IMG/VR virus record: IMGVR_UViG_3300033148_000901
Span: 1-39,946 of that record
DNA length: 39,946 nucleotides
Source: a virus
Direction: 5' to 3' (one strand)
Made by a program: the position numbers and the translations under genes. Below the pieces are notes generated by a model. The model ran no database searches and had not been told where the DNA came from. It was given only the letters and a program-made list of their open reading frames with translations. Numbering within the stretch: the stretch's first letter is position 1; each line of letters begins with the position of its first letter. Below are positions 1-39,946 of this stretch, piece after piece.

Positions 1-114
1 AAAAGGTACTATTTAGGTAGTGCCCTCCCTCCACGGTTTATCCTCCTTTACGTGGGTTCATAGGGAGTACAAAGAGAGTCTTCGAGATTATAATTATACG
101 TATATAATAACCTC
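1..114. repeat. Terminal overlap, copy 1 (identical to 39833-39946)
   Basis: The first 114 bases repeat exactly as the last 114 bases of the window. The copy begins inside the last codons of the scaffold gene (stop TAG at 14-16) and runs into the capsid leader. Because it sits within the late structural operon, it is best read as the overlap left by assembling a circular or circularly permuted read set, not as the packaged terminal repeat. In T7-like phages that repeat lies between the terminase and the early promoters. Confidence 0.9.
25..67 (+). other. Imperfect hairpin in the capsid leader
   Basis: Two nested stems can be read directly: CTCCCT (25-30) with AGGGAG (62-67), and CCACG (31-35) with CGTGG (51-55). 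A 6-nt bulge (56-61) lies on the 3' side and the loop is 15 nt. It begins 9 nt after the scaffold stop codon. No T-run follows, so a processing or stability hairpin is as likely as a terminator. Confidence 0.45.
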
Positions 115-127
115 ACTCGTAGGGAGA
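105..127 (+). promoter_or_regulatory. Candidate phage RNA polymerase promoter upstream of the capsid gene
   Basis: The stretch reads TAATAACCTCACT followed by CGTAGGGAGA. It matches the T7 and T3 class III promoters (TAATA...CTCACT...AGGGAGA) except for a one-base shift between the two halves. It sits where T7 has its strongest promoter (phi10), about 155 bases before the capsid start. It differs from the TGACAATA promoter set elsewhere in this genome, so the assignment is tentative. Confidence 0.4.
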
Positions 128-281
128 CCTACCAACTTCAAAACTAATTCTACATATTTCAATTATCCCTTAACTTACAGCCCTACTTATAACACTGCGT
201 GTGATACACTTAGGACAACTCTAACGAATAGCGATTAACAAAAGTATAAGAATAATCAAATATAACAATTAGGATAATAAA

Positions 282-1358
282 ATGGCACTAACAGTAAATG
301 ATATAGCAAACACTAACTCAGGGAACAAAGGTGTTCCAAGTGAGATGGACAATGCGATGCAACTTTATGCTGGACAAGTTATGTTGGCTTTCGAGAGAAA
401 ACTTACATTCTTAGAACTAGTAACAGTTAAGACTACTCCAAATGGTAACTCTATGAGTTTCCCTATTATTGGTCAAGCCTCTGATGGCGATACTAATACA
501 CACGTACCGGGAACAACTCTATCAATGAGTACAGTAGCAGTTAGAGAAAGAATCATTAACATTGATGCTCTCGAATACTTCGCTATGGCAGTCAATATGT
601 TTGACGAAAAGGTACTACACTTTGAAACTCGTGGTGAACTAGCTAAACAAGCTGGTGAAGCTCTAGCAGTAAAAGTAGACAAAGCAGTAGGTGTAGAACT
701 TATTGTAGCTTCTCAAACATCTGGTACAGTTGCCTCTGGTGCAGTACAAGAAGATGGTACAGAGATTGTAAATGCAGTTATTACAACTGGTTCAACTCCA
801 GCAGACAAAGGTAATGCTCTTGTAGAGACTATCTTCCAAGCAGTTGCAGAACTAGAAGGTAAGAATGTAACAGGTGAGAAATACTTTGTAACTTCTCCAC
901 TTAACTACTCTTATTTAGCTCAGTCTAACGCTATTAACAAAGATGTTACATCTGGTGATAATGGTGGTTTAGATAATGGTCTAGTTATGGATGTAGCTGG
1001 TATTAAGATTTACAAAACTAATCATATGCCAACTGATTATGTAATTACTGATGCTACAGGTGGTGCTGAGTTTGGTGCTGTACCACAAGGTATGATCTTT
1101 ACTAAGGATGCTGTAGGTGTTGTTAAACTTCTTGATATTACATCAGAAGCTAACTACCTTCCAGAAGAATTGGCTACTCTATTAACAAGCTACTACTCTT
1201 ATGGTATTGGGGTTCTTAATCCGGGTGCTTCATGTGTACTTGTTGGTGAGGCTCAGGATCTTAAAGCAGTTGTAACAGGTGACGGTCTCTACGGTTACGT
1301 AGGTGATGATGGAACTGACAATGTTGGAGGTAACTTCTTGATCACTTATGGTGACTAG
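282..1358 (+). CDS. Major capsid protein (T7 gp10A-like)
   Basis: At 358 residues it is close to T7 gp10A (345 aa). It forms the icosahedral head shell on the scaffold. The N-terminal part (MALTVNDIANTNSGNKGVPS, then QLYAGQVMLAFERKLTF at about 27-43) matches the HK97-fold capsid family of T7-like podoviruses. The middle carries the E-loop-like segment with a TTPNGNSMSFPIIG motif. AGGAT at 271-275 is the ribosome site. It follows the scaffold gene (across the contig junction) and is followed by a hairpin, as in T7. Codon use is richer in CTT, GGT and AAC than in nearby genes, as expected for the most highly expressed protein. Family assignment is confident. Confidence 0.93.
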   Translation: MALTVNDIANTNSGNKGVPSEMDNAMQLYAGQVMLAFERKLTFLELVTVKTTPNGNSMSFPIIGQASDGDTNTHVPGTTLSMSTVAVRERIINIDALEYFAMAVNMFDEKVLHFETRGELAKQAGEALAVKVDKAVGVELIVASQTSGTVASGAVQEDGTEIVNAVITTGSTPADKGNALVETIFQAVAELEGKNVTGEKYFVTSPLNYSYLAQSNAINKDVTSGDNGGLDNGLVMDVAGIKIYKTNHMPTDYVITDATGGAEFGAVPQGMIFTKDAVGVVKLLDITSEANYLPEELATLLTSYYSYGIGVLNPGASCVLVGEAQDLKAVVTGDGLYGYVGDDGTDNVGGNFLITYGD

Positions 1359-1375
1359 GATTTACTAGTATAGTT

Positions 1376-1399
1376 TACAGAGGGTTAATTCCTTCTGTA
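1376..1399 (+). terminator. Hairpin after the capsid gene, T-phi-like
   Basis: A 9-bp stem, TACAGAGGG (1376-1384) with CCTTCTGTA (1391-1399), has one G-T pair and a 6-nt TTAATT loop. It starts 18 bases after the capsid stop, the position of the phage polymerase terminator T-phi in T7. The following bases are only moderately T-rich, so termination is probably partial. It would set the capsid expressed above the tail genes. Confidence 0.6.
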
Positions 1400-1429
1400 G
1401 CTACTTACTCTTTAATCGTGTATTAGAGG

Positions 1430-1443
1430 ATAATATAGAATCA
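1430..1443 (+). promoter_or_regulatory. ATAATATAGAAT element before the HNH gene
   Basis: The bases ATAATATAGAAT (about 1431-1442) resemble ACAATATAGAATAA found at 19626 and 19884, and the SP6 promoter core CTATAGAAG. It could be a weak phage promoter serving the HNH gene and the tail tube genes. It is short and AT-rich in an AT-rich genome, so chance similarity is a real possibility. Confidence 0.25.
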
Positions 1444-1452
1444 AGGATTATA

Positions 1453-1881
1453 ATGAGCTTAAGAATATGTACACACTATAGCTTAGAGGCTAATACAGAG
1501 GAAGAATTACAGAACTTTGTAAAAGATAAGAAGGGTAAATATAGTAGAGAGAATAGATGTAAACCGTGTGCTAGTTTAATAATGAAGAAACACACAGCCC
1601 TTGATCCAAGTAAGCAACGAAATAGAGAGTATAAGCATAGGTATGGAATAACATTAACAGACTATAATACTATGTTTCAAGAGCAGGGAGGATGCTGTGC
1701 TGTTTGTAAGAGACACCAAACAGAAGTCACTAGGCGTCTCTCTGTAGATCACTGTCATAATACAGGTGAAGTCAGAGCATTATTGTGTGGCAGATGTAAT
1801 ATAGGTCTTGGACAATTTAAAGATAACACAGAGATTTTAGCAGTTGCTATAGAATATATTAACGAATATAAAGGAAACTAG
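1453..1881 (+). CDS. HNH endonuclease, endonuclease VII-like (probable homing endonuclease)
   Basis: The 142-aa protein carries the recombination endonuclease VII / HNH fold: CxxC at C82-C85, a DHCH motif at D99-H102 (metal and catalytic residues) and CxxC at C112-C115. N-terminal Cys6, Cys36 and Cys39 suggest an incomplete accessory zinc site. It lies between capsid and tail tube A, where T7 has no gene. Free-standing HNH genes in phages often spread by cutting genomes that lack them, and that role is inferred here. Its last codons supply the ribosome site (AAAGGA) for the next gene, which starts directly after its stop. Confidence 0.85.
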   Translation: MSLRICTHYSLEANTEEELQNFVKDKKGKYSRENRCKPCASLIMKKHTALDPSKQRNREYKHRYGITLTDYNTMFQEQGGCCAVCKRHQTEVTRRLSVDHCHNTGEVRALLCGRCNIGLGQFKDNTEILAVAIEYINEYKGN

Positions 1882-2457
1882 ATGGATCAACTAACAGCGA
1901 TAAATAGAATACTTCGAGCAGTAGGAGAGCTACCCGTTCCTCTTACAATAGATATAGATGATCTACCTGATGGGCATGAAGCCAAGACTGCTAAGGAAAT
2001 ACTAGAAGAGGTTAATAAAGAGCTACAAGAGAATGGCTTATGGTTTAATAGGGAGACTATTACCTATACACCTATAGATGATACTATAACTTTCTCAGAA
2101 GATGTAATAACAGTATCAGACACTAGTGGTAGAAATACCTATACCATAAGAAGTAATGAGTTGTATGACATAACTAATAACACAGCAGGGTTTACAGCAG
2201 ACCTAGACCTCCTTACTGTAACTGAGATTACCTTTACAGATGTTCCAGCAATATTTGCAACCTTGGTAGTCTATGTAGCCTCACGTGAATTACACCAGTT
2301 TCTCAATGCTGACACTACTGTAGCTAAAGATATTAAAGAGAATATCTATAAACAGACTATTAAAGTTGATAGAGAAGATATGAAGAATAATAAGTATAAC
2401 CTCATAAAAGGTTCAAGAATAATTGATAGGACTGCTAATCCAGCTCCTCTAATATAA
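1882..2457 (+). CDS. Tail tubular protein A (T7 gp11-like adaptor)
   Basis: At 191 residues it matches T7 gp11 (196 aa), the dodecameric adaptor between portal and nozzle. Recognisable features are the N-terminal helix MDQLTAINRILRAVGELPV, the EILEEVNKELQENGLWFNRE segment (about 43-60) and a C-terminal VYVASRELHQFLNAD helix that is typical of the family. The start follows the HNH stop codon without a gap. It is followed after 9 bases by tail tube B, as in all T7-like phages. Confidence 0.9.
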   Translation: MDQLTAINRILRAVGELPVPLTIDIDDLPDGHEAKTAKEILEEVNKELQENGLWFNRETITYTPIDDTITFSEDVITVSDTSGRNTYTIRSNELYDITNNTAGFTADLDLLTVTEITFTDVPAIFATLVVYVASRELHQFLNADTTVAKDIKENIYKQTIKVDREDMKNNKYNLIKGSRIIDRTANPAPLI

Positions 2458-2466
2458 GGAACTACA

Positions 2467-4998
2467 ATGGCTAAAGTAAATAAAATATATAGTAGTTTCT
2501 ATAATGGTATATCACAACAAATTCCAGAACTTATGCACGAAACTAATTGTAAGGATATGCTAAACTGTATTCCAGACCTTGTTCTAGGAACTACTAAAAG
2601 ACCACCAGCTAACTATGTTACTAAAGATGATACTCTTCCAGTAGATTCTAAGATTGTCCATACTTATGATAGAGGTGAAGATGATGAAGAGTATATCTTT
2701 GTAGGTACAGGAGATGTTGATGATCCTTTAAAGATATTTGATAAAGCTGGAGAAGTTAAGACTTTAGATTATGGGGATAGTCCTACAACTATTAAAGACT
2801 ACCTAACACCAGACGCAATAACTAATTTAAAAGGTCTTACAGTACAAGATAGAACATTTGTATTAAATAAAGAAAAAGATGTAGAGGTAACAACAACTCA
2901 GCTACCTATTGGAGACACTACTTCATATTATACTAAAGTAGTAGTGAATTCTGTTATCTTAGAATCGTCTTCATATCCCTTCCCAAAAATAGTAGGATAT
3001 ATTCGAGTAGCTTTTACATTTGAAGGAACTACTTATTATGCTAACTCTGATTCATGGAATTTGTCTGAGGATGATCCTTTCAACGTAGATGTTGTAAGTA
3101 CAGCCCTTTCTTTATTACTCTCAACTGCACTCGCTAACTTACCAAGTACAGCAACAATGGATAACTACGGAATATATTCTTCTGTTCCTTTAACATCAAC
3201 ACCAAATGTAACTTATACTTTTGTAGGCGATGATGGCAGTATATATTCTCAGAGTATAGATATAGGTAATGAAGTACAGATAGATACCTCATCAAGTAAT
3301 GAAGCTTTCTATTGGATCAAACGCTCTAGTGCAGATAGTAATAACGAATATAGATATGCTGTATACTTAGATAATACTTTATTTGAGACAACAGATGATG
3401 AATCAGCAGTGGCTATAACAGAATTAGAGACACTTATTAATGCTGATACCAACTATACAGCAGAAGCAATAGGTTCAGTTATAAAAATTGATAGAGTAGA
3501 TAGAGCAGACTTCGCCTTCAATACATGGGATAGTTGGGGTGATCAAGCCTCATTTGGTTGGAAAGGAAGTGTTGGAAAGTTATCAGACCTTCCACAAGAG
3601 TTAGGATGGGAAGATAAGGTAGTAGAAGTTACTGGAGATGATAAGAACGACTTCACTAATTATTTTATTAAGTCTACTCAAAATGCTTGGATAGAGACAA
3701 AAGATCCCTCAGACCTTAGAGGAGCATTAATTAATATGCCTATAGCTATTGATAGACAAGCTGATGGAACATTTTTATGTAGTATTATAGACTGGGAAGC
3801 TCCCTTAGTTGGTGACGATGTTACTAACCCTACTCCTTCATTTGTAGGTAACAGCTTAACTGATATTTTCTTTTATAAAAATAGATTAGGAGTAGCTAGT
3901 GAAGAGAATATTACATTAAGTAAGACAGCTAGTTATTATCAATTCTATATCAAAACTGTATTAAATATACTAGATACAGATCCTATTGATATAGCTATAG
4001 CATCAACTAAATCTAGTAAGATACAATATGTGAAACCTTGGAATGGCTCACTACTTATATTTAGTAAAGATAGCCAGTTTGAAATGCTATCAGCCGGAGC
4101 CACCACTCCTACAACAGTCTCAATAGAAGCTGTAAGTAGTTACCCTATGAATATAGATGTAGAACCAGTGGTAAGTGGTAATAGTATGTTCTTTATATCT
4201 ACTACCAATAATAAACAACAGTTAAGAGAATATCGTAAAGATAATGATACACTTAATGTTGCTGGTATTGATTTAAACATTTCTACTCCTACGCTTATAA
4301 ATAATACTGTTCAGAAAATATTAGTTAACGGTGTATTAGGTTTTGTCTTTGTAACCACAAACACTAATGAGGTATATCTCTACAACTATAAAGAGAACAG
4401 TAAAGAGAGAGTACAATCAGCATGGAGTAGGTGGTTATTCTATGAAGGTAATAATGATATAACAGAAGATAGTTTTGAATATGAGATATTAGACGATGTA
4501 TTAATAGTAGTATATAAAACAGATACATCATACCATTATAATACTGTAGACTTGACTAAAGACGAATCATTGTTATCTACTGGTGTGCCACTATATCCTT
4601 CTTTAGAGTTACTCCCTAGTGAAGATGGTTATCCCTCTGGTACATCCTTCATAGACACAACAGACACAGATACCTTTGCTTATACTTCCTTACTAGAGTT
4701 ACCTGATTGGTATCCTCAACTAACAGAAGGCATAGCGACTCCTAAAGATAAAATACTTCTAAAGAAAATAACAATAGAAGGCGAAGGAAGCTTTGATGCT
4801 AGTGTTTATAGAAAAGACTACGCAACTACCTACACTAAGACACACGACTATACAACTATTCAAGACTTAGATATTCACGTAGGCTCAAAGGTCGGTAAGA
4901 TGGATATATACATTAGTGATAACACTGACTCAGATTTTAGGATTAAGTCATTAATCTTTGAAGGGCTTTATAGTCCAACAAGTAAACAAATAAGATAA
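2467..4998 (+). CDS. Tail tubular protein B (T7 gp12-like nozzle)
   Basis: This 843-aa protein is a little longer than T7 gp12 (794 aa). It builds the hexameric tail nozzle. The opening (YSSFYNGISQQIPELMHETN, then DMLNCIPDLVLGTTKRPP) is the family signature: 'NGVSQQ...R...Q...N...d...Gl..RP'. Other hallmarks are a FFYKNRLGVASEENITLSKT segment at about 475 and KPWNGSLLIFSKDSQFEML at about 523. TAAGGA is the ribosome site, overlapping the previous stop. Its position directly after tail tube A supports the call. Confidence 0.93.
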   Translation: MAKVNKIYSSFYNGISQQIPELMHETNCKDMLNCIPDLVLGTTKRPPANYVTKDDTLPVDSKIVHTYDRGEDDEEYIFVGTGDVDDPLKIFDKAGEVKTLDYGDSPTTIKDYLTPDAITNLKGLTVQDRTFVLNKEKDVEVTTTQLPIGDTTSYYTKVVVNSVILESSSYPFPKIVGYIRVAFTFEGTTYYANSDSWNLSEDDPFNVDVVSTALSLLLSTALANLPSTATMDNYGIYSSVPLTSTPNVTYTFVGDDGSIYSQSIDIGNEVQIDTSSSNEAFYWIKRSSADSNNEYRYAVYLDNTLFETTDDESAVAITELETLINADTNYTAEAIGSVIKIDRVDRADFAFNTWDSWGDQASFGWKGSVGKLSDLPQELGWEDKVVEVTGDDKNDFTNYFIKSTQNAWIETKDPSDLRGALINMPIAIDRQADGTFLCSIIDWEAPLVGDDVTNPTPSFVGNSLTDIFFYKNRLGVASEENITLSKTASYYQFYIKTVLNILDTDPIDIAIASTKSSKIQYVKPWNGSLLIFSKDSQFEMLSAGATTPTTVSIEAVSSYPMNIDVEPVVSGNSMFFISTTNNKQQLREYRKDNDTLNVAGIDLNISTPTLINNTVQKILVNGVLGFVFVTTNTNEVYLYNYKENSKERVQSAWSRWLFYEGNNDITEDSFEYEILDDVLIVVYKTDTSYHYNTVDLTKDESLLSTGVPLYPSLELLPSEDGYPSGTSFIDTTDTDTFAYTSLLELPDWYPQLTEGIATPKDKILLKKITIEGEGSFDASVYRKDYATTYTKTHDYTTIQDLDIHVGSKVGKMDIYISDNTDSDFRIKSLIFEGLYSPTSKQIR

Positions 4999-5008
4999 GG
5001 AAAATATT

Positions 5009-5641
5009 ATGGCATATACTAAAACAGTTTGGGTAAATAATACAACACCAGCTATTCATGCCTCTAACTTAAATAAGATGGAACAAGGTATCAAAGATGC
5101 TCATACCGTAGCTAATGTTAAAACATGGTATGAATCTAATGATGATACTAATGTTTATACAGACAGTGAGAAAACGTTAGTAGGTACAATAGATAGTATA
5201 AATACTAGGGTAGAGACCTTAGAAAACTCAGGTATGACTGCATTAATAGGCTCTAATTTAACCCCTCAAACAATTCCTATAACAGCAGTTAAGGTTACAT
5301 CTTTTGATACTATAGGTGTTGATGTAGGTGTAGGTACAGGAGGTAGTATAGTTGATCAAAGAGCAATAGCAGAGCTTGATGGAGTCTTTAAGTTCAGATA
5401 CGAAGCCTTTGTATCTTATGCTAGTAATGTAGATATTGAGTGGCACATATATAAAAATGGTGTGTCTTTTGGAGCACCTATAACTATCTCAGGACAAGGT
5501 GCAACATACTTTCCTATTCTACGCTTAGGTAATCCTACATTATTAGCAGATGATTATGTAGAACTTTATGCAACTGCCTCAGCAGAAACAGATATAACTA
5601 TACTACAAGCTAGTGGTACGTTAGAGAAAACACATTTTTAA
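5009..5641 (+). CDS. Tail-associated protein, probable fibre or adaptor
   Basis: This 210-aa protein starts MAYTKTVWVNNTTPAIHASN followed by LNKMEQGI. The 'W.....PAI.A.NLN.MEQGI' motif is a recurrent N-terminal module of phage tail appendage proteins. A short helical region, partly coiled coil (about 45-75), is followed by a beta-rich C-terminal half with valine- and glycine-rich repeats. It follows the nozzle gene, where T7 encodes internal proteins and the fibre lies further on, so the tail module is rearranged. It may attach the larger fibre encoded at 5926. The exact role is inferred. Confidence 0.6.
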   Translation: MAYTKTVWVNNTTPAIHASNLNKMEQGIKDAHTVANVKTWYESNDDTNVYTDSEKTLVGTIDSINTRVETLENSGMTALIGSNLTPQTIPITAVKVTSFDTIGVDVGVGTGGSIVDQRAIAELDGVFKFRYEAFVSYASNVDIEWHIYKNGVSFGAPITISGQGATYFPILRLGNPTLLADDYVELYATASAETDITILQASGTLEKTHF

Positions 5642-5658
5642 AATAATAAGGAAATAAC

Positions 5659-5913
5659 ATGGCAACAAGAAGTGGATTAGATGGCTTAACGCTATTAAAA
5701 GGACAGGTATCAATAGATGCTACAACGGGTGTTTCAGTAGTAGGCGCTCATATAATTGAGTTTGAAACAACAGGTGATGCTACTATTACATATGCAGATA
5801 CAACAGAAGATGTCTATACTGTACCTAATAATGGTACTCGTATTAGTAATGTATATAACGGAAGTAACCCTATAACCTCAGTAACATTTGCTGGAAACAT
5901 TAGCTGGAGCTAG
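5659..5913 (+). CDS. Small beta-rich tail accessory protein, unrecognised
   Basis: An 84-aa protein with a good ribosome site (AAGGAAATAAC before the ATG). It is dominated by short beta segments with many Thr, Val and Gly residues, and has no cysteine or membrane segment. It lies between two tail-fibre candidates with gaps of 17 and 12 bases, which suggests a small structural or capping protein of the same appendage. No family was recognised. Confidence 0.6.
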   Translation: MATRSGLDGLTLLKGQVSIDATTGVSVVGAHIIEFETTGDATITYADTTEDVYTVPNNGTRISNVYNGSNPITSVTFAGNISWS

Positions 5914-5925
5914 AAAGGAGAACCT

Positions 5926-7641
5926 ATGTACTATGGATTAAATTTAAGCTTAGGTGGAGTTGGTAGTTATGTAGGTTCTGCACTATTGGCTGATATTATA
6001 TATGATGGAACTTTACTAAATGTTTCAGCTACTAGGTATTTAAAAGATATAGGATCAGTTCCTTTAGACAACGCAACCCTCTACAGCGGAAGAGCCAAAC
6101 AGTTCGCTACAGATATGAGTATGCCTATTGATATTCCTTATAGTTTAGGAAGTGACCTGTTTGCTTCAAGAACCACTTACACGACTTCGACTTTAACACA
6201 AACCTCAATTACAGACGGATATAACTATGTACATAATGGTACATCGGGTACTGCTGAATGTTTTACTAATTTATCTCCTGCAATACAGGATGGAGACACA
6301 GTAGTACATACTTTTGATGCTATAGTTAATTCAGGAACAGTAACACTATTAGACGGACAAACCATTACAAACGGAAGTAATACAATAATAGCTATCAACG
6401 CACTAAGTGGTGGAGACAGAAGTTATTTTAGATTTGTAGATGGAGTAGCTTTTGATTTTGATATTATAAATGAAACGGCACAAAAAGCAACGGCAACGGC
6501 TAAACACCTCTACAAGTTCGACCACGATACAGATACTTTTATTTACGATGAACTCACAGACGACCAAATACAATACCACTTAGCTAGAGTAAACGGTTAC
6601 AGCGATGGTGCATACGAAGACAAAACCTACGGACTCGTAAACGTATTTACAAGCGAACTCTCAACAGCAGATTTCAACCTTATGACAAGCGAACCAGAAG
6701 CTATCGTTAACATGGTAGCCAATGATGTAGCAGATACACGCTTCACGGTTACAAAGAGTGATTGTAAAGTTTGTATGCCTTTGACGGAAGATGGGGAATA
6801 TTGTAGGAACTATGCTGAGGACAGAGTATTTCAAGAGAACTTTAGCAGTATATCGTTATGGACGGCTTATAATGCCGTTATTTCTCATGTGGACGATACT
6901 GCTATGCTAGTAGATGATAGTGCAAGTGCTGGTAGCTATAGTTCAGGTTATCATTCTTTAACAACAGAAATAGGACAAGAATATGTCTTAATGTGGGAGC
7001 AATATGACTATGACGGAAGTAATGGCTCGTATGTAACAGTGTTTAAAGATGCCATGGAGGGGTCAATACTAGGAGGAGCTACTACAATTCAAGCAAATGG
7101 GGTATTTGATACTACCTTTACCGCCACATCTACTACATCAGTAATTGCCTTGGCAGTAAATGGTTCTGGAAATATAAAATTTAAATGGGCAACTGTAGAC
7201 AAAATAGAAAACATCTCCGAAATCCTAAACTATGAAACCCTTCCAGCACCAGACATTCGAGCATTAAGTACAGGACTTCAAACAACACCATTCAAGCTTG
7301 ACTCTATCGGAATGATTGACGGTGTAGGTGATGGTACTGAAATGCACGGAGCAGAAAAAGCAGTCATCCCTACAAGAACCAAAACAGCAGACATCACCAT
7401 TGAGATAACGCCTAGCACAATCGAAAGTATTTTACTTGTAGATACAACTGTAGGCGACATAACCATGAACGCAAACGGAACAGTTACGGCTTCAAGTGGA
7501 AGTGTTGCTATAGACACCACAACACTACAAGTAGATGTTAAATCAATCGTTACAGTTACAGGCATATCAATAGATGGTGCAAGTACCTTACATGATGCCC
7601 TTGACGGGACAGTCCACAACTACAGAGAGGAGACAGCGTAA
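5926..7641 (+). CDS. Probable tail fibre / receptor-binding protein
   Basis: This 571-aa protein is preceded by a strong AAAGGAG site. The sequence is beta-rich with low-complexity Thr, Ser and Asp stretches. A segment at about 320-400 (YDGSNGSYVTVFKDAMEGS region) looks like a carbohydrate-binding jelly-roll; that is inferred. Codon choice changes within the gene: parts of 6480-6740 and 7200-7620 prefer AAC, GAC, AGC, TAC and CTC, while the rest uses the usual AAT, GAT and AGT. A mosaic origin by exchange with other phages is therefore likely, as expected for host-range genes. The stop overlaps the next start by one base. Confidence 0.65.
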   Translation: MYYGLNLSLGGVGSYVGSALLADIIYDGTLLNVSATRYLKDIGSVPLDNATLYSGRAKQFATDMSMPIDIPYSLGSDLFASRTTYTTSTLTQTSITDGYNYVHNGTSGTAECFTNLSPAIQDGDTVVHTFDAIVNSGTVTLLDGQTITNGSNTIIAINALSGGDRSYFRFVDGVAFDFDIINETAQKATATAKHLYKFDHDTDTFIYDELTDDQIQYHLARVNGYSDGAYEDKTYGLVNVFTSELSTADFNLMTSEPEAIVNMVANDVADTRFTVTKSDCKVCMPLTEDGEYCRNYAEDRVFQENFSSISLWTAYNAVISHVDDTAMLVDDSASAGSYSSGYHSLTTEIGQEYVLMWEQYDYDGSNGSYVTVFKDAMEGSILGGATTIQANGVFDTTFTATSTTSVIALAVNGSGNIKFKWATVDKIENISEILNYETLPAPDIRALSTGLQTTPFKLDSIGMIDGVGDGTEMHGAEKAVIPTRTKTADITIEITPSTIESILLVDTTVGDITMNANGTVTASSGSVAIDTTTLQVDVKSIVTVTGISIDGASTLHDALDGTVHNYREETA

Positions 7642-7991
7642 TGACACAAAACAACTTTCCAACTAATTGGTATGTAAAATCACCTGTAGCACTTCTTGAT
7701 GTTGTGCTTGTAGGTGTAAAAGCAATACAAACAACAGATGAAGACGGTAATACGGTTGATAACTCCATCAGAAGTTTTCTTGCAAACAGTGGTCAAACAG
7801 TAGAACTTTTTAGCACAGACGGGTACTTCTTAAAAGCTTTTAACTTCACACGAAAAGGTCAAAAAGAGATAGAAGCAAAACTTGCTGAATATGGTCTAGT
7901 AGAAGATGAGAACTTTTGGTTTTTGAGTTATACGGAAACAATCAGCGAACTTAAGAAAGAGGAGTGGTTAAACTATGGAGAGCCAGTGTAA
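7641..7991 (+). CDS. Unrecognised protein in the tail-fibre/lysis junction
   Basis: A 116-aa soluble protein whose ATG overlaps the fibre stop (TAATG), so it is translationally coupled to it. It shares the AAC/GAC/AGC-rich codon choice of the 3' half of the fibre gene, suggesting that the two moved together. Helical C-terminal part with several Trp and Phe (about 80-112). It may be a fibre chaperone or assembly factor: such genes commonly sit directly after the fibre gene. That function is inferred only from position. Confidence 0.6.
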   Translation: MTQNNFPTNWYVKSPVALLDVVLVGVKAIQTTDEDGNTVDNSIRSFLANSGQTVELFSTDGYFLKAFNFTRKGQKEIEAKLAEYGLVEDENFWFLSYTETISELKKEEWLNYGEPV

Positions 7992-8214
7992 TGTAAGAAA
8001 TGAATTATGGGATATAAAATTAGACATCCTAATAAAAGACTTCCAAAGGTTTAGAGACAATCAAGAACAAGTTAATAAGGAAATATCTATGCACTCTACA
8101 GATGAAGATAAGGTACAAGCTAGGATATTAACTACTCTAAAGTGGCACACTATTATTGGATCAGCTATGACAACTGCTATTGGAGCTATGGCTTGGAAAG
8201 TAATAGGATTATAA
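7975..8214 (+). CDS. Small membrane-anchored protein, holin/XhlA-like
   Basis: A 79-aa protein that overlaps the previous gene by 17 bases. The N-terminal 50 residues are charged and helical (LDILIKDFQRFRDNQEQVNK). One C-terminal membrane segment follows (about 56-77, TIIGSAMTTAIGAMAWKVIG). This helix-then-membrane plan resembles haemolysin XhlA-type and accessory holin proteins. With the next gene it forms a likely lysis pair. No spanin motif is seen. Confidence 0.55.
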   Translation: MESQCNVRNELWDIKLDILIKDFQRFRDNQEQVNKEISMHSTDEDKVQARILTTLKWHTIIGSAMTTAIGAMAWKVIGL

Positions 8215-8215
8215 G

Positions 8216-8644
8216 ATGTTAGAATTATTACCTCTTATCGGAGGAGGCATCTTTGGAGCTGTAGTTAAACTCTTTAGCATGAGTATGCAGAATAAAGCAG
8301 ATCTTCATAAACAGACTATGGAAGCTTTCTCAGCAAGGGATAAACAAGTACAACACCTCAATGAAACAGCTTCTACTAATAAGGGTTTCTCTTTTACCAG
8401 AAGAGTTATTGCATTAGCTATTACATCAATTATAGTAGTTATAGCTTTAGTACCTTATTCAGATGGTATAAACGTAATGACAGAGGTTACTACTGGTAGT
8501 TCTTATCTGTTTGGTCTGGTTGATACAAGAGAGACACAAGAAGTTTGGCATACATTGAAGGGATTAGTTGTCCTACCAGTTGTATCATCAAGTTTTCAAG
8601 CAATAGTTGGAGCATATTTTGGAGCTTCAATAGCTAGTAAATAA
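8216..8644 (+). CDS. Putative holin (3-TM type)
   Basis: A 142-aa membrane protein with an N-terminal hydrophobic segment (about 2-18), a charged helix with a QNKADLHKQTMEAFSARDKQ pattern, a central membrane segment (about 63-82, VIALAITSIIVVIALVPY) and a C-terminal one (about 112-138). The amphipathic linker between hydrophobic segments recalls the three-TM holin family of marine and enteric phages. It starts one base after the preceding membrane gene. A hairpin pair follows its stop. Holin is the best guess; a structural membrane-associated role cannot be excluded. Confidence 0.5.
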   Translation: MLELLPLIGGGIFGAVVKLFSMSMQNKADLHKQTMEAFSARDKQVQHLNETASTNKGFSFTRRVIALAITSIIVVIALVPYSDGINVMTEVTTGSSYLFGLVDTRETQEVWHTLKGLVVLPVVSSSFQAIVGAYFGASIASK

Positions 8645-8648
8645 GCAT

Positions 8649-8716
8649 GGTTAAGGGAAACCTTAGCCTAGCTATCAAACATCTATTTAAGAGAGGCTGA
8701 CATCGATCCTCAGCTT
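8649..8716 (+). other. Pair of intergenic hairpins after the holin-like gene
   Basis: Stem 1 is GGTTAAGG (8649-8656) with CCTTAGCC (8661-8668), one G-T pair and a GAAA tetraloop. Stem 2 is AGGCTGA (8694-8700) with TCAGCTT (8710-8716), one G-T pair and a 9-nt loop. No T-run follows either stem. The GNRA loop suggests a stable RNA fold that may separate the lysis genes from the internal virion genes by RNA processing or partial termination. Confidence 0.55.
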
Positions 8717-8756
8717 GTTATAAGTAGATAAATAAATACAGGAATAGGAGAATAAC

Positions 8757-9239
8757 ATGGCATTACCTTTATTAATGGGTGGATTAAGTTTAGTTAGTTC
8801 AATAGGTGGAAACCTTACAGCTAGTCAGAACGCTAAGACACAGGCTAAGATAGCTTACAATAACATGAATATAAAAGTTAACAATCTTAAAGAAACAGCA
8901 GATGAGCTTAATAAGCAAACTGGTTTAGAACTTACTAATGCTAAGTTTGATGAGATGAAAGCCTTATCTTCTGTAACCGGGCATCAAGCTGATTCTGGAG
9001 TAGTTGGAGCAACTTCTCAGAGAATATCTCAGAGTGTTGAGATAAAAGGTATGAAGTTCAGAAACCAGATTAAACAGAGAGCAGAAGCTAATACAGTAAA
9101 AGTACAAACAGATATGAAGAACGCTACTGATGCCTATGCTTCTGAAATGGTAGGGATAGCAGTTAACTATGAGAACAATACTGACTCAGGTTTCGGAATG
9201 TTGGCTAAAGCTGGTACAGCATATTATGGAGCAGTTTAA
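8757..9239 (+). CDS. Internal virion protein A (T7 gp14-like)
   Basis: A 160-aa protein, compared with 196 aa for T7 gp14, the ejected protein that forms the outer-membrane part of the DNA channel. The Gly/Ser-rich N-terminal hydrophobic segment (MGGLSLVSSIGGNLTASQNA) is followed by long helices with the family pattern 'K.....Q.G......AR.......V...DSGVVG.T..R', here QADSGVVGATSQRISQS at about 78-94. It is followed after 10 bases by the two large internal proteins, the same order as gp14-gp15-gp16. Confidence 0.82.
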   Translation: MALPLLMGGLSLVSSIGGNLTASQNAKTQAKIAYNNMNIKVNNLKETADELNKQTGLELTNAKFDEMKALSSVTGHQADSGVVGATSQRISQSVEIKGMKFRNQIKQRAEANTVKVQTDMKNATDAYASEMVGIAVNYENNTDSGFGMLAKAGTAYYGAV

Positions 9240-9249
9240 AGGAGAATAA

Positions 9250-12069
9250 ATGACAGATTTTGGATATACACCTGAGATAGGACAAGCACAGACGTTTACA
9301 CCTAACGTACAAGTTAAGAGTAAGTTGGCTGGACTGGCTGGAGATTTAAGTAACCTTCTTACAGCTAAGGCACAGGCTGATGTTAGAGTAGCTAAACGTG
9401 AGAAAGTTTATTTAGATGATGTAGCTAAAGAGAATTATAATGATGCTCAGTCTACTATCATGGACTTACAAGATACTATGTATGAACAGTATAACTCTAC
9501 ATCTGATCCGGAGAAGAGAAACCAGTTCGTACAAGAGTTTGAGGACAATGCTACTAAGGTAGGCGGTTATTATAATATTGAGGGTGATGAATTACTAAAG
9601 TTTACAAAAGGGTATAAGACCACTACTAATAAACTAAGACTCTATAACTCTAATGTACTAGGTAAAGTAAACGATACTATCAACACTGAGAAAGCAACGG
9701 TAGCAGACTTCGCTACTATGGATGTTATCAATACTAAGGATATGGACACAACAGCTCTAAAGAATAATAGAGAGTATCTTGTTAAGACTAAGTTTGGTGG
9801 AGACACTGCAAAGTATTTTAACTCTAAGTTCTCAGACTATGGAGTAAAGGTTAAAGAAGCTATAGCTGGAGCAACTTCCCCGGAAGAGATCACTACACTT
9901 TTAGATAACCTTGATATATTTGCTGAGAAGATCGGTGATAAGGTATCTGTAAATAATAAAGACGCTACAACAGATAGTACGATGTATAACGAGTATCATA
10001 AACTCAGACAACACCTATTAGAGAAACAATCAGCAGAAGTTACTAAGTTGAAGAGTTCTTTAAATGTTCACAGAAAAGGTAATAATAAAAAGTCCTTTAT
10101 GGAAACAGTTGAGAGAATAGATAAGAATAACGGGTATGAGAATCCTGACCTAAAACAATCTACTATTGACTCTTGGAAAACTGGACAGTCTAAGGCTAAC
10201 ATAGCTAAGATCAATGCTATGAAGAAGTCTCCTGATTTTGTAAATGGTTATGCTGATCCTAAAGTAGTTGAGACAACTTATAAAGCACATGGTGGAACTG
10301 ATGAAGCCTTTGTTGCAGACTACAAAGCTAAACATTCTTTTACTCAGAACTATTTAGTTAGTCCTATCAATAGTGAACTATCATCTAACCCTAAACAAGC
10401 TAAAGTAGTTGCAGAAGATCTTGTTAAGAAACTAATCCTTTCCGGAGATGTTGGTACAGCAGTAGACTACGCTAGTAAAACTGGTGTTGGAGGAGTTCTC
10501 TCATCTTTTGCTAGTTCAGCTATGGGAGAGAATGATCCTGAGATACTGACACAAAATGTTGGTAAACTTATGGAAGGCTATAATAGAAACATGAGCACTA
10601 TGGGTAAGAACATGACACCAGAGGCTAAATCATCTATGTTATTCTACAGCTATCAGATGCGTAGTGGTAAACCTCTTACTGAGGCTCATATAGCTAGAGT
10701 TGTAAAAGGTAACGAAGAAGGTATTACACCTAAAGGTAGTAAAGAGTTTAATGATGAGTTTGCTGGAAAGCATAACTATGCTGAAAACCTAGCTCTCTAT
10801 TCTGCTCTTGTTAAGTACCAAGTTCCTCCAGAGGTTGCTATGGAATTTATTTCAGCAGACTCAGAAGCTCATATAGTTAATGTAAGTACCGGGATCTTTT
10901 CTAGTATGCCAGTTGATATGAAACACTCTCCTAAAGGTGTTAGCGAATATTCAGCAGACGAACTAGAAAAAGTATTGAGTCCTCTCATTGAAAGGGTAGA
11001 TGCTTTAGATATTGAAGGAGATAAGAAGTTAGTTTTTGATCCTTCTATAAACGGTTTCAGACTTCATATTAATGAAATTCCTATGGATGCTACTACTATG
11101 AATGTAGATGATCTAATAGCTCTACAACAGAAGGAAGTACTACTAGAAGAAAAAAGCCCTTGGAATATTACAGTTAGAAAAGCTTCTGATATATGGGATG
11201 GATTTATGGGAACAGTAGGAGAAACTTTTAGAGATACTATGGACAACATAGAAGAACTCGAAAAAGAATATCGAAAAGAACAGAATTATGAAGGAGTTAT
11301 GAGACTTACTACTAATAAAGCTATGAAGGCTGAGGAGGTATATAAAGCTCCAGAATATCCTAAAGTTGTCTTTGATAACGCTCTAAAGGAAGTAACAAAT
11401 CTATTTATAAAAGGAGAACTGAATGAGTATACTAGTTATCTTAATGATAGTTTTGCACCGATACTAGCAGAGCCTTTGACTGTTAGTACAGATGGTAAAG
11501 TGATAGTAGATAAGAAACCTATTGCTGTTACCAATCCAGAAGGAAGAAAAGAGTTACAGAAAGTTATTACAGAAAAGATAACTCCTCTAACAGAGAAAGA
11601 AGTTACTAAAAAGAAAAATATACCACGAAAATATACAGTTAAAACTAAAGATGATTTTGTTAGACAAGTTAAACCAGAAGCAGAACGAGTAGCTAAGAAG
11701 TTAGGTAAGTTTATACAAGCTGATTGGTTAGTTAATATGTGGAGACATGAGACTGGTAATGGGAGCAGTAAGGTAACTAAGAGCACATTCAACTTAGGTA
11801 ATATAAAAGCCCAAAAAGGGTATAAAGGTGCTAAGTATAATGCTGGTAAAGTATGGGAGATGAAGAATGGTAAAAACATTAAAGAACAATCCTACTTTAG
11901 AAAATATAATAACTTTACAGAATCAGCAGATGATTACATTAGTTTCTTAATGACTAAAAGATATGCTAAGGTTAGAACAGCTAGAACAAAACTAGAGTTC
12001 TACACTGAATTAAGCAAAGCTGGTTATGCTACTGACGTTAATTATGTAAAGAGTTTAATGAGATACTAA
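9250..12069 (+). CDS. Internal virion protein with C-terminal glucosaminidase (gp15-like)
   Basis: This 939-aa protein is in the T7 gp15 position (747 aa) and has a long helical body. It ends with a muralytic domain from about residue 795: WRHETGNGSS with probable catalytic Glu834, then FNLGNIKA and GYATDVNYVKSLM. This is the FlgJ-type N-acetylglucosaminidase signature. In T7 the wall-cutting domain is instead a lytic transglycosylase at the N-terminus of gp16. The domain here should open the cell wall during DNA ejection. The ribosome site is AAAGGAG, 10 bases after the previous stop. Confidence 0.87.
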   Translation: MTDFGYTPEIGQAQTFTPNVQVKSKLAGLAGDLSNLLTAKAQADVRVAKREKVYLDDVAKENYNDAQSTIMDLQDTMYEQYNSTSDPEKRNQFVQEFEDNATKVGGYYNIEGDELLKFTKGYKTTTNKLRLYNSNVLGKVNDTINTEKATVADFATMDVINTKDMDTTALKNNREYLVKTKFGGDTAKYFNSKFSDYGVKVKEAIAGATSPEEITTLLDNLDIFAEKIGDKVSVNNKDATTDSTMYNEYHKLRQHLLEKQSAEVTKLKSSLNVHRKGNNKKSFMETVERIDKNNGYENPDLKQSTIDSWKTGQSKANIAKINAMKKSPDFVNGYADPKVVETTYKAHGGTDEAFVADYKAKHSFTQNYLVSPINSELSSNPKQAKVVAEDLVKKLILSGDVGTAVDYASKTGVGGVLSSFASSAMGENDPEILTQNVGKLMEGYNRNMSTMGKNMTPEAKSSMLFYSYQMRSGKPLTEAHIARVVKGNEEGITPKGSKEFNDEFAGKHNYAENLALYSALVKYQVPPEVAMEFISADSEAHIVNVSTGIFSSMPVDMKHSPKGVSEYSADELEKVLSPLIERVDALDIEGDKKLVFDPSINGFRLHINEIPMDATTMNVDDLIALQQKEVLLEEKSPWNITVRKASDIWDGFMGTVGETFRDTMDNIEELEKEYRKEQNYEGVMRLTTNKAMKAEEVYKAPEYPKVVFDNALKEVTNLFIKGELNEYTSYLNDSFAPILAEPLTVSTDGKVIVDKKPIAVTNPEGRKELQKVITEKITPLTEKEVTKKKNIPRKYTVKTKDDFVRQVKPEAERVAKKLGKFIQADWLVNMWRHETGNGSSKVTKSTFNLGNIKAQKGYKGAKYNAGKVWEMKNGKNIKEQSYFRKYNNFTESADDYISFLMTKRYAKVRTARTKLEFYTELSKAGYATDVNYVKSLMRY

Positions 12070-12085
12070 AATAAAAGGAGAATAA

Positions 12086-15000
12086 ATGGCAGAAGTAATA
12101 GAAGAAGAAAACTTATGGGAAGGGTTCGAGAAGGTTGAAGAAAAGTATGCTGAACCTGACCGATTTGAGGAAGATTTTAGCGAAGATCTTGCTTCTGCCT
12201 TTAGACTCACAGCTAACGGAGCTTGGTTATTTGCTGATGAGAAATATCAGATACCGGGTAATGATGTAGACGAAGGGTTTAATCACAACAATCCTTCTAC
12301 TCAGGAACTATATAAAGAATATGGTGTTAATGAGATCAAACAAACTGACTTCTATTCTAGTGTAAATGAGCCACATCTAGTAGCTAGGTTAGAAAGATAT
12401 AAGAAGAATGGTGAAGATAAGGCTAGACTAGATGAAGAACAGCCCATAGCACAATATCCTTTGATGATGGCTACTTCTTTAGCTGATGTACCTTCTATGG
12501 TAGCTATGCCACTAGGTTTTAAAATGCTTGGTGGGATCAAGATGCTTAAGGATGCTACCAGAGTCAATAACTCTATCAAGACAGCTACTACTGTAACCAT
12601 TTCTAATACAGCGAGTGAATACCTTATCCAATCAGGCACAGACAGCGTTGATACCGATAGTTTACAAGCAGTTGCTCTAATGTCTGGGATCATTGGTGGA
12701 GGATTAGGCTCACTTTTACCTAGTGTTAGAAGTGAACCTAAGTTTGCTGATGCTGATGGTCTAACACCATTTGATAAAGTTAACAAAGAACTTAACGGAT
12801 TAGGAGCTACTACAGAGAAAGACCTACAGTTTCATGCAGATATGTTAAATGGTACAGCAGACTTTGCTCATATCGAAGATGGTTTTCATGGACGTATAGA
12901 AAGTTTTGCTGGTAAGTTTGTCTGGAGTCCAATAGCTAAGTTAATGAAAAGTAGAAACCCCGTTGCTGTAGGTGTTGGTAATGCTTCTGAACATAGTCCT
13001 CTAGCGTTAACTACCGGAGGTGCTATACAGACTGGATCACCTATTAAAGCTACTAATACTAAGATGAACCTTAACGGACTCTACAGTAAGTTTATGAGAA
13101 CTACTGGAGAACATTTTAAGAAAGCTCAACAAGTTAATCCTGAACTAGGTTTACCTCAGTACATGAAAGGTATCGGTGATGAATATCGCTTACGTCTTAA
13201 AGATATTGAAGATCAAGCTGTAGGAAAGTATGCTGAGATTGATGGAAATGCTGAGAGAATGGTTTCAGAATTTCATGAGAATGTTGGTCAGAATCTACCT
13301 ACTAAGACATTGAAGGAAGTTGATCCTGTAACTAATAAGAAGCAAGTAGTTCTCGATGAAGATGCTATTGAAGAAGCTCTTATCAACTCTTATTCTAAGA
13401 CCGTTGAGGAAGCTCTACCTATACCAGATCATGTTAAACCAGTTAGAGATTTCTATGACCAATATCAGAAGTTCGGAGAAACTATAGAACACTCTAGCTT
13501 TACTGGTCGTAATGGTAAAAACTACATGAGTAGAATGTTTGACAAAGAGTATATTGAATCTTTAGGCTTAGAGAGAGCTTCTCGTAAACTATATGATTCT
13601 ATGATGTCTAATTCAAGGAATAAACTAACTATTAGCCAGATGCTTAAACGTGGTGCTAAAGATGCAGACATAGAAGCAGAGTTTATGAAAACTGCTGAGG
13701 AAGCTATTAAGAAGATCATGGACTCTACTATTTTTGTAGACCTTGACTTTAAATCAGCTAGTCAGTTAACTGCTTCCAGTGCATTGAAGAAACGTAGGTT
13801 ACATATTGACGAAGAGTTAGCTGGTGATCTACTTATTAGAGATGCCGGGAACATAGCAGAAACCTATAACCATAAAATATCTGGTAAACTTGCTATCAAG
13901 AAACATTTAAACATTGAGACAGCAGATGATATAGCTAAACTTGATGAAAAGATTAAAGAGAAGGGCAGAGAGTTAGGACACTCTTCTGAGGAGATCGTTA
14001 AAGACTTAAAGAATGTTAAGATCTTATTAGACTCTCTGAATAATACAAGAGGTTTAGCAACTGATCCTAACTCATGGTTGGAAACATTCTCTCGTAGATT
14101 TCAAAAATTTAACTATGTCACCCTTGGTGGAGAGTTTGCAATTAATACTATCGGTGAAATAGGTAATGCTGTAGGAACAAATGGTCTAAAGGTATTCAAA
14201 CACTTTGTACCAGCTATGCAAGAAACTATGGCTATGTATAAGAAGAAACCTTTGAAGAATACTACTAATGATCTATTAGGTATGGGATTGATTGAGCAGA
14301 TTTACAGAAGTAATAGAGTACAGCGTTATGATGCTCTTGATACTATCCATTCCAAAGGTAAGGCTGATGCTATCCTAGATAAAATGACTAATATGGAGTC
14401 AGACCTTTCCGGACTAAACTATGTGACCACTGCCTTAGAGATGATGGTACACTCTTCTACTGTTAATGATCTATCTGAATTAGCTAGTAAAGCTTCTCTT
14501 ACAAGAGCACAGCAGAAGAGATTATCACGACTAGGACTCACATCAGAGGACTTAGCATACTTTAAGAAGGTCAATAAGATAGAGTACGAGAACGGTTTCC
14601 TAGTTAATTATAACTTTGATCAATGGGGTGACTTAGCTTTCGTAGATAAAATTCGAGCAGTTGTTCAGAATAATGTTAATGAAGCTGTACTACAAGGTGA
14701 TATATCTAGGCTACCAGCTTTCGCAAGTACCGGAAACCCTTTAGCTAAATTAGCACTCCAATTTATGAGATTCCCTATTCAAGCACATGAGTCAATATTC
14801 TTGAAAACTTTAGATGAGTTCGATACTCGTAAAGCTGTAGGTCTTTTAACTACTGTAGGAGTAATGGGATCATTCTATTCACTCAGAGAAGAAGCCTTGG
14901 TTCAAGCCGGGTTCATGAAAGAAGAGAATAAGAAGTATACTTGGGATGATGAAGGTTTTGCAAACATGGCTCATAAGCTAGGTACAAAAGTTCCTCAACT

Positions 15001-15256
15001 AGGTGTAGGCTTCACAGTCGCAGAGATGGGTAATAAACTATTCAATGCTAATGCCGATACCTACGGAGAAGATCCGGTGTCTACCTTTAGTGGATTAGGT
15101 AAAAGAGTAAATGATGTAGTTAAGTTTGGTAAGGATATTCAAGATGGTGAGTTTACAGACACTAACCAGAGAGCCTTGAACTATTGGCTACCATTCTATA
15201 ATCTATTCTACCTAAAACCTATTACAGATATGATCATACAAGGAGAGACACGATGA
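12086..15256 (+). CDS. Internal virion protein (T7 gp16-like), no transglycosylase domain
   Basis: This 1056-aa protein is shorter than T7 gp16 (1318 aa) and in the same position. It matches the body of gp16: LMMATSLADVPSMVAMPLGF near residue 130, a hydrophobic glycine-rich stretch (LMSGIIGGGLGSLLP, about 197-211), and a C-terminal half ending with the YWLPFYNLFYLKPITDM region. The N-terminus is acidic and has no lysozyme motif, consistent with transfer of the muralytic activity to the preceding protein. It should form part of the ejectosome across the inner membrane. The stop overlaps the next start (ATGA). Confidence 0.85.
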   Translation: MAEVIEEENLWEGFEKVEEKYAEPDRFEEDFSEDLASAFRLTANGAWLFADEKYQIPGNDVDEGFNHNNPSTQELYKEYGVNEIKQTDFYSSVNEPHLVARLERYKKNGEDKARLDEEQPIAQYPLMMATSLADVPSMVAMPLGFKMLGGIKMLKDATRVNNSIKTATTVTISNTASEYLIQSGTDSVDTDSLQAVALMSGIIGGGLGSLLPSVRSEPKFADADGLTPFDKVNKELNGLGATTEKDLQFHADMLNGTADFAHIEDGFHGRIESFAGKFVWSPIAKLMKSRNPVAVGVGNASEHSPLALTTGGAIQTGSPIKATNTKMNLNGLYSKFMRTTGEHFKKAQQVNPELGLPQYMKGIGDEYRLRLKDIEDQAVGKYAEIDGNAERMVSEFHENVGQNLPTKTLKEVDPVTNKKQVVLDEDAIEEALINSYSKTVEEALPIPDHVKPVRDFYDQYQKFGETIEHSSFTGRNGKNYMSRMFDKEYIESLGLERASRKLYDSMMSNSRNKLTISQMLKRGAKDADIEAEFMKTAEEAIKKIMDSTIFVDLDFKSASQLTASSALKKRRLHIDEELAGDLLIRDAGNIAETYNHKISGKLAIKKHLNIETADDIAKLDEKIKEKGRELGHSSEEIVKDLKNVKILLDSLNNTRGLATDPNSWLETFSRRFQKFNYVTLGGEFAINTIGEIGNAVGTNGLKVFKHFVPAMQETMAMYKKKPLKNTTNDLLGMGLIEQIYRSNRVQRYDALDTIHSKGKADAILDKMTNMESDLSGLNYVTTALEMMVHSSTVNDLSELASKASLTRAQQKRLSRLGLTSEDLAYFKKVNKIEYENGFLVNYNFDQWGDLAFVDKIRAVVQNNVNEAVLQGDISRLPAFASTGNPLAKLALQFMRFPIQAHESIFLKTLDEFDTRKAVGLLTTVGVMGSFYSLREEALVQAGFMKEENKKYTWDDEGFANMAHKLGTKVPQLGVGFTVAEMGNKLFNANADTYGEDPVSTFSGLGKRVNDVVKFGKDIQDGEFTDTNQRALNYWLPFYNLFYLKPITDMIIQGETR

Positions 15257-15588
15257 TAGAAGTCTTAAATAAGAAAGCCTCTACTGCTATATTGGATAAC
15301 CTCCATAATGTTGTAGCTGATGTCATAAGTACAGAACTTAAAAGGCAACAACTAGGTATTATCACTGACTTAACTGGTGAGGAGAAAGACGTAGAAGCTG
15401 TAGGGGTAGATGTAAAACTACTCTCTGTAGCTATTAAGTTTCTCAAAGATAACGATGTTACAGCAGAAATATTAGAGAGCGATAAGATACGTTCCCTCTC
15501 TGAGAACATTAAAGAGATTGCTAATAAAGAAAATGACTTTAAAGAAATATCAGTAGATGATATGATAGCAATCGCAGAACGACAGTAG
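15253..15588 (+). CDS. terS: Terminase small subunit (T7 gp18-like)
   Basis: A 111-aa protein that starts within the stop of the preceding gene (ATGA). The N-terminal helices (AILDNLHNVVADVISTELKR) and the motif VDVKLLSVAIKFLKDNDVT at about 55-73 resemble the gp18 family segment 'DL.....FLK.N.I'. It recognises phage DNA and regulates packaging by the large subunit encoded next. The gap to terL is 91 bases and holds a hairpin. Confidence 0.8.
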   Translation: MIEVLNKKASTAILDNLHNVVADVISTELKRQQLGIITDLTGEEKDVEAVGVDVKLLSVAIKFLKDNDVTAEILESDKIRSLSENIKEIANKENDFKEISVDDMIAIAERQ

Positions 15589-15603
15589 AGAGCATTTATA
15601 GAG

Positions 15604-15637
15604 CTTCCCGACTCATTTGTCGAAGGAGTTCTTTTAA
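15604..15637 (+). terminator. Weak hairpin with T-run between terS and terL
   Basis: CTTC and GAC (15604-15612, with a CC bulge) pair with GTC and GAAG downstream (about 15619-15625), and GAGTTCTTTT follows. The layout is like an intrinsic terminator, but the stem is short and bulged. It could attenuate terL relative to the structural genes. Confidence 0.35.
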
Positions 15638-15679
15638 GGGCTTACAATCCACGCTAGAGGCATTTAAAGGAGATATATA

Positions 15680-17485
15680 GTGCAAACGATTATGAAAGAA
15701 TTAAATAGTGAGAAAGAACAGTTACGATTAGGTCTTTTAGCTATGGAAGAAGCTATTAAAGGTTCTAACCCAGAGCAGATGTCACAAGGTGAGATACAAG
15801 GTTGTATACAAGATTTCAGAGTATTCCTTATGCACCTCTGGAAGCACTTAAGACTACCACCTCCAACTCGTATGCAACTCTATATTGCTGACTTCTTACA
15901 ACAAGGTCACAAAAGATCTCAACTAGAGGCTCTAAGGGGTATTGGTAAGACATGGATCACCGGAGGCTTTGTATCTTGGAGACTCTTAAGAAACCCTAAT
16001 GAAAAGGTTCTCATTGTCTCTCAATCCGGTGCTCACTCAGAAGCTATTGCTATTTTTATTAAGAAGCTTATCCATACTATGCCTATACTACAACATCTAA
16101 AAGCTAGAAGTAATCAGAAAGATGCTACAGTTGCTTTTGATGTTGATGGCTGTGAGGTTACAGTACAACCTGCTGTTAAAGCATTAGGGATTACATCTGC
16201 TTTACAAGGTAACAGAGCTACTTTGCTTATCTCAGATGATGTTGAAGGACAGCAAAACAGTGCTACAGAGGTTAGGAGAGTACAATTACTAAATGCTGTA
16301 GCAGAATATGAAGCTATTCTACAAACTGATGAGGGAAGTCAGATACTTGTGTTAGGTACACCTCAATCTAGTGAATCTATTTACAATGGTCTTAGAGATA
16401 AAGGCTATATTACTAGGATATTCCCAGCTAGATACCCGGAAAAGGTAGATAACTATGAGGGATGTTTAGCAGAGTACCTCTTAGAAGATATGGTTAAAGA
16501 TCCTTCATTGGTTAATACACCTTGTGATAGTAGATTTACAGATGAAGATCTTATGCAAAGAGAGTTATCCTATGGTTTATCAGGGTTTAAGCTACAGTTT
16601 ATGCTTGATACTACCCTTAGTGACTCTGAGAAGTACCCTCTTAAGACTAGTGATCTAATAGTTACAGACCTAGAACCTACTCTAGCACCTTCTAATATTA
16701 GTTGGACAAGTTCTCCAGAAACTATTATACAAGATATACCTAATATTGGCTTCACTGGTGACAGACTCCATAGACCGGGTGTAGTAAGTTTAGAGTCAGT
16801 TCCTTACGAAGGTTCAATACTTGCTATCGATCCATCTGGTAGAGGTAGTGATGAGACTGGTGGAGCAGTTGTTAATCATTTACATGGAAAGGTCTTTGTA
16901 CCTTGGTGTGGTAGTTGGGATGGTGGTTATGAACCAGACACCCTAATAGCTATGGCTGAAACAGCTAAGAAGTACCAAGTTCATACAGTGGTTGTGGAAG
17001 ATAACTTTGGTGATGGTATGTTTGCTAGGCTGTTAGCACCAGTTATGAACGCTATCTATCCATGTACTATTGAAGATTCTCATAGTAGTGGTCAGAAAGA
17101 GAGAAGGATCATTGATACATTAGAACCATTGATGAACCAACACAGACTAGTTATGGACTATAGTAACCTATCTACAGATGTTAGGAAAGCACTATCAGAG
17201 AACACTAGTAGAACATTACCATACTCCTTACTATTCCAACTAACTCATATAACCAAGGATAGAAACAGTCTTACACATGATGATAGGCTAGATGCCCTAA
17301 CCATTGGTGTACAGTATTGGAATGAGAAGAATATCCTTAAACAAGATAGTAACCTAGCAGTAGCTATGTATGAGAAGAAGCAAGTAGAAGATGAGTTGAA
17401 GAGAAGGGCTACATTGTTTAAGAAAGCTAATAGAGTAAATACTAGACCTAGAGGAGCTATAGGAATTATGAAATCCTTTAGATAA
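15680..17485 (+). CDS. terL: Terminase large subunit (T7 gp19-like)
   Basis: At 601 residues it is near T7 gp19 (586 aa). It is the packaging motor ATPase and nuclease. The Walker A-type motif RGIGKT is at 86-91, Walker B LLISDD ends at D186-D187, and the C-terminal RNase H-like nuclease has AIDPSGRG with D384. A later acidic site includes THDDRLDAL near 533-541. The start is GTG at 15680: AAAGGAG lies 8 bases upstream, whereas the ATG at 15692 would be too far from it. It is the last late gene before the 1.1-kb non-coding region. Confidence 0.95.
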   Translation: MQTIMKELNSEKEQLRLGLLAMEEAIKGSNPEQMSQGEIQGCIQDFRVFLMHLWKHLRLPPPTRMQLYIADFLQQGHKRSQLEALRGIGKTWITGGFVSWRLLRNPNEKVLIVSQSGAHSEAIAIFIKKLIHTMPILQHLKARSNQKDATVAFDVDGCEVTVQPAVKALGITSALQGNRATLLISDDVEGQQNSATEVRRVQLLNAVAEYEAILQTDEGSQILVLGTPQSSESIYNGLRDKGYITRIFPARYPEKVDNYEGCLAEYLLEDMVKDPSLVNTPCDSRFTDEDLMQRELSYGLSGFKLQFMLDTTLSDSEKYPLKTSDLIVTDLEPTLAPSNISWTSSPETIIQDIPNIGFTGDRLHRPGVVSLESVPYEGSILAIDPSGRGSDETGGAVVNHLHGKVFVPWCGSWDGGYEPDTLIAMAETAKKYQVHTVVVEDNFGDGMFARLLAPVMNAIYPCTIEDSHSSGQKERRIIDTLEPLMNQHRLVMDYSNLSTDVRKALSENTSRTLPYSLLFQLTHITKDRNSLTHDDRLDALTIGVQYWNEKNILKQDSNLAVAMYEKKQVEDELKRRATLFKKANRVNTRPRGAIGIMKSFR

Positions 17486-17486
17486 A

Positions 17487-17650
17487 GTATACCTAATAGT
17501 AGCTAAAATAGTTACCAAAGGTATACCTAAAGGGTAATAGTATCTATAGACGGTGTAGTAGGTGTTTAACAGCTTTATTACCACGTTACTTGACAATATT
17601 AGAGAAGAAAAGCTTTGGGGAGCTAGTTAACAAGTTAAAGAGTCTTTAAC
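17487..17650. other. Palindromes after terL
   Basis: GTATACCTAA occurs at 17487 and again at 17521; its self-complementary GTATAC core also makes the two copies an inverted repeat. Downstream are AGCT-TTGGGG-AGCT (about 17621-17634) and an odd-centred palindrome with 8-bp arms, GTTAAAGA (17634-17641) and TCTTTAAC (17643-17650). A direct repeat GTTYGATAAAT follows at 17654 and 17689. The set surrounds the promoter candidate at 17591 and may relate to late termination or end processing. Confidence 0.45.
17591..17612 (+). promoter_or_regulatory. Candidate phage RNA polymerase promoter after terL (phi-OR-like)
   Basis: TGACAATATTAGAGAAGA begins at 17591 and is repeated without mismatch at 36181; a close form, TGACAATACTAGGGAGAAGA, is at 26498. 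All three are in non-coding DNA. The motif resembles the SP6 promoter (GTGACACTATAGAAGA) and the T7 start region (TAGGGAGA). Downstream of terL, T7 has the phi-OR promoter, used for replication and packaging near the right end. Confidence 0.6.
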
Positions 17651-17772
17651 TATGTTTGATAAATGTTATTGAACTGTTCTTCTACTGTGTTCGATAAATC
17701 ATTCTTATAACAGTTATCTACCAACTACTATCTACAACTTACTACTACCTATATACCACTACTTCTTACTCT

Positions 17773-17790
17773 ACCAGTTCTCTTACTGGT
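17773..17790. other. Hairpin in the non-coding region
   Basis: ACCAGT (17773-17778) and ACTGGT (17785-17790) form a 6-bp stem with a TCTCTT loop. A second weak inverted repeat, TACC-TTTCTT-GGTA, follows about 30 bases later. No T-run is present on either strand, so these are not clear terminators. Confidence 0.35.
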
Positions 17791-18009
17791 CTTAGAATGA
17801 TACCTCACCACTCGACTACCTTTCTTGGTATAGTGATCCCCTACAGTTGGTTTACAACTTGTGTTTGCTAAAGGTTCAAGAAGTTGAAAAATAATTGAAA
17901 AAAATGTGAGGGGGTATCATATACATTACGTCACCAGTATTCCCCCTTGCCACCTCTTTCCTCACCTTTCCTTACATTATATAACCAAATCCCAAACCAT
18001 TTCATCATA

Positions 18010-18135
18010 AGTTATTCACATATCGCCACAGATCACCAGCCAGTCGCTAACAGTTTAAGAACATTCGTTCATTTATCCACCTATTTGCCTACTTATTCAC
18101 ATAGTTATTCACATAGTTAGGGAGTTATTCACATA
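18010..18135 (+). repeat. Cluster of DnaA-box-like iterons
   Basis: The 9-mer TTATTCACA occurs exactly at 18012-18020, 18093-18101, 18105-18113 and 18125-18133; TTATCCACC (8 of 9 to TTATCCACA) is at 18073-18081. All face the same way, and the last three exact copies are 12 and 20 bases apart. Four copies extend to a 13-mer, A(G/C)TTATTCACATA. TTATNCACA is the classical bacterial DnaA-box consensus. AT-rich DNA follows. No other cluster was noticed in the genome. Confidence 0.75.
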
Positions 18136-18316
18136 AAGTGGTGAGGATAAATTTTTCAAACCTTTAGCACATCACACTCAACCACCTTTAGTCATTGTCA
18201 CTCAACCTCTCATCTTCTGCTATTCATCAACCTTTACGCAAATTCCCTATATAATGTAAGTAAACAAATTTTTACCTAATTCTTTTAACAAATTCACCTA
18301 AATTTCACTAAAACAC

Positions 18317-18345
18317 TTGACATCTATTTATTTTAATGCTATAAT
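18317..18345 (+). promoter_or_regulatory. Early promoter P1 (sigma70 type)
   Basis: A perfect -35 box TTGACA (18317-18322) and a perfect -10 box TATAAT (18340-18345) are separated by 17 bases. The expected start is near 18352. Its initially transcribed region closely resembles that of P2. It is the counterpart of the T7 A1-A3 early promoters read by host RNA polymerase. Confidence 0.9.
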
Positions 18346-18418
18346 ACATCATCTTTAAAAGGTATTCGCCTCTTAAGATATGTTCTTTCAAACTTTATTA
18401 ATTATTTCATGATTAAGC

Positions 18419-18447
18419 TTGACAATTAAGTTTTATTGTGTTATAAT
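18419..18447 (+). promoter_or_regulatory. Early promoter P2 (sigma70 type)
   Basis: TTGACA (18419-18424) and TATAAT (18442-18447), again with a 17-base spacer. The start should be near 18454, which places the first transcribed bases in the CTTAAAAGGATA inverted-repeat arm. P1 and P2 share the block TATAATACATCATCTT followed by AAAAGG, so one is probably a duplication of the other. Confidence 0.9.
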
Positions 18448-18454
18448 ACATCAT

Positions 18455-18573
18455 CTTAAAAGGATATTGACTCTAAGTAGTTGATTAGGCTTTAAAGTTA
18501 GATAGTAGCTCATAGTTAGCATACACTATTAATTATAACTTTAAATAAGCGTTATCCTTTTAAGTAGAGTCAA
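18455..18573 (+). ncRNA. Highly structured early leader with crossed inverted repeats
   Basis: Arm A, CTTAAAAGGATA (18455-18466), is perfectly complementary to 18553-18564. Arm B, TTGACTCTA (18467-18475), is perfectly complementary to 18565-18573. The order A-B...A'-B' means that the two pairings cross, and with no linker between them they can hardly form at the same time. Between them, TTTAAAGTTA (18491-18500) pairs with TAACTTTAAA (18536-18545), and ATAGT (18502-18506) with ACTAT (18525-18529). The RNA from P2 would begin at arm A. A two-state leader, a stable leader RNA or a protein-binding DNA site are all possible. Confidence 0.6.
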
Positions 18574-18600
18574 AGGTTAGACAAGATATAATATGAGTAA
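18570..18600 (+). repeat. Early-gene upstream element, copy 1
   Basis: TCAAAGGTTAGA, five variable bases and TATAATATGAGTAA, located before the gene at 18619. The same 12+5+14 arrangement recurs at 18835-18865 before the next gene. TATAAT resembles a -10 box, but no -35 box is at the right distance. It may be a regulatory or phage polymerase element. Confidence 0.5.
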
Positions 18601-18618
18601 CAAAACAAAGGAAACAGA

Positions 18619-18828
18619 ATGGAATACATAGTAGAAGAACTGGTAGGTAACTTTGGTCACTCTTTGGAGACATTTGAGGAGAGAGATGAAGCAGAACATT
18701 TTATGATTGAATGTGCTGGTAATGATGTTACTAATGAATATGGTGAAGATATTCTATTAAATAATGAGGAGTATATGAGAGCGTTAGAAAATGCTTTATC
18801 ATACTACGCTATAATAGAGAGTAACTAA
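18619..18828 (+). CDS. First early gene, small acidic protein of unknown function
   Basis: A 69-aa protein, strongly acidic (many Glu and Asp, few Lys), with no cysteine cluster beyond Cys34 and no membrane segment. AAAGGA lies 8 bases before the ATG. As the first gene of the early transcript it is in the position of T7 gp0.3, the acidic DNA-mimic Ocr that blocks restriction. Acidity and position are the only shared features, so an anti-defence role is a guess. Confidence 0.75.
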   Translation: MEYIVEELVGNFGHSLETFEERDEAEHFMIECAGNDVTNEYGEDILLNNEEYMRALENALSYYAIIESN

Positions 18829-18834
18829 GTAAGC

Positions 18835-18865
18835 TCAAAGGTTAGATACCTTATAATATGAGTAA
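18835..18865 (+). repeat. Early-gene upstream element, copy 2
   Basis: Second copy of the TCAAAGGTTAGA-N5-TATAATATGAGTAA element. Here the variable part makes AAGGT (18838-18842) and ACCTT (18848-18852) complementary, so a small hairpin is possible. A related AAGGT...ACCTTATAA block is at 20555-20573, before another early gene. Confidence 0.5.
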
Positions 18866-18886
18866 GAAATGATAAAGGAATGTAAG

Positions 18887-19090
18887 ATGGAAGTTAGAAC
18901 AAATATAGATGATATATTAGAGGAATATGGAGAAGGAGAAACTATTTCATACTACACGGCACTAGCTAGATTATTAGCTTTATTAGATGGGAATACATCA
19001 ACGCTAATACTTATAGACTTTGGTATTGATAGACTGAAAAGTATTCATAAAGAGGATACACCTTTTTTAAACCATAAAGAGAAGAAATGA
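18887..19090 (+). CDS. Early small protein, unrecognised
   Basis: A 67-aa protein when started at ATG 18887, which has AAAGGA 7 bases upstream. An in-frame ATG at 18869 lacks a good site. The sequence is helical and leucine-rich in the middle (YYTALARLLALLDG), with a charged C-terminus. Its stop overlaps the start of a membrane peptide gene (ATGA at 19087). No family was recognised. Confidence 0.65.
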   Translation: MEVRTNIDDILEEYGEGETISYYTALARLLALLDGNTSTLILIDFGIDRLKSIHKEDTPFLNHKEKK

Positions 19091-19173
19091 TTAGAATAAC
19101 TTACCTGACCATTGTAGCACTGATTGGAGCTTCTGCTCTTACACTTGGGTATCTTACCCTTATATTGAACTAA
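19087..19173 (+). CDS. 28-aa membrane peptide
   Basis: The ATG overlaps the previous stop (ATGA), which gives translational coupling. The product is almost entirely one hydrophobic helix (ITYLTIVALIGASALTLGYL). It is one of several single-span peptides in this genome. Function is unknown; small early membrane peptides of phages can affect membrane potential or block superinfection. Confidence 0.55.
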   Translation: MIRITYLTIVALIGASALTLGYLTLILN

Positions 19174-19182
19174 AGGAATGTA

Positions 19183-19608
19183 ATGAAAAACCTAAAACCA
19201 CTAGAGGTAACTAAAGAGTACTATCATAATATTCTAAATATGTTACCAACTGATAAGAGAGTGTATGTATATGATGAAGTGATAAGTGATAAGTATTATC
19301 TAGTATTTGATGGACTTCCAATAGGAGGATTTACTACTAACTACAATGGAGAGTTGAACGGTCTATTTAGCCTTAAGAGAGGATTAGGGAGAGAGATCTT
19401 TAAACTTCGTTTAGTACAAGCTAAGAAAGATTGTAAGGGAGAATGTAACTTACATTTATTCTGTATAGGTGACTTCCTTAAAGATCTTTATCGAGAGTTT
19501 GACTTTAAGGTTGATGAGGTGATAGAATGGGATGATACCTTATCTCCTAAAGGGTGGAATTATGAGAAACAAGGTAGACCAACATTATATACGATGAGTT
19601 TAGCTTAG
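19183..19608 (+). CDS. Early protein, possibly GNAT-fold acetyltransferase-like
   Basis: A 141-aa protein with a clear AAAGGA ribosome site. The plan 'GGFTTNYNGELNGLFSLKRGLG', then a CKGECNLHLFCIGDFLKDLY segment, an EFDFKV beta-bulge-like stretch and a terminal GWNYEKQGRP...YTMSL recalls short phage acetyltransferase-like proteins ('G.L..LFS..k.G.G...l..Y..~GF'). The acetyl-CoA loop is not clear, so this is only a fold guess. T7-like phages use early modifiers against host functions, which would fit. Unknown is the safe reading. Confidence 0.65.
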   Translation: MKNLKPLEVTKEYYHNILNMLPTDKRVYVYDEVISDKYYLVFDGLPIGGFTTNYNGELNGLFSLKRGLGREIFKLRLVQAKKDCKGECNLHLFCIGDFLKDLYREFDFKVDEVIEWDDTLSPKGWNYEKQGRPTLYTMSLA

Positions 19609-19625
19609 TTTAAGAATAACTGGCT

Positions 19626-19639
19626 ACAATATAGAATAA
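19626..19639 (+). promoter_or_regulatory. ACAATATAGAATAA element, copy 1
   Basis: The 14-mer ACAATATAGAATAA, within GGCTACAATATAGAATAA (19622-19639), recurs at 19884. Against the SP6 promoter segment GGTGACACTATAGAAGAG, 13 of 18 positions agree. It lies in the short gap before the gene at 19657, so a phage polymerase promoter is plausible. Confidence 0.4.
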
Positions 19640-19656
19640 CAATTAAAGGAGTTATT

Positions 19657-19881
19657 ATGAGAGAGAAGTTACAAAGTATATTAGATACTTTTAGCACTGA
19701 TGCTATAGAAGAGGGTGAAGCACTTGATGAATTGATACAAGCACTTGGTGAGGGATCTAAAAAGGATGAAGAACTAGCAGAATACTTTGTTAGTGATGAA
19801 ACAAGTAGTGAAGGTGATGATTATCTTACCGATTATCAATGTATAGAGATAGTAGTTGCCACCTACGAGTTGACGTGGTAG
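19657..19881 (+). CDS. Early acidic protein, unrecognised
   Basis: A 74-aa, very acidic protein (Glu/Asp-rich throughout, pI clearly low) with helical character and no membrane segment. The ribosome site AAAGGAG is 8 bases upstream. It is the second strongly acidic small protein of the early block. Acidic early proteins can act as DNA mimics, but there is no sequence motif to support this here. Confidence 0.7.
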   Translation: MREKLQSILDTFSTDAIEEGEALDELIQALGEGSKKDEELAEYFVSDETSSEGDDYLTDYQCIEIVVATYELTW

Positions 19882-19883
19882 TA

Positions 19884-19897
19884 ACAATATAGAATAA
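19884..19897 (+). promoter_or_regulatory. ACAATATAGAATAA element, copy 2
   Basis: Exact second copy of the 14-mer seen at 19626, again immediately before a gene (19911), followed by AGAGGAG. Its repeated placement in short gaps supports a promoter or processing function over chance. Confidence 0.4.
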
Positions 19898-19910
19898 AGA
19901 GGAGTAGAAG

Positions 19911-20039
19911 ATGTATAAAGTGATCGCAAACGGTGTGAAAGTGGCTGAAACTAGAGACTTAAGGAAAGCTAATACGTTGGTAGATCTCTTTTATGATCAA
20001 CTACAGATAGACTGTTATTTAGAGAAGGAGGAGAAGTGA
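19911..20039 (+). CDS. 42-aa early protein, unrecognised
   Basis: ATG at 19911 with AAGAGGAG upstream. The product starts MYKVIANGVKVAETRDLRKA and has a predicted beta-beta-helix plan with a Glu/Lys-rich end. The stop (TGA 20037-20039) overlaps the ATG of the kinase-like gene, so the two are coupled. Confidence 0.6.
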   Translation: MYKVIANGVKVAETRDLRKANTLVDLFYDQLQIDCYLEKEEK

Positions 20040-20536
20040 TGAGTGCTTTAAAAGTGATAGGAAGAGGACATTTTACAACGGCTTACAGAAAAGATCGGAA
20101 AACAGTTATTCTAAAGAGTAGGGATAAAGCTAAAGAATGTATGAGTCTTGGTTGGTTTCCTTCCTCTAACTTGTTTCCAACTGTTACGAGAATAAGTGGA
20201 CAAGATGAGAACGGTTTTAGTATGTATGAGATGAAATATGTTACTAGGGTTCGATCACCTAAGAAACAGTTAACAAAGGAGCATTATGAATTATATAAGA
20301 CTCTTAAAACAGTGTACAGTATGAGGCTAGATAATGCTGACGATATAATAAGAAAGTTTGAGGCTTTACCTATAAAGAGAAGTATCAAGAATCATCTAAT
20401 AGATGCAGTATCAGCTCTAACAAATTACGGTTCTGATGTACATTTTGAGATTAGTCCACGAAACATAGGAGTAACTAAAACTGGTAAATTGATATTGATG
20501 GATTGTTTCTTTTTTGTAAATGATCTGAGACATTAA
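20039..20536 (+). CDS. Protein kinase-like early protein (T7 gp0.7-like role)
   Basis: This 165-aa protein has the landmarks of a minimal kinase fold: a glycine-rich loop GRGHFTTAYR (8-17), a candidate ATP-binding lysine in VILK (K26), a catalytic-loop-like HFEISPRNIG (135-144) with conserved N142, and the metal-binding D155 in LILMD. The usual HxD aspartate is Glu137. T7 gp0.7 is an early Ser/Thr kinase that shuts down host transcription, and the position here agrees. ATG 20039 is preferred: GGAGGA lies 5 bases upstream, while GTG 20036 is too close. Activity with Glu in place of Asp is uncertain. Confidence 0.7.
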   Translation: MSALKVIGRGHFTTAYRKDRKTVILKSRDKAKECMSLGWFPSSNLFPTVTRISGQDENGFSMYEMKYVTRVRSPKKQLTKEHYELYKTLKTVYSMRLDNADDIIRKFEALPIKRSIKNHLIDAVSALTNYGSDVHFEISPRNIGVTKTGKLILMDCFFFVNDLRH

Positions 20537-20554
20537 GCTGTAAGAAAGTTAAAC

Positions 20555-20573
20555 AAGGTTACAATACCTTATA
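20555..20573 (+). promoter_or_regulatory. ACAATACC element with small hairpin
   Basis: AAGGT (20555-20559) and ACCTT (20566-20570) can pair around TACAAT. The block AAGGTTA...TACCTTATAA is shared with the element at 18838. It contains the ACAATA core of the other promoter candidates and lies just before a gene. Confidence 0.35.
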
Positions 20574-20590
20574 AGATCAAAGGAGATCAA

Positions 20591-20788
20591 ATGCAACCGA
20601 TACAAGGACAGTGGGAAGAAGAGAATATAGACGAAATAAATGATGAACAATTCATAGAATATGTTTTTGAAGCTTGTTTTGGAGATAGTGCTATAGCTAA
20701 AGGGTATCAAAAAGAAGATGTACTCTCTATGTTAGATGAGATGAACAAAGTATATGCAGAATATCAAGAAAATAAGGAGATCAAATGA
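20591..20788 (+). CDS. Early small acidic protein, unrecognised
   Basis: A 65-aa acidic protein. Its upstream 21-mer (20573-20593), including the ribosome site and ATG, is identical to that of the gene at 21338 (21320-21340). It has helical segments such as EQFIEYVFEACFG and a C-terminal helix (DVLSMLDEMNKVYAEYQENK). The stop overlaps the next ATG by four bases. Confidence 0.7.
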   Translation: MQPIQGQWEEENIDEINDEQFIEYVFEACFGDSAIAKGYQKEDVLSMLDEMNKVYAEYQENKEIK

Positions 20789-21063
20789 CAATTAACAACC
20801 AGTTAAAAGAACAAGGTGTAGAGATAGTAGCAGAAGAGGGTAACAGAACAGCTTACTTCCTAGGAGACAAACTGATAGCTATGCAGAACACTAGAGACAT
20901 ATCAATCTTTAGAACAGATGATGAGAAGGTATCAGATCTTTACAACATTATGTTATCAGATACAAACTTTGAGCATTACATAACAAAAGGAGTTAACTAT
21001 ATTACAACAGAGGATAATGAGCGTAGGTTAATGGAGCATAGTTTTACTTGGAGGGTTTTATAA
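20785..21063 (+). CDS. Early protein, unrecognised
   Basis: A 92-aa mixed alpha/beta protein, coupled to its upstream neighbour (ATGA overlap) and, by TAATG, to the zinc-ribbon gene downstream. No cysteine, signal or membrane segment. No family was recognised. Confidence 0.65.
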   Translation: MTINNQLKEQGVEIVAEEGNRTAYFLGDKLIAMQNTRDISIFRTDDEKVSDLYNIMLSDTNFEHYITKGVNYITTEDNERRLMEHSFTWRVL

Positions 21064-21227
21064 TGAAGCCTTTACAAGATACAGAAGAATATACAGTTTA
21101 CTATGATTGTAATAACTGTGGAAACTCTTACAGAATAAGTGAAGTACCTTTAGATGAAAAGTGTACTTGTGGCACTAAATTGGTAGTAAATAAAGTGATG
21201 AATGATTGGAAAAGTGATGAAACTTGA
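21063..21227 (+). CDS. 54-aa zinc-ribbon protein
   Basis: The ATG overlaps the previous stop. The product has CNNC (C16, C19) and CTC (C34, C36) cysteine pairs spaced like a small zinc ribbon (YYDCNNCGNSYRISEVPLDE, then KCTCGTKL). Such minimal ribbons bind nucleic acid or host transcription machinery in phage early proteins, and this may be a host-directed regulator. The gene overlaps the next small ORF by 11 bases. Confidence 0.65.
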   Translation: MKPLQDTEEYTVYYDCNNCGNSYRISEVPLDEKCTCGTKLVVNKVMNDWKSDET

Positions 21228-21321
21228 TGAAGATAGTATAGAACTATATTTAACTTTATGTAAGTTCTATGGAATAAGTTTAAGTGTGGTAGTCGTTGGA
21301 CTACTTGTTTATTTAAGTTAA
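21217..21321 (+). CDS. 34-aa membrane peptide
   Basis: ATG 21217 lies inside the end of the zinc-ribbon gene. A charged start (MKLDEDSIELYLTLCKFY) is followed by one hydrophobic helix (GISLSVVVVGLLVYL). The ribosome site is weak, so translation by reinitiation is likely. Function unknown. Confidence 0.45.
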   Translation: MKLDEDSIELYLTLCKFYGISLSVVVVGLLVYLS

Positions 21322-21337
21322 GATCAAAGGAGATCAA

Positions 21338-22090
21338 ATGATTAAGAAATATAATCTAACAGTTAGAGACTATGGTGAGAAAGGGTGGTACATCTCAGAC
21401 GGTAGAAGTAACTATCTACATTGTAATGGCAAGATAGTAAACGGTACTACTCTTAATGGTGGAGCATATCTAAGAAAAGAACTAGCTGAACAAGCTTTAG
21501 AGACTTATAACAACAAAGGAGAAGTAATGAAAAGAGTTAGTATAGAGGATGCTAAGGGTAAGGTATATGAGTTTGAGACAGATAGAAATATTGTTCTGCT
21601 AAAGGTAGTAGAAGAGAGGATTATAGGGTATGTTGACGATATTTATATTGATCCTTTAACATGGTCTTTGAAAGGTACACCTATGAGAGGTCAATCAACT
21701 ATTGATCTAACACCCTATGACCAGTTCAAAGACCTTAAAAGAGTAGTTAGCGAAGGTGCTAGAATTGAGCTTTCTAGTTCTTTTTTAAGGAATTGGAAGA
21801 CTCTACGAGGACAGCCTATTTGGGAGTGTAAACTAGAACAATACAGAATAAAAGGTAACATCTCTATAGAACAATGGGATAAACATAAAGAAGTTATCAA
21901 AGAGTTTTGGAAGGGTACTAAGGTAGAATATTATGAATGTATAACAAACGAGTGGCATAAGGCTTCTTGCCCTTCTTGGTCTCTGCTAAAATACCGTGTA
22001 AAACCTAAACCAAAAGTAGAGGAACTATCTATCCAACAGTTAGAGAATATGTTAGGGTATAAGATCAAAATTGTAAAGGAAGAGGTGTAA
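21338..22090 (+). CDS. Early/middle protein, possible two-gene fusion
   Basis: A 250-aa protein. Residues 1-63 (WYISDGRSNYLHCNG and GTTLNGGAYLRKELAEQALE) look like a complete small phage domain. A second start follows in frame at ATG 21527, with AAAGGAG 5 bases upstream. Residues 64-250 include VKRVSIEDAKGKVYEF-type text and a C-terminal domain (VEYYECITNEWHKASC, then YRVKPK) that recurs in phage proteins of unknown function. This looks like two adjacent genes joined in frame, with the downstream start kept. Function unknown. Confidence 0.7.
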   Translation: MIKKYNLTVRDYGEKGWYISDGRSNYLHCNGKIVNGTTLNGGAYLRKELAEQALETYNNKGEVMKRVSIEDAKGKVYEFETDRNIVLLKVVEERIIGYVDDIYIDPLTWSLKGTPMRGQSTIDLTPYDQFKDLKRVVSEGARIELSSSFLRNWKTLRGQPIWECKLEQYRIKGNISIEQWDKHKEVIKEFWKGTKVEYYECITNEWHKASCPSWSLLKYRVKPKPKVEELSIQQLENMLGYKIKIVKEEV

Positions 22091-22091
22091 G

Positions 22092-22409
22092 ATGTGGTGG
22101 AATAGAGATAAGCAGAAGGAAGTACTAACTGTTAAAGCAACTTCTATAGAATATGGTAGAGTGTTCGAGGTTACTTATAGTGGTATGAGTGATATGAGAA
22201 ATTACTATGAGTATAGACTGGCTGGGTTAGGGAGCGAGTTAGAAGGATCTCAGATACTCTCACGAGATAATGTAGGTAAAGTAAGGAGTTCTAAGACATA
22301 TAAAAACCTACAGAAAGTTTATAAACAAGATGTACAAGAGTTTAGAGATATGATAGAACTCTTAGAGAATAGAATAAGAAACTTAAAAGAATATAGAGAA
22401 GGGGTGTAA
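22092..22409 (+). CDS. Unrecognised basic helical protein
   Basis: A 105-aa protein that starts one base after the previous stop, with AAGGAAGAGG as ribosome site. It starts MWWNRDKQKEVLTVKATSIE. The C-terminal half (about 60-100) is a long charged helix with heptad-like spacing (FRDMIELLENRIRNLKEY), probably a coiled coil. Function unknown. Confidence 0.7.
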   Translation: MWWNRDKQKEVLTVKATSIEYGRVFEVTYSGMSDMRNYYEYRLAGLGSELEGSQILSRDNVGKVRSSKTYKNLQKVYKQDVQEFRDMIELLENRIRNLKEYREGV

Positions 22410-22410
22410 G

Positions 22411-22668
22411 ATGTTTGATGATATTAAAGAAATATTTGGTCTTGGAGATGAGGAAATAAGTAAGGTGACAGCACCTATTAGAGGAAAGCATAAACCTAAA
22501 CATAATCACTACGTAAAGCTCTACAGAGTAGCTGACAAGGGTAAGAGAACTTACTCTAAGATCGTTACACAAGAGAAAGCAGATAGGTTGTTAAATGGTA
22601 AGCAGATGGTTAGTAAAGATGGTGAGGTAGTTCGTGTACCTTTTAAAAGAAAATTTGTAAGAGCTTAA
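22411..22668 (+). CDS. Unrecognised small basic protein
   Basis: An 85-aa protein. After an acidic N-terminal 20 residues it becomes Lys/Arg/His-rich (RGKHKPKHNHYVKLYRVADK) and ends KRKFVRA. The basic C-terminal part could bind nucleic acid. It starts one base after the previous stop. No family was recognised. Confidence 0.7.
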   Translation: MFDDIKEIFGLGDEEISKVTAPIRGKHKPKHNHYVKLYRVADKGKRTYSKIVTQEKADRLLNGKQMVSKDGEVVRVPFKRKFVRA

Positions 22669-22677
22669 GGAGACTAC

Positions 22678-22917
22678 ATGAGACAACAAAGTTTTAAAGA
22701 ATGGATGGCAAACGGTGGGGATGAAATTTATGAAAGTATTCTGGACTGGTTAGAGAATGTTCCAGAAGAGGTTGATCTAAGGGAGTTAATCGGGTGCGAT
22801 AAGGATGAATACGCTTATGGAGAGTGTGAGAGTAGGTATGAGTCAGAGTTGAGTAGTTATGGTGACTATCTCTATGAGCAAGAACGTGACAGACAGATGG
22901 AGGAAGATTATGAATAA
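22678..22917 (+). CDS. Unrecognised small acidic protein
   Basis: A 79-aa, Glu/Asp/Tyr-rich protein starting MRQQSFKEWMANGGDEIYES. Two cysteines (CDKDEYAYGEC) are widely spaced. AAGGAGACTAC precedes the ATG. It overlaps the following membrane protein gene by 8 bases. Confidence 0.7.
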   Translation: MRQQSFKEWMANGGDEIYESILDWLENVPEEVDLRELIGCDKDEYAYGECESRYESELSSYGDYLYEQERDRQMEEDYE

Positions 22918-23248
22918 GTTTATTACTAGTTTGCTACTAACCACAGCTTTAACCTTTGGAGGAGACAGTTTCTTTCAACAAGAAGATAAACAGGCACATA
23001 TGGCTATAACAGCCCTAGCTGGATCATTAGGAACACTCTATTGTAAGTCTCAATTAGAACTATCTTCAACTGAGTCCTTCTTCTGTGGAGTAGGTACTGC
23101 ACTTGTTATTGGAATAGCTAAGGAGTCTTATGATCAACACTCTTACGGAGGTTGGGATAACGAGGATCTTAAGGCTGATCTAATAGGTGGAGTAGTAGGT
23201 TCTCTAGGTATGGTTACACTGGTTCGCTTTAGTAGTGGTAAGTGGTAG
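22910..23248 (+). CDS. Membrane protein with possible signal peptide (YfiM-like)
   Basis: A 112-aa protein from ATG 22910, chosen because GGAGGA lies 5 bases upstream and the product begins with a signal-like MNKFITSLLLTTALTFGG; a longer in-frame ORF from 22859 lacks these. The FQQEDKQAHMAITALAGS segment (about 23-40), with a conserved D-K-x-x-H pattern and following hydrophobic stretches, resembles the YfiM/DUF2279 type of small envelope proteins. Two cysteines are spaced within the middle. A role at the envelope (exclusion or lysis) is possible, but nothing is decisive. Confidence 0.6.
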   Translation: MNKFITSLLLTTALTFGGDSFFQQEDKQAHMAITALAGSLGTLYCKSQLELSSTESFFCGVGTALVIGIAKESYDQHSYGGWDNEDLKADLIGGVVGSLGMVTLVRFSSGKW

Positions 23249-23283
23249 AATATTATCATACATAGGTTATAAAGGGTTCTAGC

Positions 23284-23358
23284 GTGGCTCTGAGCCTTGA
23301 AAGTATAGTAGAGGTGATAAAGAGTATGGATAAAGCTATTGAAGGCTTAGAATTGTAA
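23284..23358 (+). CDS. Possible 24-aa peptide with GTG start
   Basis: GTG 23284, preceded by AAAGGG at 7 bases, opens a 24-codon frame (ALSLESIVEVIKSMDKAIEG...) that ends where the ribosome site of the next tiny gene begins. The amphipathic helical sequence and tight spacing favour translation, but its length and start codon leave real doubt. Confidence 0.35.
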   Translation: MALSLESIVEVIKSMDKAIEGLEL

Positions 23359-23368
23359 GGAGAAGAAG

Positions 23369-23446
23369 ATGGTAAAAGAACCTAGTATTTTAGAATGGAT
23401 AGTATTTATAGTTATATTAGTTTTTATAATCAAGATAGCAGACTAA
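23369..23446 (+). CDS. 25-aa membrane peptide
   Basis: ATG 23369 with AAGGAGAAG upstream. The product is a polar start (MVKEPSILEW) followed by one hydrophobic helix (IVFIVILVFIIKIA). It ends three bases before the RNA polymerase gene. A single-span micropeptide of unknown role. Confidence 0.5.
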   Translation: MVKEPSILEWIVFIVILVFIIKIAD

Positions 23447-23449
23447 CCA

Positions 23450-25984
23450 ATGACAAAATTAGAGAAGCAATTAAAAATAGAACAAGATGCACATGAGTAT
23501 TCATATCAGAAGTTCTTAAATGAGCTATCTAATCGAATCTCAATGGGTGCTGGAAACGAGTTACCGGAAGGTACAATATTAATTAAGACAACCATTGACG
23601 TAATAGCTAACAAGCTGATAGAATACTTTAAAGCACCTCTCAGAGGCAGACATAGAGTAGCTAGAGAACACTTGATAGATTATTACGATAGACCACACGA
23701 TCTAGCCTTACTCTTACTGAATGTAACTATTTCACAAATAAGTAAGAATGGATCTGTAAAACCTATGTCTTTAGCTACAAGCATTAGTCAAGCGTTACAC
23801 AAAAATTACATAATGATGAAGTTAAAAGACCAACACCCTAAACTATACAGCTACATTGAACGAGAGTACAAGAAGCGTGGTAAGGGTTATATCCACAGTA
23901 GGAAAACTAAGTTAGGAATGATGAAGGCTACTTTGAATGAGGATTTACTATCGGATAAGACAGCTAGGTTAGGTACACAGTTAATAGGACTTATTATTAA
24001 AAGTGGTTGTAACATTATTAAAAAGGAGACAGTCTTTAGCAAAGGAAGAAGAGAGACCGTTATCAAATATACAGATGAAGCTTTCAAACTTATACTAAAG
24101 AGTAGGGAAAGTATAGCATTATCTAATAAGAAGTACCCTATTATGATTCTACCTCCTGTTCCATGGAGTAAACTAAGTGGTTCATTAGGTTACTATAGTG
24201 AGAAACTTTATAAGGGAAATGCTATAAAGATGAGAGAACGTAACAGAAAGATGTTACTAAAGTATACAGACGTTAAACCAATGGATAGGTACTTAAATAT
24301 CCTTAACCGTTTAGGCAACACTAAGTGGAGGGTTAACAAAAGAGTTTATAATATATTAAAGGAGATATTAGATGAAAACATCATCGACTATGCAAGCACC
24401 AAATCTAATCCATTCCTTGTCGGGGGTTTGCCCTATAATCGTAGCCAATATGCTGAGGACTATGTTGACATCACAAGATATGGAGACATACATACAGAAG
24501 GGAAGTATTTCGGACTCCCTAAAGACAAACAGATGTATAAGGAGTGGTACAAAGCAACTGAAATTCAGAAAGAAGTAATACTTGTTAATAGGAGTAAAGC
24601 AATAAGTGTTAATCTAGCTATGATAGATGCTAAGAGGTATGTTAATGAACCAGAAATATACTTTAGTTATCAAGCAGATAGTAGAGGTAGAATATACCCT
24701 ATACAGCAACATCTTAACCCTCAGTCTAAAAGTGAGATCAAAGCTCTCCTAGAGTTTGGTGAAGGTGTACCTATTGAGAATGAATATCAACTACACTGGT
24801 TCAAGATATTTGGAGCAAACTGTTACGGAGCAGATAAGGAGGAGTACCCGGACAGAGTTAAAGTAATAGAAGATATGGAAGTAAAGATCAAACTAATAGC
24901 AAATGATCCAATAAGGTATCAAGAGTATTGGAAAGATACTGATGATCCTTTTAGGTTCTTAGCTTGGTGTTTTGAGTATAGTGATTATTTAAGAGATCCG
25001 GTAGGGTTTAGATCACATATCTCTATAGGACTTGATGCTGTTTGTTCTGGTATACAGATATATAGTGGTTTACTAAAAGATAGAAAAGGTGCTGAATCAG
25101 TTAATGTTATTAATAGATACGAGAAGGGTAAAATAGTTAGAGGAGATATATATACTGATGTAGCCTATGTAGTAAATAAATATCTTGCTACAGGAGACTA
25201 TAATAAAAAGATCAAGTTTAAGCAATCAGATGGAAGTATTAAAACATCATCAACTATAGCAGAAGCAGATAGCATGAAAGGTAAAGTAACTAGGAAACTA
25301 ACCAAACGTAATGTAATGACACAGCCTTATAATGTAACAACTTATGGAATGTACCAGCAAAACTTAGAGATCTTGAAAGAGATTGAGGCTACTGGTAACG
25401 TACCTTGGAGGGGTGATCTATGGGTATTGGCTAAACTACTTACAGAACTTAACAACAGAGCTATTGTAGCGACTGTAGAGGGTGCTAGGGTAGGTCAAGA
25501 GTTCTTAAAGGACATTACTAAGGAGATTGTACATAAAGGTGGTTATATATTCTATACCACCCCTATAATTGGTTTCCCGGTGCTACATAAAGTTAACAAG
25601 ATGGAGTCAATAAGGATCTCTACAGAGTTAGGACGGTTATCAATAGCTACCTACACTGATGATATCCATTCAGCTAAAATGGTTAATGGTATTGCACCTA
25701 ATTACATACATAGCTTGGATCAGACTGAGATGTGTTTAACCATTGAGAATATGCCTGATTGTAGGAGTTTTCACATGGTTCATGATGATTATGGAGTACC
25801 TATCAACCAGATACAGCAGTTGAATGAAGGTGTTAGAAAAGCTTATGTAGAGTTGTTTGAATCAGATCCTTTACTTTCGTTTGTTAGACAAGTGCTACCA
25901 GAGTGGGAAGATAAGGTTGAAGATATAATGATCAATACATTAGATTTAAAAGAGGTGTACGACAGTGCTTATATATTTAGTTAA
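23450..25984 (+). CDS. T7-type single-subunit DNA-directed RNA polymerase
   Basis: At 844 residues it is close to T7 gp1 (883 aa). All catalytic landmarks are present: SRGRIYP near 410, D529 in GLDAVCSGIQ (T7 D537), K619 and R620 with Y627 in KRNVMTQPY (T7 K631, R632, Y639), and D779 in HDD (T7 D812). It transcribes the middle and late genes from phage promoters. The specificity-loop region (about 700-735) differs from T7, as expected for an enzyme with its own promoter set. It ends the early block. Highly confident. Confidence 0.97.
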   Translation: MTKLEKQLKIEQDAHEYSYQKFLNELSNRISMGAGNELPEGTILIKTTIDVIANKLIEYFKAPLRGRHRVAREHLIDYYDRPHDLALLLLNVTISQISKNGSVKPMSLATSISQALHKNYIMMKLKDQHPKLYSYIEREYKKRGKGYIHSRKTKLGMMKATLNEDLLSDKTARLGTQLIGLIIKSGCNIIKKETVFSKGRRETVIKYTDEAFKLILKSRESIALSNKKYPIMILPPVPWSKLSGSLGYYSEKLYKGNAIKMRERNRKMLLKYTDVKPMDRYLNILNRLGNTKWRVNKRVYNILKEILDENIIDYASTKSNPFLVGGLPYNRSQYAEDYVDITRYGDIHTEGKYFGLPKDKQMYKEWYKATEIQKEVILVNRSKAISVNLAMIDAKRYVNEPEIYFSYQADSRGRIYPIQQHLNPQSKSEIKALLEFGEGVPIENEYQLHWFKIFGANCYGADKEEYPDRVKVIEDMEVKIKLIANDPIRYQEYWKDTDDPFRFLAWCFEYSDYLRDPVGFRSHISIGLDAVCSGIQIYSGLLKDRKGAESVNVINRYEKGKIVRGDIYTDVAYVVNKYLATGDYNKKIKFKQSDGSIKTSSTIAEADSMKGKVTRKLTKRNVMTQPYNVTTYGMYQQNLEILKEIEATGNVPWRGDLWVLAKLLTELNNRAIVATVEGARVGQEFLKDITKEIVHKGGYIFYTTPIIGFPVLHKVNKMESIRISTELGRLSIATYTDDIHSAKMVNGIAPNYIHSLDQTEMCLTIENMPDCRSFHMVHDDYGVPINQIQQLNEGVRKAYVELFESDPLLSFVRQVLPEWEDKVEDIMINTLDLKEVYDSAYIFS

Positions 25985-25995
25985 AGGAGAGATAG

Positions 25996-26307
25996 ATGAA
26001 AAAAATTTTAGATTATGCTAACAGTATAGAAAGTGAAAAGAGTAGATTAAAAGGCTTATATGGTTTAACCTATTTACAAGTAGATGAAGATCAATTATCT
26101 GCTACTACTGAAACTATGAGCTTAAACGTATGGAGTTGGAAGGATACACCAACGATTAAACCTGTTTGTGGTAATATTTCACCACCAGAGACTTTTGAAG
26201 AGTTTGAAAAGATGAAGAGAGTAATGGATAGAGATACTTTTATTCTTGAAAAGGTACTCCAGATGTGGAAAAGAGAGAGGAAAGTAGATGATATGTTACA
26301 GAGATAG
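25996..26307 (+). CDS. Unrecognised protein after RNA polymerase
   Basis: A 103-aa protein with AAAGGAG upstream. The C-terminal half is helical and charged (FEEFEKMKRVMDRDTFILEK). Its end overlaps the next gene by 20 bases. In T7 this region encodes small proteins such as gp1.1 and gp1.2. No direct relation was seen. Confidence 0.7.
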   Translation: MKKILDYANSIESEKSRLKGLYGLTYLQVDEDQLSATTETMSLNVWSWKDTPTIKPVCGNISPPETFEEFEKMKRVMDRDTFILEKVLQMWKRERKVDDMLQR

Positions 26308-26482
26308 AACATTTTGTTCAGAGACAAGTTGTGATAACAAAGAGTGTCCTTACTTGTTTACAGATGAGGATAAAGAGAAGGCTGAGAAATGGTGGGAAGG
26401 TAGTGCTTACCCAGTAGCTCTCAGTAAGCTTAGACACTCAGAATGTGGTTATGTAAAGAAGCAAAATGTACTTGAAACTTAA
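26288..26482 (+). CDS. Small cysteine-rich phage protein
   Basis: A 64-aa protein with the pattern RTFC..TSCDNKECPYLF and a C-terminal SKLRHSECGY. This matches a common phage family of small Cys-rich proteins ('RTFC...C....C.R.......A..WW......S...F...C'), probably zinc binding. The tryptophan pair EKWWEG is conserved in that pattern as remembered. Function unknown. The start overlaps the end of the previous gene. Confidence 0.65.
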   Translation: MICYRDRTFCSETSCDNKECPYLFTDEDKEKAEKWWEGSAYPVALSKLRHSECGYVKKQNVLET

Positions 26483-26497
26483 ACGAACCTTCAAGTG

Positions 26498-26517
26498 TGA
26501 CAATACTAGGGAGAAGA
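26498..26517 (+). promoter_or_regulatory. Candidate phage promoter, origin-associated
   Basis: TGACAATACTAGGGAGAAGA shares TGACAATA-T-TAG with the sites at 17591 and 36181, and TAGGGAGA with T7 promoters. It begins 15 bases after a stop codon in the 151-210-base gap that follows the RNA polymerase cluster, the location of the T7 primary-origin promoters phi1.1A/B. Confidence 0.65.
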
Positions 26518-26630
26518 GTAAGAAGTTGAGTATGAGGGGTAAGGGGAGTTAGAGAAAAGAGTTGAGAAATGGTGGTAGAGGGTTTAATAACCTTTTACTA
26601 CTAACTATTATTACTAAAGATAAAGGATAA
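26507..26630 (+). other. C-free G-rich tract followed by AT-rich DNA: candidate replication origin
   Basis: From 26507 to 26590 the + strand contains no C (84 bases, purine-rich, with GGGG at 26536 and 26543). It is followed by AT-rich DNA (26583-26630). It begins exactly at the presumed start of the 26498 promoter. T7's primary origin is likewise a phage promoter followed by AT-rich DNA just after the RNA polymerase gene. A G-rich transcript over such a tract would favour an RNA-DNA hybrid that could prime synthesis. Function is inferred. Confidence 0.45.
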
Positions 26631-26633
26631 CAG

Positions 26634-26696
26634 TTGAGAACAGTAGAAGAGATAGTTGAAGATATAGATAAAATATTTTATAAGGAGGAGGAATGA
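26634..26696 (+). CDS. Possible 20-aa peptide with TTG start
   Basis: TTG 26634 has AAAGGA 6 bases upstream and opens a short frame (RTVEEIVEDIDKIFYKEEE) whose stop overlaps the ATG of the next gene (ATGA). Coupling and ribosome site support it; length and rare start codon weaken it. Confidence 0.35.
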   Translation: MRTVEEIVEDIDKIFYKEEE

Positions 26697-26965
26697 CTAG
26701 AGAAGATGCACATAGAAATATACCGGAGTGGATAAGTAGAAAAGAAACTAAAGAAATTGTAAACCCTCCTTGGCATTATGGTAGAACAGAACTACATAGA
26801 GATATAGATATTGTCTACGATGATTTCGAGAGTAGAGTATGTAAGAGTTGCAAGTATGATTATTGTGGGTGTAGTGTACAAGATAGTTTATTACATTTTA
26901 CACCCAGTGCAGACTTAGATACTTTCGGATGTAACAAGTTCAAGCCAAAGGAGCAACATGAGTAA
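26693..26965 (+). CDS. Cysteine-containing protein, possibly metal binding
   Basis: A 90-aa protein with a strong AAGGAGGAGG site. A C-x2-C-x3-C-x-C cluster (CKSCKYDYCGC, about 56-66) and a later GCNK cysteine could hold zinc or an iron-sulphur group. It overlaps the metallophosphoesterase start by 8 bases, which suggests a shared role. No family was recognised. Confidence 0.7.
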   Translation: MTREDAHRNIPEWISRKETKEIVNPPWHYGRTELHRDIDIVYDDFESRVCKSCKYDYCGCSVQDSLLHFTPSADLDTFGCNKFKPKEQHE

Positions 26966-27719
26966 AGATATACTTGTTATAGCAGATACACAGATAGATA
27001 ACGAGTCGCCAACACAGCACTTAGAAGCATTGAGTAGATACATCTGGAAGCATAAGCCAGAAACTATCATACATATTGGCGATCACTGGGATTTTCCTAG
27101 TTTGAGTTCTTATGCTTCAAGTATGGAAAGTGAAGGCAGAAGATTGTATCATGATTTAGAAGGAGGTTTCAAAGCCTTTAAACTGATCATGCAACATACT
27201 AATGATAAGAACAAGTCCGGTAAGAGGGTACAATACAAGCCTAAGAAACATTTCCTAATGGGAAACCATGAACAGAGATTGAAGAGATTTATAGACAGTC
27301 ACCCAGTGTTGGAAGGATGTTTCGATCTACACGCTTGGATCAAAGAAGAAAAGTGGGAAGTACATGATATGAATGATCCATTATGGGTTGAAGGTATTTG
27401 TTTCAGTCACTATATGGAAAATCCTATGAGTGGTAGACCAGTTGGAGGATCTATTGAGAACAAGTTGAATAAGTTTCCACACTCATTTGTGCATGGACAT
27501 CAACAGCAGTATCAGTTTGGTAGGAGACAGAATCTACAAGGTATGCCTCATTTTGGTGTATGTGCCGGAAGTTTCTACCTACATGATGAAAATTACAGAG
27601 GAGCTAACAATACAGAGATCAGAGGGTTTACACATCTTAAAGGTTTTACCAATAGGTATGGGTATCAAGATTTTGATGTAGAGTTTATATCGTTAGAAAG
27701 ACTATTAGAAGAATGGTAA
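26958..27719 (+). CDS. Calcineurin-like metallophosphoesterase
   Basis: A 253-aa protein with the full set of metal-binding motifs: ADTQ (D10, Q12, in place of the usual DxH), IHIGDHWDF (about 38-46), GNHEQR and the C-terminal HGHQQQ. These enzymes cleave phosphodiester or phosphomonoester bonds, and several phages carry them in their DNA metabolism block. The substrate is unknown; processing of nucleic acids or nucleotides is likely from context. The ribosome site is AAAGGAG. Confidence 0.85.
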   Translation: MSKDILVIADTQIDNESPTQHLEALSRYIWKHKPETIIHIGDHWDFPSLSSYASSMESEGRRLYHDLEGGFKAFKLIMQHTNDKNKSGKRVQYKPKKHFLMGNHEQRLKRFIDSHPVLEGCFDLHAWIKEEKWEVHDMNDPLWVEGICFSHYMENPMSGRPVGGSIENKLNKFPHSFVHGHQQQYQFGRRQNLQGMPHFGVCAGSFYLHDENYRGANNTEIRGFTHLKGFTNRYGYQDFDVEFISLERLLEEW

Positions 27720-27805
27720 ACTTCCTTTTAGCCGGAGGTGTATCAGTGGTGTTAGCATATACAGCTAATTGGTTGTGGGATAAAACTATTTCACATAATA
27801 AATAA
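27713..27805 (+). CDS. 30-aa membrane peptide
   Basis: ATG 27713 overlaps the end of the phosphoesterase gene. The product, starting MVNFLLAGGVSVVLAYTANW, has one hydrophobic span and a short charged tail. Reinitiation is the likely mode of translation. Function unknown. Confidence 0.5.
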   Translation: MVNFLLAGGVSVVLAYTANWLWDKTISHNK

Positions 27806-27819
27806 ACAAAGGAAAATAA

Positions 27820-28467
27820 ATGGCAATAGCAAAATATAAATTCGAGAAGTTACCACAAGAAGTGGTTACGCCTGATGCTAAAACTCTATTCATGAGTCTA
27901 GCAGAAGTAAATGAAGTAACAGGAAACTATGGAGGAACACTGATATTTGATAAGTCTCAGATGAAGCAAGAAGTTACCTTCAAAGAGTGGAGAACTAACA
28001 ACAAAGAGAAGAAAGGTTTTCAACAAGGTATTGATGATCTGATTGATGCCTACCTAGAGGAGTACAACGCTCAAGCTAAGAAGAAAGCAGTTAGAGCAGA
28101 CAAGGTTAAAATACATTGTGATAAGGATGGAAAAGAGTTAACTGATAAGGTTGAACTCTCTTGTAAGAATAAAGAACAACCTAATGTAGTAGACCATGAC
28201 AGGACTAAGTTACCAAACTTTGATAAACTGGTAGGAAATGGATCTACTGTTAAATGCCAGTTAAATTTAGTGCCTTACGTGATGCAAGGAAAGGTAGGAG
28301 TTACAGCTTATCTTAGTTATGTATTACTTAAAGACCTTATAGAGTATGATGGTAGTGGCGGTGGAAACCCGTTTGACGATGATGATTTCGATGAGGATGC
28401 ACCTAACTTTGATGAAGAGGGTGAAGGACAAGATAATAAAACAGAAGGAGAAGATGATGATTATTAA
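27820..28467 (+). CDS. Single-stranded DNA-binding protein (T7 gp2.5-like)
   Basis: At 215 residues it is near T7 gp2.5 (232 aa). An OB-fold-like body (about 1-180) is followed by a glycine linker and a long acidic tail (from about 184) that ends DDDY, with an aromatic last residue as in gp2.5 (which ends in Phe). The tail mediates contacts with the DNA polymerase and helicase. It lies just ahead of the nuclease and primase-helicase genes, as in T7. The ribosome site is AAAGGAAAAT. Confidence 0.88.
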   Translation: MAIAKYKFEKLPQEVVTPDAKTLFMSLAEVNEVTGNYGGTLIFDKSQMKQEVTFKEWRTNNKEKKGFQQGIDDLIDAYLEEYNAQAKKKAVRADKVKIHCDKDGKELTDKVELSCKNKEQPNVVDHDRTKLPNFDKLVGNGSTVKCQLNLVPYVMQGKVGVTAYLSYVLLKDLIEYDGSGGGNPFDDDDFDEDAPNFDEEGEGQDNKTEGEDDDY

Positions 28468-28573
28468 GAAATATTGGAATAAGTATTTAGATTGGGAAAG
28501 TGAAGAGATTACTTTTGATAAGGGTTGGGCGATGCTCATCTTAGTTATATTTACATTATCGGTGTTTAGATAG
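28457..28573 (+). CDS. 38-aa membrane peptide between SSB and resolvase
   Basis: It overlaps the SSB gene end by 11 bases. ATG 28457 is 6 bases after AAGGAG (ATG 28454 is also possible). A charged, Trp-rich start (KKYWNKYLDWESEE) leads to one membrane helix (GWAMLILVIFTLSVF). It ends one base before the next ATG. Function unknown. Confidence 0.5.
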   Translation: MIIKKYWNKYLDWESEEITFDKGWAMLILVIFTLSVFR

Positions 28574-28574
28574 T

Positions 28575-28606
28575 ATGGGAGGGAGTTTAAAACTCTCCTT
28601 ACCCAT
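28575..28606 (+). promoter_or_regulatory. Hairpin enclosing the resolvase start codon
   Basis: ATGGG (28575-28579) pairs with CCCAT (28602-28606). Inside, GGGAGTT (28581-28587) pairs with AACTCTC (28591-28597), with a 3-base loop and one G-T pair. The start codon lies in the stem, so translation would depend on ribosomes arriving from the upstream gene. Confidence 0.5.
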
Positions 28607-28961
28607 TTACGGAGGTAAGAGAAAGAAGTTTATGATCGGAATGAACTGGTACAGCACCACTCATTATAGAACTAGAAACACAATTAAACAGTATTATCAT
28701 GAGCGTGTAGGTAAAGACTTACCTAACGGAGCTAAAGTAGCTTCACCATTAACCACGCATTATAGATTATTCTATAAAAACAAGCGAAGCGATGCACCAA
28801 ATATTATAGCAGTAGTTGATAAGTTCCTTATGGATGCTTTACAAGAACATGGTGTGATAGCTGAGGATAATGTACAGCATTACTTAGGTAGTAGTTGGGA
28901 AGTGGTTTCTCAGGATCGAGACAACCCTAGAGTAGAGGTAGAGATAAAGGAGGTAGGATGA
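28575..28961 (+). CDS. RusA-like Holliday junction resolvase
   Basis: A 128-aa protein. The N-terminus LKLSLPIYGG...MNWYSTTHYR...K matches the RusA opening 'l.lPi...k.....N..y....h....K', and VVDKFLMDALQEHGVIAEDN (about 80-99) carries the acidic catalytic site (D82, D87, D98). It should resolve branched DNA before packaging, the job of endonuclease I (gp3) in T7, which is absent here. ATG 28575 is supported because the family motif begins soon after it, although it lacks a clear ribosome site. It overlaps the next gene by 4 bases. Confidence 0.82.
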   Translation: MGGSLKLSLPIYGGKRKKFMIGMNWYSTTHYRTRNTIKQYYHERVGKDLPNGAKVASPLTTHYRLFYKNKRSDAPNIIAVVDKFLMDALQEHGVIAEDNVQHYLGSSWEVVSQDRDNPRVEVEIKEVG

Positions 28962-29224
28962 CTAGAGAAGAGATGTTCCCATTTGAACTGTACCAAGATG
29001 AAGAGTATAAGTATCCTATATATAGAGGGGTGGATTATTATTGGGGAAGTAGTAAGGTACTAAAAGAAAACCAAGAATACTACGGGTATGATAGCTCGTG
29101 TGGAGCGTGGAACTTAATAATAACACATACTAAAGATGGTAGATATATAGCTAAACATCACTATAAACATCTTAATGGTAAAGAGTACTTCATAAAGAGA
29201 GGAACACAACGTGGAACAGAATGA
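28958..29224 (+). CDS. Unrecognised protein between resolvase and primase
   Basis: An 88-aa, Tyr-rich, mixed-charge protein starting MTREEMFPFELYQDEEYKYP. AAAGGAGGTAGG is an excellent ribosome site. It overlaps both neighbours (4 and 14 bases), so it belongs to the replication operon. No family was recognised. Confidence 0.7.
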   Translation: MTREEMFPFELYQDEEYKYPIYRGVDYYWGSSKVLKENQEYYGYDSSCGAWNLIITHTKDGRYIAKHHYKHLNGKEYFIKRGTQRGTE

Positions 29225-30836
29225 AAACGAAGGTGAACTACTTTATAAAACAAGTTGCGACAGTTGTGGCTCTAGTGATGCTAATGCTATCTACTCTAGC
29301 GATACTAGTTACTGCTTTAGTTGTGGCAACCATGAGTTCCTTAAAGAAAGAACTGGTGAACAACCTAAAAGGAAAACGGTGAAGGATAACAATTTATTAG
29401 AAATAGAAAGCAAGGAACTAAAAAATAGAAAGATTCCTTTAGCGATCACAAAACAATTCAGATACGGATCTGGAACTACTAAGAGTGGTGCGAGAGTACA
29501 AGTAGCTCAATACTATAACAAAGATAAAGAACTGGTAGGACAAAAGTTACGAACCAGAGAGAAAGACTTTAAGTTCATAGGTAACTCAAAAGAGGCTATG
29601 ATGTTTGGACAACAGTTATGGTCTAGTGGAGGGTTGAAGCTAACCATTACAGAAGGTGAAATAGATGCTATGAGTGTGGCTACAGCCTTTGATGGCAAGT
29701 ACCCGGTAGTCTCTATTAAGGATGGTGCTCAATCAGCTAAGAAAGAGATAGCTAAACACTTAGAATGGATTAGTAGCTTTAAAGAGATTTACCTATGGTT
29801 TGATAATGATGAACCGGGTAGGTTAGCAGTTGAAGAAGTTTGTGCTATACTTCCTCTGGACAAAGTGAAGATCATTACACATAGTGAGTACAAGGATGCT
29901 AATGAAGTGCTAGTAAACTCTGGTAAACCAGCAGTTGTCAAAGCTTTCTATGGTGCTGAGAAGTATAAGCCGGATGGTTTCGTAACCCCGGAGGAGTTGT
30001 TAGAAGAAGCTATTAAACCTATTGAGTGGGGTTTGCCTTGGTTCTTAGAGAAGTTGACTAAGGTTTCCTATGGTAGAAGATATGGTGAAGTAGTGGCTGT
30101 AGGTGCTGGAGTAAGTGTTGGTAAAACAGATTTCATACAGCAACAGATGGCATTTGATATTAAAGAAGGTCATAAGATAGCTACCTTCATGTTGGAACAG
30201 TCGAAGGTTGAAACCCTTTTAAGACTAGTTGGAAAGATAGATGGCAAACATTACCACCTACCAGATGAGAAATATGATGTAGAAGAGTTGAAGAAAACTA
30301 TCCACTCAGTTAATGACAAACTATTTATCTACGACAACTTTGGAAAAATAGATTGGGAAACCATTAAGGAAAAGATCAGATCAGCTAGACACATTTATGG
30401 AGTCCGATTATTCTATATTGATAATCTAACAGCTCTTAACGCTCATGCAGAAGATGAGAGAAGAAACTTAGATGCTTTGATGGAAGAGGTTGCAAGTCTA
30501 GCTAAAGAGCTTGATATATGGATTCTATTAGTTAGTCACCTTAACCCTCCTAAGAAGGGAGCTAGTCACGAAGCTGGTGGAAGAGTAGAACAAGGTCAAT
30601 TCACTGGTTCAAGAGCGATCATGAGATGGTGTCAATTTATGTTAGGAGTAGAGAGAAATACTTTACATGAGATCCCGGAAGAAAGAAACAAAGGTTTGGT
30701 AAGAGGTATCAAAGATAGGTTTAGTGGTAAAGCAACTGGTCAGACAATAGGTTTTGTCTATGATGATGTCACGGGTAACTTATTGGAGACAGAAGAGGTT
30801 GAAGTATCTATGATGGATGATGAGGAGGATTATTAA
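29211..30836 (+). CDS. Primase-helicase (T7 gp4-like)
   Basis: At 541 residues it is near T7 gp4 (566 aa). The N-terminal zinc ribbon has C16, C19, C35 and C38 (CGSSDAN between them, almost as in T7). The TOPRIM primase core has TEGEIDAMSV and LWFDNDEPGR. The RecA-like ring helicase has Walker A GAGVSVGKT (298-306, K305), the Walker B-like FYIDNLTAL and a LVSHLNPP segment. The acidic C-terminal tail (DDEEDY) docks to the DNA polymerase. It unwinds the replication fork and makes lagging-strand primers. Confidence 0.96.
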   Translation: MEQNENEGELLYKTSCDSCGSSDANAIYSSDTSYCFSCGNHEFLKERTGEQPKRKTVKDNNLLEIESKELKNRKIPLAITKQFRYGSGTTKSGARVQVAQYYNKDKELVGQKLRTREKDFKFIGNSKEAMMFGQQLWSSGGLKLTITEGEIDAMSVATAFDGKYPVVSIKDGAQSAKKEIAKHLEWISSFKEIYLWFDNDEPGRLAVEEVCAILPLDKVKIITHSEYKDANEVLVNSGKPAVVKAFYGAEKYKPDGFVTPEELLEEAIKPIEWGLPWFLEKLTKVSYGRRYGEVVAVGAGVSVGKTDFIQQQMAFDIKEGHKIATFMLEQSKVETLLRLVGKIDGKHYHLPDEKYDVEELKKTIHSVNDKLFIYDNFGKIDWETIKEKIRSARHIYGVRLFYIDNLTALNAHAEDERRNLDALMEEVASLAKELDIWILLVSHLNPPKKGASHEAGGRVEQGQFTGSRAIMRWCQFMLGVERNTLHEIPEERNKGLVRGIKDRFSGKATGQTIGFVYDDVTGNLLETEEVEVSMMDDEEDY

Positions 30837-31024
30837 TGAATTTAGTTCACAAAGCTTGTTATAGAGATATACGTTTAGCAGAAGCATTTATTAGTAAGTT
30901 AGATGAGAGAATGAGTAAACATGAAAATATGACACAAGAAGAGAATCTCAAAGCTAATATAGAGTATTTTGAGTTAAGACTATGGATAGCTAAGAGTAGA
31001 TATGAAATATATAAATATAGATAA
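30836..31024 (+). CDS. Unrecognised small helical protein
   Basis: A 62-aa protein, mostly helix with alternating charges (LAEAFISKLDERMSKHEN...). Its ATG overlaps the last base of the primase-helicase stop (TAATG). It sits between helicase and polymerase, so a replication accessory role is possible. No family was recognised. Confidence 0.65.
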   Translation: MNLVHKACYRDIRLAEAFISKLDERMSKHENMTQEENLKANIEYFELRLWIAKSRYEIYKYR

Positions 31025-31028
31025 AGCA

Positions 31029-31045
31029 CTACAATACTTAAAGGA
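31029..31045 (+). promoter_or_regulatory. ACAATACT element before DNA polymerase
   Basis: CACTACAATACTTAAAGGA shares the ACAATA core with the promoter candidates at 17591, 26498 and 36181, and lies directly before the polymerase start. It also holds the ribosome site AAAGGA, which limits how much of the likeness can be read as a promoter. Confidence 0.25.
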
Positions 31046-31050
31046 TCATT

Positions 31051-33003
31051 ATGAGAAACATAGTTCTTGATATAGAAACAAACGATCTCTACTATGATGC
31101 TACAACTATACATTGTATCTCTATTAAGATAGAAGATGCTCCTACAGTTGTCTATACTTCCAGACCTATTAAAGGAAGTTGTGGTTCTATAGACGATTGT
31201 TTAGAAGAGTTACAAAAAGGTGGTAGATTGATCATGCATAATGGCATTAATTTTGATATTCCAACTATCTACAAGCTAACCGGAGTAGATCTTTATAAAA
31301 CTTGTGAAGTAGTTGATACACTCCTTATATCACAGTTGAAATACCCTAACCTAATAATGTTAGACACAAACAGAAAGTCAATACCTCCTAAGTATAAAGG
31401 CAAACATGGTCTTATGGCTTGGGGATATAGATTAGGAAAGTATAAAGGAGATTATGGTTCTCAGGATAATGCTTGGGATAAACTGACAGTTGAGATGGTT
31501 GAGTATTGTAGAACTGATACAGAAGTTACTCATGCTCTCTATCATAGATTCTTAAGACAAGGTTTACCACCACCGGAGGCGATCAGGATTGAACAAGAGT
31601 TCGCAAAGATCATAGCCCGGCAAGAACATTATGGTTGGAAGTTTGACATACCTAAAGCTGAGGCTATGCACATAGAGTTGTTAGAAGATATTGAAGAAGC
31701 TGAGGAAGAGTTATTCAAGGTATTCAAGCCTATCAATACATGGTTTCCTAAAGGTTATCCAAAGGTAGCAATTAAGAAGAACGGTGAGAAGTCAGTTGTA
31801 CTACTTAGACAAGAAGCAGAAGGATACCACTATAACGATGATTTTGAGTGGGGAAAGTTTGAAGATGTTACATTCAATCCCGGAAGTTCGCAACACGTTG
31901 TCAAATGGATTGAACATTACTTTGGAAAACAGAAGTGGATCAGAAATGAACCTACAGACAACAATCCATTAGGAAGCCCTAAGACTGGTGCTGAACATCT
32001 TGAAAGAATGTTTGGAGATTATAAGTGGTCATACTATTTACTAAAGTATCTCATACTTACCAAACTATTAGGTCAATTAGCTACCGGGGATAAGTCATGG
32101 ATGAACCACATTAAATCAGATGGTCGTATACATGGTAGCGTAGATACTTTAGGAGCAGTTACTAGAAGATGTACTCATAGGAGTCCTAACCTAGCACAAG
32201 TTCCCTCAGTTAAGAAGGACACTAAGTTGTCACCAGAGTTAGCAGAGTTTAAAGAGAAGTTAGGTGGTAGATGTAGAGACCTATTTATAGTAGGTGAAGG
32301 AAAGAAGCTTATAGGTTGTGATGCAGATGCACTAGAACTTAGAACACTTAGTCACTTTATGGCTAGATACGATGGAGGAGAATATGGAAGAATAGTTGAC
32401 GAAGGTAAGAAAGAGGACGGTACAGATGTTCACACTGTAAATACTAAATCAGCCGGACTTTCTACTAGAGATGATGGTAAGACTTTCATATATGCGTTCC
32501 TATATGGAGCTGGTGACGAGAAGATAGGTAAGATTAGTGGTGGAGGAAAGAAGGAAGGAAAGAGGCTAAAGACTAAGTTCCTTACTAAGATCCCAGCCAT
32601 CAAACAGTTATCCGAAGGTGTACAAGAAGCAGTTAAGAAACGTGGATCAATCAATGCTATAGATGGAAACCCTTATTATATCAGAAGTTCACACAGTGCT
32701 CTAAATGTTTTACTACAAGGTGCTGGAGCTATGGTGATGAAGTATTGGTTAGTAGAGGCTGATGCAAGATTGAGTGAAAAGTATGAGAACAGTTGGACAG
32801 CTCAACTATCAGGAGCTAAGGTTCAATATGAATTTGTGGGCAATATCCACGATGAGGCACAGGCAGAGGTTGATGAAGATATAAGCAAAGAGGTTGCTGG
32901 AATATTAGAGGAAGCTTTCCTTACAATTACACCCCAGTTAGGATTTAGAATACCTTTAAGAGGTACAGCAGACATAGGAGATAGTTGGTATGATACACAT
33001 TAA
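31051..33003 (+). CDS. DNA polymerase, family A (T7 gp5-like)
   Basis: This 650-aa protein (T7 gp5, 704 aa) has an N-terminal 3'-5' exonuclease with LDIETND (D7, E9), HNGINFDIP and YCRTDTEVTH, and a polymerase domain with motif A GCDADALELR (D424), motif B around KSAGLSTRDDGKTFIYAFLYGAG and motif C NIHDEAQ (D601, E602). The proofreading residues are intact. Whether it has a thioredoxin-binding loop like T7's cannot be judged by eye; the 54 missing residues make a shorter one likely. Confidence 0.96.
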   Translation: MRNIVLDIETNDLYYDATTIHCISIKIEDAPTVVYTSRPIKGSCGSIDDCLEELQKGGRLIMHNGINFDIPTIYKLTGVDLYKTCEVVDTLLISQLKYPNLIMLDTNRKSIPPKYKGKHGLMAWGYRLGKYKGDYGSQDNAWDKLTVEMVEYCRTDTEVTHALYHRFLRQGLPPPEAIRIEQEFAKIIARQEHYGWKFDIPKAEAMHIELLEDIEEAEEELFKVFKPINTWFPKGYPKVAIKKNGEKSVVLLRQEAEGYHYNDDFEWGKFEDVTFNPGSSQHVVKWIEHYFGKQKWIRNEPTDNNPLGSPKTGAEHLERMFGDYKWSYYLLKYLILTKLLGQLATGDKSWMNHIKSDGRIHGSVDTLGAVTRRCTHRSPNLAQVPSVKKDTKLSPELAEFKEKLGGRCRDLFIVGEGKKLIGCDADALELRTLSHFMARYDGGEYGRIVDEGKKEDGTDVHTVNTKSAGLSTRDDGKTFIYAFLYGAGDEKIGKISGGGKKEGKRLKTKFLTKIPAIKQLSEGVQEAVKKRGSINAIDGNPYYIRSSHSALNVLLQGAGAMVMKYWLVEADARLSEKYENSWTAQLSGAKVQYEFVGNIHDEAQAEVDEDISKEVAGILEEAFLTITPQLGFRIPLRGTADIGDSWYDTH

Positions 33004-33283
33004 AGAGATAAAGATAGACAATACTAGGTTTACAATGCTTTCGGTTATAAAGAAGAAAAAGAAAACCTTCTTGTACTTAGATGGAGTAAAGGTAGGCAGA
33101 GTAAAGAGTTATAAAGAGACTGTAGAATATATTCGGAATAATTATGTACTGTATCGAGGAGTAGAGTTTCCCGGAAGGACTTTCTCAGTATGGGTTAAAG
33201 AAAGAGTAATAACTGGTGCAAGAATTTATAGTAGAGCGTTGAAGAAGAAAGAAATAAAGCACCTATATAAGGAAAGAAAGTGA
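32990..33283 (+). CDS. Unrecognised basic protein with LamG-like C-terminus
   Basis: A 97-aa, lysine-rich protein that overlaps the polymerase gene by 14 bases. Its last 22 residues (GARIYSRALKKKEIKHLYKE) resemble the closing motif of LamG/concanavalin-like jelly rolls ('.RIYnRALs..EI..LY'), but the rest is too short and basic for that fold. This may be a remnant, convergence or a DNA-binding protein. Function unknown. Confidence 0.65.
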   Translation: MIHIKEIKIDNTRFTMLSVIKKKKKTFLYLDGVKVGRVKSYKETVEYIRNNYVLYRGVEFPGRTFSVWVKERVITGARIYSRALKKKEIKHLYKERK

Positions 33284-33399
33284 CAGCAGAAACATTTAAC
33301 AAACAGTTCATCATCAAGTTTAAGATGAATACAAAAGCAGTTATAGCTTATATCAATAAGTTAGAGAAAGAGAATGAGAAACTAAAGGAGAAGAAATGA
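33280..33399 (+). CDS. 39-aa helical protein, GTG start
   Basis: GTG 33280 follows AAGGAAAG. The product has a beta-like start (FNKQFIIKFKM) and a heptad-like charged helix (INKLEKENEKLKEKK). It overlaps both neighbours by four bases, typical of the tightly packed operon. No function recognised. Confidence 0.5.
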   Translation: MTAETFNKQFIIKFKMNTKAVIAYINKLEKENEKLKEKK

Positions 33400-33692
33400 T
33401 CAATAAACAAATAGACAAGTGGTTTCACGACAGAGGCATAGCACAACACGCTACTCCTTTATCACAAGCAACTAAGATGCTGGAAGAAGTTACAGAAGTA
33501 TTTGATGCAATCAGTTCTAGTAATAGAGAAGAACTAGTGGATGCTATAGGTGATGTATATGTTACCCTTAGAGGCTTATGTTTAGTAACTGAGTTAGACT
33601 TTGATATCTGTGTAGAGACAGCTTATAATGAGATCAAAGATAGAAAAGGTTGTCTAAGAGCAGATGGTACATTTATAAAGGAGAAGGTATGA
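33396..33692 (+). CDS. MazG-like nucleotide pyrophosphohydrolase
   Basis: A 98-aa protein with the MazG/all-alpha NTP pyrophosphatase pattern: KMLEEVTEVFDAI (Glu pair, about 29-41) and REELVDAIGDVYVTL (about 45-59), the E-x2-E-x(n)-E-x2-D metal site. It should hydrolyse NTPs or dNTPs to monophosphates, cleaning or recycling nucleotide pools during replication; in some phages MazG is thought to act on alarmones. The ribosome site is AAAGGAG. It overlaps the next gene by 4 bases. Confidence 0.8.
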   Translation: MINKQIDKWFHDRGIAQHATPLSQATKMLEEVTEVFDAISSSNREELVDAIGDVYVTLRGLCLVTELDFDICVETAYNEIKDRKGCLRADGTFIKEKV

Positions 33693-34300
33693 AACAATGG
33701 AGCGAAGAAGTAGAAGAAGTAGAAGAAGTAGACCATGAAGGACAAGGTTATTTTAACTTTGATGAACCAAGTAAAGAACCTTTTATCAGACCTAACTTTG
33801 AAGAAGATTATCTAACTATTCCCGGAGAGGCTATAGTTAATAAAGAGATGAGAACACTGTTCTTTAAAAGTGAAGGCTGGTATGCACCAGATAAGGTAGT
33901 GTTGAAGTGGTATAATAAAGCTACAGAAGGTTTTGATGTTGATGAATGGGCTAAGGAAACTAGGACACTAATTGTAGAGCCTATTACAGAAGAGAAGCAA
34001 GTAAGTGATGGAGGTGGAGGACAGAACTACTACGATCTACCTAATGAAGCTACTCAACTACTTGATCTAATTGAGCACAGAAATATGAATGGAAATATAA
34101 AAGACATATTTAAAGCTTGTTATAGGCTAGGTCTTAAAGAGGGTATTACAGAAGAGTACGATCTCAGGAAGATGGTTATCTATAGTATTAGGGAATTAGG
34201 TAGAGTATTAGGTAGGAAAGATTATGTAACTCTTGCTAGAGAAGTAGTAGGACATCATGATAGAAATGAAGCTGAGAGACTTACGGCTTTAACACACTAG
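33689..34300 (+). CDS. Protein with DUF3310-like C-terminal domain
   Basis: A 203-aa protein from ATG 33689, chosen because AAAGGAGAAGG stands just before it; the longer in-frame ORF from 33650 has no such site. The start is strongly acidic (EEVEEVEEVDHEG). The C-terminal part, QLLDLIEHRNMNGNIKDIFK then ACYRLGLKEG...DLRKMVIYSIREL (about 128-177), resembles the DUF3310 (SaV-like) family common in phages, whose role is unknown. The middle section is unrecognised. Confidence 0.65.
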   Translation: MKQWSEEVEEVEEVDHEGQGYFNFDEPSKEPFIRPNFEEDYLTIPGEAIVNKEMRTLFFKSEGWYAPDKVVLKWYNKATEGFDVDEWAKETRTLIVEPITEEKQVSDGGGGQNYYDLPNEATQLLDLIEHRNMNGNIKDIFKACYRLGLKEGITEEYDLRKMVIYSIRELGRVLGRKDYVTLAREVVGHHDRNEAERLTALTH

Positions 34301-34513
34301 ATGAGAGATAAACAACTAGCACTAATAGAAGCTATAGCAAATACTTTTACTGGATTAGTCCTTAGTATATTTGTAATACAGCCAGTAGTCTTTAGAGCTT
34401 ACGAAATAGAGTTGACCTTTACTACTAACGTATCGTTGGCAGTAGTCTTTACTATAGTCTCTATATTAAGAGGTTATGTGTGGAGAAGATGGTTTCACAA
34501 AAGATTTTATTAA
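34301..34513 (+). CDS. Small two-span membrane protein (DUF7220-type)
   Basis: A 70-aa protein that starts directly after the previous stop. Two membrane spans (about 14-33 and 42-57) are followed by FTIVSILRGYVWRRWFHKRF. The ending 'FT.vS..RgY..RR.F' and the opening 'slieaianv..G' match a widespread family of small phage membrane proteins of unknown function. There is no clear ribosome site, so it is probably coupled. Confidence 0.75.
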   Translation: MRDKQLALIEAIANTFTGLVLSIFVIQPVVFRAYEIELTFTTNVSLAVVFTIVSILRGYVWRRWFHKRFY

Positions 34514-34527
34514 ACAAAAGGAAAACA

Positions 34528-34998
34528 ATGTCAATATTAAAAATTAGAAGAAACGAAGCACACACAACAGCAACAGCAGAAGAAGTTATAGAGGTGTTCT
34601 CAGCCTTGTTAGATGTATATGTAGAGAAAACAGATAAAGAGGCTCAGGAGCTTATAGCTAAAACACTTCTCCTAGAGTATGCAACCTATAGCTACCTCTA
34701 CCTAACTAAGGTAGGTATCACTCTACAAGCTGATGAAGGTATGAAAGCTACCTTAGCCTTTATGAACAGCGTACTAGCTGAGATCCTACATGAACTAGGT
34801 ATTGCATACTTCCATAAGGAACTAGGTTACTCAATTACTGATCAAGCTATTAGCTACTTCTTAGACAATGGTGAGGAAGGGTTCTATGATCATTTAGATA
34901 AGGTTATCGAAGATATGAATAAGGTTTCAGAAGAGGAAGTAGAGGCTGAGAAGATCATTGAAGAAGTGGTTGCAGACTTGAAGGAAGCTAAGAAGTAA
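34528..34998 (+). CDS. Unrecognised helical protein
   Basis: A 156-aa protein from ATG 34528, preferred over the longer ORF (34480), because AAAAGGAAAAC lies just upstream and the product then begins MSILKIRRNEAHTT. Almost all helix, with an acidic C-terminal tail (EEEVEAEKIIEEVV). It lies between membrane protein and exonuclease genes. No family was recognised. Confidence 0.7.
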   Translation: MSILKIRRNEAHTTATAEEVIEVFSALLDVYVEKTDKEAQELIAKTLLLEYATYSYLYLTKVGITLQADEGMKATLAFMNSVLAEILHELGIAYFHKELGYSITDQAISYFLDNGEEGFYDHLDKVIEDMNKVSEEEVEAEKIIEEVVADLKEAKK

Positions 34999-35038
34999 TA
35001 TAAACTAAAGGAGAAGAATAATACCAAAGGAGGTAGTT

Positions 35039-35284
35039 ATGGAAGTTAGAGTAAGTATACCAATTATGGTTGAAGAGTTAATCAGACTACAGATACCTAG
35101 TAGAATAACTGAGGCTCAACTAAGAGATAGTGGCTACACTTATAGGTTCACAGAACATAAGCAAGTAGCTAGAGAGCTTATTCAACAGATGTTAACTGAG
35201 AATATAGAATATGATTTTAGATTTATGAGTAATGGTAGAGGAGTTGAGCTTATAGCCTCAGTCAATATAGAGGAGAAGAAATGA
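35039..35284 (+). CDS. Unrecognised protein before exonuclease
   Basis: An 81-aa mixed alpha/beta protein starting MEVRVSIPIMVEELIRLQIP, with AAAGGAGGTAG as a strong ribosome site. It overlaps the exonuclease start by 4 bases, so its expression is tied to it. No family was recognised. Confidence 0.7.
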   Translation: MEVRVSIPIMVEELIRLQIPSRITEAQLRDSGYTYRFTEHKQVARELIQQMLTENIEYDFRFMSNGRGVELIASVNIEEKK

Positions 35285-36135
35285 TCGCTTTAATCGATGC
35301 AGACAGCCTACTATATAAGGTAGGTTTCGCACTGGAGGACAACATACAATGGGAGGAGGATGAAGAAACATCTTACTATTCCAACCTAGAACAACAGATT
35401 AATTCTATTGATTCTACAATTAAGTCAATAATGTTGACAACAGGATGTGATAATTATGAACTTCATCTTACTGGAAAGGGAAACTTTCGTGATTCTAACC
35501 CACTTGGATATAAGCAAAATAGAGTCGGGCTACGAAAGCCTACAGATTTTAATACAATTTACTCTCTGGTAGTCGAAAGGTTCAACACCTTTACAGCAGT
35601 AGGTTGGGAAGCTGACGATGTAGTTGTGTTTAAAAAGACTAGAGATCCGGAAGCTTATGTACTATGTGCTATCGATAAAGATGTATTGTATCAAACTGTA
35701 GGAGAACATTACAATTATGGTCAAGACACCTTCATAACCGTTAGTCAAAAGTTAGCTACATGGTTTGCATACTTTCAAGTAATCGCTGGTGATCCTACTG
35801 ATGGCTATAAAGGAAAGACTGGAGTAGGTGCTACCGGAGCAGTTAAGGCACTATCTATACCAGAGACTTCTAAAACCTTTGTAGACCTATTGAAGAAACA
35901 TAAGATAGCTGTCAATACCATTGAGAAACTATTGGAGTTACCTATCTACAAAGATGAGAGAGAACTATGGTTAAAGACTTTGGTATGTTATCGATCTGAA
36001 AAAGGTAAGAAAGTAGTTAAGATGACTAGGGAGGATGCTATATGGACGATGCGTTTAGCATCTATGTGGCAGTACGATGGTGAAAAAATAATCAACTGGA
36101 TGCCTCCTAGAAAGGCAACAAGGGTAACACCCTAA
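35281..36135 (+). CDS. 5'-3' exonuclease, FEN-like (T7 gp6-like)
   Basis: At 284 residues it is close to T7 gp6 (300 aa). Motifs of the FEN/PIN-like fold are seen in order: LIDADSL (D6, D8), YKQNRVGLRKP (arch lysines and arginines), GWEADDVV, CAIDKDVLYQ and GDPTDGYKGKTGVGATGA (helix-hairpin DNA clamp). It degrades host DNA and removes RNA primers, and helps recombination. It closes the replication block; a terminator-like hairpin follows. Confidence 0.93.
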   Translation: MIALIDADSLLYKVGFALEDNIQWEEDEETSYYSNLEQQINSIDSTIKSIMLTTGCDNYELHLTGKGNFRDSNPLGYKQNRVGLRKPTDFNTIYSLVVERFNTFTAVGWEADDVVVFKKTRDPEAYVLCAIDKDVLYQTVGEHYNYGQDTFITVSQKLATWFAYFQVIAGDPTDGYKGKTGVGATGAVKALSIPETSKTFVDLLKKHKIAVNTIEKLLELPIYKDERELWLKTLVCYRSEKGKKVVKMTREDAIWTMRLASMWQYDGEKIINWMPPRKATRVTP

Positions 36136-36157
36136 ACAACACGCTACAACGAGGTTT

Positions 36158-36176
36158 ACTAGGTTTCACGCCTAGT
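36158..36176 (+). terminator. Hairpin ending the replication block
   Basis: ACTAGG (36158-36163) pairs with CCTAGT (36171-36176) around a 7-base loop. It lies 23 bases after the exonuclease stop and just before the promoter candidate at 36181. No long T-run follows, so termination may be partial. Confidence 0.45.
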
Positions 36177-36180
36177 TAGC

Positions 36181-36201
36181 TGACAATATTAGAGAAGATA
36201 G
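36181..36201 (+). promoter_or_regulatory. Candidate late phage promoter
   Basis: TGACAATATTAGAGAAGA begins at 36181 and is identical for 18 bases to the site at 17591. It sits between a hairpin and the first late gene (36244), so it would drive the portal, scaffold and capsid genes. The motif resembles the SP6 promoter core (GTGACACTATAGAAGA). An identical 18-mer in two non-coding gaps is unlikely by chance. Confidence 0.65.
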
Positions 36202-36243
36202 TTTTAATTAAGCTATATATAATGTAAGCATAAAGGAGAGAAT

Positions 36244-36429
36244 ATGGTTATAGACACTGGTGAATTATTAAAAGACCTTTATGACAAGTTCCCTGACAAA
36301 GTACCTGACAAGGTTGCAGACATGAGAGGACTTGGTATGAAGGTTGGCAATCAACAAGTTATGAAGTTCATAGAACATATCGTTGAACGTAAAGAACATG
36401 AAGCTAAACAGAAAGCTAAGAAGTCATGA
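36244..36429 (+). CDS. First late gene, small helical protein
   Basis: A 61-aa protein, AAAGGAGAG upstream. Amphipathic helices with a repeated 'FPDKVPDKV' motif and a lysine-rich end. It overlaps the next gene by 4 bases. Small proteins are common at this place before the portal gene in T7-like phages. Function unknown. Confidence 0.7.
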   Translation: MVIDTGELLKDLYDKFPDKVPDKVADMRGLGMKVGNQQVMKFIEHIVERKEHEAKQKAKKS

Positions 36430-36911
36430 GAGTAATAGAGTACGAGGAAAAGTATCTTTTATCTTTGGAATATATGGTAGCTGATTACTTTAGAGAAACA
36501 CATGGTGAGAACGTTAAAGGAGATATGACAGCTATCACAAGATTTGTCAGACACTCTATAGATATAAAATCAGTATATCTACTCTTTACTAAGGAACAAC
36601 CAGCACCTATTGGGTTTATGGTTGTGTTCTTGAACGACGAACAAGGCATGGTTGATACTCATGTAGTGTGCGAATATCAGTATATCAAGCCTTCTTTTAG
36701 GAATGGTATATCAATAGCATACTTTGTATACACCTTAGCAAAGATTTGTACTAAGTTAGAAGTAGGTATTGTTAATACTACCTATAATACATCTAGTAGT
36801 ACACATAATATGAAGAAGTTAGGAGGTACAGTATTATCTACAACCTCTTATTTAACAGCAGTAGAAGCACAGAGTATATATTACAAATACAAACGAAGGA
36901 TTAAAGAATGA
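36426..36911 (+). CDS. GNAT-like N-acetyltransferase
   Basis: A 161-aa protein with the course of a GNAT fold: an N-terminal helix pair, a central beta strand PIGFMVVFLNDE (about 61-72), IKPSFRNGISIAYFVYTLAK (about 97-116) in the place of the acetyl-CoA loop and helix, and a C-terminal THNMKKLGGTV turn. Late-region acetyltransferase-like proteins ahead of the portal are known in T7-like marine phages. The acceptor is unknown, perhaps a virion protein. The loop lacks a clear R/Q-x-x-G-x-G/A, so activity is uncertain. Confidence 0.65.
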   Translation: MRVIEYEEKYLLSLEYMVADYFRETHGENVKGDMTAITRFVRHSIDIKSVYLLFTKEQPAPIGFMVVFLNDEQGMVDTHVVCEYQYIKPSFRNGISIAYFVYTLAKICTKLEVGIVNTTYNTSSSTHNMKKLGGTVLSTTSYLTAVEAQSIYYKYKRRIKE

Positions 36912-37150
36912 AAGTATTTCAAATAATTAGAGCAGTAGCCGGAGAGATCCCAACAACATATGCTGGAGGTAGTAAATCAGCACCAGCACCTATACCAACA
37001 CCACCACCCGTTGCACCACCACCAGAGGAACAAGCTACACTTGAAACAGTTGATACTACAGTTGAAGAAAGAAAAGCTCAAACACTAGGTGCTAAATCAC
37101 TACAGATACCACTAGGTACAATAGGTGGCGATAAGCCTCTAAACATTTAA
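36908..37150 (+). CDS. Proline-rich small late protein
   Basis: An 80-aa protein with a proline-rich middle (APAPIPTPPPVAPPPEEQ) and a C-terminus AKSLQIPLG...GGDKPLNI. A similar small protein with a 'SLqIPl......LnI' ending precedes the portal gene in many T7-like phages, a head-tail accessory as a working idea. It overlaps the acetyltransferase by 4 bases. Confidence 0.65.
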   Translation: MKVFQIIRAVAGEIPTTYAGGSKSAPAPIPTPPPVAPPPEEQATLETVDTTVEERKAQTLGAKSLQIPLGTIGGDKPLNI

Positions 37151-37165
37151 AGATAGGAGTCACGC

Positions 37166-38710
37166 ATGGCAGAGACAGTTAATGAAGTCGAACTATTAGA
37201 AGAATCTGCTAAGGCTAGATTTGATCAATTAGATGGAGAGAGGGATGTATCCTTAAGTAGAGCTAGACAATGTGCTAAACTTACTATACCCAGTATCTTA
37301 CCTGATGATGGACATGATGAGAATACAGCTTTAGAAACACCGTATCAAGCAACAGGTTCAAGACTGGTTAACAACCTAGCTAGTAAATTACTACTATCCC
37401 TACTACCTCCCAACACTTCTTTCTTTAGACTACTCTTAGACGATGATATTAAAGAGGGAATGAAAGCAGAAGGTGAAGAAGGTAATAAACAAGCTGATGA
37501 AGCAGAAGCTACACTAATTAGTATTGAACAGGTTATCCTGAAGCAGATAGAGAGAGAAGCTCTTAGAGTTCCTACCTTTACAGCAGTTAAGGATCTAATA
37601 GTTACTGGAAACAGTTTATGTATTAAGACAGAGAAATCATTAAAGGTTTACAAACTTAATAACTATGTTGTTCTTAGAGACTTTGAAGGTAAGCCTACAG
37701 AGTTTGTAACTAAGGAAATTGTAGTTTATGAAACTTTACCAGAAGATATCAGAAAACAACTAGGTGCAGATGTTAAAGATGAGGACATAGAAATATATAC
37801 TAGGGCAGTCCTAAAGGAAGGTAGCTGGTATGAGTACCAACACGTTAATTCAGTACCCGTAGCAGACTCTATGGCTACCTATAAGGACGATGAGAAGTTT
37901 ATTTATATACCTCTTAGATGGTCAGCTATCAATGGTGAGAACTATGGCAGAGGATTAGTTGAGCAGTATCTAGGTGACTTCATTACCTTAGAAGGTCTAT
38001 CTCAAATGTTAATAGAAGCTAGTGCTGTAATGGCAAGAGTTATCTTTGGTAAGAAACCCGGTGCTCAACTTGATATAGATGAACTTAATGATGCTGAGAA
38101 TGGTCAGTTTATCTACGGTGACTTAGAACAGGATATATCTGTACTCAGAGTTGATAAAGGTAATGATCTAACAATGGCTTCAAATATGTCAGAGATCATT
38201 ACTCGTAGACTTGAACAAGCTTTCTTAGTAGCCTCTAGTGTTGCAAGAGAGAGTGAGAGAACTACAGCTACAGAGATCAGATACATGGCTAGTGACTTAG
38301 AGAGAGCATTAGGTGGAGTATATTCTGTACTTGCCTTAGAGTTTCAAAGACCATTAGCTAACATCTTGCTCAATGAAGTTAGTTCACAGTTATCCAAGAT
38401 GGACGTAGAACCAGTTATCGTAACAGGTATTGAAGCACTAGGTAGAAATGCTGAGTTGGATAAGTTACGACAGTTCAATGGCTTACTACAAGAGTTAGGA
38501 GCACCTGATCAAGTATTACCTAGAATGAATATAGGAACATATATTGAAAAGATGGCTAATGCTCTTGAACTAGATACAGTAGGGTTAATTAAAGATGATG
38601 CTACGATAGCTAAAGAACAGCAACAAGCACAAGAGAACGCACTAATGCAACAAGGTGCTAGTGGATTGATTGACGAAGGTGTTAAAGCCTCCGGACAACC
38701 ACAACAATAA
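37166..38710 (+). CDS. Portal protein (T7 gp8-like head-tail connector)
   Basis: At 514 residues it is near T7 gp8 (536 aa). It forms the dodecameric portal for DNA entry and exit. Family landmarks: the N-terminal RDVSLSRARQCAKLTIPSIL (about 25-45), TGSRLVNNLASKLLLSLLPP (about 65-84), the IPLRWSAINGENYGRGLVEQ segment (about 250-270) and AFLVASSVARESERTTATEIRYM (about 352-375). The C-terminus is Gln-rich. Highly confident. Confidence 0.95.
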   Translation: MAETVNEVELLEESAKARFDQLDGERDVSLSRARQCAKLTIPSILPDDGHDENTALETPYQATGSRLVNNLASKLLLSLLPPNTSFFRLLLDDDIKEGMKAEGEEGNKQADEAEATLISIEQVILKQIEREALRVPTFTAVKDLIVTGNSLCIKTEKSLKVYKLNNYVVLRDFEGKPTEFVTKEIVVYETLPEDIRKQLGADVKDEDIEIYTRAVLKEGSWYEYQHVNSVPVADSMATYKDDEKFIYIPLRWSAINGENYGRGLVEQYLGDFITLEGLSQMLIEASAVMARVIFGKKPGAQLDIDELNDAENGQFIYGDLEQDISVLRVDKGNDLTMASNMSEIITRRLEQAFLVASSVARESERTTATEIRYMASDLERALGGVYSVLALEFQRPLANILLNEVSSQLSKMDVEPVIVTGIEALGRNAELDKLRQFNGLLQELGAPDQVLPRMNIGTYIEKMANALELDTVGLIKDDATIAKEQQQAQENALMQQGASGLIDEGVKASGQPQQ

Positions 38711-38737
38711 TAACAAAAAAAACAAAGGAAGAGAAAC

Positions 38738-39079
38738 ATGGCAAAAAGTTTATTTGAATTAAAGAGCGAGAGAAAAACTGGGGGAGCTAAAGATAAGAAT
38801 ACCCTCACAGATGCAGATTATTTCCTAAGAGATAAGACTAAAGCAAAAGATAAAAAGAATACAGTATGGATGACACCTAACCCAGCAGAAATTCAACGTA
38901 GGTTAGTATTAGCTAGAAAAGCAGAAGCAGAAGCTAAAGAGTTAGCAGAGCTTGAAGCTAAGGCTAAAGAAAGAGAGTCAGTAGATCTTGAAGCTAAGAA
39001 GAAAGCAGAAACAGAAGCTAAAAGACAAGCTACTATAGCTAAGAAGAAAGCTGATGAAGAAGCTAACAAGGCTAAGTAA
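38738..39079 (+). CDS. Coiled-coil protein between portal and scaffold
   Basis: A 113-aa protein with AAAGGAAGAG upstream. Residues 1-50 are basic; from about 55 on it is one long Ala/Glu/Lys helix (EAEAKELAELEAKAKERES), surely a coiled coil. It may be a scaffold accessory or a minor head protein. Its stop overlaps the scaffold ATG (TAATG). No family was recognised. Confidence 0.65.
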   Translation: MAKSLFELKSERKTGGAKDKNTLTDADYFLRDKTKAKDKKNTVWMTPNPAEIQRRLVLARKAEAEAKELAELEAKAKERESVDLEAKKKAETEAKRQATIAKKKADEEANKAK

Positions 39080-39639
39080 TGGCTGAGGTAGTTAACAACG
39101 GTGCTGAGACACCTGTAGTAGACCAAGTAGCTGTAGAACAAGAACAAGCCAATCAAGAGGCTTTGGACAAGTTTAATGAATCCCAACCGAAAGGGGGTGA
39201 TGATCTATCTAATGTTCCAAAGGGTTTTCGAGCTGATGGAACTCCTATCGAAGCTGATGACAACGTACCTGAAAAATTTAAAGGTAAGTCATTAGATGAT
39301 GTAACAAAAATGTATCAAGAACTAGAGAAGAAACTAGGTAGTAAGGAAGAGGTTAAACCAGAAGTTGAAACTCCTTCTAAACCTGATGAAGCTAAACCAG
39401 ATAATACAGGTTTCTCCAAATATGTTAACGAATACTCAGAGACAGGAGTAGTATCAGAAGACTCTTATAAAGAATTAGCTGATAGAGGGTTTCCTAAAGC
39501 TGATGTAGATGCTTACATAGAAGGTCAGAAAGCTCTAGGAGATAACTTCACCTCTACTATTCAGGTATGGATAATGATACTATCACAGAATATAATACTG
39601 CTCTACAATCTGGTAACAAACAGAAAGTTAAACAGTTAG
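39079..39639 (+). CDS. Scaffold protein, N-terminal part (frame interrupted)
   Basis: A 186-aa frame directly before the capsid. The acidic N-terminus, VPEKFKGKSLDDVTKMYQEL (about 68-87) and the middle YVNEYSETGVVSEDSYKELA, then FPKADVDAYIEGQKALGDNF (about 114-155), match T7-like capsid assembly proteins (gp9). After TSTI (about 159) it runs into unrelated residues and stops. The proper C-terminal part continues in another frame from about 39546. Scaffold is essential for head assembly, so a sequence error or deletion is suspected. Confidence 0.8.
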   Translation: MAEVVNNGAETPVVDQVAVEQEQANQEALDKFNESQPKGGDDLSNVPKGFRADGTPIEADDNVPEKFKGKSLDDVTKMYQELEKKLGSKEEVKPEVETPSKPDEAKPDNTGFSKYVNEYSETGVVSEDSYKELADRGFPKADVDAYIEGQKALGDNFTSTIQVWIMILSQNIILLYNLVTNRKLNS

Positions 39640-39848
39640 TAGAATATATGTCACTTAAACGTGGTACACCCACTGCTCAACCTACACGCTTAGAAGGCTC
39701 AGGACAGAGTGATGGTGGTATGAAAGCCTTTACTGATAAGAATGAATGGGCGAAAGCTCAGGGAAATCGTTTATATGGTAGAGATGCTAAATATACTAAC
39801 ATGATTGATAAGCGTTATCTAGCAAGTCTTAAAAAAGGTACTATTTAG
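39567..39848 (+). CDS. Scaffold protein, C-terminal part (out of frame with 39079-39639)
   Basis: A frame open from 39546, with its first ATG at 39567, gives MDNDTITEYNTALQSGNKQK and ends LASLKKGTI. This is the expected scaffold C-terminus, including DEWAKAQ-like text (KNEWAKAQGNRLYG) that is typical of gp9-family ends. It lies in the -1 frame relative to the upstream part. No ribosome site precedes the ATG. The stop TAG is at 39846-39848 (14-16 in the start copy). Joined, the two parts give about 255 residues, somewhat short of T7 gp9 (307). Confidence 0.75.
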   Translation: MDNDTITEYNTALQSGNKQKVKQLVEYMSLKRGTPTAQPTRLEGSGQSDGGMKAFTDKNEWAKAQGNRLYGRDAKYTNMIDKRYLASLKKGTI

Positions 39849-39946
39849 GTAGTGCCCTCCCTCCACGGTTTATCCTCCTTTACGTGGGTTCATAGGGAGT
39901 ACAAAGAGAGTCTTCGAGATTATAATTATACGTATATAATAACCTC
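39833..39946. repeat. Terminal overlap, copy 2 (identical to 1-114)
   Basis: Exact repeat of the first 114 bases; see copy 1. It joins the scaffold end (39848) to the capsid leader, confirming that the genome is circular or circularly permuted as assembled. Confidence 0.9.

Follow-up and report, generated by a model that had tools for sequence, protein, structure and literature searches.

The left end of T7 carries early promoters that are read by the host and short end repeats, which lie beside its terminal repeats. The plasmid-prophage P1 is a mobile element whose oriR contains tandem DnaA boxes, together with RepA iterons and the RepA gene. In E. coli, titration loci of the datA type are clusters of DnaA boxes away from oriC, without an unwinding element; datA is a chromosomal locus and also requires IHF. 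DnaA has been reviewed (PMC5835720), and so have DnaA-regulated promoters, in which boxes lie near promoters of the sigma70 type (PMC8203912). For Epsilonproteobacteria, a bipartite layout of oriC has been described, and the consensus of their DnaA boxes contains the core TTCAC (PMC5043019).

The window analyzed here is an entire virus contig of 39,946 bp with identical ends of 114 nt. Its gene set is of the T7 type. It includes a single-subunit RNA polymerase (23450–25984, + strand), a primase-helicase (29211–30836, +), a family A DNA polymerase (31051–33003, +) and an Enc34-type ssDNA-binding protein, and these four bear out the claim of the sequence-only reading that the phage has replication enzymes of its own. 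An exonuclease, a head-tail connector and the terminase large subunit (15680–17485, +) are also present. The single-subunit RNA polymerase and the T7-type replication and packaging genes place the virus among the T7-like phages (Autographiviridae type). No named phage shows a DNA match to positions 9000–33000 of the window, and the portal identity to named phages is 43% at most. Ahead of the capsid gene, the sequence TAATAACCTCACTCGTAGGGAGACC (positions 105–129) resembles a T7 late promoter, and no second copy of it was found in the window.

The terminase gene ends at 17485, and the first early ORF begins at 18619. The non-coding junction that separates them (1.13 kb, 17486–18618) contains the boxes and, downstream of them, two sigma70 promoters. 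The contig was opened near the capsid gene. Based on the T7 gene order, the physical genome ends presumably lie within this junction. The sequence CTTGACAATATTAGAGAAGA (17589–17608, +) recurs at 36179–36198 with two mismatches, and is possibly a phage promoter or another type of repeat.

Four exact copies of TTATTCACA are present at the junction, all on the + strand: box 1 (18012–18020, within AGTTATTCACATA), box 2 (18093–18101), box 3 (18105–18113) and box 4 (18125–18133). There are no further copies anywhere in the 39,946-bp window. The start-to-start distances are 81, 12 and 20 bp, just as the sequence-only reading had it, with four exact 9-mers in one direction and three of them 12 and 20 bases apart. 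Shuffles of the whole window give an expectation of 0.67 copies, and four or more copies appeared in 0 of 100. When the junction was put through 20,000 dinucleotide shuffles, 19,358 of them contained no copy, 633 contained one and 9 contained two; three or more were never seen. The box density of the array, for which a comparison with shuffled sequence had been proposed, is thus never reached, and a chance origin of the cluster is ruled out by both sets of shuffles.

All four copies are 9-mers with TTCAC at positions 4–8, as expected for Epsilonproteobacterial boxes. The fifth, near match that had been noticed is present as TTATCCACC (18073–18081, +), but the TTCAC core of Epsilonproteobacterial boxes, with its T at position 5, is missing there, so that the inferred host probably does not use it as a site. 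The AT-rich DNA and the inverted strand bias that had been noticed around the boxes are both real. The inversion of GC skew is nevertheless independent of the boxes, since it recurs in the junctions of L007, L016 and L021, relatives that have no boxes, and it was dismissed as a sign of an origin.

Boxes 2 and 3 together make the tandem 21-mer TTATTCACATAGTTATTCACA. Across 84,980 bacteria and archaea, with one genome per species, this 21-mer is matched exactly on 19 contigs, 12 of which belong to Campylobacterota (Sulfurovum, 'Campylobacteraceae' MAGs and Nautiliaceae). Of the 12, 11 carry it next to dnaA, in the bipartite layout. Judged by these matches, the 21-mer is a signature of Campylobacterota oriC. 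The host boxes prefer a G before, a T after and a spacing of 12 bp. Boxes 1, 3 and 4 of the phage have both flanking bases, and box 2 has the T only.

The phage array therefore shares with the Epsilonproteobacterial bipartite oriC (PMC5043019) the TTCAC-core boxes, the host-type tandem spacing of 12 bp, the flanking G and T, and the clustering in non-coding DNA. Unlike that origin, it has no adjoining dnaA and no DnaA-trio, and it sits in a T7-like phage. No dnaA gene is found next to the array, where the neighbors are terminase and small early ORFs. The agreement of sequence, spacing and flanks with oriC in the likely host group strongly supports the original identification of the repeats as DnaA boxes, and host DnaA very probably binds the array.

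The early promoter region (18240–18347, +) begins about 110 bp past the array, and the array is located 119–190 bp upstream of the promoter elements. This region resembles the promoter of 16S rRNA operons in the Sulfurovum family, with an upstream TATATAATGTAAG element, TTGACA and TATAAT. The two sigma70-type promoters downstream of the boxes (18317–18345 and 18419–18447, both +) each match the consensus at 12 of 12 positions with a 17-bp spacer. When positions 1–20000 of the window were compared by blastn with 175 genomes from the family of an uncultured Sulfurovum, both the best match (75% over 107 bp, E 1.6e-10) and recurrent matches fell at 18240–18347, and the interpretable recurrent matches were confined to the rRNA-promoter and oriC stretches. 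Many of the recurrent matches sit at the ends of contigs; one genome has its match about 270 bp upstream of a 16S rRNA gene. The TATATAATGTAAG element, TTGACA and TATAAT show the same arrangement in the hosts, in the window and in two of its relatives (L002 and L004), and L001 retains parts only. The comparison set of 398 genomes (the phylum of a Nitrosomonadales MAG) yielded three short matches only, none of which reaches the -10 element.

Because the oriC 21-mer and the rRNA-type promoter agree independently, the host is probably a Sulfurovum-like bacterium, and the DnaA of this host would be the binder. Like the T7 left end, the junction has consensus host promoters opening the early region and short repeats close to the presumed genome ends. 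The differences from T7 are that the promoter here is similar to that of a host rRNA operon across about 107 bp and that the repeats match host DnaA boxes.

T7-like sequences are also seen in Campylobacterota themselves. One chromosome apparently contains a T7-like prophage (L344, L345 and L348; G141:C1, about 1622769–1657739), with identities of 51% for terminase and 30% for RNA polymerase; two TAG codons lie within its terminase match. Another Campylobacterota genome includes a T7-like contig. TTATTCACA is found on neither the prophage nor this contig. A terminase fragment of 44% identity is present in one Sulfurovum-family genome.

The sequence-only reading had made its proposal depend on conservation in related phages, and close relatives do retain boxes. 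In L001 (94% in terminase), boxes 3 and 4 are aligned and intact amid diverged flanks, and box 1 is lost. In L002, L003 and L004 (about 80% in terminase), two boxes are present, moved and flipped: they lie on the opposite strand, about 30 bp past the terminase stop. In distant relatives (67% or less in terminase), no exact TTATTCACA is found within 1.1 kb downstream of terminase, and in some of them the junction holds short repeats of another kind.

Pairs or clusters of TTATTCACA are also seen in eight contigs of metagenome 3300033153 (including L001) and in three of this metagenome's numerical neighbors. A literature search gave no paper on the sample behind this metagenome. Judged by their portal, connector and head families, several of these array-bearing contigs are related neither to the window nor to one another. 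From the motif and from the samples in common, these unrelated phages probably have the host group of the window as well. Their arrays are intergenic, and those tested lie among structural genes, for example between the portal and scaffold genes in L096. At three loci (L096:3620–3680, L101:2180–2240 and L099:1980–2046), perfect sigma70 promoters abut the boxes, with p of 0.005 or less by shuffles. The promoter at the L096 array runs antisense to the portal gene. In L098 and L197, a box adjoins TTGACA. A common element, TTGAC(A/T)-N18-TATGCTTACGCAA, lies beside the box arrays at L098:2755–2810, L100:1050–1110 and L197:8090–8180.

Box pairs of the true motif are found in at least 120 viral contigs, versus 102 for the reversed motif. 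Clusters of three or more boxes, among the matches listed, account for 53 of 129 with the true motif and 14 of 102 with the reversed one, where contigs that had been retrieved with the 21-mer are part of the true set. Some of the loci are represented by short contigs.

A simple triplet rule was used to score DnaA-trios. In 7 of 12 host loci, a box is followed within 45 nt by a run of 5–7 TA(C/T) triplets; the 18 phage loci reach two such triplets at most. A stricter scan found a DnaA-trio in 0 of 134 viral contigs versus 8 of 12 host loci. It is absent beside the last box in the window and in its relatives. A TAC tract at about 17721–17765 was not counted as a DnaA-trio, because it precedes the boxes instead of following them, with about 250 bp between it and box 1.

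The missing DnaA-trio, the more so given the phage-encoded replication enzymes, makes an origin function of the array unlikely. The suggestion of a second origin, in which host DnaA would open the junction and load host DnaB beside the origin primed by RNA polymerase, is consistent with the AT-rich region and with a box sequence and 12-bp tandem spacing as in host oriC. It is weakened by the lack of the triplets that follow the boxes in those 7 host loci, by the different box placement among close relatives, and by the location of the tested arrays of unrelated phages among structural genes. The reading favored here, with a probability of roughly 0.4, is in line with the titration suggested from the sequence alone: the array would act mainly as a decoy that binds DnaA, since it has no DnaA-trio and no fixed place or orientation among close relatives. 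Host-type boxes in the style of a Sulfurovum-like oriC sit between terminase and the host-read early promoters, where host DnaA would most likely bind them. The bound DnaA would be retained on phage DNA, increasingly as phage copies rise, so that host oriC and DnaA-dependent host regulation would be starved. The host, the binding, the sequestration and the benefit to the phage are all predicted from sequence. The array resembles the datA-type titration loci of E. coli as a cluster of DnaA boxes outside oriC without an unwinding element; it differs from datA in being viral, with a putative titration role. Some points count against a decoy. Four boxes per genome titrate little DnaA while phage copies are few, and T7-type phages usually destroy host DNA anyway. 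More distant relatives are without such boxes. Besides, the arrays abutting promoters in some unrelated phages fit regulation better. A literature search with incomplete coverage found no paper on phage DNA as a DnaA decoy. Boxes without fixed place or orientation are compatible with sequestration, and the promoter abutment elsewhere is compatible with regulation. In the latter case, the array would be a DnaA-responsive control site, at which bound host DnaA tunes nearby host-type promoters, either the early rRNA-like ones or a leftward one near box 1, and couples phage expression to the host cell cycle. The perfect promoters abutting boxes in L096, L099 and L101 recall the DnaA-regulated promoters (PMC8203912), and the TTGACA beside a box in L098 and L197 and the position of the window array upstream of the early promoter elements are in line with such control. 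Next to box 1 there is also a leftward candidate (17976–18005, - strand), with its upstream side toward that box; it is weak (10 of 12) and no better than shuffles. Within 70 bp of the boxes, the window, L001, L002 and L004 have no promoter that outscores shuffles. Unlike in the known regulated promoters, the nearest rightward element in the window is about 120 bp off, and the position relative to the early promoters has changed in L002–L004. A control site is somewhat less likely than the decoy, which is preferred over it.

Two further explanations would leave DnaA without a role. The boxes might be clade-specific short repeats near T7-type genome ends, used in packaging or concatemer processing. 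T7 carries short repeats beside its terminal repeats, and the other short repeats in the same junction of distant relatives also speak for this. However, an exact 21-mer of the oriC of the inferred host would then have to arise by chance, and the same motif is present inside structural gene regions of unrelated phages, so that this explanation is quite improbable. The array might also consist of iterons for a phage-encoded initiator or regulator and resemble DnaA boxes by accident, as direct repeats that all point one way within non-coding DNA would permit. This earlier suggestion loses support through the match to host oriC and through the unrelated phages that carry the motif too, which would have to share the binding protein. 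A scan of 20 early and middle proteins found no DnaA-like or Rep-like domain, although the majority of the early ones are without any family match and divergent proteins could escape. The likeness to P1 oriR is that of a mobile element with tandem DnaA boxes, whereas the RepA iterons and RepA gene of P1 have no counterpart found in the window. Iterons of this kind are very unlikely here.

If DnaA binds these arrays, several unrelated virus lineages have converged on host initiator sites while omitting the part that opens DNA. Perhaps several unrelated lineages of phages of Sulfurovum-like Campylobacterota independently gained oriC-style arrays without the unwinding element, which would serve as sponges or switches diverting DnaA during infection. 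If true, this would be a DNA-encoded means of interfering with, or sensing, host replication. The oriC-like and rRNA-promoter-like signatures together may also allow uncultivated phages to be assigned to Campylobacterota hosts by sequence only.

Against named phages, the array as query gave weak matches alone, mostly to Lactococcus phages. A similar box-like repeat is located in an unannotated gap of Lactococcus phage LW81 (L357:2501–2543) and its relatives. Given this repeat, box arrays in phages may be wider than Campylobacterota. At L111:1612–1893, 14 tandem copies of TTATTCACA with a period of 21 bp run into the dnaA end of a Campylobacterota MAG.
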